Assembly: GCA_003194525.1 (NCBI GenBank)
Contig: NBIV01000254.1
Coordinates: forward strand, 50,164-114,163
Source: Gracilariopsis chorda
Taxonomy: Eukaryota; Rhodophyta; Florideophyceae; Gracilariales; Gracilariaceae
Direction: 5' to 3'
Length of the DNA stretch: 64,000 bases
In this document: in pieces, positions 1 through 64,000 of the stretch
How positions within the stretch are numbered: the first letter of the stretch is position 1
Layout of the letters: each line of letters starts with the position of its first letter
Notes under the pieces: generated by a model
Databases searched by the model: none
What the model was told of the DNA's origin: nothing
The model's input: only the letters and a program-made list of their open reading frames with translations
Program-made: the position numbers and the translations under genes

Positions 1-850
1 CTGGAACACACGTGTAGAATGTTCCAGTAGTGTCTACCACATTGCACGCTTTGTTGGCCCAGCAAAGACTACAGTATTTTAGTGATGCTGGCGCAAATTG
101 TCGCTTTATTATTTGTTAGTGTGCAGCTCCAGAGGTCTCTAGAAGCCAATGGAGTAACCTAGACGCACACATGAGTAACTAGCAAGTAGAAATGCGTATT
201 TGGCTCGTTTTTAGTGCCTCTAAACACTATAAAAAGAGGTTCTGAGCTTCGGACTTCGGTCTGAACTTACCTCAACAATCGACCAACATCTAAGCCCCAC
301 CCCCTATCAACCTTCAGCCACTTCAACTATCATCAACAACCAGTGAGGCGTTCGCCACTGGGTAAAGGGCTTCTAGTGAGGCGTGTGCCGCTAGTTGTCC
401 AATAGGGTGGGGAAGTACCGTCACTAAGACCGGTTGAAGCGCCTTAGGCGTGGACCGGAGACGGGTAGTGTGTACCAAAGGTGATTCTGTCGTCTGTGAG
501 CCCCACCGGAGCTTTGCTCGGATAACGGTGTCGGTCGAAAGACCTGGTGATTTACGGACGGAAGTACTTGACGGGAAGCTATCCGCAGGCGAAGTGCCGT
601 GCAACCTTTCCTGCAAAGGGCCAGCTTGGGTATAGAGTGAAAGCATATCCCGCTGTTAGTAGCTCTCCTCGGGAAGCCCTGTAAGGATTGTATGCGCCTG
701 CTTCTGGTTAGTGCAGAGGTAGGTAGGCTGCAGAATCCACTTCACATCCGGAGTGTCTGACCGGAAGCCGAGGGTCTGACCCTTAGTGATCCTTGACATA
801 ATTCTTGGGTTGCGCGCCGTTTCAACAAAGAAGTTAAGAAGTTTTATTTG
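1..850 (+). repeat. LTR-like relic with TATA box and dense small hairpins
   Basis: A TATAAAAA-type box lies near position 230. The following 550 bases are GC-richer and full of small stem-loops, for example GGTC-GAAA-GACC at 533-544, CGCC-TTA-GGCG and GAGC-TTT-GCTC. This matches the texture of the Gypsy LTRs elsewhere in the window (16301-17125, 58408-59212), so I read it as the promoter and transcribed part of a related LTR. No termini or target duplication could be defined. The short ORFs on both strands are by-products of the hairpins. An 8-bp inverted repeat (CTGGAACA) sits at 1-27. Confidence 0.35.
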
Positions 851-1439
851 GGGATTGAGCCTCTTGCTCTCCCTAGTGTTGTTTCATTTCATCTAGTGGG
901 TTTAGTTCTTTTGATCCCACTGTTTTCAACTTGTTTTGGGGCTTTTAGCTACGAAGAGCACCCTTTTGGCTTTTATTATTATAACGTTTTGGCCCCCTGC
1001 GTCACCGTCTCGTGATGGCGCCCACAGCCCCAGTCCCAGAACCGGAACATGAATGGTCATAAAGCACCAAAAACCTCCTTTCGTCGCTGTTCCAGTCGAT
1101 GAATCGATCATTGAGTACAGTTTTCGGGTCAGACAAAGGTGCACTGAACGACAGCTCACCTTAAGCTGTAGGATTTCTAGAGACGAGTGTTTTTTATGTG
1201 ATGTATTGGTTGGAGCAGAACTCTGCCGGATGTAGTAGAGGTGCTCCCCAATCAAGGTCAGCGGCCACAGTGAAAGGGAACGAGCAACAATACAGCGCAA
1301 AAGTTTTTGAATTAGGCAGTCAAAAAGACTGGAAACGTATGAAAAACAGCGCGATAGCGCGAAGCATTATGGGTGTTTCAGAGCTGAGAAATAGGCGAGA
1401 TGTGCTTTGATGCTGCGATGTGGCACCTCGTTCATCGTT
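851..1439. other. No recognisable gene
   Basis: Only short ORFs that are open on both strands are present. I see no motif, repeat copy or RNA gene I can support. A GCGTCACC / GGCGCC-type stretch near 1000-1025 vaguely recalls sequence downstream of an LTR, but nothing confirms it. Confidence 0.3.
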
Positions 1440-2860
1440 TCAACGCGCGCAAGGGGGTAGACGTCATTTTTTTACACGGTGAACATCATATTGAGCATCC
1501 TCCTTGGGAGTCTCTGGTTGCGTATACGGTCCGTTAACTTGGACTTTCTTTTACAAATTTTACTGAATGCTGTGAAATTCTACCTTTGTATTTTAAAAGC
1601 GATCAGGGTCAAAAGACTTGAGCATTTTTTCAGGGCTATGTATTCCTCTCTTTGCAGGAAATTGGCTTCAAAAGAAGATCTTCATCGCTGCATTAGCTGA
1701 GACTCTTTATATTCTGCCACTCCCTGCTCCATTATCCTGTCATGAAGACTGGTGTTGAGCATTTGAATGCAGTTAAAGCCTCCCAAACTATCTACCAAGC
1801 CACAAAAACTAGGGAGATTTAGATTGGGAAGCGTTCAGTTCCCTCATCACTTATGTTCTGATCTAATCACACAGAACTCCAACTTGGCTCGAGTTCGTTT
1901 CAAGGACAGTAGATTTGAAGGGCGCTCCGAATGTCACATTCGGCATTAATCTAGGAAAATGCAGTCATGAGGCGCGTCCTTGGTGCATTTAACCATCTCT
2001 GGCGTCTCCAGTTGTAGACCACTGCATGTTCGTAAGTTTCCTGAGTGAGATGAATCATGAAGACGAAGTAACAACTTGGCATCGCTCTCACCCAGATACG
2101 AGTGGACCATTGGTAATTTTGGGTGAAATTCAGTATGTATTTGATTCGGTGGTTTGGTACCTTTACAGTTGAAACGAATGATATCTAGAAGAGATAGATG
2201 CCTGGAAAGGTTGGAAGGTTTTAGTCATTGCTAATTATATTAACACGTGTCGTATTTCGTCGCCCCAGCCGTGCCACCCAGTGACACAAATCTGGGGACC
2301 ACAAGAATGCTACACTAATATAGATAGTGTTCTTATTTCATTACTATTCAGTAGCACTTAGTGGAGAAAGAATTTGCCGTTTCAACCTGATGCAAAGAGA
2401 AGCTGTAGCTCGGCTTTGAATGTATCGCCTGCGCAAAGTTACAAATTACTCCCAGATTATCAGTGCCTCCGATTTCCTTCTGCTTACCTGCACAATGCCT
2501 TTCAGGACGTTCGATCTGTCTGGACGCGTGGTTTCGCCCAGTCCCTACCTGTTGTCACCGTTTGGGTTTGCTCTGTTATGTTGGAGACAGACAATTCTTC
2601 GATTCAGTATTGAGTTTTTCCGCGCTGTCTGAATATGCACAATCTTCAGCGCCGGGTTTCATTTGTCTTTCCGCACGACCTTCCAGGCTGGGAGCTTTTC
2701 ATGTGGTCCTTTTCTTCTTCACCTTTTCCCTATGAATTTTCACTGCTAACGAACACCGCTTTTAAGAGTTTAAACACCGCACTTACCTGCACGCTCACCG
2801 ATTCCTGGCATCACATCCTAAGGCGTATCGAATTTTCACATCGGTTTCAAAATTAAGTGA
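1440..2860 (+). repeat. Old interspersed repeat, copy 1 (partner at 27386-27900)
   Basis: Two blocks recur elsewhere in the window. The block near 1446-1466 (GCAAGGGGG then AGACGTCA) resembles 27386-27410. The block 2400-2840, opening with GGCTTTGAATGTATCGCC, resembles 27480-27890 with many substitutions and indels. Shared landmarks include CTTTCAGGAC, a run of TTTTCTTT-type sequence, and AACACCGCTTTTAAGAG versus AATACCGCTTATAAGAG. The copies are strongly diverged, so this is an old family. No coding capacity is evident. The position just ahead of Gypsy A gag leaves open that it is that element's 5' LTR or leader. Confidence 0.5.
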
Positions 2861-3129
2861 CGTGTGGCATGGATGGCTCTATCGATGAAAATACCTCATA
2901 AAAGGGCAATGCCGCGAGCACCCTGGGAAGATCTCCAGTCCAGAGACATTGCTTGGCTAGTAATATTTCGACCTGGAATCGGTTTAACCACATTTTTTTT
3001 GATTACTCGGCCTACTCCTTGTGCTGTTCCAGGGCTTTGGGAGAATGTACCATGACCTTTTTTTGCCTTAGTTAGTTGGAATTTCTGATTAGAGTTTCTT
3101 GAAATTCCGAACATTTGGCTGACTGACAT

Positions 3130-5215
3130 GCAGTATGTCATCCCTGGCTGTAAATTATCAGAACGGTTCTGACAATGCTGTTGGTGGGAACTTGGAGGGC
3201 GAAACGCGCACGTGTGCATCCGTACTGTATCGGTTTGGTAACAGTGAAGTCGATCTGAATAACCAAAGAAAGCTTTCGGGTGCGTGTGCCCCAAATGCTG
3301 TGACCAAGGTGGTGCCATTCCCCATGGTTCGAACGACGTGTCCGTCTCACCCTCATGTGGACTCAGCTGATTTTGTACAACTGGAGTCCCTCCACATCGG
3401 CATAGTGGCTCATTTATCTCTTCTAGAAAAGGTGAACGAACTTCATCATAACGTGGAAAACTTCCAAGTTTAAGATGTCTTGAGCCATATGTGACTCTTA
3501 TTTGAAGACGTAAATTCCATGTTAGAGCGTCTGGTAGCCTCATATACCGTTTCCGAGGATTACAAGACGTTTGCCGAAGATATCCGACTGTCTTTGGAAC
3601 ATATGTATGTTTTTTTGATCCCATTGAGAGCGACCATCCGTATAAATGCAGACGTCTCTGCGGATGTGGATTAAGAGGTCGTATCCATCGACTTTTTTCG
3701 TCGCTTGGGCAAACGTCAGGGCTGTAAATACAAGAAAGAAGTTCAACATGTTGACTTGGTTTCGTGAGATTCAGATTCTGATCTCAAGTCAGCAGATTTC
3801 TCTTCGCACTCATCGGAGTACGACAATGGACAGACGAAATCCTGCGAGATGAATTACGAAGTGAATTATAACAATCAGGGAGGTATTTGCTCTCGCGCAA
3901 GATGTAGAAGTTTCCGAGGACTCAAAGAGTTGAGACCCATGAATCTGTTCTACGTACAACTGTTATCGTAAAGTTCTTAGCGATATAATAATAAATCGCC
4001 TACTACTCCTGCAGGAGGTACTAGATCAACGAAAGAATCAATGAAACGTATGACTATTACTCTTCGATCGATTCGTTTCTCAGGAGAAGATCCAATTTTG
4101 GCGCTTGTCTTTCTAGCCCGTGTTTTTCAGGAAACTGATATCTTCGGCATACGTGAGGCCCCAGAGTTTCTCAAATTACATTATTTCTCAACAAATATGG
4201 CTGAGGACAGGTTCAATTCCGGTAGAGGAACTTCGAGAGCTCCAGATGGAGGTGCAACCCGCTGGTTTGAATCGGTTCAACACCTCCTAAGGTCATACGC
4301 TACTGGGAGCGCCACCCATACGGCGATATGGCCTGATGCCATACAAGTCAGAAGTCTCTTGAAAACGAAACGATGTATTTCATCCTCATGAATAAAGCGT
4401 TTCACCGTTGTGGTAACGTGTACTCCACCGAGGAGTGGGGTAGGATGCTCGTTGATGTATTGAATACCACGATACGAGCGCTCGTCGCATGACATCGTGA
4501 GGAGAAACGGAAGGGTTTCTACCTTGAACTGGTCCTGTATTTTCCAGGCAGACGTAGAAACGCAACGTGTAACTATTCAAACGAAACACGAGTAGGAGAT
4601 AGATCTTCGATTAGAGAGATCACCACCATCGATTTCATTGCTCTAGGTCAAAAACTCAAACGGGATATAGATAAAATCAATACGCTGGCATTCAGTCTGA
4701 CAGATTTGAGGAAACTGAGATGCCGTGAACCTCGGCGCCGATGTGGGAGAAGACTGCGTCTTCTACGCTCGTGCAACAGCGTTGCAAGTCATGCCACTGG
4801 CTGATGATCCAAAAAGATGCCGTCGTACCGGCCTTGAACGGGTAGTACCACATCCAAAACTCCGAACGGATAGCAATTATTAGGACGATAAAGCGGCATG
4901 GGCTATTTGTCACAGATGTTAACATCATGGTCACATCGCCCCAAAATGTGACTTGACATTCTGGGCGATGCCCATAGGTACCATGAACTACCAAACTTTG
5001 ACCAAAGCGGATCGGGATCGAGTGCCGAGTATTTCCTACGAGAAGTTGAAGGCATTGCTCGCTAATGCCACATTGGCACGAACGGGTATTCCCGTGGATA
5101 ACCTAAGTAATGATCAACCGGTAGACGCGTTTGTAACTATGAATGGGATTAATTCTGGTTCGCATCATGGGACACTCACACCACATTCGGTTAATCTTTC
5201 CTCGAAACAATAAAT
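3130..5215 (+). pseudogene. Gypsy element A: decayed gag
   Basis: The plus strand, read across several frames, follows the gag of Gypsy B (minus strand, 23023-25196) in order. An N-terminal block at about 3135-3620 resembles B around its DVNSVLESL segment. An acidic Ser-rich linker lies at 3750-3860 and a GLKELRP segment near 3925. The capsid-like block at 4041-4391 has SGEDPILALVFLARVF against B's TGEDPVLVLDFLSRF. The block at 4380-4600 shares NKAFHRCGNVY and LELV. The segment at 4985-5080 aligns with the region after B's zinc knuckle. Frameshifts and stops break it throughout, so it is clearly dead. A minus-strand ORF at 2896-3624 overlaps it and looks like a shadow. Confidence 0.7.
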
Positions 5216-5409
5216 GCGGGAGTCTACCAAACTCTAAAGCCGTCTTCTGAGCCGAATTTGAAACCCAAGGCAGTACGGCTTCGCTCCCCAGCTTCCATGA
5301 CCTTCGCGAAGATATTGGCTGCAACTAACATTAGCTCGGAACCAATTAGGCTCTACGTCTTCCGTCCATCTGTTCTCATTATTCTCGTAATTCAGATAGA
5401 GATCTGGTC

Positions 5410-6040
5410 ATGGCCAAGCGAAATGGCAAAGTATACGCTGACCTTGGCATGTCCATTCAATATATGGTTTGGCTGACATCTGTTGTGGATACGAGAGCTG
5501 TGCCCAGCTTTATCAGCTCTGAACTTGTACCCCTCGCTTTTGGGGATCACGTACGCTGTAAACAAAGCCTGGACATCGCTGAAGCAGACAATAATCTTCT
5601 AAAGGCCTTCAAATACAATCCTCTCGTCATGAGATTGGGCACCTGCACGGTTCACCTGGGGTTTGTCTTGTGCGATAAACTCACGGCATAAGTTGTTCTT
5701 GGTTGTGACGTCTTTGATCTCTTTGTCGGAGCAGCTTGCCCCGTGCGAGAACCGTGGAAATGGCACAAGGTTTTACAGTAACGATTGTTCAGAAACCGCT
5801 CAAGCGTGCTACTCAGAAGCGAGTGCCGGCCTTGCCTGATCAGGAAGTGCAGAAAACGAATCCCGTTTCTTTCAAGGTTGCTTTCAAACAGAGTGGGTAC
5901 CATGTGTTACAAAATCTTTCTTCGTTAAATGACCAGCGCCAACTCGCGCTTGTGAACGGAGTGGTTCCAATCAACTCTGATGTTTCGTTTATGGTTCTGG
6001 TTACAAACGTTGGCAAAACCGATTCCTGATTCTGGTACTC
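5410..6040 (+). pseudogene. Gypsy element A: decayed retropepsin region
   Basis: The sequence starting MAKRNGKVYADLGMS aligns with B's LAKRNYKVYADLGLD, the aspartic protease region. The expected active-site motif (LDTGAG in B) reads VDTRAVP here, so the catalytic Gly is lost. The downstream linker continues in a second frame at 5736-6029 (PLKRATQKRVPALP against PLKRSSRKQVPLPA), ending in FMVLVTNVGK against B's FRILVANLGK. Stops and frameshifts separate the pieces. Expected role was cleavage of the Gag-Pol polyprotein; this copy cannot encode it. Confidence 0.75.
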
Positions 6041-6059
6041 CCACATCCGCAGATAATCG

Positions 6060-6655
6060 TGCCAACGAACATCCCCATGGCTGCTGTCCCTAGATTGGAA
6101 GACCTTAAGGAGGAGGAGTCCAAATCTGCTAATGCTCAGCGTAAATTGGATCCAGATGTCAAGAGGAAATGATTTACAGAGATCCGTGCGCTCCCGAAAT
6201 GCACAGAACAGACGAGTACCTTAGAGGAACTCGAAGCGCTACTAAGACCATATCCCTGACTCTCATCGCCAGAAGCTACGGGATATGTTTCGTGAGCTTA
6301 CACGTATTTGGGACGGTTCATTTGAAACGATATGACCTAGCGGAGCATCATATTGATTTGCTACAGACGACTAGGCCAGTCGCACAAGATCCTCATCGGG
6401 CTGGAACGAAATACTATGAATAGGAAAGTTCTCACATCGAGAAGATGTTATGCTATGAGGTAATTGAACTCACTCAGTCACCCTGTGCTTTGCTAGTCAT
6501 CCTGTTTCCGAGATTGGATGGCTCTTGGAGCTTTAGTGTCGACCATAAAGGTAATAATGCTGTTACTGTCAAATAAGTTTACCCGATTGCTCGGATCGAC
6601 CAGCACATTGATTCAATTCGAGGTGCTGCGGTGTTCATCGCCCGTCGCGCCAACT
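6060..6655 (+). pseudogene. Gypsy element A: start of reverse transcriptase, cut by an insertion
   Basis: Fragments of the linker before reverse transcriptase are readable around 6160-6420 (for example an R-WDGS segment matching MWDGSLGEI of B). The RT start follows at 6500-6650: DGSWSFSVDHKGNNAVTV then IDQHIDSIRGAAVF, matching B's DGTWRFCVDYRRLNAVTV and MDECIDSLGDATVF. Homology stops at about 6655-6660, just where the first catalytic Asp should be. It resumes at about 10545. The 3.9 kb in between is an insertion. Confidence 0.75.
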
Positions 6656-7605
6656 AGGTGTAGTAAATGGGTGTACCGCAATGTGCTACACTGGTGACCA
6701 TCCACTATCAGCAGAGCTAACAGCGGTTAGAGCGTGGAAGGAGGATCCTAAAAAGCCCAGAGGATTTCCAATATTCTCTGACTAGGTCCCATACTTCCAA
6801 CGAAAGTACAACCAGCGGGAAATGCGCACAAATCTCAAGTGGATAAGCATGTAATAGACATACAATCGTCGTTTTGCAGTCGAAACTAGACCTATCGGTA
6901 AACCGGGAACGTTGCTTGGCCATCGAGAACGTGGACACAGCCCTGAGATTGAAACAAAGCCCGGAAGAGGGCCTACGTTGGCGTCGTGTGAAACGCTTCG
7001 GTCGGACACCCGATAAGTGGACGCTGGAGATCGGAGTATCCTTCACACTGCGCCAGGGCCCAGAGGTGTACGTCTGCTACAGCTACGCCGTCTGGCAGCC
7101 GAGATGAGCGGTGCTCACGGTCCGGTGTTCGTGCCCGCACCCAAGTGTCATGGTTGACACTGTAGGTCGGCTGTCTACTTTGAAAAAACGGTTGTCTGAA
7201 GCCGAACCGGCTAAGAAACAGCGCAAGGCGCACTACTGGTAGTCGGGGGTAAGTTTCTGCGATGATATAACGGGTAAGACCCGGCGAGTGCGGGACACGA
7301 GGTGAGCCTTGACTACAGTTGCGCAGACTATAGCCCGTTTTGTGGGCGTCGACACAGCAGTACTTCCGTGAAGAATAGTGTTGCAATAACAGAACTGGAG
7401 TTTTGACGCCACCAAAGTTCGACAGACTTCACTTAGAAGCTGGAGCGTGAGCTTGGTATATTGAGAACGCCTTCTGCTAATACCGCTTTTCTATAGTTAG
7501 CCTACTCTAACTAATAAGTGCATACTTTTACAAGTGTACACGTGCTCGCGTGCTGCGGTCGACCGAAAGCCATTGCCACACGTGCATACTCGACGCCCGA
7601 CGGGA
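6656..7605. other. Inserted sequence of unknown type flanking the piggyBac element
   Basis: This stretch separates the two halves of the Gypsy A reverse transcriptase, together with 10441-10545. The 11-mer TGCTACACTGG occurs at 6684-6694 and again at 10557-10567, close to the two breakpoints. It could be a target duplication of a host element that later received the piggyBac transposon. ORFs of 60-137 codons occur on both strands but none shows a motif I recognise. Confidence 0.35.
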
Positions 7606-7627
7606 CCCTAGTGTCTATCTGACCAGC

Positions 7628-7643
7628 GACCTCATATGAGGTC
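7628..7643. repeat. Left subterminal palindrome of the piggyBac element
   Basis: GACCTCATATGAGGTC is a perfect 16-bp palindrome starting 22 bases inside the left end. The same sequence recurs near the right end (10398-10413), so it is likely a transposase or host-factor binding site. Confidence 0.6.
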
Positions 7644-7815
7644 AATTTTAATTACTCTAGAACTTTATCAAAACCTTAAAACTTTTCCAAAAACTTTTTC
7701 GCTTTGATCTTCTCATCATGTCTTCTACGCCGGCAGCGCTGAAACATGTCCACAACACATCATCAATAGTCGTAACTGTCACATCAAGCACTATCATCAA
7801 CAACATTCGTACACA

Positions 7816-9920
7816 ATGGCCCCGTCCACAGATCTTCGCAGAACTGTTGGAACAACTGTCAACAGCCGTGCTTGTCTGGTTACAAATGACGCTGAATGCA
7901 AACGTTATTACGGATCTCTATGGAATTCAACAACGGTACACGGTTCTGTCCTCAAGGTTGACATTCGTAAGATCAACAATCGAAATCTTACTTTTCTGAC
8001 TGTGAAGTTTAGTCTACCGAACCGAGAAAAAGAAGTAACTCTACCTCTATCTAGTTTCAAGCTAGGTACCGGTGTTGACGAAGCCGTGAATGCTGCAGAA
8101 GAGCCTATTACCGAGGTTGAAACCATTAATACGCAAAATGTGGAGGAAGATGCTCTTGTGACACCATCTCAGATGCAAGTTTTGCAACTGCAAACAAGTT
8201 CATTAAGCGAAAATGCACCTGTCCAATCAACTGTGATTCATGGTCGTGTGTGGGAAACCTGTAAGACGTTGAGTCCTCTGAATGGTTGTATGCAAATGCA
8301 TCAGTGGAAAGTGGTTGGCCCAGCTGAAGATTTTATCTCACCGCGTCCGGTTCCTCCAAACATGAGTGCATTAGATTTCTTTCTTTGGATGTTCCCTATG
8401 CAGAATTTGCAGTTCATAGTGAACAGAACAAATGTTTGGTTAGAAAGCAAAGACGTTCGGAGGACTTCAGGGGGAGAATTGCTCAAATTCTTTGGAATTC
8501 TTATCCTCATGACTCGCATTGAGTTCTCTAACAGAAGGGATCTTTGGAGCCTCGAGCCTTTTTCTAAGTTTATTCCTCAGCCAAACATTGGTCTTGCGAT
8601 GTCACGGAACAGATTTGAAATGCTTAGAAGTTCAATATGCTTCAGCGGAAATGGTGTGACTGAAGAGCAGGGAATCGCGCGTTGGTCCTTCGTAACAGAT
8701 TTCGTGAAGGCAATCAATGACCATCGTCGGTCTTTTGTCACGCCATCACATGCCTTATGTGTTGACGAAGGAATGTCACGATGGTACGGATTAGGCGGTA
8801 ATTGGATTGATGTCGGGCTTCCGCACTATACGGCATTAGACAGAAAGCCGGAAAATGGTCTTGAAATGAAGGCCGTATGGTGTGCACGAAGTGGCATAAT
8901 GCTGAAAATTGAGCTCAATATGGGTGCAAATATTCCGGAACAAGTTTTTGATTCTGATAACGCCCATGGAACGGCAGTCTTACTTCGCTTAGTGCAACCA
9001 TGGTTTGGATCAGAAAGGTTGGTATGTGCAGATTCCTTTTTTGCGTCTGTCAGTACAGCGAAAGCATTACTGGAAAAAGGTTTAAGGTTTACTGGAGTTG
9101 TCAAAAATGCTACTCGTGAATATCCCATGACACATCTCTCCTAAACTACTTTATCAGACAGGGGAGATTTTGTATCTATGCTATCGAAAGGAAGCATTAT
9201 CAATAATGATATAATGGCTGTAATGTGGATGGACAGAGAAAGAAGGTATTTCGTATCAACCTCTGGCACGGTTAATCCTGGCTGTCCTATTATTCGAGAA
9301 GGTGGAGACGGGAGGAAAATATTTCTAAGAAAGTGGAAATGGAGGTCGCAATTACCGAAGTGTGTGAAGAGTATTACAAAAACTGTTCAATGGTCGATCG
9401 CCATAACAGATGCAGACAAGATGATCTGAATCTGGAGAAGAAACTTGAAGTGAAAGAGTGGTCATTTCGAGTGAACTGCTCTCTTTTATCGATTTGTATT
9501 GTGGACGCCTGGGAGTTGTACAAAGCCGCACATGGAACCCGAAACGTGAAAAGTCCGCACCACTTCTATTGCCAATTGGCTGATGAACTAATTGAGAATA
9601 AAAGGGATACCACAGGTCTAATGAGCAGAGATGAGCAAGAATGCGAAAATGATCATGAGAAGCCAATGTTTGCAGGCACTGGCTTGCATTTAATGCAGAC
9701 GAATAGAAGGAGAAAAAACAAGGATGGTAAGATTACAAAAGCTTTATATCAAGGACGATGCAGTTTCTGCAAAGGTAATTTAAAGTCCAAGGTTTTATGT
9801 TCTAGCTGCTATATCAGAAAAGAAAAAGAAGTGTTTCTATGTCACACTGGTACTAATAGAGATTGTTTTATGAAACACATTGAAGAGTGTCACGGTATAA
9901 TGAAGTTCAAAAGCTCATGA
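7816..9920 (+). pseudogene. piggyBac-type transposase, broken by one stop and one frameshift
   Basis: The first segment (7816-9144, 442 codons) has the DDE_Tnp_1_7-like core. It shows the first catalytic Asp in CVDEGMS (residue 317) and the second in CADSFFAS (residue 406). An in-frame TAA at 9142-9144 interrupts it. The same frame then continues with a WMDRERRYFVST segment to about 9320. A frameshift leads into the last segment (9333-9920), which carries MVDRHNR (third catalytic Asp) and a C-terminal cysteine-rich domain: CSFC, CSSC, then LCHTGTNRDC and HIEECH. That arrangement is characteristic of piggyBac transposases. ATG 7816 is preferred; an overlapping ORF from 7718 has no similarity. 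With only two lesions this copy died much later than the Gypsy A around it. Confidence 0.9.
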
Positions 9921-10179
9921 AGGTGTCCACAACTTTGTCAACCTTCGTTTTTTTAATTAAAAATCTATGTTTGAATGCAAAAGTTTACAATAAGTTCATT
10001 TTTTCTTTAGCCCCCTACTAATTCAATCCGCGTTATTTAGACTTGCTAGATTATTTAAACTCTATTACGAAACTGTCCTTTTAACAGATTTCACCGTATT
10101 ATTTCTGCTGTTAAAGTGGGTGTTATAAACGTTCTGAGAGTTTAAAGATATTTAGAATTAGTCGAGCTCCCGAAGGAGT

Positions 10180-10350
10180 TTTGGAGTTTTATGAAACTCG
10201 CCGAGGTTCGAACTCATGTTTAGTTGCTCGCATGTGACCTGAAGACCACTGAGCTGCTGTTATGGCTCAGTGGTCGTCTTCTACAAGTACTTATAGTTGA
10301 AAGACCACCGGGTTGGCCAGGTTTCAAGTTCAAATTTGAAATGTGGGGCC
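10180..10350. other. tRNA-like A/B box segments near the piggyBac right end
   Basis: On the plus strand TGGCTCAGTGG (about 10262) fits the RNA polymerase III A box, with a weak B-box-like GTTCAAATTTG about 65 bases later. On the minus strand AGCTCAGTGG is followed by a GTTCGAACCTC B-box-like block. The two heads face each other around a 10-bp stem (ACCACTGAGC). This could be tRNA-derived SINE debris or chance; no cloverleaf folds convincingly. Confidence 0.25.
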
Positions 10351-10391
10351 ATGCGGATCAGATTTCAATTTTTTTTAATTTTGCGTGCCGT

Positions 10392-10419
10392 TGCGCTGAC
10401 CTCATATGAGGTCAGCGCA
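10392..10419. repeat. Right subterminal 28-bp palindrome of the piggyBac element
   Basis: This is a perfect palindrome whose core TGACCTCATATGAGGTCA matches the left-end palindrome, extended by GCGC arms on both sides. It lies 21 bases inside the right end. Confidence 0.65.
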
Positions 10420-10440
10420 CCGGTCCGATAGACACTAGTG

Positions 10441-10544
10441 CAAAGCAGCACTCCCATCAAAAAAAGGAAACAATTCAGAGCACCGACCTGTAATTTAAAG
10501 TGCACTGAACCGTAGCGGTCGGGCCTCTGGCCTCTCTATAATGG
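10441..10544. other. Short flank between piggyBac and Gypsy A
   Basis: About 100 bases with no coding signal. It is the right-hand part of the sequence inserted into Gypsy A (see 6656-7605). Confidence 0.3.
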
Positions 10545-12950
10545 CAAGGATTACTTTGCTACACTGGGGTTATTAGCAAGTTTCTATTCAGAAGTAGGAC
10601 AGCGAAAAGACTGCGTGTGGATGTCACCAAGGATCATATAAATTTCAATGAATGCTATTGGGCTTTCCAGTTCACCTGCTAAGTTTCAAAACGCCAGAGA
10701 AATTGTATTGACAAGGTTCAAATGGAGATTCGTATTGGTGTATCTAGATAATATACTCGTGTTTTACAACACCCTGCATAATGACATAACCCATGCGCGG
10801 AACGTCATGCGTTTTTGAAGAGATTCCGTAATTACTCTAAACTTCTAGAAGTGTAAAATATATGCGGAATAGTTCAAGTATCTTGAAAATACAATGCGCT
10901 CCAGACAGCTCTCGAGAGACGAGGTGAGAGGTACGTCGCTGAAGGAAGAACTCGAAACATCCGACTACGCAGACGAAACTTCAATCATGTCTCGGGCTTT
11001 GTAATTTATATCGTCGTTTTGTCCCGAACTTTGCGGAGCCTGCAATTCCTCTGAGTGCCCTCCTAAGATAGAGATAACTAGTTACACTGGAACCATTTTA
11101 GCAAACCGAAAGCGTCTGCCTTCAAGGACATCATCAACGCCCTAACGTCTCCGCCTATCGTACTGCTCTCAAGTTTTGGTCTACTTTATGAACTGGATAC
11201 AGACGCCACCGATAACCGGATTTATTGTCCCATATTTCAAGTGACCGAAGACAATGAATGATACCTAATCAAATAATTGCCTTTTATATTTAATGTGACC
11301 GAATGTTACATCTCGGATTCTGAGAAGCAGTGCCTCGCCGTCGTACGGGCGATTACCACTGTTAGGCCATAGTTCATGGGAGCTCAATTTGAAGAATATG
11401 CGAAGCACTTCTGTGTTTTTTGGCTCGTTGAGTGAGCTGGTCTTTCGACGACCCTCATGCATTGGCACCTCTGCCTCTCGGAATTAGATTTCGATTTACT
11501 CTACAAAAGAAGGGAACGCTTAAGACGGAAGCAGACGATTTATCCCGCATGTGAACCACTGCTGATGCATAACCCGTCGAAGATCTCGATGTACTGGTTT
11601 CGTGGTTGAAAATGATGCAAGGAGTACCTAGGATGTTTCAGACCATATGTGTGATGCTGTTCTCGCTTCTGAGTCTTCAGAACCCCGAGGGAAGGTTCTT
11701 TTACGCTCATTGCTCCCAAAGACTTGATTTAGAAAAAGCAATATGACCAGTTGTGTACACAGATTCGTGCTTGCCTAAATGGAGTATATGACTTAAGAAT
11801 CTGGGCAGAGGATCAGAGATATCTTCTACCGTTGTTTAGTTCTCCTCCCCCAATTGTGGTGGCCTATTTGGTACAGCAAAGAGAGATCCACCTCTCTCAT
11901 TACCTGAACATTGAAGCACATCCATGAAATATATAGAGTTATACCTCTATCAGAAGCAATTTGATATGCCCGACATGGCGTTCCATTGCTATGCACTTCA
12001 CCTTTCCTGTGTGTAATGGGCTAAGAACAAAGTGATCATACGGGAATATTACATAAAATTAACGCTGCTCCGAGCTTACGCTACGCTAGAATTTGTCGCC
12101 ACCGATATGGTGGACGAGTGGCTGCGAACGCCCCGCGAAAACCACTATTTCATTGTGGGAATGAAACGGTTTTCTGTATTCCCACAAATTTTCCCGCCAA
12201 AACGGATTACATCCGTAACGGTGGCACAGGACTTTGTCACCCACCGAGTATTCAATTATGTTCCACCAGTCAATTTACTATCCTGCTATGGTCCCCAATG
12301 TACGTCCAATTTCTTTGAAGATGTTAGTCGTAATACTGATGGTAGACATATGTTTTTCAGTACATATCAACCGCAGAGTAATGGAAAATTGGAGCGATTT
12401 ATCCGTACGATGCTTAACGCATTAGGCTCTTATGCTGCAGATAATCCAAAGGATTAGGAGCTTTGTTCTGGTGGGGCTACGTATGCATGCAATACCCCGC
12501 TACATCAAGTTACGTCGCTCTCATCTATTCAATTGGTGTTGTCGCGAAGTCCGCCCTCGGGGGGCTATCGAAGCTGAACTGACGATGTCGGAGCTCACTA
12601 CAACGAGGCTACACCGGACCAGCTGGAGGCACGGTGTAAAAAATATGTTACCGTTTGCACCGAAAGCTATGGGCGAAGCTCAACTTTCGTGAAGCGTTAC
12701 TCTGACGTCAAGTTGCGTCAAACGCTACCGCCGGAAAACACAAATGACTTTGTTTTCCTTCGTAAGGAGTACCATAATACGACAAAGAAAGGGCGTCATA
12801 ACGTTTCTTTAATCGTGAGCAGACACTAACGTGTGATATCTACTACAAACGACACAGTGGTATCGGACACCGACCAACAACACGAGCGGGTTCCAGTCGA
12901 TCGCATTACAATGTTTCCTAACCCTCTCCAAAACTCTTGGTACCGGGAAT
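10545..12950 (+). pseudogene. Gypsy element A: decayed RT, RNase H and integrase
   Basis: Read across frames, this follows B's pol in order. A WGY and QV segment occurs at about 10565. The RT block around 10690-10780 has RFKWRFVLVYLDNILVF against B's RFKWRSCLVYLDDIIIF, so the YLDD box is YLDN. NLYRRFVPNF is near 11010. RNase H remnants end near 11550 with the DDLSRM motif. HLSHYLNIEAH around 11895 is the integrase zinc-binding start. The integrase core lies at 12032-12457 (LEFVATDM, then YQPQSNGKLERFIRTMLNALGSYAADNPKD). The C-terminal linker includes NDFVFLRKEYHNT near 12750. Many stops and frameshifts make it non-functional. Confidence 0.8.
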
Positions 12951-15779
12951 ACCTTCAAAGGCATACTGGACTCATAAGATCAGTTCGAGGTTGATTCTCC
13001 ATCGTGCCTTCCCATCCTACCGCACTCAGATTGGAATTTATCGAGCCTATCGAGGGAATTAGACGTCCTTCTTCACCACGAATGCCCAAATACTCCAACT
13101 CCCTCAACTAAAATAAACCCCTTAACCCATCTTATTAGTTTCATAGCTACGTCATAAGAAGGAGCGGGAGCTTCAATCGCTGTCGACCTACCGGCGTTGC
13201 TCGTAGAAGCAGTTACAAAGTACCAGCGCTTTAATCGCAACTTGCTAGTTGTAGACGTTGGACCTCTCAGGAAATATGGGAGCCTGGTTAGGAAAAGTCC
13301 ATAAAGGGAAGACACCACTGTAAAATTGTCTGGCCGTTTGGCTCTCCCGTCGGGAATGGAACATCGCAATGGCAATACCACGCAAACCGTTGGTGCTGTG
13401 ATCAATGGCTAAGAGCGCCTAATGTTTGCTGACCATGACTTGAGTTATCCTGATGAGGACAAAGACCAGGACCCGGTGCACAACACGTGTTGATGTTTGT
13501 AATCTCAGCATAGCGGGAAGAATAGGGCTCTCGTGGAAAATCTAGAGGGGATATGAAGCTGAATCGTGCGCCACGACGTTTGAGAAGCATGAGCACACGT
13601 TCGTCACATGGCGCAGAACCCATATATGCATGTGGACGTAACACACTTGTAGCGTCACTTGGACACTGTGTTGCTGCAGTAACTTAAATTGTAACCGTGT
13701 ACACGACAACCAGTGACACCCATCTGTAAGGGTTAAACTGAAGTGATACCGGCACTCTGGGCGTCTAACGGCGATGGGCATCCAATGAAGATGCAGGACA
13801 CACGAACCGTAGCCGGGTCGATCTGCCTCCATGCTCAGAGAGTGTAGACCAGTTTCTGTTCTCCAAGTGGTAGTCCCGTCCTCGCAAAAGTTTAAAGAGG
13901 TTCTTGCTCCAAATCGTCATGGAAAACGAGTCCCGTCGATTGAATCGTTGGAATGATCCTGGCCCGAATGCGTTTTCCGAATGCTTGAACACAAGAAACC
14001 ATTACACCCAAAAGAGTTGTAGTCCACAAAATCTCCCGCAATTGGATAGCGACGGGGAGATCCGTTGCGAGGACTTTCTGGGCCTTGACCTCTGTTATCG
14101 CACGGAACTTAATGCCAGTTGACTTCATCAACTACATCTGAGATGTACATGGCCTCATCCACGTTGTCTTGGAGACCCAATGCAACTGACAGGATGAGAT
14201 GTTTGATGATGGTCCGAACCCTTGGCGGTAAGAACCAAAGACGGTAGCTGTGCTTGCCTTCCCAGTGGAAGAAAACCGCCACGCCGGTAGTCTACTCTGC
14301 GGTAACAAGACACCAGTGATATGAATTTGGATCAACAGAAGTGAAGTAAATTATGTAAGTCAAACACAGATGCAGTTCTAGGAAACGCAACTAGGGTACC
14401 TCAACATGACTCCAGCACTATGGTAACGCTGCAAAGCGACGCCTGAATGTTTGATAGAGATACATTTCGGTTTCCATATGGGTGTATGGAATCCCATGCC
14501 CGTGTTGGGAACTTGCCTTGCGCTCAAACCGAATTTTCTCGGATAAGGCCGCTTGCGTTTCTCAGCGTCGGATGTAGCCGTTCGTTCAATAAGTGGGAAA
14601 GCACGGAAATGTTTTGATAGTGCCGCATTTTAAAGCTCAAATCTTCGCAAGGTCTGCCTCGAATCTTTTCAAATAAGAGTACTGAGATGAACAGAACTGC
14701 CAATCATATGCTGTAAAGCATGAAGTTTCTCCAACATGAAACGCAGCGTGTAGTCACGCTTCACTAACACACTTAAATAAGCCAGAATCCACAACTCGAA
14801 AATTCGGCAAGAAGTAGGTCCGCTTTTGACAAATGAGAGTAGACAATTGACTAGTGCAAAACTGCAAATAAAATGAGTCCCTGATTCTAGCCGTTAAATG
14901 CAGGTTTTCTTTTTACACGCACGATATCAACCGCTGCTAACTACTGTATCATGGCTTCTCAATGCTTTCAAATAGACATATTACGAGAGAAGTGGCACTC
15001 AGGTAGTACCAAAATATCGTATGTTGTGCAGAACACTTAAGAGAAGTGACGTTTGATTCATTATTATCCTGAAATATTCGAATATCCTATAAAGCGATGC
15101 TATAAGGCTTTCTAATAATCTTTCAACTGTCGGGAAAATATCCTTGATCACCATAAGATGTGTTGTCCACGTTTTTGCACTTCATATTGATAAAGTGATT
15201 ATCCAAATACGACTTAAAAGAGGTCAGCATTGTAGTACAGTGAGTACTATGCATGCTCGTAAAGATGGGCTCTCACGGAAGATTCCTAACGGAGTACTCG
15301 TATTTTATAACTGGAGCCACCTGTCACACCACTCCAGAGGAATCGTTCCAGCGGACTATAATTCTACTAGGTAGAATATCCTAACTTAAATTTTTGTAGG
15401 GTAGAGTAGAAAGTTTCCGTCGAGGTCAGCTCGCGGCACTGTATAGAGTGCGCCGCTGGAAGCTCTTACTCCGGGGCAGTAAACCAAACACCCTGGAGGC
15501 TTGTTCTACTTCGTCTGGTTCAACCTCATGATACTCACCTTCAGGTACACACGTACGTCACGCTCTAGGTGTGGTTTCTAAGCCGCTGATACCCAGTGCT
15601 TCCTATAGCAGCGTCTGTAAAATTATCGTCCGCCCAGTGAACCCGCTCTCCGCTTGGTGCTTCCGGATCTCCTTTCAGGATTCCACCGGTCGTCGCTCCT
15701 ATATTAGAGAGACCATCTACTACTGAAACCCATCTGTTAGGCTCAATCTAAATGTTCTATTTGACGGACGTCGTGCTCA
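12951..15779. other. 2.8 kb without an assignable gene
   Basis: Short ORFs (60-110 codons) appear on both strands, with no domain I recognise. The 3' LTR of Gypsy A would be expected here. A few hairpin-like stretches (for example around 14470-14500) have the right texture, but no copy of another LTR in the window aligns convincingly. Confidence 0.35.
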
Positions 15780-16300
15780 CCACTGGCTGTAACACAAGCA
15801 TCGCCGTCTCATCTCTCCACTACATATATTTACAAGTGGATGAGGCCGTGATTGTTGATTGAAAGGAGGCGTTGCGCCGGTAAACAAGACTACATGCCCT
15901 CTTCAGCCCGTGAAAAAACCTCTCTTGGAGCAACGCCTCCCTCCTATCTAGAAACTTCACCAGCAGCAGGAGCAGCAGTGGCAGCAGCAGCAGAGCAGCA
16001 AAGTTCAAAGCTCATTGGCTGCTGCTGCATGTTGACTGCTTCTGCTGTTCAGTGGCTGGCAATACACTACTGCTACCAATCTCGCTGCACATTGGTTGGC
16101 ATTGCAGTCATTTTGGTGGTGCCAGCCCATTACACTCTATTTTACTTTACATACGAAATGGCAGTGCCAGCCACTCACAAACGTGCGAGCACTCAATTTC
16201 AAGTCGATTCTACAATCATTCTCGGCGCCGTGGCCCTTATTAGTTTGCAGGCCGTTTGCGACAGATAGCGAGCAGAATAGGCTTGTAGATCCCCCGGCAT
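15780..16300 (+). repeat. Palindrome-rich repeat unit, copy 1 (truncated by Gypsy B)
   Basis: The unit has a GGAGGCGTTGC arm and a matching GCAACGCCTCC arm about 75 bases later, then a CAG/GCAGCAG run, a TGGCTGGC / GCCAGCC-type inverted repeat, and a GGCGCCGTGGCCC stretch ending in GATCCCCC. The same order occurs at 26140-26640, 26640-27150 and 50265-50720. The GATCCCCC end continues, after the Gypsy B insertion, as CACACTAATTCAGCGGCG at 26131. B therefore landed inside a tandem array of these units. The 138-codon ORF at 15852 follows the CAG run and is not supported as a gene. Confidence 0.7.
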
Positions 16301-17125
16301 TGTGGTGCAATGCCCCAAAGGGGAAAAACACCAAAAGACGTTCGGGATCTTCCTCTCACGAGGTGAACCCAATGGGGTAGAGCCCTCCCAGAGGTGTCAC
16401 GGCGAAGCCGGTTTGTAAGACCAGAGACACCTGTCGCGACTCGCGCAGGGAGGTGAAGGCGAAGAATCGGTATCCGCGTGAGCGGGGTGTGGTCCTCACT
16501 AGAGGTATGTTTCCACGTAAGTGGGGGTGTGTGAGCGGATGCGCACACGAGGGCCGCGGATAGCGGGAGGTGCTACCCTAAAAAGGGGAAAAAGGAAGGG
16601 CGAAGAGGAGGAAGAGAGGGCGAAGTGAGTCGCGAGAGCGACGGGGACGAACGGCGATGCCGGTAACAATATCCCTATACAGGGCGAAACACCAATGCAA
16701 TTGGAACAATTATACTCCCAGTGATGGGTCCCTTTAGATGTGCAAGGGGGTTAGATGTCCCGTGGTTTACGGCGTTTCCCTCCAAGGAGGAGTAGAGTAC
16801 GCGCGCAAGCGGCAACAACTAGAGCCAATTCCCCAGGTTGGGGTCCCTTGTTGGGGAAGGTTTACTGGTGCGACGGCAGTGCGCCGTCGCACTAAGTACT
16901 AGCTTCCCAGAAATGGGTGTGAAAATAATAAATATTATTAACTAAAATACTCCACATTTCGTGGCAACATCCACTACTGTGGCCAACCGCCAATTGACCC
17001 AAAACCATGTCCCACGTGTCCATATCCACCATAGTGGGGCGTAATTCATATACACACTACACAACCGATAATATCGGGAAAGCGTTCAAGTACCCAGAAT
17101 CCCTGCCTGAGGGCGTTGCACTTCA
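16301..17125 (-). repeat. 3' LTR of Gypsy B, packed with mini-hairpins
   Basis: The LTR reads TGTGGTGCAATGCCCC to GGGCGTTGCACTTCA on the plus strand; the ends are inverted copies and begin and end TG/CA in element sense. I count more than 20 short hairpins. Examples: CCTC-TCAC-GAGG (16352), CGGC-GAA-GCCG (16400), CCGC-GTGA-GCGG (16474), CCAC-GTAA-GTGG (16513), GTCGC-GAGA-GCGAC (16629), CCCT-ATAC-AGGG (16673), CCCA-GTGA-TGGG (16717), and a 10-bp stem GTGCGACGGC near 16870. Several loops fit GNRA. Confidence 0.92.
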
Positions 17126-17136
17126 TATCCCCCCCT
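17126..17136 (-). other. Polypurine tract of Gypsy B
   Basis: In element sense AGGGGGGGATA directly precedes the 3' LTR. A purine run at this site is the expected primer for plus-strand DNA synthesis. Element C has the equivalent run next to 59213. Confidence 0.8.
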
Positions 17137-17180
17137 AAGACGGGAAAACGACCGCGGACGCGGAGGGTTCCCAGACGAAA

Positions 17181-17276
17181 ATGGGTGATAAAAGCGCGTG
17201 CGCCGTCTCCGGTTCTCCGGTAATTTCCTCTGCATCAGAGTCACTAGCCTCTGATACCGCAGCCGTTGTTTCCTAG
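17181..17276 (+). pseudogene. Remnant of the antisense ORF in Gypsy B
   Basis: ATG at 17181 opens a 31-codon frame beginning MGDKS and including VSGSPV, matching the first residues of the 550-codon antisense ORF of element C (59269). It ends at TAG 17274-17276. The following bases (TTCTTTCCTGGCATAGCC) match C only near 61085-61100. B therefore lacks about 1.7 kb that in C holds nearly all of this ORF. The short frame itself is unlikely to be functional. Confidence 0.7.
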
Positions 17277-17443
17277 TTCTTCTTTCCTGGCATAGCCAGC
17301 AGTGTAGAATAGTGTTGTGGGGAGCTAGCTGCTCCCTTGAATAAACTTTCCCGTTTAGAACGGTGATTCTCGTTTGAGTTCCCCGTCTTCGACGGACCTT
17401 GCCTTGTTATCCTTTCCTATCGCCCTCTGTTCGCGCGGCAACA

Positions 17444-18214
17444 TTACCCAACTTGGGCATTTACCAGCGTGGCTGGAGCTGCAGTTCCCGTTTGACGGTG
17501 GTATCGCAGGACCTGCGACCGTGGGAGGTGTTCAATTGGCTCCCACGTATCCCCACTGGGGTCGTACCCGTACCAGTGGACGCGGTATTGTAGAATACCA
17601 TCCTGGTCCCAGGTGTGTCCGACAAGTCGGTCTACTACGAACTCTCGTTCGTAGACCTGCCGGCCGTGCCGGGTGGTGGTTGCACTTCCTTGCAGGGGCT
17701 GCCCGCTGTGCGGTATAATGTCCCTTAGCAGGGTGTTCGGCGATAACTCCGGCGTTGCCATGCGCTGTGATAGCGGCCGCTGCTCATGCGGGAAGATATC
17801 CCTCAAGAGGGTGTGTGGTGCCACGGTTTTCACCGTTAAGTCATTCCCCGTTGGGGCAGGTTCATTTCCTCTTTCGCGGTATTGCGGGCGAACCGCCAGT
17901 CGGCGGGGGACTTGGGCTCCACCTTCGCGGTTCAGCTCACGAAACGCGAGTTTGCGGGAAGATGACCGCTCCCGCGGGATCGGCATTTCCACAATCCCCT
18001 GGGGGGTCCTTTGCGACACGGTGATTGGGTGGCAAACCGCCTCCCTGCCAGGCGCACGAGCGCTCCGCACCATACGTTCCGGCGATGCCGTAGTGTCCCC
18101 GGCTACTGACGGGTTGCCTGGGGCTAACTCCGGTACACCGGTATTTTGGTCAAAATTCCCCTTCGGGGGGTGCCGGGCAGGTGCCGATGATACCCTTTTC
18201 AGGGGAGTTGCCAC
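17444..18214 (-). CDS. Gypsy B: C-terminal chromodomain ORF
   Basis: The 256-codon frame ends in a clear chromodomain in the last 80 residues: YEREFVVDRLVGH, then LQYRVHWYGYDPSGDTWEP and IEHL. Such domains, fused after the integrase in Gypsy chromoviruses, guide insertion by binding chromatin marks. The N-terminal 170 residues are Pro/Arg/Ser-rich linker shared with C. C has a longer open version (61251-62591); here a one-base deletion near 18440-18460 truncates it upstream. The frame differs from that of the integrase in both copies, so it is either a separate ORF or reached by frameshifting. Confidence 0.8.
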   Translation of the reverse strand: MATPLKRVSSAPARHPPKGNFDQNTGVPELAPGNPSVAGDTTASPERMVRSARAPGREAVCHPITVSQRTPQGIVEMPIPRERSSSRKLAFRELNREGGAQVPRRLAVRPQYRERGNEPAPTGNDLTVKTVAPHTLLRDIFPHEQRPLSQRMATPELSPNTLLRDIIPHSGQPLQGSATTTRHGRQVYEREFVVDRLVGHTWDQDGILQYRVHWYGYDPSGDTWEPIEHLPRSQVLRYHRQTGTAAPATLVNAQVG

Positions 18215-18517
18215 TAAGCGCGGTGCACCATCTCCATGAGGAGGAGCAGCGTCCGGTACGACCGGTTTCGAGCGTGCGATGGCGCGCGTTTTTCCTTAGT
18301 TCCTCGGTTCTTCGCCGCAGCGATGCGGGGGTTGGCGCAAATTATTCCCCGTAGCGGGGGCTTCGATTCCGTCAACAATGGGAGGCGTTTCCGATGCTTG
18401 CGAGCCAGGGCTTAAAGCTTCAACTGCGGCTTGGCTGCCTTTTTCCCCAAGAGGGGTGTGGGTATTTCCCTGTGAGGCCGGCGTATCTGGGCGCCCCTTC
18501 TCCGCAAGGCTCGGGTC

Positions 18518-21500
18518 TTATCGACCTGATTGAACCGCTTCCGCGGGGACTTCCGCCAACGGCGGCTTCGAGGCATCGGGCGATTGCCTTTCCGCTGCTG
18601 CGGTATTGGAGTGAGGCTTCTCGTTTTCCCATGACAAACGGTGTATTTGCCGCTTTTGCGGGGCCTGCGCGTCTGGTTCCTGTTGCACAGCACTGCCCGG
18701 GAACGGGGGATTAGTGTCGCGTGACATACTCCGTGCTCCAAGGTCAGTGTTCCGTATTTTACGGTGTGTTTCCCGTTGCGACGGTGATATCGTTCCTCGA
18801 AAACGAGTGTTCTCCTCCCCCTCCTTAGACGGAGCGGCGGGATAAGGGATAACATTCCCCGCCTGGCGGGTATAGATGCGCGCCAGTGGGGCAGACGTGG
18901 TAGGGGCGGGCGCTGAGGGGCCCGAATTACCCGGCTGAGCCGGTGAGTCCGACAGAGTCGGTAGGTCTGAGAGTCCCCGGCTGGGGTGTGGTAGTACCGT
19001 AGGTCTAGTACTCCCGGATGGTTCCAGTGTTGCAGAGTCCGTAGAAACGGGGTTGCCTGGATCCAGGACTACCTCTGACGAGGGAGGAGGGGCAAGGACA
19101 ACACGATCACGGGAAATCCGTTCGTGCGTGTCGCCCATCTCTACCACGACAGTGTCGGTGTTAACAGAGATGACCTTGAAGGGTCCATCCGCCACAGGCG
19201 AGAGTTTGTGACGCTTCTCTCGTTCCGGGTTGTAGTAATCCTTCCTGATGAAGACGTAGTTATTTGCCCGAATCGGGGGGGTCTTTCCTCGCAAGCGAGC
19301 GTCAAAATTCCGCTTGTAAGCGGCTTGGGCGCGTGCCATAGACTTCCGCGCAGCAGGGACCAGCTTGGAAAGCCATTGCTTCCATTGCTGCCGGTAGATA
19401 CCCACAGATGGGAAATTGTCCAAGGTAGCTTGGGGTTCCAGCGCCACAGGCGGGGGTGTTCTAGATAGAACCAACTCGAATGGCGAAACTCCGGTAGTCC
19501 GGTGTACCTGCATATTGCACGCGTAGGTTATCGCATCAGCGTAGAGATCCCAATTCTTTGGGTGGTCAGCGACGTAGGAACGTAACGCCGCGAGTAACGT
19601 CCGGTTAAACCGTTCAACTTGCCCATTACACTGGGGGTGGTAGGTAGTCGTGAACAAGTTCTTGACATCCAGGATGCGACAAACATCCTGGAAGAACTTG
19701 CTCACGAACTGTTTCCCGTTATCGGAGAGCACCTCCACAGGGGGACCGTAGACAAAAATCCAGTGCGTCACCAGAGCCTGGGCCACCGTGAGAGCGGTTA
19801 TCCTCCGAAGAGGGACAGTCCGTACCAGCTTAGAAAAGCGGTCGGTGATGACAAGTAGAAACTTGTTTCCACGTTTTGTGGTGAGTAGTGGTCCGAGAAG
19901 ATCAATTGCGATAAACTCGAGTGGCGCCCTTGCGGGGAATAGTTTCATCTTCTTCGCATTTTTGGCGAGTTTGACGCGATTCTTCGCGCATTCGCTACAA
20001 AACCGCACAGTTGCGTAGCAATCCACCGCCATTGCGGACCAATAGAAATCCCTTCGCAGGGTTAGGTAGAGTTTCCTCCCACCTGGGTGACCTCCAATGG
20101 GGGCATAGTGTGATAAATGTAACACCCGCGATTGCAGGGAATGTGGTACCACAATCTGTGGGCGGGCTTCGACCTTTCTTACGAGGTAGCCTTTGTGGTT
20201 TACCCCGAAAGGGAGATCTTCACCACTGTTGATACGGGCACGAATTCTCGTACAGAATGGGTCGCCAAATTGTTCTCGGATCATTTCTTCCGGTGATACC
20301 GGTACAAAGTTTCCCGGTAACGGGTTCTCAGATTCATCTCGCGATGCGAGTAGTTCGTCAAAATCAGCATCCTCGTCCCAGGTTTCTGGCCCAGCCTCGA
20401 CGGCATATTCCGGATCATCCGGGTCTATAGCCATGAAGCATGGGACTTCATCATCCTCCGTTGGGAGTGCTTCCCCATTTGTGGGTAACCGCGACAAAGT
20501 GTCGGCCTGGGTGTTCTGCGCACCCTTTTTATAAATGACTTGAAAGTCATATTCCGCGAGGCGGAGTCTCCAGCGCATGAGGCGTCCCGACGGGTCGGAG
20601 ATATTCATCAACCACCTTAATGAGGAATGATCCGTGTACACGGTGAAGTGAATTCCCATAAGGTAGGGGCGCAGAGTGGTCATCGCCCATACGACGGCGA
20701 GGCACTCTTTCTCCGATACGGATTAGTTCCGCTCATGAACATTGAGCGAGCGCGACCAATAACCAATTGGATGTCGTTCCCCCTCGGGGTAGGTTTGAAA
20801 AAGAGCACACTCGACTTGGTAGTCGCTCGAGTCCGTATCTACGGAGTATGGCAACCCAAGTTTTGGGAGATTTAGGATTGGTGCTGATGTGACAGCCTCC
20901 TTTAAGGAGTTGAAGGCTTCCGATTGCTCGGGGGTAAATGTTCCCAGTTTTGGGGGGTTCCCCTTTCGCAACAACGCGTTCAGGGGCGCCGCAGTATCCA
21001 AAAAGTTCGGGATAAACCGTCGATAGACGTTGACCAGCCCCAGAAAGGAGCGCAGTTCCGTTTGAGTACGGGGTTCTTTCGCCTCAACGAGGGATTTGAC
21101 TCGAGCTTTCTCGATCGCTAACCGTCCAGGACGGATAATGTGACCCAGATACTTCACAGTATCTGTGAAAAACTCGCATTTCCTCAACTTGAGGGTAATT
21201 CCCGCATCGCGGAGTACGGTCAGCACGTCTCGGACGTGAGTGAGATGGTCGTCCAACGAGTTGGAGAAGATGATAATATCGTCAAGGTAGACCAAACAAC
21301 TCCGCCACTTAAAGCGGTTGAGTAGAATATCTACTGCACGCTGAAAGGTGGCGGGGGCATTGGTTAACCCAAATGGCATCCGCTTGAAGCGGTACGTTCC
21401 TGCATGGGAGGTGAATGCGGTTTTGTCGCCATCCTCCTGTCTGACAGGTACTTGCCAATATCCCCAATTGGCATCAAGGGCCGTGAACACGGTGGCGTCT

Positions 21501-23005
21501 CCAAGGGAGTCAATGCACTCGTCCATACGAGGGATGGGGTACGTGTCCCTAACAGTCACGGCATTGAGCCGGCGGTAGTCGACACAGAACCTCCAGGTTC
21601 CGTCGGCCTTTAAAGCCAGTACAACTGGGCATGCCCAGTGTGATTGAGCGGGCTAAATCACACCTGCGCGGAGCATCTTGTCCACTTGGGACTGCTCCTC
21701 TTCCCGAGCTTTCGGACCTGCCCTGTAAGGGGGTTGTGCACCCGGTCGCGCACCGGGGATTAAATCGATCCGGTGTTCCGTTGCATTAATCTCGCCAAGC
21801 GATCCATCCCACATTGTGGTGAATTCCCGTAACATAGTACGGAGTTTGTCGCGGTGCGACTCTGGCACGTGGCTGAAGTCCAGCGCTTCAAGTGCTTTTT
21901 CCGGATCAATCCGTTCGTTGCTCGATGGAGCATTGTCCTGTGGAACAGGTGTGATTCGCAATTCCGAGTTACTCGGTATGTTCGACGCTGAAGTAGCGGT
22001 TTCCTCCCCCTCCTTAGACTTGACGTCTTCGGACGGCGGGGCGAACTCCTCAGATGAGGTGGTAACTCCGAGTACATCGGCGGCTGTCATCTTTGTTGGC
22101 AGCATTCCCATAGGATGGGGGGTTACACTCCCAATTACTTGGTGTTTGACCAGATACTAGGGGTGTTTGCCAAGGTTGGCAACCAATATCCGGAAAGGAA
22201 CATCCGGGGAAATGGAGACAGTTCCATTAGTCAGCGCCAGCTGGGATTTCTCGTACAACGAGGCGAGGGGTTGTATAACCCGAAGACCGTGTTGACGGGA
22301 ATTTACCTGCACCCAGACTTGGGACTCAGCCGGTATAGAAACCGAGGCAGCGACGCGGAGCTTGGTGGACTCGCGGGACGCGGGCGGTGGTTCCTGCGCA
22401 GCAGGGAGCGGAACTTGTTTCCGAGAGGACCGCTTTAGCGGGCGGCGAACAATCGGAACCGACGAACCGTCATCAAGTTCTACACCCCTGAGGCGGGGCC
22501 TGATTGCGTCGAAAAATCTGTCGCAGTAATCACATCCCAGTATGACTGGTGCTGCCAATGAACGGCAAACGATGAAGTCCAACTTCACCACAGAGGTACC
22601 AAGTCTCACGACGAGGTGCACTGTGCCCACCGTTTGTAACGGATTGTTGTTCGCATCCGAAATGTCGGGGACCGCGTCAGAGCGGATACGCGACCGCACA
22701 AGCGGGGGTAACAATGATTCCACGACAAAGTTGGGGCCTGCACCTGTATCCAGGACGGTGAGAAACCTCACCATAAACTGGGGGTCAAGGCCAAGGTCGG
22801 CATAGACCTTATAATTGCGCTTGGCCAAGACCAAGACTCTACCGGGAATCCGGGGATTTTTACTCCGTATCCACGGGCGACGCAACACACCGAGGTGCGC
22901 AGAGTCCGCGTCAGCGGTGTCTTTCCTCGAGAGGACTTTCACCGGGGAGCGAGGCGAGGACGCCTCGGGCGCCAACAGCCTCGTTTTTGAGGACGCCTCT
23001 CCCAA
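18518..23005 (-). pseudogene. Gypsy B pol: protease, RT, RNase H, integrase (three in-frame stops)
   Basis: One reading frame covers the whole segment, broken only by TAG 22157-22159, TAG 21653-21655 and TAA 20723-20725. Order: retropepsin with FLTVLDTGAG; RT with FCVDYRRLN, MPFGLTNAPATFQ and the catalytic YLDD; the tether YRRFIPNFL; RNase H with a TDSSDY Asp, a KEC Glu and TDHSSLRWL; integrase zinc finger (HYAPIGGH, CSEC); and a D,D35E core (IAIDLLGP, LSDNGKQF, then 35 residues to the Glu of QVERFNRT). A GPY-like segment (SPVADGPFKV) follows, then a long Pro-rich tail. The TAA replaces the Tyr codon usual in NYSVSEKE. The stop at 21653 replaces the residue before PAQSHW. It is inactive but barely decayed. 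Confidence 0.92.
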
Positions 23006-23022
23006 AGGGGAGACTCCCTCAG

Positions 23023-25196
23023 TTAGTTTTCCGCCTTCGGCGGTGGGTTGGTTTCCTCGACAACGAGTGCTTCATCCCGTTGACGGGGGTTTCTATCCGC
23101 ATAAGCGGGGGTTGCAACGGATGGTTGCGTGATCTCCCGAATCGGGGTGTATGAAGCTTGCCGCGCACGCGGGGTCTGTGGTAGGGCGTGAGAAAAGTCC
23201 GTTTTAGCACGGAGGTAGGAAGCCGTCGGGACGGAACGTTTCTCCTCTGGAGTGAGGGCCTCATAATTTGCCACCACCTTGGCCGTATCCTTCAGTGAAC
23301 AAATACACTGAGGAGAGGTATGGCCATGGGCGTAGCACAGGTGGCAAATGAGAGCCAGCACCGCGACACGCGGATTATTATTCCGAGTATCGGAGAAGCG
23401 AACCGCAGGGCGGGTGTCAGTCCATCCAGGCCGTTGATAACGGGATTGACCGTTTGAAAACGGGAGTCGTTGGGGTTGAACCCGACTGTTACCACCGTAT
23501 AGAACGGGATCTTCTGTTCCCATATCATGGGTCATCTCCGTCGTTGACGGTAACTCACTGGTGGGTATCGACACACCATCCCCCTGCGCTAAATGCACGG
23601 TATCAAATCCCTGTCCAGGGTTCCCATCCGCGGTGAGCGGGAGAGAGGAAGCTTCGCTTTCCAGCAACAACGCCTTGGCGGATTTAGACCGATTGTTCGG
23701 AGTTCTTGCACGAAGTGCATCTCCTTCCGCTCGAGCGTGTTGGACCAGCTCGAGGTAGGTGATCCTTCGCTTGTCCTCCCGATAACGGGTAACTAAACTC
23801 CGGATTGCCGGGTCAAGACCATCAATGAACATGGTACTGCGCTCCCCAGCGGGGTATACGTTACCACATCTGTGGAAAGCCTTGTTAAGGCGCACCGAGT
23901 AATCGGTGTCGGTCTCTCCAGCACGCTGGCGTGTATCTCGCAAAGCGAGGATAGCCTGCTGAATAGCGGTGTTGGTGGCGTAGGAGCGCAGAAGATACTA
24001 CACAGCCTCCGGCCAGCAAGTAACTCCTCCCTCGGAGGCGCGAGAAGATCCTCTGACAGAGGTGTATTGGTCCTCCGCCACTCCCCGTAAGAAATACGGT
24101 AAAGCCAAATAGGCTTGTCCCTAATTCATACCGAGGATATCGGCCTCCGCTACAAAGCGGGATAGGAAATCCAGTACTAGGACTGGGTCCTCTCCAGTAA
24201 AATTCTGGTTGCGGAGCGAGAGCAGCATTCGCTTAATGCATTCTCGCACCTTTCTCGTACCACGGGGCGTACGTCCAAGTGACGAATCTTCGAGCCGGTA
24301 GTACCAGTATGATAAAAGCTTCCGGTAATCCGGGTTTGTCGGTTTCAATTCCCGGAGACCGGGGTGTCTTCTCCCCTTCTGGCGGGTTCGGACCACACCT
24401 TCAGTGGCCGATGACCGCTTCGAGCGGGAGGAGTAGCCTCGCTTCTCGTCCTCCGAGTCGGACTCCGAGGAGGTCGAGCTAACCGAATGGTTTCGGGATG
24501 ATTCCGATGATTTCGAAGAATCGGAGTCCAAATACTTTCGGTGGTGTTTCCGTCGATGACGGCGTTTCTTCTTCCCAGCAAGCTGGTCGTTGTGCGATGC
24601 CCTGTTTACCGGATCATCCGGGGATGGTTTGTCCATGAGGACGAACTGCTCCAGCGTCTCCAGGCGGGCATCAATCCGATCAAATCGGGCTTCAACTCCT
24701 TCGATGAAAGGGCGGGTTGTCCCAAACTCTCCAACACGGAGTTGACGTCAGACCGTAAAATACGGAGTTCCTCGGCGACCTCCTTTACGGGGGTTGCCGA
24801 GACCACCTCTTGAAGGGATTTTAGTTCCCCTACAACGGTGCCATGGGCGGTCCACAGAGCGCGGACCTGGGATTCCAGGGAAGTCCCCTGGGGGGTGTTA
24901 TCGCCCGTTCCACGGGGGTTTGAAGCCACGACAGCGGGAGCGGCCCGGGGTGCCTGGGGCACTGCTGCAACAGCCGGAGTCGATGCTGCATTCCCCTGCG
25001 GGGGTGATAACGAGGGCAAAAGGAGGTTCCGGGGTTCCCGGTCGGGGGTATCATTCCGCGATGAAGCGGCGCCAGTACGGCTGGAACTTGTCCGTATAGG
25101 GATACGGGGTACGAACCGAACTTTGGAGGTGTCCGCGTTGTAGCGGGAGCCACTACGCGTAACCACTGGCTCCGCGTCGGAGGGATTTCTCGACAT
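23023..25196 (-). pseudogene. Gypsy B gag with CCHC zinc knuckle (frameshift and two TAG stops)
   Basis: The start at 25196 (MSRNPSD) lies about 100 bases inside the 5' LTR. An N-terminal Pro/Ala region leads to a predicted coiled-coil stretch (about 24640-24720), reached only after a frameshift near 24720-24740. An acidic Ser-rich and Lys-rich linker follows (24470-24600), then a capsid-like helical region (TGEDPVLVLDFLSRF; NKAFHRCGNVY). In-frame TAG codons lie at 24121-24123 and 23998-24000. In element A the second position reads CAC (His) and the flanking codons align, so these look like nonsense mutations. The nucleocapsid knuckle is C-X2-C-X4-H-X4-C (CHLC through SPQC) around 23340. Gag ends at TAA 23023-23025 in a frame overlapping pol by -1. 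Confidence 0.88.
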
Positions 25197-25280
25197 GATA
25201 AAATACCGTTACGACGGGAAACGATCACGGAACTTCCGGTAAATAAAAACAAACCTCGTAAGAGGGAAAACAAAAACCCA

Positions 25281-25298
25281 TTCTAAGTCAGGAGACCA
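25281..25298 (-). other. Candidate primer binding site of Gypsy B
   Basis: Three bases inside the 5' LTR, the element-sense strand reads TGGTCTCCTGACTTAGAA; its complement ends in ACCA as a tRNA 3' end would. It is not the common initiator-Met primer site and I cannot name the tRNA. Confidence 0.55.
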
Positions 25299-25301
25299 AT
25301 T

Positions 25302-26125
25302 TGTGGTGCAACGCCCCAAAGGGGAAAAACACCGAAAGACGTTCGGGATCTTCCTCTCACGAGGTGAACCCAGTTGGGTAGAGCCCTCCCAGAGGTGTCA
25401 CGGCGAAGCCGGTTTGTAAGACCAGGGACACCTGTCGCGCCTCGCGCAGGGAGGTGAAGGCGAAGAATCGATATCCGCGTGAGCGGGGTGTGGTCCTCAC
25501 TAGAGGTATGTTTCCACGTAAGTGGGGGTGTGTGAGCGGATGCGCACACGAGGGCCGCGGATAGCGGGAGGTGCTACCCTAAAAAGGGGAAAAGGAAGGG
25601 CGAAGAGGAGGAAGAGAGGGCGAAGTGAGTCGCGAGAGCGACGGGGACGAACGGCGATGCCGGTAACAATATCCCTATACAGGGCGAAACACCAATGCAA
25701 TTGGAACAATTATACTCCCAGTGATGGGTCCCTTTAGATGTGCAAGGGGGTTAGATGTCCCGTGGTTTACGGCGTTTCCCTCCAAGGAGGAGTAGAGTAC
25801 GCGCGCAAGCGGCAACAACTAGAGCCAATTCCCCAGGTTGGGGTCCCTTGTTGGGGAAAGTTTACTGGTGCGACAGCAGTGCGCCGTCGCACTAAGTACT
25901 AGCTTCCCAGAAATGGGTGTGAAAATAATAAATATTATTAACTAAAATACTCCACATTTCGTGGCAACATCCACTACTGTGGCCAACCGCCAATTGACCC
26001 AAAACCGTGTCCCACGTGTCCATATCCCCCATAGTGGGGCGTAATTCATATACACACTACACAACCGATAATATCGGGAAAGCGTTCAAGTACCCAGAAT
26101 CCCTGCCTGAGGGCGTTGCACTTCA
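25302..26125 (-). repeat. 5' LTR of Gypsy B
   Basis: It is nearly identical to 16301-17125, with the same hairpin set. Some substitutions damage stems (for example one arm of the 10-bp stem near 25870 reads GCGACAGC rather than GCGACGGC). It is bounded by GGCAT at 26126-26130. As the upstream LTR it should hold the promoter; no TATA box is obvious apart from AT-rich sequence around 25920-25950. Confidence 0.92.
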
Positions 26126-27160
26126 GGCATCACACTAATTCAGCGGCGTGCAGGTCGTCCCGTTGCAGAAGGCCACTTCTACTTTTCTCCTACTTATGAA
26201 GCATTTCGTCATGAGTGACGGGGGGTGTTCATGCTCGATCCGAGGATTTCAGCCAATAAACCACTCGCATGCCGCTCTACGCGCAGGCACAACTCCTATT
26301 TGATGCAACGCCTCCCTTGCATTTGAAAAATTCAGCAGCACCAACAGCAGCAGCAAAGCGTACAGTGCATTGGCTGCTGCAGCATCTTGATTACCTGCTT
26401 GTTACTGAGTGGTTGGCACTTATAAAATAACTGCAATGCCAGCCACTCGGAAGCAGTCAGGTTTTACTACAAGCCTTATGCGATGCTTTAGTCTTTATTG
26501 CAGCTGCACACTCCACTGGATAGGTTAGTCAAGTGCTGCTCAGAGTTACTCTCAGCACCGCGGCCCTCATTGGTCTGTAAGCCGTTTTCTACCCTTAGGG
26601 AGCAAAAGCGCCCTGCAGATCCCCCAAAGTCACCCCTATTCAGCGGCGCGCAGCGCCGTTCGCGGCCGAAGGCCGCTTCCTCTTTTCTCTTCACTATTAG
26701 TATTTGTTTATGTATGAGGGGGGTGTTCTTGATTGAATGGAGGCAGTGCGCCAATTAACCGCCCTGTATGCCCCTCTAAGCGCATGCAAAACGCCCATTT
26801 GGCGCAATGCCTCCCTACCATTTAAGAAATTCAGCAGCAGCAGCGGCAAAGCTTGCTGCTTACTGGCTGGTACTCCCATCATTACTGCAGTGCCAGCCAG
26901 TTACACAAAACAACTTGTCGCGCTTTCTCATCATTAGCTCGCACTCCAGTCAATTTTGGTATCTACACACAAACCCTTAGGACTCCACATACTTTACGCG
27001 CCGCGGCGCTTCGTGGTTTTACGAGCGCTATGGGGAGCGCAAGCGAGCAAAGTGCTCGGAGAGCCTCCGAACGCTACTAAATACACAAAGCTACAAAAAA
27101 ACGTGGCGCGCAGCGCCGCCCATGGCCGAAGGCCGTTTCCACTTGTCTAATCTAACTAAT
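26126..27160 (+). repeat. Two tandem palindrome-rich repeat units
   Basis: Unit one (about 26131-26640) and unit two (about 26640-27150) repeat the same landmarks: CAGCGGCG start, GAGGGGGGTGTT or ACGGGGGGTGTT, a hairpin of GGAGGC..GCGCC and GGCGCAA.GCCTCC arms, AATTCAGCAGCA, the TGGCTGG / CCAGCCA pair, and a GGCGCGCAGCGCCG plus GGCCGAAGGCC palindrome end. Together with 15780-16300 they form an array of at least three units of about 460-500 bp that Gypsy B split. No protein is encoded. Confidence 0.7.
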
Positions 27161-27385
27161 GATTTTTGCGGCAACGACATTTACACGACTTAAAAAGTTA
27201 GTAAAATCCACGACTTGGTTTTTGTGGCGCAATCTGTGCCAGCACACAAAAACCTTCACGTTCATTCTTTGAACCTTTTTGGTGCGCCAACGTTTTGCGC
27301 CAATTACAATCAAACGTTTTGGACAAACAAAAGGTTTGCGTTTTAGGTTCGTGACCGCTCAAACTCCGGTCCTACCACTTCTTCC
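27161..27385. other. AT-rich spacer with a 10-bp inverted repeat
   Basis: GGTTTTTGTG (27217-27226) pairs perfectly with CACAAAAACC (27245-27254). No gene is evident. Confidence 0.4.
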
Positions 27386-27900
27386 TGCGGGCAAGGGGCA
27401 GACGTCACAACTGTAGAAAAGATTAGTAGGGCCAAAGGCCTATCTTATCCTTGTTCTGAAGTAAAGGTAAGCTGTGACTGGGCTTTGAATGTATCGCCCG
27501 CACGAAGTTACCGAATCCTCCTGGAGTCTTACCGTGTCCGGTGTTGTTCGGCATACCTGCACAGTGTCTTTCAGGACACCAGATAGGTTTAATCCATACA
27601 TATGTCCATTGAGTACCTGTTATCAACGTTTTGGTTACTCTTATCGTGACGAGAGATATTTTTTGGACTCATTATTGAGTTTTGCCACACTTGCCGAATA
27701 GGCACTACTCTCACCTGTGAATTTTATATGTCTGTTCGCAAAATTCGCTTAGTGTTAACTTTTCTTTTGGTCTCTTTCTGTTTACTGTTTTCCTCTAAAA
27801 TGCTATTGCTCAGGAATACCGCTTATAAGAGTGTTTGCACCGTGATCTCCTCAGGGTCTACAGATTCCTGATATCAGCCTCGTAGTTATATCCACACGCC
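27386..27900 (+). repeat. Old interspersed repeat, copy 2 (partner at 1440-2860)
   Basis: It shares with the first copy the block GGCTTTGAATGTATCGCC, CTTTCAGGACA-type, TATTGAGTTTT-CC-C, and AATACCGCTTATAAGAG landmarks in the same order. It is strongly diverged and non-coding. Confidence 0.5.
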
Positions 27901-29097
27901 AGCTTAGTCCTACACCCGTATACCGTGTGGTACAGGTATCTCCATCGCTGAGAATGCTTCCCAAGAGAGCAAAAAGGCGAACATCTTGTGACAATTTTCC
28001 GTCTAGGGACAGTACTTTATACCAGCTGCACCGTTTTCCAGACTCCAAATGTTTCCCGCCAATGTGGGTCTTAACGGTTCAGTTTTGTACGTGCTCGACT
28101 AAAACAATGGCGAGTGAATTACCTTGCTCTTCTTCGCGCCAAAATATGCCCTTGAAACCAATCATGCATCCCGTATCCACGCCCAACGCAAGCTTTGACG
28201 ATGTCTGCCGCCTTAGACACTTTGATTCAGTTCATCGTTACTTTTTGGAGGTGCCCAAAAACCTCATGAAGTAAGTAACTATGGTGCGGTATCTTTTGAG
28301 CACACAAAAAATACCATGGCTGTAGTAAGTAGAGAAATAGGTTCAGGAAAATTTAGAACTGTGCCAAGAATTTAGAAGCTTGACGATGATATTTTGCAGC
28401 AGTACCGGATCGAAGAAATCTTAATGGGCAAAAACGTGACGTATATTTTTTTTGAAGTGCTGTAGCTATATGAGAAGGATGCCCCATCCATCAAACCTGA
28501 CAGCGCATTACCCAAACGCACAGTTGCAGCTGTAGCTAAGCGCTATCGCAAAGAAAGCTGCACTTGTTTGAACTAAGAAGAAAATGTTCAAAGGATGAAG
28601 AATAGAAACGAACTTGGGGTTCTACGGAAGAATAAATTGAACGCGCTGTGCTGGCGATTTACAATGAGGAGGGGAATATATCGTATGTGTATACATTCAT
28701 GTGAGATAAGAACGTTAGATTTGGGTTTAAGTTTGAGTTCAGGTCAATCTGCAAGTTCCGGCATGAAACACACACCTAAAACATGATCGTGCAATTGCAA
28801 CAAAGTTCACTTGGTAGATTGTCCAAGAACAGGAAAAGAACTTTGGGTCCGAGTGATCAGTCTACTTGCATATGTCAACATTTATCTGTGACAAAAGGTA
28901 GACAGAAGGGTGGTGGTAAAGAAACGCTGTGTTGGAACTAGGCAAGCATTAAAATTGACACAAGATGTAGCCGCATTGAATAAAAGAGCAGAGAAAATTG
29001 TGTAACACAGAAAACAACCTACAAGCCAAGTCACGCCTGATCACCGTGATCGACTTGTAGCTGCCATGTTCACAGACAGTAGCTAGCTTAGAGTGTA
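27901..29097. other. 1.2 kb decayed region with one possible small exon
   Basis: Mostly short, meaningless ORFs. One 55-codon frame starts at ATG 28107 (MASELPCSSSRQNMPL) and runs to TAA 28274. Its last bases hold a good splice donor (GTAAGT, about 28272), so it could be a first exon. No acceptor or continuation was identified, and I recognise no domain. Confidence 0.25.
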
Positions 29098-29637
29098 GTG
29101 ATAGAATTCTCTAGACCGACACGAGATCTGTATACAATGAGCGTCGCTCGACGTTCTCCCTCCATCTGGAGAAAGCCAGACTTCATTCACAATCTTTTTG
29201 CTACATATGATAGCGTCGTTCCCGATCATCGCCGCTCGGATCTAAATCGCTGTTACTACGAACAATGCTTTGCACTGCTCATGAACAACCTTCGTCTAGT
29301 ACGCTTTCGCAATTCTATTACAACAAGCTGTAGAATGCCGTCGCTTAGACACCGAGCTTTATCATGCCTACAAGGTCATTGTCATCCACTTTCATCTACA
29401 AGTTTCTACACTCAGCACTGCGATCATCACGGATGGAGACCCACCATCTCCGTTCGTCACTGTTTTCTTACACGTAGCCCCGCAAACATCACAATTGGAA
29501 ACCGCCGTTTACTTTTCACCGGTAGTATTGCCTTCCGTTGTGATCAATGTTTTCGGCTAAAGATCGTGTTCTTGCCGTCGCCTTCCCTTTTTGAAAGAAT
29601 AGAGAAGCTTTATAAGCTATTGCACGATGACTTGTAA
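29098..29637 (+). other. 179-codon ORF of uncertain status
   Basis: The frame is open from 29098 to 29637, just outside the Harbinger-like element. The translation is His/Arg/Ser-rich with no recognisable domain, signal peptide or membrane segment. It could be decayed transposon sequence or chance. I would not treat it as a gene without expression data. Confidence 0.2.
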
Positions 29638-29849
29638 TTTCTCTTCGCCTCTCAGGGCCGTTCTTAACAAGCGTGAACGCAGGCATGAACGACGAGTGAA
29701 CGACAAGCGTGAACCGTCTGTGATTTGAGTGTTTTAAAAGAAGGGGCTGTAAATTAATATCCTTATGGTCCCATAGATCTCTCTGGAGCCGGACCGTCGT
29801 CGGCTTTTTTTCATGCTCAGCTGAGCCAAACAATCACAACCGCTTCACT

Positions 29850-30275
29850 TTGCACTTAACTCCATTCCATTTGGATTCGAACATAATATCAAGTCTAAGA
29901 ATACCAAGATTGCTGACTTACCCACGCCTTCAGCTTACCAAAAATATTCAGCCTATCAAACTGGACAGTAGTTATTGCAGTCGTTTCCTGAGAATGGTCT
30001 CCTATGCGTATAACTCTTTTGCAACAACAATATTTCAAATGCAGAGCAGCATAGTGATGGAACTTTTCAAAGAATCAGTAAGAATACTGAAGAGGTCAAC
30101 TAATCATACCAAAACAATAGTGGTTCGGCGTCAGACAGTTCTTGGAAAACGAGAATCGTTTGCGAATATTGAGAATCGCCTCAATTCAAGATCCTTTAAA
30201 AAAGCATTCCGTATTTCGAGGGGTCACTTCAACATCTTGCACGAAAAAGTCCAGACACAGCCCAGTTATCATTGA
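29850..30275 (+). pseudogene. N-terminal part of a Harbinger-type transposase
   Basis: The 141-codon frame ends with FKKAFRISRGHFNILHEKVQ, resembling the N-terminal F-x-x-x-F-R-[MI]-[SD]-R segment that precedes the DDE nuclease in PIF/Harbinger proteins. The catalytic domain is not recoverable downstream: 30937-31331 and 33827-34162 are open but show no clear DDE motifs. The gene is probably truncated or badly mutated. Confidence 0.4.
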
Positions 30276-30693
30276 CCGTCGTAAAGGTCTTTCTGACCTG
30301 AACAAAATAGTTCTTTAGTACAGAAGCTGATCGGTACGATAACGGTCGCTGGTTAGAATCTACGTCGTCCATGTAGCATGCGAAACTTTGTCGACTGTCG
30401 AGTTTGTGATCATTAAACCTGCTTTGGATAGTAACCCAGAATGATTCTCTTGAAACGGGAGCATCAAGTTCCCTTCTTCCAAGCACGCCTCCGATGGCCT
30501 GCATTAAAGAGTATTTGCAACGGTCATCATCTTGCAGCAGAACCACCAAACGGGCAAATTCATTCAAAGAAAAGTTAGGCTCCCTATTATTAGAATTGCC
30601 CTTCTTGCCCATTGTATCGCTTGTATCTTTCTTGGTCTTAAGAACAGCGCGAGCGACAGATTCAATCTCCGATGAAACGATGCGCTGTATCAA
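30229..30693 (-). CDS. Myb/SANT-like accessory protein of the Harbinger element
   Basis: The frame extends to 30693 only from a TTG; the first ATG is at 30610-30612 (MGKKGNSNN, about 127 codons) and is the likely start. The protein has FSLNEFARLVVLLQDDDR, RESFWVTIQSRFND, a middle acidic part, and SVLKNYFVQVRKTFTTVNDNWAVSG. Small DNA-binding proteins of this build accompany PIF/Harbinger transposases in several protists; this is from memory of the family rather than a search. It lies opposite to, and overlaps the end of, the transposase fragment. Confidence 0.5.
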   Translation of the reverse strand: MIQRIVSSEIESVARAVLKTKKDTSDTMGKKGNSNNREPNFSLNEFARLVVLLQDDDRCKYSLMQAIGGVLGRRELDAPVSRESFWVTIQSRFNDHKLDSRQSFACYMDDVDSNQRPLSYRSASVLKNYFVQVRKTFTTVNDNWAVSGLFRARC

Positions 30694-30936
30694 TACAGGT
30701 ACTTCAGGCAGTATCTCTTACGTTGCCAAACGGCGTTGAGCTCCAGTTCTCCACACTCCAAAATCAATCAAATCTGTATTTCTTTCAGTTAGCGTCCCAA
30801 ACGAAGAGTCATTACAGATCTCAAGAAAAGAAAAGAGTAAAATAAGAGCTAGAACGTGTTCCTTGGATCAATTACGCACTTTGAGACCATTGGCGACTTA
30901 TTTCCACTAGGATTTTAGTCTTCTTTTGCGGGAGAT

Positions 30937-31331
30937 GTGTTTAAAAAGGGGACAATTGCTCCCTCTCGCAAAATTAACACCCGTGAAAATAGGACAGAGA
31001 GAGCTCAACATTTCTACTTGGAATACGAAAAACATCACTGTGTAGCTGGTTGGTATGTTTACGAACAGATTCCATGGTTACATCTGGCTATTTTTGTATA
31101 TGGCCAGTCAATGTTGAGGGGACAAAATGGAGGTGTTTGCGTGGACTGCGACGCACAAAGGGCTGATCTGTGCGTATTGTCGCCAATGAAGAGCTTACGG
31201 CTTCATCACATTGGTAATAGGGAGCCTCAGTTGGTGGCGAGACTTTCAATATGGATGAGATCTTCTGAAAGGCTTGGTTTGAATCCGCCACGGGGAAGAG
31301 ATAAAGAGGTACAGTGCGCGAAACCCCTTTA
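30937..31331 (+). other. Left part of Harbinger interior split by the Tc1 insertion
   Basis: A plus-strand frame of 131 codons runs to the Tc1 insertion point. It should be read together with 33815-34162 on the far side. No domain recognised on either strand. Confidence 0.25.
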
Positions 31332-31551
31332 AGCACACCCACCCGACTGCGCATAAAGGCGTTTCAATGGTGCAAGCATGACACTAGTCATGCTTGCATA
31401 GGTGCAAAACGGGTGCCCAACACGACTGTGGTATGTGTTTGACGCAGTTCCGTTTCATACGGAGTACAAACTAAAATCATACAGCGAAATAGGTTTAAGC
31501 ACGCGAAATAAGTTATGACCTATGTAATAAAAGTGCACGTCTTTATTGCTC

Positions 31552-33510
31552 TAGTACTTTGTGTAGAGCAAAACCCGGAAGCGGGAATTACCCTCAAGGT
31601 GTTCGAGACATCGCTCCCTATGGGATGGTGTCTCAGTTTAGAGAGCCGTCTGCGCCACGTAAAGGCTGGCTTGTAAGACCAACGTGGTTCTGGCTATACC
31701 TGCAGAGGTTCGGGAATGGCCCAGAAAAAGGGTAAACTCCAGGAACGGATGGTACACACGTGAGTGTATAATGACACGATATCCTGTGAAGGAAAGCAAA
31801 AAGAAAAGGGAAAACCCAAGAGAACCGGCAACGGGGCGTCCAACACGCGGCAGTAGACCCGGCGACGGGGCGAACCAAAATAAAGAACGAATCCCAAACG
31901 GGAATGTGGTAAACACCACGACGAAGAACCCAATACTGGGGCGGAATCCAAGACTGACAGTGGAACAAATAACCAATACCGAACACGGTGATACTGTAGC
32001 AGTAGTGACGCCTGAATGTTCCCAAGGGGATGGTAGACGGAATCCACTCGTGGATACTCTCTGCGAAGAGTCGTAATCCCTACGAGGGCCTTTCGTACCA
32101 GAGCCTTACTCTGCAAAGAGTATATCTCGAAAGAGAACCAAAGTTACCATTTACTGGTGGTGCTGACGGCGACGCCGTGATTATCTAAGTAGGTTTGCAC
32201 CACAATAAACTAAATAAATTAACTAATTTGGTGCACACCTCTTGAGGTCCATACACGTGGAGTTCCCACTTTCTGGGCCACAAGTGGCGATAACCATAGA
32301 ATTAATTATCCAAAATTGGAACCGAAACCACACGCGTACAGCGTACCATCTGTCACCAGAATGCCACTAGTAATACCTGTCCAGGTCCCTCAAGTGCCAT
32401 CTCATCGCTATTCCGCGAGGGATCAACTCATAAATGAGGTATCGAACCAATCCACCAGTGGATACTCCTATGAATAGGAACAACTCCCAACCGACGGGAA
32501 AGCGTTGCTCCACACTTTGTAGCACCACCACGTTTGTCTTTCACAGCTAACAAGCGTCTAGGAATAGATTGATACAGTTTCTGGATGTAGTTTGCAGTGA
32601 GACTGCGCCATACATTTAGAATAGAGTCCTTAAGATCCTCGACATTGTCGAACTGCTTACCATTTGCGTAAACTTTCCTAGCCATTACCACCCAGACATT
32701 CTCAATTATATTAAGGTCTGGGGACTTCGCAGGTCAGGATAGAAGCCGAACCTGATGTTAACGTAGCCAGTTCTTTGTGAAAGCAGAACGATGAATGGAT
32801 GCACCGTCCTGTTGAAACACCCAAGTTGACATAGTTCCAAATATTTCTGCATTCCAAGGTAGTAGTCCAAGCTCTAGGGTATCGCAATACTTCTTAGAAT
32901 CCTGAGTGCCCGATAAAAATAATAAGTCACTGACACCATACAATGATATTGCACCCCAAACCATGAGCGAGTTACCACCTCCAACACGAGAGGATAGACG
33001 TCGCGATTCTGTTCTCAAATCAGGCCAGTAATATGAAAGACCATCTGGACCGTCTAGGTAAAGCTTCTGTTCATCTGAGAACAAAACTTTATTCCAAAAA
33101 AAATCACCTTTAGATATGTTGCGTCGTGCCCATTGTAGCCGTGCTACCTTATGATCTTCGGTCATTTTTGGGCCCTGCATCATTGGAATATTTAAGGGTT
33201 TCGTTTTTTTTGAGTAGCTGCTGCACTCCGCGAACAGATACACTCAGATTGAGGTCCGTTTTAAAATCTGATGCACTCGAGTTGCCCTTGCGTCCCTCCC
33301 GTAGCAAAGCGCGACGTTGCTGTGGGGATAGTTTTCGAAATATCTTGGCAATGGTGGGCTGATATGGCTTCTTTTTTGAACTTAAGAAGCTCACACAGCC
33401 CCAGCGGAGCGTTGTACGTGCTCTGCAATTTGGCGTAAAGAGAGTGCTTCATGGTGGAGTGCGGATACTTGTCCTTTCTCAAATTGGGAAAAGTACTTTC
33501 CTCTTGCCAT
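31552..33510 (-). pseudogene. Tc1-like DD34E transposase, frameshifted and split by the LTR
   Basis: The start is ATG at 33508-33510 (MARGKYFSQFEKGQV), followed by a helix-turn-helix (LSLRQIAEHVQRS). A frameshift leads to PTIAKIFRKLSPQQRRAL, and a second returns to the catalytic core: VLFSDEQKLYLDGPDG (first Asp), WVFQQDGASIHRS (second Asp) and SPDLNIIENVW, whose Glu is 34 residues after the second Asp. Two stops (TAA, TGA) lie between them. The C-terminus KDKRGGATK is interrupted at 32519 by the solo LTR. It resumes at 31556 with a Tyr codon and a TAG stop, giving the usual Tc1 ending. Confidence 0.88.
31562..32514. repeat. Solo LTR of a second Gypsy family (innermost layer)
   Basis: The 953-bp sequence begins TGTAGAGCAA and ends TTGCTCCACA, with a perfect 5-bp duplication CTTTG (31557-31561; 32515-32519). 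No internal region remains. Like the Gypsy B LTR it is packed with mini-hairpins, for example ACTCT-GCAA-AGAGT and TCTC-GAAA-GAGA near 32110-32135 and CTCT-GCGA-AGAG near 32060, all with GNRA loops. Its end (CCGACGGGAAAGCGTTG) resembles the B LTR end (ATCGGGAAAGCGTTC). The overlapping ORFs of 112-140 codons are by-products. Confidence 0.85.
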
Positions 33511-33816
33511 ATTTAGGGTCCTTAGTTGAGACAGGCAAGCAACGCGGTGTTTGCTGTCACTAATACTAAGTAGTGGTAGGCCAAAAGTTGGAATTGGCAG
33601 AAAGTTCCGCCATTTTTGTGACATGTGTCATATAGTATTTCGTGGGTTTAAAGAAATTTCGCAAGGTGTTTTATTGATAGCACAGCTGTAGTTCTTATCT
33701 ATGACAAAAGAAGTATACGAATGTGATTAACTAACCAAAGTGCAACGTGCACAACATCGGTATACCGCAAAAGCATGCCGATCCCTGCAATAGAAGCTTG
33801 TGTGTGGGTGTGCTTA

Positions 33817-34162
33817 ACGGCGTTTAGTGCACTGTATGGGAGGCACTGGGTGCTGTTTCATGCCGTTCGGTGACGTCATCGTTCACTTTGGTGAGAAGCT
33901 TCGGGCTTCCACACTTACGAAGAAAGGAAAAGGCGGTGGCAAGTTTACGTTCTTGTGCCGATCTCCACAGATTCAAAACGTGGCTTTCCACCCTCATGCC
34001 GGTACCGGGCACACGCATATTTGGGTCGGGTCTGACATTCACCCATATATAGACTATTCTGTCGATTTCATTACAGAAGAGGCCCTCAAGGGGCATTTAA
34101 GAAATGGTGTGGTATTTTGGGGTATTCCCACTCACCGTATGCCACCTGTCGTTCATCCGTGA
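33817..34162 (+). other. Right part of Harbinger interior after the Tc1 insertion
   Basis: A plus-strand frame of 111 codons (from 33827) ends at TGA 34160-34162, ahead of the right inverted repeat. No recognised domain. Confidence 0.25.
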
Positions 34163-34200
34163 ACTCACGTTCCGTTCACGCTTGTTAAGAACGAACCTCA

Positions 34201-34969
34201 GTCGTTGATGTCGAATGTTGCTGTGCTATGCTTGCTGTACACAAACAACGGGTGGTGATACAATTGTTTTGAATTTTAGGCACAGATCCACAATTGGGGC
34301 GAAGCAATTAACAGCTCAGGCAAAGAAAGGCCGTCCTGGGGAGAGAGCAAGAGGTTCGCAGGTTCACTAGGCCGTGCAATGCGGAACGAAGTAAATGGAG
34401 TGCCAAAAAGGATGGAATGGCTGAAGATCAAGTAGAAAAATGAGTTTAGGCTTCTCCAGTACTGGTTACAAAGAGAAGACGTTTTAGGGACGGACATACA
34501 AATTAAATAGTTGCCGAATTGAGCATGTTCTTGAGGTGGTAAGCGCAAATGGCAAAGTTGATCTCTTGCAGAACGAGATTAGTGTGAGGGCGCTCGAATT
34601 ACGTCAGGAACGCGCTGAGAACGGTTCGGAAACGATTGAGGCTGGACCCAATAATAGTCATAGAAGCGCAACGCGCTCCAGCAGAATCACGATTCTACTG
34701 AACTGGGATACTACTAAACGATGATTTAATTAGCGTTGGGCAGCTATCAAATTTCAGAGAAGCTCGATCTGACTTTTAGATGAAAAGAATAATCACATAC
34801 GGTGAGCGGAGTGCAAGTGACAACGAATAAAATGAAAGTAGTCACAAATAATCAGCGCTCAAAGCCATGTGTGGTCCACATTTGCGACATCAATGTGGAA
34901 CCAAATCTGTTGCGCAACGCACGAAGTTTTATGTTATCAAAGATAACTGTGTCGTCAGTATCACACAAG
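34201..34969. other. Unassigned region
   Basis: No clear gene. A 62-codon frame at 34536-34724 is Arg/Glu-rich (ALELRQERAENG) and could be a fragment of a transposon-encoded coiled-coil tail. That is a guess. Confidence 0.25.
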
Positions 34970-35395
34970 TGGCTCCATTGCGTGCTTCGCACGCGTTAAG
35001 TAGTGAGAGAAGCATTAGAGTGATAAGAGTATTTCAGTAGCATGTTTTGGGTAGTCAGTTTGTAGAATGCAAGTATTTTTGGGGAGTAAGAAGGGAGAAG
35101 AAAAGAAAAAATGAAAGAAAAAAGAAGAGGTTAACTTCCAGCTATCACGTTCGTCAACGAAAGAACTTTGGGGTACACCATATTCTTGGTAGAGATGCTA
35201 CTGGCAGGGGACAGGTCACGATTTTGGTCTGGTTGGTGGTCTGAGAAAAGGCGATGTAGAGATGGCCATGCGTGAAACAGCGATCACGCAAATCCAGTCT
35301 GATGCGACCACTATACGACTGAAACTGTGCCTTATTGGTATTGAGGGGAAAACAAACACGTACTGGGAACTGGGTCTGATTTACCAAATAAATAA
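34970..35395 (-). mobile_element. Truncated Helitron fragment (helicase 3' end)
   Basis: The sequence matches the helicase end and 3' flank of the full Helitrons (37600-37990 and 43680-44070) with about 10 percent divergence. It includes GCGTGCTTCGCACGC and the coding block for TQFPVRVCF..TNKAQ and the final PEV motif. It ends abruptly at about 35395. It is older than the tandem copies and non-functional. Confidence 0.75.
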
Positions 35396-35465
35396 AATTG
35401 TGTGTGCATAGAAAGTGCGCTTTCAGCTCCGTCATGCAACGAATGATCGAAGGCAATGGTAATAG

Positions 35466-35760
35466 GTGCTCTGCACGCGGGAGTTTCACGCCCGCGTGCA
35501 GAACCCCACACCGCCGCCGCATGCAGTTCGTAGATGCTGGTATGGCAATGGCATGCTTTGCACGAGGGCGTTTCACGCCCAGCGTGCAGACTGCCCCACC
35601 GCCTTGGCACGCAGTCTGCAGAGGCTGCTATGTCACACTACGCGTCTGGCGTGTAGATGAGATCGGGCGTTTCACGCCCCGCGTGCAGACTGCCCCACTT
35701 CCTCGGCACTCAGTCTGCAGACGCTGCTGTGTCACGCTACGCTTCGCGTTTGTAGATGAG
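35466..35760 (+). repeat. Three tandem ~100-bp units, each with a GGGCGTTTCACGCCC-type hairpin
   Basis: Units start near 35466, 35560 and 35660. Each has a hairpin around GTTTCACG (first: GCACGCGGG / CCCGCGTGC, 9-bp stem; later: GGGCGTTTCACGCCC), then GTGCAGA-TGCCCC and a CAGTCTGCAGA..GCTG block. ORFs crossing it repeat the motif FTPxVQTAPPP and are not supported as genes. Confidence 0.65.
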
Positions 35761-35969
35761 ATCTGCATATCTTAGCATTTGGAAGGAGAGTGCCACCATC
35801 GTGCAAATCGTAGTCGTTCGTAGCGTTTTCTTACATAGCATTATTGAACAGAGTTGTGCGCCGCCTGTAATATACCTTTCATTGCCATCAGAGGATCAGA
35901 TAGCCTCTTTAGACTCGTGTGGGAAGGTATTGTGGCTTCTATTGCATCGAATTTAAGCATAAACTGTAC

Positions 35970-36110
35970 ACCGACACCTAGCATTATCGCCCCTCGAATC
36001 ATGGCGTCTAGTATGATGGCGCGTAGCATCGTCGATCCTAGCATCGATGCGCTTAGGATTGTCGCGCCCAGCATCGTAGAGTCTAGCATTGTCTAGCATT
36101 CTTGTGCAGA
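35970..36110 (+). repeat. Degenerate 15-bp minisatellite
   Basis: About nine imperfect repeats around TAGCATCGTCGCGCC. They are visible in translation as a five-residue period on both strands (plus: PSIVE, minus: MLxxT). Scattered AGCATCGT and AGCATTGT units continue to about 36500, suggesting a longer eroded array. Confidence 0.55.
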
Positions 36111-36639
36111 ACCTCTTGGCGTGCTGCTCAGGTATTGTGGCTTCTATGGCATCGAGCATTGAGGATGAAGCTGTAAAGCATTGCTTGGTAAACGGAAGTA
36201 GAATCGTCGCGCATTCCACTATGGCCCATAAAGTGTTCATGTAGAACATGGTCAAGCATAGCCTTATGGCGCAGAGCATCGTAGAAGACAGCACTGCGTG
36301 TGGCAATTATGCAGCAAACTATGCTACTGTGCGGAAGTTAAACCTTTGCGTATACTGCAGCAGCGTAGAGCATCGTCGTGCCTAGCATTGTCGCACATCG
36401 AATCATTACGCATAGCTTTTTCCGTCTTACCATTGTCGGGCTTAGCATCATTGTAAAGAGCATGGTGATGTGGAGCGTTGGTTAAGAGATCACTGCGTAC
36501 TGCTCTATGGTTTACAGAAGTATAGAGGTGCCGGCAAGTAAATGCTTGTATACTTATGTCAAGCAATGTTTCATTTGTAGAGTAACTAAAGCAAAAGAAA
36601 GGGGAGACCTCAGCGCCCGAATGTCATGGCACGCTTTAG
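36111..36639. other. Eroded minisatellite and spacer
   Basis: Scattered GCAT/CGTCGT units and no credible gene. Confidence 0.3.
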
Positions 36640-37440
36640 TGTAGTGCCATTTTATTGGTGTGCATAACCATGGTGTAGTGTAGCGTGCAATGCCATTGGT
36701 GCACATGTCCGTTCAAAAATAGTAATTAAAACGGTCATGTGCACTGCACTGCAACGGCTCGGTTACTGTAGTGTAACGGGTGGGCTACTGTAGTCAAACG
36801 GCTAGGCTACTGTGGCGTGCAAAAGGCGCCAGGTGGAAACTTGTCGCATTATGCGGTGCAACATGGGGTGCAAAAACCGTAGGTTAACCACAGCGAAGGA
36901 GAACGCGAGCGCTCAGTGGGCGAGTGCATTGCACGCTTTTGTATAGCGTGCAATGCGATTGGTGCACATGACCGTTGAAAAATAGTAATTAAAACGGTCA
37001 TGTGCACTGCACTGCAACGGCTCGGTTACTGTAGTGTAACGGGTGGGCTACTCTGGTCAAACGGCTCGGCTACTGTGGCGTGCAAAAAGGCGCCAGGTGG
37101 AAACGTGTCGCATTATGCGGTGCAAGATGGGGTGCAAAAACCGTAGGTTAACCACAGCGAAGGAGAACGCGAGCGCTCAGTGGGCGAGTGCATTGCACGC
37201 TTTTGTATAGCGTGCAATGCGATTGGTGCACATGACCGTTGAAAAATATTAATTAAAACGGTCATGTGCACTGCACTGCAACGGCTCGGTTACTGTAGTG
37301 TAACGGGTGGGCTACTTTAGTCAAACGGGTAGGCTACTGTGGCGTGCAAAAGGCGCCAGGTGGAAACGTGTCGGATTATGCGGTGCAAGATGGCGTGCAA
37401 AAGGCGCCAGGTGGAAACGTGTCGCATTATGCGGTGCAAG
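36640..37440 (-). repeat. Three ~264-bp direct repeats with paired hairpins at the Helitron 3' side
   Basis: Copies begin near 36650, 36926 and 37190. The second holds an 11-bp perfect stem GCATTGCACGC (36926-36936 with 36946-36956) and a 15-bp perfect stem (36962-36976 with 36993-37007, GTGCACATGACCGTT). Similar sequence occurs once at each junction of the Helitron array (43281-43540; 49362-49620), so the unit belongs to the Helitron end and has been amplified here. Confidence 0.7.
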
Positions 37441-37769
37441 ATGCCTCTTGGAGCGCATAAAATGCCAAGTTTCCACTTGGCAGCCTCGTTCTCGATTTTG
37501 CAGCCAATGAGTGGGCGTTAGCTGACACACAGACACACAGACACACAGAAGGACAATCATTGTCTTTAGTAAGGGGGGACAAGTGGCTCCATTGCGTGCT
37601 TCGCACGCGTTAAGGAGTGAAAGAAGCATTAGAGTGAAAGGAGTATTTGAGTACCGTGTTTTGGGTAGTTTGTTTGTAGAATGCAAGTATTTTTGTGTAG
37701 TAAGAAGGGAGAAGAAAAGAAAAAAATGAAAGAAAAAAGAAGAGGTTTACTTAAAGCTATCAAGTTCGT

Positions 37770-39248
37770 CTACAAAAGAACTTCGGGGTACACTACATTA
37801 TTAGTAGCGGTGCTACCGGCAGGGAGACAGGCCACGATGTTGGACGGGTTGGTGGTCCGAGAAAAGGCGACGTACAGCTGGCCATGCGTGAAACAGCCAT
37901 CACGCAAATCCAGTCCGATGCGACCACTATACGACTGACCCTGTGCCTTATTGGTAGTGATGGCAAAACAAACACGTACTGGGAACTGGGTGCGAGTGAA
38001 GTTGGGAACCGGAAAGGTGTCGTCTCCAGGTCCACAGGGCATGCGCGGCAGGCAAAGTGCGTTGTCACGATTTACTCCAGAAGCGAGTCGAAGAAACAGT
38101 ACGTTACTTTGCATGTCTTCTACGGTATAGATGGCACCATTGACGTGGCCGTTTGAGGGATCCAAGTTGCGAAGGAGCATAACCACAAAGCCCTTTTTGA
38201 GTTTGAGGCGGTGGTCCGGCAGCGCTGACCCGGCAGTCAGAGTGTTGAGCATCTCGACAGGGTACTGCAGCGCGGCACCGTCGTCGTCGCTCACCTTGTC
38301 CGCACTGAGGTACGTGCGATACGCTCCAGGTATCATGTGGCCTACATAGTCGTTGAGCTCTGGTAGGCGATAGTTTCGTGCGGTTATAATCACCGTTGAC
38401 GTTAGCCTATATGCATCTTTGTACCTTTGAGCGATACCACGAAAGACCATACGGACCATGGTGCGGAACGACTCCACACATTGTACGGACTCTGGCAGGG
38501 TGAAGGGGTGCTTTGGCGGGACAGTGCCTGGCAGTCTGCCCTCTCCAATCTGCAAGAGCGTGTTTGGAAACTGCAGTGCCTCCTGTGTGGCTGTGGGGTC
38601 TCGACGGAGCGCAGAAAGGCGCATGTTCTCAGTCAATCTCAAGGTGCAAAAGTGAGAAAAGAGACTTGAGCGTTTGATGCATGCGTTGACGATCACTGAT
38701 CGAGAGGCGCCACGAACAACGGGAAGGATCTGCCGAAAGTCGCCAGAAAGCAATACGAACTTGCCTGCAAAGGGGAGCTGCGAGCGCGTTATGTCACGGA
38801 GAGTGCGGTCTACGGCTTCGACGCAGAAGCGGTGACACATTACGGTCTCGTCCCAGATAATGATGTCAACGTTCTTCATCCGAGTGGCCAGGTGCGAGTT
38901 GACCGGGATGTTGCACGTGCTCTCAGCGGTGGCTGGGACGGGAATCCTGAACACGGAGTGGGCCGTCCGACCGCCCTCAAGCAGTATGGCTGCTTCAGCA
39001 GACGTGGCTACCGTAAGGACGGACTTGCCACGAAGGCGTAACGTGGCCTTAATTTCCTTGGAGAGGAAGGTCTTGCCGGTTCCACCCGGAGCATCCAAGA
39101 AGAAAACGCAAGTGGTTGGTTGCGTTCGCGTAGAAGGACCACCAAGACCCTGCAAGCTCTCCGCGGACACGCCAGGAAGGATGGCCCCCACGACGGTATT
39201 GAACGCCAGACGCTGACGCTCATTGAAGAGAGGGACGGCAGCTTGCAC
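37770..39248 (-). CDS. Helitron copy 1: Pif1-like helicase domain
   Basis: The 492-codon frame has SF1B Pif1-family motifs: Walker A GGTGKT (residues 55-60), Walker B IIWDE (about 130-134), GDFRQILPV (169-177), TNKAQGQS (432-439) and YVAFSR (459-464). In Helitrons this domain is the C-terminal half of RepHel and unwinds the donor strand. The listed start is a GTG inside a longer frame. The same frame continues upstream to Rep past stops at 39276-39278, 39492-39494 and 39519-39521, so the real protein was probably a fusion. The domain is intact and nearly identical to copy 2 (three residue changes seen). Confidence 0.9.
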   Translation of the reverse strand: MQAAVPLFNERQRLAFNTVVGAILPGVSAESLQGLGGPSTRTQPTTCVFFLDAPGGTGKTFLSKEIKATLRLRGKSVLTVATSAEAAILLEGGRTAHSVFRIPVPATAESTCNIPVNSHLATRMKNVDIIIWDETVMCHRFCVEAVDRTLRDITRSQLPFAGKFVLLSGDFRQILPVVRGASRSVIVNACIKRSSLFSHFCTLRLTENMRLSALRRDPTATQEALQFPNTLLQIGEGRLPGTVPPKHPFTLPESVQCVESFRTMVRMVFRGIAQRYKDAYRLTSTVIITARNYRLPELNDYVGHMIPGAYRTYLSADKVSDDDGAALQYPVEMLNTLTAGSALPDHRLKLKKGFVVMLLRNLDPSNGHVNGAIYTVEDMQSNVLFLRLASGVNRDNALCLPRMPCGPGDDTFPVPNFTRTQFPVRVCFAITTNKAQGQSYSGRIGLDLRDGCFTHGQLYVAFSRTTNPSNIVACLPAGSTATNNVVYPEVLL

Positions 39249-39275
39249 AGTGTCGTTCAGCTCCGACTGGATTTG

Positions 39276-42200
39276 CTACGGAGACGGAGTTGGAGCGCGC
39301 AATTCCGGTAGGTTCTGCATGGGTGTCGGAAGACTGTACGATGACAGAGACGCCAGTGGGCCACCCATTTCTTGCAATGCCTTTTGCACTTCTAAGAGAA
39401 CGTAAGAGCTAGCTCTTTCGTCGTCGGCCAGTGCGTGCATCATGCCGCGATGTCGAGCGCGTATATCCTGCAGAAACATCGATAGATGCTGCTAACACAG
39501 AGAACGGGGGTCCGACGGTTAGCAGTAAAGCAAGATGGTGGTAAACAAATGAGAGAGCGGAATAAATGAGGATCGAAAGGACTCGCGTAGTGCCCGTCTC
39601 CACTCGCTGTCGTCGGCGAGAAGGCCCATGTTGAGGCAGGCCTCCCTGAAGCTATCACACTGCTGACCATCCACGTTGCGGAGGTGCTGAAAAGAAGTAG
39701 CACCCGCTGTGCGGGTCAAGAGTAAGCGGAGGTAGTACCGCTCACCCTCTCGTGGACTGGCAGTGTAAATGCGCCCAACTACATGCGCACCGCTGCCAGT
39801 GAAGTCGTATAGATTGGCTGCTGCAGCGGCGGCTGAGGAGGAGGTGGGCTGGCTTCGAGACACCGAACGACGTCGGAGACATGCACGCGGCTTCCAGCAT
39901 TTGTTTGATTTGTTCCAAGTAAAGTACCCCCGGAACCGGGCATAAGGGTTATGCCGTGCGCCGGGGTACTTTTGGTTGGCCACAAACCACTCAGTCAGCT
40001 TGGTTCCTGCCCGCTCTCTGTTAGCAGCAGAGTGCTCGTCGCCTTCCTGGAAGAACACCGTATGGTGATCTTTCAAGTGTACTTCAAGCCGCACGACGGG
40101 TGGATTGCGATCGACAATATCGAACGCAAGCATCCGCCACACTGCTTCGGAGGCTGACACATACCGTGCGTCCTGGAAGTTCTGGATCTCGTCATGGCGT
40201 CCGTTCTCATCTACAATCTCCATGGTGACTCTGTCGGAACCCTTGCAAACATACTTGAAGAGGTACTTGATACCGCCAAGTCGCGATACGCATAGCTCAA
40301 CGTTGATGTGGCATGCAAACCGGCGGAGAAGCTCTGGGCAATGTGGAACCACCCACGAATTGTCCAAAGTCACTACGCGCTGTCGACGGCCGACCCTGCA
40401 GCTTCGTTCCACAGACACCCCGCCCTCGGAAGTAGCGCGTCTTCTGTAGCTGATGTAGTACTCATTCTCAAGCTGTGCAGTTTCGGAGCGAAGCGGCTTC
40501 GGAAAGTGCTTCAAGCATGTCAGCTCGCGCATGCACAGCGCTGACCGGTTGCCTGCACCGCACGGATTGTGAATCATGTGCATGACCACCAACTCTTGTA
40601 AGGTGGCGTCGGAGGAAGGAGGAATCTCAGCTGAGATGAGCTCGTCAATGTGAGCAGGGTCTCGGAGCTGCTGCTTTGCATCTTCGTTGAGGAAGAAGAT
40701 AATGTGCGCGTGCGGTAGGCCTCGCTTTTGGAACTCGATTACCCGCACGTGAGCAAGAACGGCTCCAAAGAACTGTTCATCAATGACAAACGACATTAAG
40801 GCTTTCATCTTGAGACGAAACACTCGATCACAAAGATTGGGTCAATCGGGAGCGCGCTGATCATCGAACAGCGCCATGGTGATCTCAGGCCAGTTCGGAT
40901 TGCACGTCATCCTGAAAAAGATATCGGGGTGCCCAATGGTGTTGGATATAGCGATGATGTCGTGCATTTGCTGTCTCATGTATCGGTCACCTCCTACAAA
41001 TGTGGAGGGCAACACGAATAGTCGTCCAGCGCGAACAGCATCGGCCTCATCCACGCCCAGCAGAGAGTCACCCAGGCTCTCCCGCAGGAATGTATAGTCC
41101 GCAGCTCGAAGTCTGTCCTGGTTGTGTCGTAAGAAAGACAAACGCTCCGACTCAACCTTGCAGAACTGGTCAACCATGTACTGCTGGAAGAGCCGTTTGC
41201 CGCGTAGAATCGTACTGAACTCGGTCGGTCTCTCGAAAAGCTGCCACGAATAATACATCAGCGGAGTCCCCTTCTTCTCTCGCGAGGCGTTTGGTGGGCA
41301 ATACCTCATCTCAGGGTGCCATCCGTCCTGGCCACATGGGAACAAAAGAACGTAGCTCAAGGGATCGTACGATCTGTGACTGACGGGTATAGTGTCCAGC
41401 ACCTCATCACCATTTACAGTCAGCTCTCCACGCCTACGCACAACAATATCGCGCGTCCCAATCTCGCCGTCCTCATTCCCTGGAATTATGGCGGCTACTT
41501 GCGACGCTTTGGGCCCGTTGTAGCGACGAACATGCTCGCCGCGGGGTCGTCTATCAGCATGGATCACCATCTGATACGTATTTGCTGGCGTATCGCTGAT
41601 AGCCCACTCGCGCAGGCTGCAGAATGTCTGCACGTATGGATTGCCCGTGTGCAGCATGGCAGCCAACTGAGACAGCAGTTCCGGGTGGAGGCGGGGCAGC
41701 AACCCCGCTCACCTCGCATACTGCGCGTCATAGTCGGTGCCATGGATGTACACAGACAGAAATGCGGGCTGGACACCCTGAGCGGGAATGAGCGGACCCA
41801 TGTAGTGATAGATCTGTCCCTGCATGGTGATCGTGGGATTGAAGGTAGAGTCTCCTGAACCACGGCTCACCCAGTTTGCCTTGACGGAAGCCATAGACAT
41901 AACTGTGTTGTAGGCACGGATCTCAGCACGAAAGTGGTTCTCTCGGGGCCCAGTCGCAGTCAGCAGTTGGCGAAGAAGAGGCGGAGGCTCCAGAAGCGCA
42001 GGGAAGCTGAGATGCCCTTTTGCGCAGCACTGCGAGAAAAGAGGTTGCGAGCTGGAGCTGCTCAGAACCCTTTCCTGTTTGAAACGCAGTGCCTTGCAAA
42101 AGCGGCACTCGACATTAATGAGACCGAGGTCCATGTAGCCACTCTCGTCTACATCATCCGACTCAAACAATCGACGGGCGACATTTCGGCTCTCGCGCTC

Positions 42201-42662
42201 AGCTTCAAGACGTTGTTGTCGATCAGCTGTGCTCTCGAGCCCTCTTGATGTCTGTCTAGATGTTCTTTCAGAGTGACGGCGAGAATGTTCAGCAGCAGGG
42301 TCATCCTGTTGCCTTGCAGCACGATGGGCGGCAAGATCGCTTGCCTGACGATTTGCGCGAATATCTGGCATCTCTGAAGCTCGTGCCGAAGCAGTGGCTG
42401 TACGGTTGGCCTCACGAACGTCATCAGTGTGCGCGGCGGACGCTCTAGCCCTTCTTCTTCGCGCAAGTTCCCTATCAGCTGCTCTTCGTGCTTCACGCAG
42501 TTCCTCAGTTTCATTTGCCCTCCGTATGGCTGTTCGCTCTCTATTACGACGCCTTCTCTCTGCCTGTTGCTCACTGGACTCTGCTCGACGTCTTGCAGCA
42601 GTACGTTGACGGTTCTGCTCACGTGTTGCGTCGCCTGAAGCACTGGGCTGAGTTGGAGGCAT
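39276..42662 (-). pseudogene. Helitron copy 1: Rep part of RepHel, with nonsense mutations
   Basis: The start at 42662 (MPPTQPSAS) leads through a long Arg/Ala/Glu-rich segment, a CRFCKALRF..CCAKGHL zinc-like motif, and the Helitron_like_N region. The HUH nuclease motif (GLPHAHII) and the tyrosine pair (KYLFKYVCKG) lie in the 39519-40823 part. Two TGA stops at 41709-41711 and 40842-40844 replace CGA Arg codons of copy 2 (C to T changes). Stops at 39519, 39492 and 39276 are shared with copy 2. They fall in a 270-base stretch with a TACTGCTAAC branch-site-like motif and TTAG, so that part may be an intron. Confidence 0.85.
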
Positions 42663-43849
42663 TTTAAAACAACTTTAGCACACCACACAAAAGACAAACT
42701 GTCCAAAGACCGGCAAAGCAAAAATAGAAAAGAATGAAAAAAGAAAAAAAAGGATATGGTCGAGAAAAATTGTGCTACGGGCTGCCAAACCCTTTTATGC
42801 ACCTAGCACCGAAGTTTTGGATCGTTGCAGCGAAGATAAAATATCTTGACCACAAAGAAACCGCCTAGATTAGAAACTGACCTGTACAGAGTAAACAGGG
42901 GGCCGTGCCTGGAGAGTCTGCCAGGACTGCGAGATTTACAATCCCAAAATCGCTAGGAAACTCTGTGCTGGACGTACTTTAGTCCGAAGACCGTTTCCTT
43001 TTAACAGTTCCTTAGATCCAGACAGAGCCGCTGTTGCTCGACTCGTACTCTGTTGTCCCCTTTCTAGACTCTTCAAGGGCTACTCCTTCCGCGCAAAGCA
43101 CGTTTTGTGGGGAGCTATCGTACCTCACGTGAACGCCACCCAGAAATAGTTGCCGAACCAATTAAATCTGGATGACGAACGCGTTGTTTGGTGAGAAAGT
43201 TAAACTTAACAGATCCCGCCGGTACCGCCACCGTACCTTTTTCAGACGTCCTGACTCGCCCAGAGTGCTAGAACCCACACCGTAGGTTAACCACAGCGAA
43301 GGAGAACGCGAGTGCTCAGTGGGCGAGTGCTTTGCACGCTTTTGTATAGCGTGCAATGCGATTGGTGCATATGACCGTTGAAAAATAGTAATTAAAACGG
43401 TCATGTGCACTGCACTGCAACGGCTCGGTTACTGTAGTGTAACGGGTGGGCTACTTTAGTCAGACGGGTAGGCTACTGTGGCGTGCAAAAGGCGCCAGGT
43501 GGAAACGTGTCGCATTATGCGGTGCAAGATGCCTCTTGGAGCGCATAAAATGCCACGTTTCCACTTGGCAGCCTCCTTCTCGATTTTTCAGCCAATGAGT
43601 GAGCGTTAGCTGACACACAGACAGACAGACAAACTTCCGCTTTAGTATAAGTTGGGGGACAAGTGGCTCCATTGCGTGCTTCGCACGCGTTATGGAGTGA
43701 AAGAAGCATTAGAGTGAAAGGAGTATTTGGGTACCGTGTTTTGGGTAGTTTGTTTGTAGAATGCAAGTGTTTTTGTGTAGTAAGAAGGGAGAAGAAAAGA
43801 AAAAAATGAAAGAAAAAAGAAGAGGTTTACTTAAAGCTATCAAGTTCGT

Positions 43850-45328
43850 CTACAAAAGAACTTCGGGGTACACTACATTATTGGTAGAGGTGCTACCGGC
43901 AGGGAGACAGGCCACGATGTTGGACGGGTTGGTGGTACGAGAAAAGGCGATGTACAGCTGGCCATGCGTGAAACAGCCATCACGCAAATCCAGTCCGATG
44001 CGACCACTATACGACTGACCCTGTGCCTTATTGGTAGTGATGGCAAAACAAACACGTACTGGGAACTGGGTGCGAGTGAAGTTGGGAACCGGAAAGTTGT
44101 CGTCTCCAGGTCCACAGGGCATGCGCGGCAGGCAAAGTGCGTTGTCACGATTTACTCCAGAAGCGAGTCGAAGAAACAGTACGTTACTTTGCATGTCTTC
44201 TACGGTATAGATGGCACCATTGACGTGGCCGTTTGAGGGATCCAAGTTGCGAAGGAGCATAACCACAAAGCCCTTTTTGAGTTTGAGGCGGTGGTCCGGC
44301 AGCGCTGACCCGGCAGTCAGAGTGTTGAGCATCTCGACAGGGTACTGCAGCGCGGCACCGTCGTCGTCGCTCACCTTGTCCGCACTGAGGTACGTGCGAT
44401 ACGCTCCAGGTATCATGTGGCCTACATAGTCGTTGAGCTCTGGTAGGCGATAGTTTCGTGCGGTTATAATCACCGTTGACGTTAGCCTATATGCATCTTT
44501 GTACCTTTGAGCGATACCACGAAAGACCATACGGACCATGGTGCGGAACGACTCCACACATTGTACGGACTCTGGCAGGGTGAAGGGGTGCTTTGGCGGG
44601 ACAGTGCCTGGCAGTCTGCCCTCTCCAATCTGCAAGAGCGTGTTTGGAAACTGCAGTGCCTCCTGTGTGGCTGTGGGGTCTCGACGGAGCGCAGAAAGGC
44701 GCATGTTCTCAGTCAATCTCAAGGTGCAAAAGTGAGAAAAGAGACTTGAGCGTTTGATGCATGCGTTGACGATCACTGATCGAGAGGCGCCACGAACAAC
44801 GGGAAGGATCTGCCGAAAGTCGCCAGAAAGCAATACGAACTTGCCTGCAAAGGGGAGCTGCGAGCGCGTTATGTCACGGAGAGTGCGGTCTACGGCTTCG
44901 ACGCAGAAGCGGTGACACATTACGGTCTCGTCCCAGATAATGATGTCAACGTTCTTCATCCGAGTGGCCAGGTGCGAGTTGACCGGGATGTTGCACGTGC
45001 TCTCAGCGGTGGCTGGGACGGGAATCCTGAACACGGAGTGGGCCGTCCGACCGCCCTCAAGCAGTATGGCTGCTTCAGCAGACGTGGCTACCGTAAGGAC
45101 GGACTTGCCACGAAGGCGTAACGTGGCCTTAATTTCCTTGGAGAGGAAGGTCTTGCCGGTTCCACCCGGAGCATCCAAGAAGAAAACGCAAGTGGTTGGT
45201 TGCGTTCGCGTAGAAGGACCACCAAGACCCTGCAAGCTCTCCGCGGACACGCCAGGAAGGATGGCCCCCACGACGGTATTGAACGCCAGACGCTGACGCT
45301 CATTGAAGAGAGGGACGGCAGCTTGCAC
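43850..45328 (-). CDS. Helitron copy 2: Pif1-like helicase domain
   Basis: It has 492 codons with the same SF1B motifs as copy 1 (GGTGKT, IIWDE, GDFRQILPV, TNKAQGQS, Y-AFSR). It differs from copy 1 by Thr/Asn in GDDxFP, Val/Ile in LYxAFSR and Ala/Ser near the C-terminus. The C-terminal YPEVLL is conserved with the fragments. The frame continues upstream to Rep past TAG 45356-45358. Confidence 0.9.
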   Translation of the reverse strand: MQAAVPLFNERQRLAFNTVVGAILPGVSAESLQGLGGPSTRTQPTTCVFFLDAPGGTGKTFLSKEIKATLRLRGKSVLTVATSAEAAILLEGGRTAHSVFRIPVPATAESTCNIPVNSHLATRMKNVDIIIWDETVMCHRFCVEAVDRTLRDITRSQLPFAGKFVLLSGDFRQILPVVRGASRSVIVNACIKRSSLFSHFCTLRLTENMRLSALRRDPTATQEALQFPNTLLQIGEGRLPGTVPPKHPFTLPESVQCVESFRTMVRMVFRGIAQRYKDAYRLTSTVIITARNYRLPELNDYVGHMIPGAYRTYLSADKVSDDDGAALQYPVEMLNTLTAGSALPDHRLKLKKGFVVMLLRNLDPSNGHVNGAIYTVEDMQSNVLFLRLASGVNRDNALCLPRMPCGPGDDNFPVPNFTRTQFPVRVCFAITTNKAQGQSYSGRIGLDLRDGCFTHGQLYIAFSRTTNPSNIVACLPAGSTSTNNVVYPEVLL

Positions 45329-45355
45329 AGTGTCGTTCAGCTCCGACTGGATTTG

Positions 45356-48300
45356 CTACGGAGACGGAGTTGGAGCGCGCAATTCCGGTAGGTTCTGCAT
45401 GGGTGTCGGAAGACTGTACGATGACAGAGACGCCAGTGGGCCACCCATTTCTTGCAATGCCTTTTGCACTTCTAAGAGAACGTAAGAGCTAGCTCTTTCG
45501 TCGTCGGCCAGTGCGTGCATCATGCCGCGATGTCGAGCGCGTATATCCTGCAGAAACATCGATAGATGCTGCTAACACAGAGAACGGGGGTCCGACGGTT
45601 AGCAGTAAAGCAAGATGGTGGTAAACAAATGAGAGAGCGGAATAAATGAGGATCGAAAGGACTCGCGTAGTGCCCGTCTCCACTCGCTGTCGTCGGCAAG
45701 AAGGCCCATGTTGAGGCAGGCCTCCCTGAAGCTACCACACTGCTGACCATCCACGTTGCGGAGGTGCTGAAAAGAAGTAGCACCCGCTGTGTGGGTCAAG
45801 AGTAAGCGGAGGTAGTACCGCTCACCCTCTCGTGGACTGGCAGTGTAAATGCGCCCAACTACATGCGCACCGCTGCCAGTGAAGTCGTATAGATTGGCTG
45901 CTGCAGCGGCGGCTGAGGAGGAGGTGGGCTGGCTTCGAGACACCGAACGACGTCGGAGACATGCACGCGGCTTCCAGCATTTGTTTGATTTGTTCCAAGT
46001 AAAGTACCCCGGGAACCGGGCATAAGGGTTATGCCGTGCGCCGGGGTACTTTTGGTTGGCCACAAACCACTCAGTCAGCTTGGTTCCTGCCCGCTCTCTG
46101 TTAGCAGCAGAGTGCTCGTCGTCTTCCTGGAAGAACACCGTATGGTGATCTTTCAAGTGTACTTCAAGCCGCACGACGGGTGGATTGCGATCGACAATAT
46201 CGAACGCAAGCATCCGCCACACTGCTTCGGAGGCTGACACATACCGTGCGTCCTGGAAGTTCTGGATCTCGTCATGGCGTCCGTTCTCATCTACAATCTC
46301 CATGGTGACTCTGTCGGAACCCTTGCAAACATACTTGAAGAGGTACTTGATACCGCCAAGTCGCGATACGCATAGCTCAACGTTGATGTGGCATGCAAAC
46401 CGGCGGAGAAGCTCTGGGCAATGTGGAACCACCCACGAATTGTCCAAAGTCACTACGCGCTGTCGACGGCCGACCCTGCAGCTTCGTTCCACAGACACCC
46501 CGCCCTCGGAAGTAGCGCGTCTTCTGTAGCTGATGTAGTACTCATTCTCAAGCTGTGCAGTTTCGGAGCGAAACGGCTTCGGAAAGTGCTTCAAGCATGT
46601 CAGCTCGCGCATGCACAGCGCTGACCGGTTGCCTGCACCGCACGGAGTGTGAATCATGTGCTTGACCACCAACTCTTGTAAGGTGGCGTCGGAGGAAGGA
46701 GGAATCTCAGCTGAGATGAGCTCGTCAATGTGAGCAGGGTCTCGGATCTGCTGCTTTGCATCTTCGTTGAGGAAGAAGATAATGTGCGCGTGCGGTAGGC
46801 CTCGCTTTTGGAACTCGATTACCCGCACGTGAGCAAGAACGGCTCCAAAGAACTGTTCATCAATGACAAACGACATTAAGGCTTTCATCTTGAGACGAAA
46901 CACTCGAGCACAAAGATCGGGTCGATCGGGAGCGCGCTGACTATCGAACAGCGCCCTGGTGATCTCAGGCCAGTTCGGATTGCACGTCATCCTGAAAAAG
47001 ATATCGGGGTGCCCAATGGTGTTGGATATAGCGATGATGTCGTGCATTTGCTGTCTCATGTATCGGTCACCTCCTACAAATGTGGAGGGCAACACGAATA
47101 GTCGTCCAGCGCGAACAGCATCGGCCTCATCCACGCCCAGCAGAGAGTCACCCAGGCTCTCCCGCAGGGATGTATAGTCCGCAGCTCGAAGTCTGTCCTG
47201 GTTTTGTCGTAAGTAAGACAAATGCTCCGACTCAACCTTGCAGAACTGGTCAACCATGTACTGCTGGAAGAGCCGTTTGCCGCGTAGAATCGTACTGAAC
47301 TCGGTCGGTCTCTCGAAAAGCTGCCACGAATAATACATCAGCGGAGTCACCTTTTTCTCTCGCGAGGCGTTTGGTGGGCAATACCTCATCTCAGGGTGCC
47401 ATCCGTCCTGGCCACATGGGAACAAAAGAACGTAGCTCAAGGGATCGTACGATCTGTGACTGACGGGTATAGTGTCCAGCACCTCATCACCATTTACAGT
47501 CAGCTCTCCACGCCTACGCACAACAAAATCGCGCGTCCCAATCTCGCCGTCCTCATTCCCTGGAATGATGGCGGCTACTTGCGACGCCTCGGGCCCGTTG
47601 TAGCGACGAACATGCTCGCCTCGGGGTCGTCTATCAGCATGGATCACCATCTGATACGTATTTGCTGGCGTATCGCTGATAGCCCACTCGCGCAGGCTGC
47701 AGAATGTCTGCACGTATGGATTGCCCGTGTGCAGCATGGCAGCCAACTGAGACAGCAGTTCCGGGTGGAGGCAGGGCAGCAACCCCGCTCGCCTCGCAGA
47801 CTGCGCGTCATAGTCGGTGTCATGGATGTACACAGACAGAAATGCGGGCTGGACACCCTGAGCGGGAATGAGCGGACCCATGTAGTGATAGATCTGTCCC
47901 TGCATGGTGATCGTGGGATTGAAGGTAGAGTCTCCTGAACCACGGCTCACCCAGTTTGCCTTGACGGAAGCCATAGACATAACTGTGTTTTAGGCACGGA
48001 TCTCAGCACGAAAGTGGTTCTCTCGGGGTCCAGTCGCAGTCAGCAGTTGGCGAAGAAGAGGCGGAGGCTCCAGAAGCGCAGGGAAGCTGAGATGCCCTTT
48101 TGCGCAGCACTGCGAGAAAAGAGGTTGCGAGCGGGAGCTGCTCACAACCCTTTCCAGTTTGAAACGCAGTGCCTTGCAAAAGCGGCACTCGACATTCATG
48201 AGACCGAGGTCCATGTAGCCACTCTCGTCTACATCATCCGACTCAAACAATCGACGGGCGACATTTCGGCTCTCGCGCTCAGCTTCAAGACGCTGTTGTC

Positions 48301-48742
48301 GATCAGCTGTGCTCTCGAGCCCTCTTGATGCCTGTCTAGATGTTCTTTCAGAGTGACGGCGAGAATGTTCAGCAGCAGGGTCATCCTGTTGCCTTGCAGC
48401 ACGATGGGCGGCACGATCGCTTGCCTGACGATTTGCGCGAATATCTGGCATCTCTGAAGCTCGTGCCGAAGCAGTGGCTGTACGGTTGGCCTCACGAACG
48501 TCATCAGTGTGCGCGGCGGACGCTCTAGCCCTTCTTCTTCGCGAACGTTCCCTATCAGCTGCTCTTCGTGCTTCACGCAGTTCCTCAGTTTCATTTGCCC
48601 TCCGTATGGCTGTTCGCTCTCTATTACGACGCCTTCTCTCTGCCTGTTGCTCACTGGACTCTGCTCGACGTCTTGCAGCAGTACGTTGACGGTTCTGCTC
48701 ACGTGTTGCGTCGCCTGAAGCACTGGGCTGAGTTGGAGGCAT
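45356..48742 (-). pseudogene. Helitron copy 2: Rep part of RepHel, single private nonsense codon
   Basis: One frame runs from MPPTQPSAS (48742) to 45599. It is broken only by TAA at 47990-47992, where copy 1 has a Tyr codon (TAC to TAA). The 793-codon part (47980-45599) holds the HUH motif PHAHI (His 397 and 399) and tyrosines 546 and 550 in KYLFKYVCKG, the residues that nick and join DNA in Helitron Rep. Downstream stops at 45599, 45572 and 45356 are identical to copy 1, which supports an intron or an ancestral lesion there. The N-terminal 150 residues are highly charged and probably nucleic-acid-binding. Confidence 0.88.
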
Positions 48743-49361
48743 TTTAAAACAACTTTAGCACACCACACAAAAGAGAAACTGTCCAAAGACCGGCAAAGCA
48801 AAAATAGAAAAGAATGAAAAAAGAAAAAAAAAGGATATGGTCGAGAAAAATTGTGCTACGGGCTGCCAAACCCTTTTATGCACCTAGCACCGAAGTTTTG
48901 GATCGTTGCAGCGAAGATAAAATATCTTGACCACAAAGAAACCGCCTAGATTAGGAACTGACCTGTACAGAGTAAACAGGGGGCCGTGCCTGGAGAGTCT
49001 GCCAGGACTGCGAGATTTACAATCCCAAAATCGCTAGGAAACTCTGTGCTGGACGTACTTTAGTCCGAAGACCGTTTCCTTTTAACAGTTCCTTAGATCC
49101 AGACAGAGCCGCTGTTGCTCGACTCGTACTCTGTTGTCTCCTTTCTAGACTCTTCAAGGGCTACTCCTTCCGCGCAAAGCACGTTTTGTGGGGAGCTATC
49201 GTACCTCACGTGAACGCCACCCAGAAATAGTTGCCGAACCAATTAAATCTGGATGACGAACGCGTTGTTTGGTGAGAAAGTTAAACTTAACAGATCCCGC
49301 CGGTACCGCCACCGTACCTTTTTCAGACGTCCTGACTCGCCCAGAGTGCTAGAACCCACAC

Positions 49362-50118
49362 CGTAGGTTAACCACAGCGAAGGAGAACGCGAGTGCTCAG
49401 TGGGCGAGTGCTTTGCACGCTTTTGTATAGCGTGCAATGCGATTGGTGCATATGACCGTTGAAAAATAGTAATTAAAACGGTCATGTGCACTGCACTGCA
49501 ACGGCTCGGTTACTGTAGTGTAACGGGTGGGCTACTTTAGTCAGACGGGTAGGCTACTGTGGCGTGCAAAAGGCGCCAGGTGGAAACGTGTCGCATTATG
49601 CGGTGCAAGATGCCTCTTGGAGCGCATAAAATGCCACGTTTCCACTTGGCAGCCTCCTTCTCGATTTTTCAGCCAATGAGTGAGCGTTAGCTGACACACA
49701 GACAGACAGACAAACTTCCGCTTTAGTATAAGTTGGGGGACAAGTGGCTCCATTGCGTGCTTCGCACGCGTTATGGAGTGAAAGAAGCATTAGAGTGAAA
49801 GGAGTATTTGGGTACCGTGTTTTGGGTAGTTTGTTTGTAGAATGCAAGTGTTTTTGTGTAGTAAGAAGGGAGAAGAAAAGAAAAAAATGAAAGAAAAAAG
49901 AAGAGGTTTACTTAAAGCTATCAAGTTCATCAACGAAAGAACTTCGGGGTACACTACATTCTTGGTAGAGGTGCTACCGGCAGAGAGACAGGCCACGATG
50001 TTGGACGGGTTGGTGGTCCGAGGAAAGGCGACGTAGAGCTGGCCATGCGTGAAACAGCCATCACGCAAATCCAGTCTGATGCGACCACTATACGACTGAC
50101 ACTGTGCCTCATTGTCTT
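49362..50118 (-). mobile_element. Truncated third Helitron copy
   Basis: It repeats the copy 2 left flank (hairpins, GCGTGCTTCGCACGC) and the last codons of the helicase, at the same ~6081-bp spacing. It breaks off near 50112. The break is followed by TGTCTTTAGTAAGGGGGG, which also occurs at 37560 beside copy 1 but not in copy 2. Confidence 0.75.
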
Positions 50119-50264
50119 TAGTAAGGGGGGATCAACTGGGGCCAAGCGTGTAACACAGACGTACCTGTAGGGCCACGGAGCTCAGTCGAAGACAGACTAC
50201 AAGCTCTGTCTCCGACGTTAGTGTCCCGTAATGTAGTGTCAGGATCTCAAACACCCCACTCTTA

Positions 50265-50720
50265 ATGATTTACACATGTATGAGGGGGGTGTTGTTGATT
50301 GACGGGAGGCGGTGCGCTAATAAACCGCTCTGTATGCCCCTCTACGCGCATGCAAAACTGCCATTTGGCGCAACGCCTCCCTACCATTTAAAAAATTCAG
50401 CAGCAGCCGCAGCAGCAAAGCTTCCTGCTTACTGGCTGGCACTCCCATAATGACTGCAGTGCCATCCAGTTACACAAAGCGACGTGTCGCGCTTTCTCAT
50501 CATTGGCTGGCACTGCAGTCAATTGACGCACGTTAACACAAATCCGTACGGCTCCACATACTATCGGCGCCGCGGCGCCCCGTGGTTTTACGAGCGCTAT
50601 TGCGAGCGCAAGCAAGCAAAGTGCTCGTCGAGCCTCCGAACGCCACGAAATACACAAAGCTACAAACAAACGCGGCGCGCAGCGCCGCCCACGGCCGAAG
50701 GCCGTTTCCCCTTATCTTTT
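50265..50720 (+). repeat. Palindrome-rich repeat unit, dispersed copy
   Basis: Same layout as 26640-27150: GAGGGGGGTGTT, then GGGAGGCGGTGCGC pairing with GGCGCAACGCCTCCC, AATTCAGCAGCAG, TGGCTGGCACT pairing with AGTGCCA-CCA, and the terminal GGCGCGCAGCGCC and GGCCGAAGGCC palindromes. It lies right beside the truncated Helitron copy. Confidence 0.7.
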
Positions 50721-50889
50721 AGATGTATCGATTGTAGCCATAAGACTCTATTAAAAGAGATGAAGTCTGGCGTTCTCTCATCAAATCCAGCCAGACCTTC
50801 CATCGTGCCGCTTTTCCAGTTTCAGTGTTACAAAGCGTTCCAAAACTATATCAGTGGTGTGTTTGTTCTCATTGATCATTGAAATATGG

Positions 50890-51990
50890 CTCCCACGCTA
50901 CCACCTCCATATGAATCTCTGTGACTTCGAAAAATAATATTTTGCATGCCCACACAAGATATGGCGAGCCATTTCATCTTATTTAGGGACCAAAACGTAG
51001 TATTGATATGTAATAACTTGAAGCGCCGAAAAAGAAACCAACAACCCTTTCAATACACTTTTGATGGCCTTCTCGTCTTCTGGTGCAAAAATTTTAGATT
51101 GTCCATTAGCCACGACTCAGCGTGACTTGACAAAGATCTTTCCAATCCGGATAAATCGCATCTGGTAGATAGTAAAACTTGTGTTGCTGAGGTTGGGGGT
51201 ACTCGAGTTCGATAAGACACCTGCCGGTGGTTCTGGTTTATTGGGCCCTCAGAGTTTCTCTTATAGGACTCCTGGGTTGATACTAACATTTAGTATCTAG
51301 GATGCGCATGCTAAAGCGCCAAAAGGGGTAACAGTCCAACCAGGATAGATCCGTCTGAATCCAGATGAATTCAGAGGTTGCCCGTTTGGGTAACCACTTC
51401 AGTCTGCCTGATTGCGTGTCCATCACCACAGAAGTAATCAAAAACCTGTTCAGGAACTGTATAAATTGGGTGAAAGGAGGAAACGCACCAGAACAAACTC
51501 AAAAAAAGTAGTTACTTACCTGTAGTGTGTTTAGATCATTCAACACTCCTGGTAAACCAATTGGAACAACCATATGCATAAATCAAGAAAACAGATCAGC
51601 GCCATCCGCACGGATGGTTCTCCTTCTTCACCAATCATTATTCCTTGTGAGGCCTTTGGACAGCTTTCCGTGCCCAACTGGCGCAGTCTAGGCATATAAT
51701 GCATTCAGGGAAGCAGGTTGAAGCAAAACTACGTTCAATATTCTGCAGATCAGTTTCGGATGGTGATCGGAAATAGAATGCCTAGATACTGTCCCAACAG
51801 TACTTTAGAACTCGTCCAGACATTTTGCAGCAGTAGTTTCAGACAAATCAACGAAATCATTTGAAAGATCCGCAAGAATTGCATAAGCTCATTGGTGAAG
51901 TGTGTGAATGTCCTTAACAAGAGGATGAATTCCCATTTGACCAGTTGCATCTGCTGGCAATCCTGTCACATGTATCCAAAGCTCTTAGAT
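50890..51990 (-). pseudogene. Decayed PIF/Harbinger-type transposase
   Basis: Reading across frames on the minus strand gives a succession typical of plant and protist PIF/Harbinger nucleases. A S-TTA-KCL-EF segment lies near 51830. An SWARKAVQRP-type block (compare CPKAWQG) is near 51660, and MVVPIGLPGVLNDLNTL (compare FFGMPGSHNDINVL) near 51560. FYYLPDAIYPDWKDLCQVTL is near 51150. The ERVVGFF and ARHILCG remnants of the C-terminal ERAFGVLQ region follow. Every part is interrupted by stops. This is unrelated in sequence to the 29655-34197 element as far as I can tell. Confidence 0.55.
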
Positions 51991-54900
51991 ATACTTGTAG
52001 TTATTGTGTTGAAAACACATTTGGGCATTCTAAATCGTCGCTCGAATGCAGCATCAGATTGCTTCGGTTTATGTTGATTGTTTAAAGTGTCATTTCTGTT
52101 CCAGACCCGAAATAATTCACTACGTAGTGGACGAGTGCCCCTTCGTAATCGCCATCATATTTGGAGACTTTGCGGGCAGCGATCCACCATCATTACTATT
52201 AAAATAATAACGGCAACTGAAACCATGTGAAACCAGAATGTAACAGCAAACTCCACACCTTCATCAATATCAAAGAGGAGCTTTTCTCTTCCCACCATTT
52301 GATTTATCGTGTTTGGAAAAACGTAGTGATTTCTTGGCAAATTGGTTTGGAGCTGGAGCCCTCCGGTGGGAGAACTGTGTGCAAAACATGACTGAAGCAG
52401 TGAGATTTATTAGCGGATTAGAGCCGGCCAATCAGGCTTTGCCTGCCGGCATTCCTGGATTTGGAATTGGTTAGATTGTTTGAGATGATTCTAGGGCGGA
52501 AACTGTTGCCAACAATATACCTTGCTGAGGCTCGTTCCAAGTAGGAGATTAGTTTACGGTGCAAAATATATAGTATATCGAGTATCGGGTGGCAGATCGT
52601 GATTGGCCATATTTCAAAGTGCGCTAAACCGGGTTTTCGCACTCCGAAGGGTTTGAAGACATTCGGACAGCGTGTGGCTTTCGACGAGTCCAAGGATGCC
52701 TTCAAGACTTGTCTCTATTTCAACATCAAGCCCATACCACTATACTTTCTTTTTGGGACATTGTGCACTAAGCGAGCCCCTGTTCCTATCTGACTTGCAT
52801 CATGAGCCAAGAAGACTATAATCAAGTTCATGAAGAGTTTCGGTACAAAGATTGAACTTCATTGTGTTATTTGATTGTTACATACGCGTTGTTTATGTCA
52901 TTGAAAGGTTATGTCGGTGGAGACGTTTGTTGGACGAAGGCCGCCTGTCAATGTACGTGCCCTGTGATGATGACGATTGCGAAACTGTAGAACAGCCTTA
53001 CGGAAGCTTGACTTCTCTCCCACGGCGTTGGGGTATTGAATTCTTAGACAGATGCGCTTCATACGTTAGCGAAAGTGTGGTCGAATAAAGTTTTCAGCAC
53101 AAACGTCCGTTGGAAAGATTTTAGGGAGGAACCCCCGCAAACTTATGGATCTCCCGGTTTCTTGTTTTTTCAATAACCTGTTCGTTTTCGAGGCCAGAGC
53201 AATCAGGGCAAGCAGGCACACTATCGCTTCAAAAAAGGCCGTCTTCGTACGCTTCATAAATCAATAGCGCCGTGTTATCTTTTCTGACGTCTGATTCCAG
53301 ACGGGGATAGTGCAAATTTCTATGCAATGGCAAATATTTTGTCAAGGAAACATCCTCTCTGTGTGAAATCAACTCAGAAATGCTTCTCGCTTTCGACAGG
53401 TTTAGTGCTCACATCCAGTTCTGAACCCTGCCCGTACTGAAAGAAAATGGAGTGATTGCCAAAGCACTACCATCTTAAACTGCTCACGTTCTGCAGCCTC
53501 TTGATGTTGTAGTTCCATTTTCTTAAGAGTAATCTTCAGTGCAAGATTCATCACAGCTTTCGTCGAAAAGTGGTGCTTGAGGCTTTTGATGTTGCTGATT
53601 GTGGGAGGAGCGCTCTGGCCGAGTCCATGTCGCCCTTAAATATTAGCAGTGGTTTCCATTGTTTCTTTCTGTTGGGGTTTTAGAGCAAAAAAAACGTATG
53701 TAGATCACCAGGTGGCGGTATTGGACATAAAAATTCTCGCGGACGGCGCAAATCAAGAATTGCAGGACTACGTCGAGATGTTTAAATGACAAGGTCACTC
53801 GCTTATTGACAAAGGAATAGCTTCCGAGCAGGGAACTGTTTGCATTGATATGATTCAGGAGCTGCATTTGAGAGCAAACTCTGTTTCGCAAGCACTGAAG
53901 TCGAGGAAAACTCGACGTAATGGCAGAGTAGCTGCTAAACTTTGCCTTATCACGAAACCAGATTCGGTGCGCTGCCTGCTTTTACAGCATTTGGAGGACA
54001 CTCGTTTGACTGGCTGCCAACGTGCTTTCCATGACCACAGCGTCATTCTTTGTTGCGTGGCATTGCGGAGAACATTGCTAACGGTTTGATGCAGACAGAG
54101 AACCTTCTTGGTGGACTTGTTTCTTTGTTGTGAGCTCGCCAGAGGCTCTGCTTCTGGCGGGGTCTGTGCTGATGGATTCTTTACAAATTTATAAATGTTT
54201 TTGTGTTTTGCGCGTGTGCCTGGCACGCGGTTTGAATTGTATGCAAACTTTTTGCTAATGACAAACAATTTGTCTGGCAAGGTGCCTAAGATTCCTTACA
54301 ACGTTTCTTAAACGAGATTGATAGTGGCCAATGCTCTGGTAACCTACGACCAGTACTTCTCTGCTTCTAATCAAATAAGTTATTCTGTGAAGAAAACGAG
54401 TGAATACTGAGAACGTTATCACCTTTTTGACATCGGGTAGCTGCCATTTTGAACAGCTGTTTCGATTCATAAGTAGAACGGTTAGCCATAGTGACCGAAT
54501 CTTTAAATTTAGCGTTCTTTCACAATCTTGTTTTCCTTGATTGCTACGTTTATATGAAAGGCGAGATTCAATTAGACCGACGGCAGGCAGCAATGATCCT
54601 GCCTCTAACAGTTACATGAAGGTTAGGGAATATGACATTCTGTCAAAGGGTAAGAAGGGTCTCGTGGAGACTACAACCTTAGCCCTAATCTTAGCCCTGG
54701 CATTGTTGGCATACAAATGTATGTCTTACACCATCAACAACGTTCTGGTAATTGTACACGAAACTTTATCTTGTAAGGTAGAAGTATAGAAAACCTATAG
54801 CAGGACCACAGAATAACTAAACTCGATAAGCCTATTGCCGTTCGACCGTTTACAGTTCGCGTTGCATGCTGTGGTAGCCTAGGTTAGATAGTTTACTCAT

Positions 54901-55168
54901 ATTCCTTCTTAGGTCTGTTGCTCACAGCTCATGTCCTTAGGTTCATAAGGCGCTGAATCGTCAATGATTGCCAGTCGACACCAAAACGTTTGGGAGCCAT
55001 TGTCCCTTTGAAGAGCAAAGTTCTTGTTATGACGCTGTCTCTCTGCGCTGAACACAACGATAAAATTACCTACTGTCATTGGGATTGACGTTGATACACG
55101 TTCTTAGGGCCTTGTTGCATCCCAGTTGCCAAACATGGCTCGGCTTCTCGATGGTCATCACTCTGCAC
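51991..55168. other. 3.2 kb without a supported gene
   Basis: ORFs up to 141 codons occur on both strands. The longest, 53855-54280 on minus, overlaps 53850-54089 on plus; neither shows a domain. A frame at 54541-54789 includes a hydrophobic stretch (LALILALALLAY) that could be a membrane segment, without other support. I see no tRNA or repeat copy here. Confidence 0.3.
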
Positions 55169-55176
55169 TATTTAAA
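55169..55176 (+). promoter_or_regulatory. TATA-like box ahead of the vWA gene
   Basis: TATTTAAA lies 92 bases before the ATG at 55268, a spacing that would give a 5' leader of about 60-70 bases. Confidence 0.35.
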
Positions 55177-55267
55177 CCATTACAAGGCCAGCCATTGATC
55201 CCGACGTGTATGATTCCCACAAACACCATTCCGCAGATAGAAATTCTCGCCCCCAAGTCTCATCAAG

Positions 55268-56404
55268 ATGGTACCATTTGCTTTCATTCTCTCACTTCTC
55301 GCACTTTTTGCCTGTGCCGTATCCATCCCCTTCAGCATTCACCAGGATCTGCCCACCAATGACACCTCTGAAGACTGTTCAATCAACAGCGTTTGTTTTG
55401 TTCTGGATGAAAGCGGGTCTATCCAGTCTTCTGAATATATTGTAGAGCAGCAGTTTGTAATATCGGTTTCGCGTGTGATCTCTTCTCGTACTAATGGAAC
55501 TCTGTACTCAGCATACGGTTTCGCTTCCTCTGCTTCAGTCATCCAGGCATCTACTTCTAATCTGGAGGGTACCTTCGTTCCGGTAATCAACCAATCTCAA
55601 CAATCTGGCGGATCTACTAACATGTACGCCGGGCTGAATGCTTGCTTCAATGAGGTGAACGGAAATGCGGGAAATCGGGTAATTGTGCTTATCACAGACG
55701 GTGGTGATAATGGCAACCCTCTCGCTGAAGCACTCGCGCCTACGGTCAAGGCCGCTGGTGTTGCCATTGTAACAATCGGAGTGGGATCTGGAGTAGATGA
55801 AGACTACCTGAGATCCTTGGCTACTACGCCGGCCTTCTTCATTCCATCCACGTTCTCATCGCTTCCGGCTGATGTGGTTCGGGTCGCAGAGTCCTCTTGT
55901 GATGTTGTGGAAGTTTCTCCAGTGCCAGATATAACGCCCACACCTATCCCAGATCCCTGCGAGGAGGCATATGACACATGCGATTTTGCTTTTATGAATG
56001 AGCTCAGTGTCCCCACCTTCGCCGTCGATGTAGCCCCTGACGTTCCATTCACCCCGAAAATTGTTTCTCGCAATCCCCTCGAGCTCGTGGGAGTGCTGAA
56101 CACAAACGATATCGTCGTGGAATTTATCGAAGATGATGGTACAGTGACACCAATCACATCGGAGCCCGCCATCCAATCTTTTTCAGCCACTCAGTTTAAA
56201 CCTATCACATTAACCGGCACATCGCGTTCTGGTATTGCACATGAGTCCTTTCAAGCTGATCAACTAAGTCTTGCACGTGACCGTTGCGTACGCGTGTTCG
56301 TGTCATCCTTCCAGCTTCTAGATGTGACGCCTCCGAATAATGTTATTGGAAACCCTGCGGTGACTCGTGCAGATAACAAGTGCATGGTGTTCAGAACGAG
56401 TTAA
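55268..56404 (+). CDS. Secreted von Willebrand factor A domain protein
   Basis: The intronless frame has 378 codons. A hydrophobic N-terminus (MVPFAFILSLLALFACAVS) is a likely signal peptide. The vWA fold spans about residues 38-210 with a complete metal-ion-dependent adhesion site: DESGS (47-51), Thr in GGSTNMY (117) and Asp in LITDGG (144). A Pro/Thr linker (PVPDITPTPIPDP) follows, then a 150-residue C-terminal domain of unknown type containing four cysteines. Such proteins usually bind ligands or matrix outside the cell. This is the only gene here that looks like an undamaged host gene; its surroundings are transposon-poor for 3 kb upstream. No neighbour suggests a pathway. The ATG at 55268 gives the signal peptide directly. 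Confidence 0.85.
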   Translation: MVPFAFILSLLALFACAVSIPFSIHQDLPTNDTSEDCSINSVCFVLDESGSIQSSEYIVEQQFVISVSRVISSRTNGTLYSAYGFASSASVIQASTSNLEGTFVPVINQSQQSGGSTNMYAGLNACFNEVNGNAGNRVIVLITDGGDNGNPLAEALAPTVKAAGVAIVTIGVGSGVDEDYLRSLATTPAFFIPSTFSSLPADVVRVAESSCDVVEVSPVPDITPTPIPDPCEEAYDTCDFAFMNELSVPTFAVDVAPDVPFTPKIVSRNPLELVGVLNTNDIVVEFIEDDGTVTPITSEPAIQSFSATQFKPITLTGTSRSGIAHESFQADQLSLARDRCVRVFVSSFQLLDVTPPNNVIGNPAVTRADNKCMVFRTS

Positions 56405-56780
56405 GTGTTTGGATTTTCAAAATGGGGTTGGTCCAATAGCAGCCTCTAAAATATAATGGATTTCTTCACTCGTGCAGATCACAAGTTTAGTAAGTACCAA
56501 TACGATAAAGTAGGTGACGTTAAACCAACAGTTTTGCATAGCACACCGATACTGAGATACAGGATTTGTAGTAGATGAGAACTCAACGCCAAGAACGACA
56601 TGCTTATAGGGTTTCCGTCTCAAGAATACCTTCAAAGTAGCTTCTTTGTCGTGGGTCTTCGATATCTAATTACGACACAAGGGTAAACGTATCTGTTTAG
56701 AGATACTTTTCTTTCCCCAGGAAAAAAGTAGCATACCCCATGCCATCCACCAAAGTCAAGAACCGTGATTGTTCCCGAAT
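56405..56780. other. Downstream flank of the vWA gene
   Basis: AT-rich with no ORF of note. AATATAATG near 56449 could serve as a poly(A) signal but is not canonical. Confidence 0.3.
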
Positions 56781-56850
56781 CAAATTGTATTATTATTGAT
56801 ACTGTTCAGTATACAAGTATTCTGCGCAGTATCAATAATAATACAATTTG
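56781..56850. repeat. Perfect 24-bp inverted repeat with 22-base loop
   Basis: The arm at 56781-56804 (starting CAAATTGTATTATTATTG) is the exact complement of 56827-56850. Two perfect 24-base arms are too long for chance even in AT-rich DNA. It could be a hairpin RNA, a tiny foldback element or a recent template-switch product. Confidence 0.85.
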
Positions 56851-57198
56851 TTGAACACATTGTTACGGATACATTGGGAATGTGTATACTCCCAAAACAT
56901 CTGAAAACAGTTTGTTCTTTACCTCCGTTGTTGCCATCATTTCAATGGGATCCCATGTACTCCTTGTTTGGTCTCCTGCCTACTCTGACGTCTTAGAGGC
57001 GAGTGCTGATGTATAAATCAGACTGACCAGGGGACTGTGAGGCCGCAATCACGAATCGTACAAGTGAAGTTGAGTGTCAGCGATGATGAAAGACCGTCCG
57101 GGCATCTTACAGATGTACCCAGCATTGCTGGACTCGGGAAATCAGTGCTACTCAACTGGGCACAAAGGTCTGGTTGTGAGACGTTTAATTAGAGAGGT
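56851..57198. other. No recognisable gene
   Basis: Short ORFs only; no motifs. Confidence 0.3.
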
Positions 57199-57229
57199 TT
57201 GCATTGTAATTCTCTCAATTACAATGCAA
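57199..57229. repeat. Perfect 13-bp inverted repeat
   Basis: TTGCATTGTAATT (57199-57211) pairs with AATTACAATGCAA (57217-57229) around the 5-base loop CTCTC. A near-palindrome TCTAATAATTAGA follows around 57274-57286, just before a TATA-like box. Confidence 0.75.
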
Positions 57230-57296
57230 CTCCGAATTGAGATTGCATTTAGTAGGTTTTTTCAATTAGGCTTTCTAATAATTAGAAGATGAAGTC

Positions 57297-57304
57297 TATA
57301 AAAG
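57297..57304 (+). promoter_or_regulatory. TATA-like box TATAAAAG
   Basis: A strong TATA match lies inside the first codons of the ORF that starts at 57289. If real, transcription would start near 57325-57330 and translation at the next ATG, 57355. Confidence 0.35.
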
Positions 57305-57354
57305 AGCAGCCGGCGGCGCAGTCTGTGCTTTTCGCCAGCAACACACTTCGCCAC

Positions 57355-57810
57355 ATGGTAGCATCGCTCACCAATCCCTCGACCACAACCCCGAACTGTC
57401 CCCCTTTCGACGCCAATTCCCCCCCCCCCCCGTACTCTACCGCCACTCTAAATCCTTGGTTTCTGACATTAAACAAATATCCCTCTCGTTATCGAAGCTC
57501 TGCAACGCACTACTCATTTAAACTAACCGCTTCGGAGACCGTAGCACCTCATTTTTGGACCCCAAACCTACAGGCTCTAGTTGGTCATCACTACTCAGCT
57601 TCACAACTTTCTTTTACTTTGGACATTCATATTCTTCTTCCAACCAAACGCCAAACCACTTGCAAGCCGATCACCAATACGGGAATTGAATTGAAACTTG
57701 AAGTAGTATTTAGGACTTTATCTCACACGGCATACCCCCTCAGCTGCAATCTGCTCTGTCTGCCTTTCATGATACAGTGTGCAGTCGCTCTGCCCAAGGC
57801 TATTCAATAA
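57355..57810 (+). other. Doubtful ORF of 151-173 codons
   Basis: The frame is open from ATG 57289, but the TATA box at 57297 argues for ATG 57355 (MVASLTNPSTTT). It is Thr/Pro/Ser-rich, includes a Pro run produced by a C homopolymer near 57420, and shows no domain. Possibly a small host gene, possibly chance; no relative is recognised. Confidence 0.25.
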
Positions 57811-58407
57811 TTTTTTCTCTTTACTAACCATCAAAGCTGCGCTTGAGTCTTTTAAAAAACTAGAAGAGTTCAACTGGTGAAAACTGGTCTTCAGCTAGTA
57901 ACCTCCCTTTGACGTTCCGTAGAGACTAAAGAAACCTCGTTCTTGTTTGTGCAGAGTTTCGAAGGCTTCAAAAGGCGTGAATCACTAGAAAAGAGTAACC
58001 TGGCTCCAGAGGTCAAACGTCTAGAGTAACGGAGATATTTTCTCCTATCCGTGTGCTTGAATAAAATAGGACTTTAAAAAGGAACCTTGCTAGCTAGATT
58101 TCAAGCAGACTATCGTAAAAAAATCTAGCTTACCAGATTACATCGCCCCCTTTCACTTGTAGCCCAAACAGATGAGTGGAAGTAGAGAAGAAGACAAGAG
58201 AACAATCTCACGTTTTAAAAAATCTACACAAGGAGAATATATTTTTGAGACATAATGACCGCTGACCAAGTTCTCTTTGTAATAACCGATGCCCACCTAT
58301 TAGAAATTGAGAGCTCTGCCCAACCTCGCTGCTGATGGGATGACGCAAATAGAATAGCACGATCACATAATGTGGAGAACCTTGGTATTCAGCCATTTGT
58401 TGCCATG
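57811..58407. other. No recognisable gene
   Basis: AT-rich flank of Gypsy C. The last five bases, CCATG (58403-58407), would be the target duplication of C if its other end, outside the window, repeats them. Confidence 0.35.
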
Positions 58408-59212
58408 TGTGGTGCAATGCCCCAAAGTGGAAAAACACCGAAAGACGTCCGGGATCTTCCTCTCACGAGGTGAACCCAGTTGGGTAGAGCCCTCCCAGAG
58501 GTGTCACGGCGAAGCCGGTTTGTAAGACCAGGGACACCTGTCGCGACTCGCGCAGGGAGGTGAAGGCGAAGAATCGGTATCCGCGTGAGCGGGGTGTGAT
58601 CCTCAGTAGAGGTATGTTTCCACGTAAGTGGGGGTGTGTGAGCGGATGCGCACACGAGGGCCGCGGATAGCGGGAGGTGCTACCCTAAAAAGGGGAAAGA
58701 GGAAGGACGAGTGGGTCGCGAGAGCGACGAACAAATACGGCGATGCCGGTAACAATAACCCTATACAGGGCGAAACACCAAGACACTTGGAACAATTAGT
58801 ACTCCCAATGATGGGTCTCCTTTAGATGTGCAAGGGGGGTGAACTTCCGTACACTACGGTGCTTCCCTCCAAGGAGGAGTTGAGAACACGCGGAGGCGGT
58901 AAAGCTCAGAGCCAATTCCCCAGGTTGGGGTCCCTTGTTGGGGAAGGTTTACTGGTGCGACGGCAGTGCGCCGTCGCACTAAGTACTAGCTTCCCAGAAA
59001 TGGGTGTGAAAATAATAAATAAAATTAACTAAAATACTCCACATTCCGTGGCAACATCCACTACTGTGGCCAACCGCCAATTGACCCAAAACCGTGTCCC
59101 ACGTGTCCATACCCACCGTAGTGGGGCGTAGTTCATATACACACTACACAACCGATAATATCGGGAAAACAATCAAGTACCAAGAATCCCTCCCTGAGGG
59201 CGTTGCACTTCA
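58408..59212 (-). repeat. 3' LTR of Gypsy C
   Basis: It is 805 bp, TGTGGTGCAATGCCCC to GCGTTGCACTTCA, followed by a C run (polypurine tract in element sense). Most hairpins of the B LTR are kept. Two have changed on both arms: CCAAG-ACA-CTTGG (58778-58790) where B has CCAAT-GCA-ATTGG, and CCGTA-CAC-TACGG (58847-58859) where B has CCGT-GGTTT-ACGG. Confidence 0.92.
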
Positions 59213-59268
59213 TATCCCCCCCCTAAGACGGGAAAACGACCGCGGACGCGGAGGATTCCCAGACGAAA

Positions 59269-60921
59269 ATGGGTGATAAAAGCAAGTGCTTTGTCTCCGG
59301 TTCTCCGGTAAATTCCTCTGCACCAGAGTCCTCAAGTGCACAAACGACAACAACAGCCACCCTCGACAAGGGAGAAATGAACGACGACAACAACATCAAC
59401 AACCACAGCCAACCTCCGAGACTTCTCGGGCGATACACCACCGGTTTCCGGTCAGTTCCCCTGCCTCAGGGCGATCGAAATCCGGTACAACCGGGAAATA
59501 CGGCTGCTGAAGCCGACCATCCCTTCGCACTACCACCTTCGGTGGTGTCCTCCGGAACCACTCCGGTGTCCAACTGGCCAACTTACAACACCCTGGTGGG
59601 GCTCAACCCGATGAATCGGAATCACGCGTCGCGCCTGCGCCTTGCCCCGTGGTTTCACCCGGTCGCTGTCCTCAATGAGGGGTTGGTCACCGCTTATGCG
59701 GATGGTTCAGACACCCTTCCGGGGGAACTGCCCAGAGCAGTCACCACATCGTGGGATTGGCGTCACCGGATTGCGATTCCGCGTCACCACCTCCGAAGAA
59801 ACTCGGGCGAGACCGTCGCTGCGGCGCAGACCGCGCTGACGCGCATGGCGTACCAACGGCAGAGCCGGGCTCCGTTCGATGTACCGGTCCCACCGGGGTT
59901 TGGCTTCGACATTAGCTACTTCCGCACTCGCGGGGAGATTGGGTACGGCGAGAACCTGTTCCGCCTCGAGACCCTCGCTTGGAGGAATTTCCCCGCAGCG
60001 CGGCAAGAGGCCCTTTGCTGGGAGCGACCGATTATTCGGGCGGAGTTCAGGTACCTTCCCCGGCAATACCGGTCCAACTTTCTCCAAAACTTCATCCGCT
60101 ACGAGCGGCGTTGGCAATCCCGATTCGGGTACTTTATCCCGTATCAGAACGTGGAGATAGAGCGGATTGCGCCGCCTTACCGACTAGGTCGGTATGTAGC
60201 ACTCCCCGAGTGGTGGCGCTTCCATGAAGCCTGCCGGGGGTGCTACGTAGAACTTCCGCCGGTACTTACGTACCTCGGTTCGCTGCTCATGCAGGATCCC
60301 CGGTCGGGGTTGTGGTCCGTAGTGGTTACGGAGTGGGCGGCCCGCAATGCGGCTTATATCCTCAACGAGGCGTACGACCAGTATCGTCTCTGGTTCCTTC
60401 AACCGCGCGTGCGGGCAGCGATCCGAAACCTGGATCTTCGCATCCCCCTTGGGGGCCAGGCCAACAATGAAGAGGTCCTCCAATTACTTGGGTACATCGA
60501 CAGCGTTAGCTGGAGTGAGGTCCCGCTGGAGCAAAGCGGTCGTCTGGATGGCGGCAGCGGTAACACCGGTGGCCCGGGACTGGGTAGAAACACCGCCCTT
60601 GCGGGTGATTTTATCTACTTCGACCCCTGGGAGTTCCGGGAAATTTCCTCCGAGGAGGCGCGCGAACTTCGCGATGCGCCCCGGCATGTGCCGGAAGACC
60701 ACCCGGTGGGGTACGTCGATTCTGACAATTACTACCGCGCATACGGCGGGGATGACCCAATGGTCGATAACGATCCGGAAGAGCCCGGGGAGATGGACGT
60801 AGAGGACACCGGCGCTAGCGCGGAAGCTTCCCCAGAGGGGGTACCTCCGGCCGAGCCGGCTGCTGACCCTTCGGCGGCGAGTGCCGGACCTTCTATCCCC
60901 AGCGGGGGTAACGGCGAATGA
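59269..60921 (+). CDS. Intact antisense ORF of Gypsy C, unknown function
   Basis: This 550-codon frame runs opposite to gag-pol, between the 3' LTR and the chromodomain ORF. Its ATG is 57 bases inside the LTR, so an LTR promoter firing inward on the plus strand would transcribe it. The N-terminal 50 residues are Ser/Thr-rich and low-complexity. A long central region (about 70-420) is rich in aromatic and Arg residues, with blocks such as WDWRHRIAIPRHH, FLQNFIRYERRWQSRFGYF and YVALPEWWRF. The C-terminus (about 490-550) is acidic, then Pro/Ala. I see no signal peptide, membrane segment, zinc motif or known enzyme signature. It is uninterrupted although pol of the same copy is broken. Antisense extra ORFs are known in some plant Gypsy elements, but I do not recognise this sequence. 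Confidence 0.7.
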   Translation: MGDKSKCFVSGSPVNSSAPESSSAQTTTTATLDKGEMNDDNNINNHSQPPRLLGRYTTGFRSVPLPQGDRNPVQPGNTAAEADHPFALPPSVVSSGTTPVSNWPTYNTLVGLNPMNRNHASRLRLAPWFHPVAVLNEGLVTAYADGSDTLPGELPRAVTTSWDWRHRIAIPRHHLRRNSGETVAAAQTALTRMAYQRQSRAPFDVPVPPGFGFDISYFRTRGEIGYGENLFRLETLAWRNFPAARQEALCWERPIIRAEFRYLPRQYRSNFLQNFIRYERRWQSRFGYFIPYQNVEIERIAPPYRLGRYVALPEWWRFHEACRGCYVELPPVLTYLGSLLMQDPRSGLWSVVVTEWAARNAAYILNEAYDQYRLWFLQPRVRAAIRNLDLRIPLGGQANNEEVLQLLGYIDSVSWSEVPLEQSGRLDGGSGNTGGPGLGRNTALAGDFIYFDPWEFREISSEEARELRDAPRHVPEDHPVGYVDSDNYYRAYGGDDPMVDNDPEEPGEMDVEDTGASAEASPEGVPPAEPAADPSAASAGPSIPSGGNGE

Positions 60922-61250
60922 AAACGAGATCATCGCGCGTTTTCTCCGGGGTGCCGGTCTTAGCGCTGCCGAGGTATCGGGGGATGTCACCACCATGGCG
61001 GACGCGTTGGCCTACCGCCTTGCTGGGGGTTACGCCCCGGGCAACGGCGAAGAGTGAGCTCCTTTTGTCCAGTTTTCCTGGTATTCTTTCCCTGGCTATG
61101 CCAGTTAGTGTAGTGTAGTATCGTGAGGAGCTAGCTGCTCCCCTGAATAAACTTTCCCGTTTAGAACGGTGATTTCCAATTAGCATTCCCCGTCTTAGAC
61201 GGACTTTCCCTTGCTATCCTTTCTCATTGCCCTCCGCTCGCGCGGCAACG

Positions 61251-62591
61251 TTACCCAACTTGGGCATTAACCAGCGTGGCTGGGGCTGCAGTTCCCGTTT
61301 GACGGTGGTATCGCACGATCTGCGACCGTGGGAGGTGTTCAATTGGCTCCCACGTATCCCCACTGGGGTCGTACCCGTACCAGCGGACGCGGTATTGTAG
61401 AATACCATCCTGGTCCCAGGTGTGTCCGACAAGTCGGTCTACTACGAACTCTCGTTCGTAGACCTGCCGGCCGTGCCGGGTGGTGGTTGTACTCCCTTGC
61501 GAGGGTTGTCCGCGGTGCGGTATAATGTCCCTTAGCAGGGTGTTCGGCGATAACTCCGACGTTGCCGTGCGCTGTCCTAGTGGCCGCTGCTCATGCGGGA
61601 AAATATCCCTCAAGAGGGTATGTGGTGTCACGGTTTTCCCCGGCAAGTCATTCCCCATTGGGGTGTCGTTGTTCCCGTCTTCACGGTAGGCCAGGCGAAC
61701 CGCCAACCGGCGGGGGACTTGAACTCCGTGTTCGCGGTTGAACTCACGAACCGCGAGTTTGCGGGAAGATGACCGCTCCTGCGGAATCGGCGTTTCCACG
61801 ATCCCCTGGGGGGTCCCGTGCGACACGGTGGTTGGATGGCAAACCGCCTCCCTGCCAGGCGCACGAGCGCTCTGCACCGTACGTTCCGGCGGCGCCGTGG
61901 TGTCCCCGGCTACTGGGGGGTTGCCTAAGGCTAACTCCGGTACACCGGTATTTTGGTCAAAATTCCCCTTTGGGGGGTGCCGGGCAGGTGCCGATGACAC
62001 CCTTTTCAGGGGCCTGGCCGCTAAGTGCGGTGCACCGTCTCCATGAGGAGGAGCAGCGTCCGGTACGACCGGTTTCGAGCGTGCGATGGCGCGCGTTTTT
62101 CCCGAGTTCCTCGGTTCTTCGCCGCAGCGTTGCGGTAGTTGGCGCAAATTATTCCCCGGAACGGGGGCTTCGATTCCGTCTGCGACGGGGAGCGTTTCCG
62201 AGCGCTGCGCGCCAGGGCCTGAAGCTTCGGATGCGGCTTGGCTACCCTTTTCCCCGATAGGGGTGTGGGGTATTTCCCAGCGGCGCTGGTGTATCTGGGC
62301 GCCTCTTCTCCGCGGGGCGCGGGTCTGAGCGACCTGATTGAACCGCTTCCGCGGGGACTTCCGCCAATGGCGGCTTTGAGGCATCTCCCTGCTCAGGGGA
62401 TTGAGGGCGATTGTCGCCGTACTCCCGTATCGGGGATCCTTCCCTGACAGGGGTGTGCGGTAGCTGCGTTTCAGCTTCCCGTGTAACACGGTGTATTTGC
62501 CGCCTTTGCGGGACCTGCGCGTCTGGTTCCTGTTGCACAGCGCTGCCCGAGGACGGGGGATTAGTGTCGCGTGAGATACTCCGTGCTCCAC
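61251..62591 (-). CDS. Gypsy C: linker and chromodomain ORF
   Basis: The 446-codon frame is Arg/Pro-rich over its first 350 residues and ends in a chromodomain: YEREFVVDRLVGH, LQYRVRWYGYDPSGDTWEP, IEHLPRSQIVRYH. It is the longer counterpart of B 17444-18214. It overlaps the tail of the integrase frame (to 62242) by about 350 bases in another frame, and the same overlap exists in B. The M at 62591 is not necessarily the real start; the frame is open a little further upstream. Role by family: targeting integration to chromatin. Confidence 0.78.
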   Translation of the reverse strand: MEHGVSHATLIPRPRAALCNRNQTRRSRKGGKYTVLHGKLKRSYRTPLSGKDPRYGSTATIALNPLSREMPQSRHWRKSPRKRFNQVAQTRAPRRRGAQIHQRRWEIPHTPIGEKGSQAASEASGPGAQRSETLPVADGIEAPVPGNNLRQLPQRCGEEPRNSGKTRAIARSKPVVPDAAPPHGDGAPHLAARPLKRVSSAPARHPPKGNFDQNTGVPELALGNPPVAGDTTAPPERTVQSARAPGREAVCHPTTVSHGTPQGIVETPIPQERSSSRKLAVREFNREHGVQVPRRLAVRLAYREDGNNDTPMGNDLPGKTVTPHTLLRDIFPHEQRPLGQRTATSELSPNTLLRDIIPHRGQPSQGSTTTTRHGRQVYEREFVVDRLVGHTWDQDGILQYRVRWYGYDPSGDTWEPIEHLPRSQIVRYHRQTGTAAPATLVNAQVG

Positions 62592-63995
62592 GGTCAGTTG
62601 TCCGTATGGTACGGCGTGTTTCCCGTTGCGACGGCGACCTCATTCCTCGAAAACGAGTGTTCTCCTCCCCCTCCTGAGACGGAGCGGCGGGATAAGGGAT
62701 AACATGCCCCGCCTGGCGGGTGTAGATTCGCGCCATAGGGGCGGGCACAGAGAGGCCCGAATTACCCGGCTGAGCCGGTGAGTCCCGACAGGGTCGGTAG
62801 GTCTGAGAGTCCCCGGGAGGGGTGTGGTAGCACGGTAGGCCGTCTCACCACCGATGTATCGGATGCAGAGCCATATTCCAGCGTAGGGTCCAGCGTAGCT
62901 GGTGCAGCCTGAGTCGAGGGTGGCGGAGCTAGCACGATGCGATCGCGAGATAACCGCTCATGCGCGTCACCCATTTCCACAACCACTGTGTCCGTCGTGA
63001 CGGAGATAACCTTGAAAGGACCATCCGCCACAGGCGAGAGCTTATGGTGCTTCTCCCTTTCAGGGTTGTAGTACTCCTTGCGGACGAATACGAAGTCCCC
63101 GGAGTTGATCTGTTCCGGTTTGCCTCCTCGCAAGCGAGCATCGAAATTCCGTTTGTAGACGGCTTGGGCGTGGTCCATCGCCTTCCGCGCTGCGGGTACC
63201 AGCTTGGTCAGCCATGCTTTCCACTTCTGGCGGTAATCCTTCACAGAAGGAACGCGTCCAACGTAGGTTGGGATTCCAACGCCATTGGCGGGGGTGTCCG
63301 TGAAAGGACCAACTCGAAAGGGGATATTCCGGTAGTCCGGTGTACCTGCGTATTGTACGCAAAGGTCACGGCATCCGTGTAGATATCCCAAGTCTTGGGG
63401 TGGTCAGCCGTGTAAGCACGGAGAGCTGCGAGCATTGTCCGGTTGAAACGCTCGACCTGCCCATTAGACTGGGGATGATACGTGGTCGTGAAGAGATTCT
63501 TCACGTCCAGTATCCGACAGACGTCCTGGAAAAATCGCGATGCGAACTGTTTTCCCGTTGTCGGAAAGTAGCTCCAAAGGAGGTCCGTAGGCAAACACCC
63601 AATGCCGCACAAAGGCGTGGAGCGACCGTGTAGGCGGTAATCCTCTTTAGAGGACTGTCCGAACTAATTTCGAGAACCTGTCCGTAATAACGAGTAGGAA
63701 CTTGTTGCCTCTCCTGGTAGAGAGCAATGGTCCGAGAATGTCAATTGCGACAAACTCGAGCAGCGCCCTGGCGGGGAATAGCTTCATCCGTTTGGAGTGC
63801 TTCCGGAGTTTGACCCGGTTCTTCGCGCATTGCGTGCAAAACCGCACCGTTAGCGTAGCAATCAACCGCCATGGCGGGCCAGTAGAAATCCCTGCGAAAG
63901 GGTTAGATAAAGCTTCCTCCCACCGGAGTGTCCCCCGAGTTTCGGGTAATGCGAGAGGTGCAATATCCGCTTCTGTAGCGTGTGCGGTACCACAA
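62242..63995 (-). pseudogene. Gypsy C integrase and pol tail, frameshifted
   Basis: Fragments in three frames follow B. The zinc-binding part (HLSHYPKLGGH, then FCTQCAKNR) is followed by the core IAIDILGP-type segment. GKQFASRFFQDVC and YHPQSNGQVERFNRTMLAAL follow after one extra A near 63550. SPVADGPFKVISV and the Pro-rich tail are reached after shifts near 63250 and 62790. The D,D35E residues are individually present, but the reading frame is broken at least four times. Confidence 0.85.
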
Positions 63996-64000
63996 CTTGT

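What the first reader, a model, noticed from the sequence alone, without database searches (positions are those of the whole stretch)
59269..60921. A 550-codon intact ORF antisense to gag-pol in a Gypsy element
The ORF starts 57 bp inside the LTR, is open for its full length, has a protein-like composition and no recognisable domain. In the same element integrase is broken by at least four frameshifts. An intact antisense ORF in a decaying element suggests either separate selection or a function expressed independently of pol. Antisense accessory ORFs are rare in Gypsy elements and this one is unlike any I know.
Basis: partly seen in the sequence, partly recalled or inferred. Interest (0 to 1): 0.88.

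Follow-up and report, generated by a model that had tools for sequence, protein, structure and literature searches.

The report
Conserved antisense gene in algal retrotransposons
The reading frame is a real protein gene carried backwards behind the usual genes of a group of retrotransposons in a red alga, kept by selection although some element lineages have thrown it out and still spread, and its predicted shape matched no solved protein structure.

Summary
The ORF is real and more than chance, but needs correction: it is convergent with pol (tail to tail), does not overlap gag-pol, and starts 56 bp inside the inner edge of the 3' LTR. The window copy is slightly damaged: 15 of 22 fetched copies read 595 aa; this one reads 550 because of a late frameshift. 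In this genome (Gracilariopsis chorda, inferred) 66 of 79 scored copies have no internal stop. Between subfamilies dN/dS is 0.33, near gag and RT; the five other frames hold many stops. Seven of seven divergent families fetched (35-54% identity) share the layout. No Pfam or PDB sequence match; a confident core model (pTM 0.85) has no PDB fold match. Lineages that deleted the gene have spread, two such copies beside an open, pol-sized frame, so it acts in trans or is dispensable. Antisense ORFs at this place are known in plant and fungal elements; this is a separate protein family in red-algal chromodomain elements. Transcription and function were not testable.

The parts
58408..59212 (-). 3' LTR of the element (pol sense is the minus strand); begins TG and ends CA in both readings
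   Evidence: 98% identical to the LTR pair of the C8 copy; edges read from the sequence
59213..59268 (.). 56 bp between LTR and start codon; holds the polypurine tract (a C run on the plus strand) directly beside the LTR
   Evidence: the naming as polypurine tract rests on its place and composition
59269..60921 (+). antisense accessory ORF (aORF) as it reads in the window, 550 aa
60899..61057 (+). C-terminal part of the aORF in the next frame (conserved short motif), cut off here by a late one-base frameshift
   Evidence: 96% identical to residues 544-595 of the C8 aORF; end point by alignment with other copies
61254..61826 (-). C-terminal end of pol with chromodomain (PF00385)
62987..63435 (-). 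integrase C-terminal part with SH3-like domain, in two frames
63445..63999 (-). end of RNase H region and integrase, broken by several single-base indels, running to the contig end
16301..26125 (-). second element of the same family, complete with LTRs 16301-17125 and 25302-26125 and a 5-bp target-site duplication, in which the aORF is deleted
17181..17276 (+). 31-codon stub of the deleted aORF in that second element
13974..14576 (-). decayed fragment of a distant aORF (28-40% identity to members), facing a Gypsy relic
11097..12856 (+). old Gypsy RT-RNase H-integrase relic, convergent with the fragment above

Best explanation
The ORF is an accessory gene of a group of chromodomain-bearing Ty3/Gypsy retrotransposons in gracilarialean red algae, lying between pol and the 3' LTR and read from the other strand. 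Shown by sequence: it codes for a protein; the protein is under purifying selection in the lineages that carry it; it has diverged together with the end of pol over deep distances; and element lineages that deleted it have spread. Inferred: it is transcribed from an antisense promoter in or beside the 3' LTR, independently of the genomic RNA. Inferred: the protein acts in trans, so that copies without the gene can use protein made by intact copies. Inferred with least support: it is a regulator that helps the element in the nucleus (transcription, escape from silencing, or integration) rather than a particle component.
For: 66 of 79 scored copies without internal stop. dN/dS 0.333 between subfamilies; shared variants 53 synonymous to 47 non-synonymous, singletons 88 to 193 (Fisher P 1.7e-4). 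In the same copies gag 0.26, PR-RT 0.33, aORF 0.30. Other frames full of stops. 35 of 40 DNA-chosen copies keep the exact ORF length, gag 38 of 40. Seven of seven divergent families fetched have it convergent with a chromodomain; protein distances of aORF and chromodomain part correlate over eight families (Mantel r 0.63, P 0.0002). 58 of 79 aORF places have a convergent chromodomain hit 336-350 bp away in the capped list. Deletion lineages: 21 of 40 scored places span the same deletion junction, the window's own copy included, and 16 a related one; 2 of the 7 such places whose chromodomain was scored lie beside a 1875-aa open frame. Core pI 9.15, tail pI 4.05; no membrane-like stretch in the window protein.
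Against: No transcript was seen. Lineages without the gene have spread, so it may be dispensable rather than used in trans. Purifying selection is weaker than on RNase H and integrase (dN/dS 0.11 and 0.17, at much greater dS). No basic nuclear-signal-like cluster was found in the window protein and in only 5 of 9 relatives looked at. Nothing tested speaks directly for a nuclear or regulatory role. A polypurine tract close before the start codon was seen in only 2 of 7 divergent families (for others the fetched stretch was short or the distance larger). The fetched copies were not a random sample.
Confidence: 0.55

Rival explanations
1. Self-limiting factor: the protein damps transposition (copy-number control), and lineages that delete it gain a short-term burst.
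For: Deletion lineages have spread, two such copies beside an open pol-sized frame.
Against: Selection within element lineages would have to favour a restrainer over deep divergence; the gene is kept in all seven divergent families fetched.
Confidence: 0.13
2. Particle or structural component (a Gag-like or Env-like accessory) supplied in trans.
For: Abundant folded core; deletion derivatives could be packaged with help.
Against: The element has its own gag of 594 aa with a zinc-knuckle-like motif (motif recalled); no membrane-like stretch in the window protein; no fold match to viral models for the full model.
Confidence: 0.13
3. Passenger gene captured from the host, kept for a host-like function.
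For: None direct; capture is known in other elements (PMC7264820, passages).
Against: In the capped genome searches the matches form repeat families; no Pfam family is recognised. A single-copy host gene was not searched for exhaustively.
Confidence: 0.08
4. The antisense RNA, not the protein, is what matters (double-stranded RNA with the genomic transcript).
For: Named as a possibility for plant antisense ORFs (PMC7264820, passages).
Against: Selection acts on the amino-acid sequence; an RNA role could exist in addition.
Confidence: 0.03
5. By-product: the frame is open by chance or because an overlapping frame is under selection.
For: One minus frame also shows low dN/dS (0.363).
Against: That frame's third positions coincide with those of the aORF; it holds 17-22 stops in each of 22 copies and 7-28 in the seven divergent stretches, where the aORF frame has none. 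Pol ends outside the aORF.
Confidence: 0.02

Closest known systems
Antisense additional ORFs between pol and 3' LTR (aORF-3R): maize Grande gene23, rice RIRE2, Silene Retand, Phaseolus PvRetro13, Botrytis Boty
   Same: Place, orientation, presence in most copies of a family, selection like other element genes (PMC7264820 and PMC11963269, passages seen).
   Different: No match to the Retand TRP28 domain PF04195 at E 0.5 or less in any of 18 members; here the element carries a chromodomain and the host is a red alga. Sequence comparison with gene23, RIRE2, PvRetro13 and Boty proteins was not made beyond the Pfam and database searches.
Antisense genes of HTLV-type retroviruses (HBZ, APH-2)
   Same: Antisense transcription from the 3' LTR and a regulatory protein (described in the passages seen); position is comparable.
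   Different: Works-like only: other element class; no sequence comparison was made; no transcript shown here.
VANC anti-silencing proteins of VANDAL transposons
   Same: Possible functional analogy only: an element-encoded protein acting in trans (recalled; only a search listing was seen).
   Different: DNA transposons; no sequence comparison was made; nothing here shows anti-silencing.

Membership tests
Ty3/Gypsy chromodomain element (chromovirus) | RT of Ty3 type, order PR-RT-RNase H-integrase | tested here: met
   RVT_1, RT_RNaseH, Integrase_H2C2 and rve in this order in the C8 copy; best solved match is the Ty3 RT. PR seen only as a DTG motif by eye (motif recalled).
Ty3/Gypsy chromodomain element (chromovirus) | Chromodomain at the integrase C-terminus | tested here: met
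   PF00385, E 8.7e-11 in the window and 2.6e-11 in C8, above its cut-off
Ty3/Gypsy chromodomain element (chromovirus) | Paired LTRs with TG...CA and target-site duplication | tested here: met
   C8: LTRs 99.6% identical, ACATG on both sides; window element 16301-26125: 98.5%, GGCAT on both sides. For the finding's own element only one LTR is in the contig.
Ty3/Gypsy chromodomain element (chromovirus) | RT phylogeny within a chromovirus clade | not tested
   No tree with named clades was built
Antisense additional ORF of LTR retrotransposons (aORF-3R) | Lies between pol and 3' LTR, opposite strand | tested here: met
   Window, C8 and 7 of 7 divergent families as to orientation beside the chromodomain; the LTR beside it was seen for family-1 copies, in the divergent ones only indicated in two
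Antisense additional ORF of LTR retrotransposons (aORF-3R) | Present and conserved in most copies of a family | tested here: met
   66 of 79 scored copies open, selection; but deletion lineages exist and the share of all copies is unknown because lists are capped
Antisense additional ORF of LTR retrotransposons (aORF-3R) | Transcribed in antisense from its own promoter | not testable with these tools
   No RNA data held
Retand TRP28 protein | PF04195 domain | tested here: not met
   Not among Pfam matches at E 0.5 or less for 18 members
Env-like protein | Membrane-spanning segment or signal peptide | tested here: not met
   Highest 19-residue hydropathy 0.88 in the window protein; 0.91-1.86 in nine relatives, peaks inside the core (a simple scale, no dedicated predictor)

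The most novel reading that the evidence does not exclude
A protein family whose fold is not yet among solved structures serves as a trans-acting antisense accessory factor of red-algal chromodomain retrotransposons, and full elements are parasitised by lineages that deleted this one gene but kept pol: autonomous and cheating retrotransposons that differ by a single accessory gene.
Probability: 0.3. Interest if true: 0.78.

Novelty: new variant of a known kind. Interest (0 to 1): 0.6.

Why it matters
Antisense accessory genes of LTR retrotransposons are described mainly in plants and have no established function (PMC7264820, passages). Here is one in a red alga, in chromodomain elements, with clear purifying selection, a confident but unmatched predicted fold, and natural deletion lineages in the same genome. 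That makes the question what such genes do, and whether in cis or in trans, testable by comparing elements of one family with and without the gene.

Tried and rejected
No relative came from: Pfam (a few chance-level matches, best E 0.079), NCBIfam, PDB sequences, the PDB second look with the full model and with the core, PDB Foldseek with the core (two matches, best E 7.4) and viral models with the full model. PDB Foldseek with the full model never ran. A viral-contig scan was not possible because the alignment had no conserved stretch. Chance, overlap constraint and RNA-only function were considered and rejected (see rivals). The argument 'broken integrase beside an intact ORF shows separate selection' was dropped because the breaks crowd at a contig end. 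Literature: searches showed no paper on an antisense ORF in red-algal retrotransposons in their listings; this is not proof of absence. Limits: dN/dS rests on 22 of the 79 listed copies, namely the top 8 and the last 14 of that list, which is itself ranked by full-length protein hits and capped (79 scored of 1820 candidates); the DNA-chosen list has 40 of 665 candidates. An earlier count said 14 of 22 intact; the output gives 15 intact, 6 with stops and 1 frameshifted, used here. P0009 was left out of alignments A4 and A5 as a poor fragment. In the first family alignment distant loci entered only with their matched ranges.

Full report
What is there. The window ends at the end of a contig of a 91-Mb genome. 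P0004, named BWQ96_10156 of Gracilariopsis chorda on a 70,517-bp contig, matches contig C355 at 99% over residues 88-565, and C355 is 70,517 bp long; P0002 (BWQ96_03215) is found at 100% for residues 1-491. I take the genome to be G. chorda, a red alga. The last 5.6 kb of the window hold the 3' part of a Gypsy element whose pol runs on the minus strand: the end of the RNase H region and integrase, a chromodomain (PF00385), then the finding's ORF on the plus strand, then the 3' LTR at 58408-59212. A relative on contig C8 with both LTRs (99.6% identical, 5-bp target-site duplication) shows the plan: LTR, gag of 594 aa, RT-RNase H-integrase, chromodomain, convergent aORF of 595 aa, LTR. The best solved match of its RT is that of Ty3.

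Is the frame a gene. A protein search of the genome scored 79 of 1820 first-look candidates; 66 of these 79 have no internal stop. Of 22 copies fetched, 15 read 595 aa, 6 have internal stops and the window copy has one late frameshift. The five other frames hold many stops in each of the 22 copies and in seven divergent stretches. dN/dS between the two subfamilies is 0.333. Variants shared by two or more copies are 53 synonymous and 47 non-synonymous, singletons 88 and 193 (Fisher P 1.7e-4): the lineages that spread are constrained, single copies decay nearly freely. Comparing C8 with the other subfamily, dN/dS is 0.26 for gag, 0.33 for PR-RT, 0.11 for RNase H-integrase, 0.17 for the integrase C-terminal part, 0.54 for the chromodomain end and 0.30 for the aORF, with 11 to 14 copies each. 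Against 13 copies of the other subfamily the aORF has 0.043 substitutions per site and no indel in 23.2 kb aligned; the spacer between aORF and pol has 0.155 and 10.5 frame-breaking indels per kb, the LTR 0.097 and 4.9, the chromodomain part 0.071 and none. Those copies were found by full-length protein hits, which favours unbroken frames. In a list chosen by DNA alone, 35 of 40 copies keep the exact length of 1788 bases and 5, the window's among them, differ by one; for gag 38 of 40 keep theirs.

How deep. Searches with distant members found further families in the same genome (capped lists). Seven loci were fetched, picked by me to span the divergence and not at random; in 7 of 7 the aORF (35-54% identical to C8) is convergent with a chromodomain. 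Over these and C8, protein distances of aORF and chromodomain part correlate (Mantel r 0.63, P 0.0002). A pyrimidine tract begins 33 bp (L037) and 55 bp (L034) before the start codon, against 54 in C8; in L035 it is farther away, and in the other four it was not seen or not assessable in the fetched stretch. The window itself holds a second, decayed case: a fragment at 13974-14576 (-) facing an RT-integrase relic at 11097-12856 (+).

Lineages without the gene. The window also holds an element of the same family at 16301-26125 (LTRs 98.5% identical, target-site duplication GGCAT) in which the aORF is deleted except for a 31-codon stub. A DNA search with the region across the deletion scored 40 of 945 candidates: 21 places span the junction (the window's own included; 19 over the whole query or all but its last 5 bases, 2 in part), 16 carry a related junction in two adjoining pieces, and 3 match on one side only. 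Deletion derivatives have thus spread. For 7 of these places the adjoining chromodomain was among the 150 rows; 2 of the 7 (C299, C159) lie in open frames of 1875 aa, the size of an unbroken pol in this family, and 5 in shorter ones. So the gene is not needed in cis for movement, yet selection keeps it in the lineages that have it. Use in trans explains both; dispensability with a mild benefit, or self-limitation, are rivals.

Mechanism. Most likely an antisense accessory gene, expressed from the 3' LTR or its edge and acting in trans. The nuclear, regulatory role is a guess by analogy with plant antisense ORFs: nuclear localisation and an own promoter are reported for Grande gene23 (PMC7264820, passages), and DNA binding is proposed for the Retand TRP28 protein (PMC11963269, passages). 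Expression, location and activity were not testable here.

Known or new. The arrangement is a known kind. The protein family, the red-algal host and the chromodomain element appear to be new to it, as far as the searches named under Tried and rejected show; hence 'new variant of a known kind'.

Noticed in passing
L015/L016 against L019-L032, RNase H to integrase: The two subfamilies are mosaic: dS is 0.63-0.80 in RNase H-integrase but 0.05-0.11 in gag, RT, chromodomain end and aORF, as if this cassette had been exchanged by recombination between element lineages.
   Followed up: partly
window 16301-26125: A complete family member that lost the aORF by deletion, with a 5-bp target-site duplication; further copies with this or a related junction lie elsewhere in the genome.
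   Followed up: yes
window 11097-14576: Relic of a distant Gypsy family with its own decayed convergent aORF fragment.
   Followed up: partly
window 60.9-64.0 kb and L013: Single-base indels crowd toward contig ends in copies that are otherwise about 99% identical to C8; probably assembly errors, so frame counts near contig ends should be treated with care.
   Followed up: partly
G000:C672, C80, C926, C534 and five places with a 627-aa open frame: Several copies share an aORF one base shorter, and five have a longer open frame (627 aa; three of the four are among them), which suggests a subfamily with an altered C-terminus.
   Followed up: no
L035, about 112 bp before the first in-frame ATG: A TATA-box-like TATAAATAG on the aORF strand inside the internal region; a hint at an own promoter in that family.
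   Followed up: no
window 55268-56404 (+): A 378-aa ORF with a von Willebrand factor A domain (PF00092, E 1.6e-17), probably a host gene for a secreted or surface protein.
   Followed up: no
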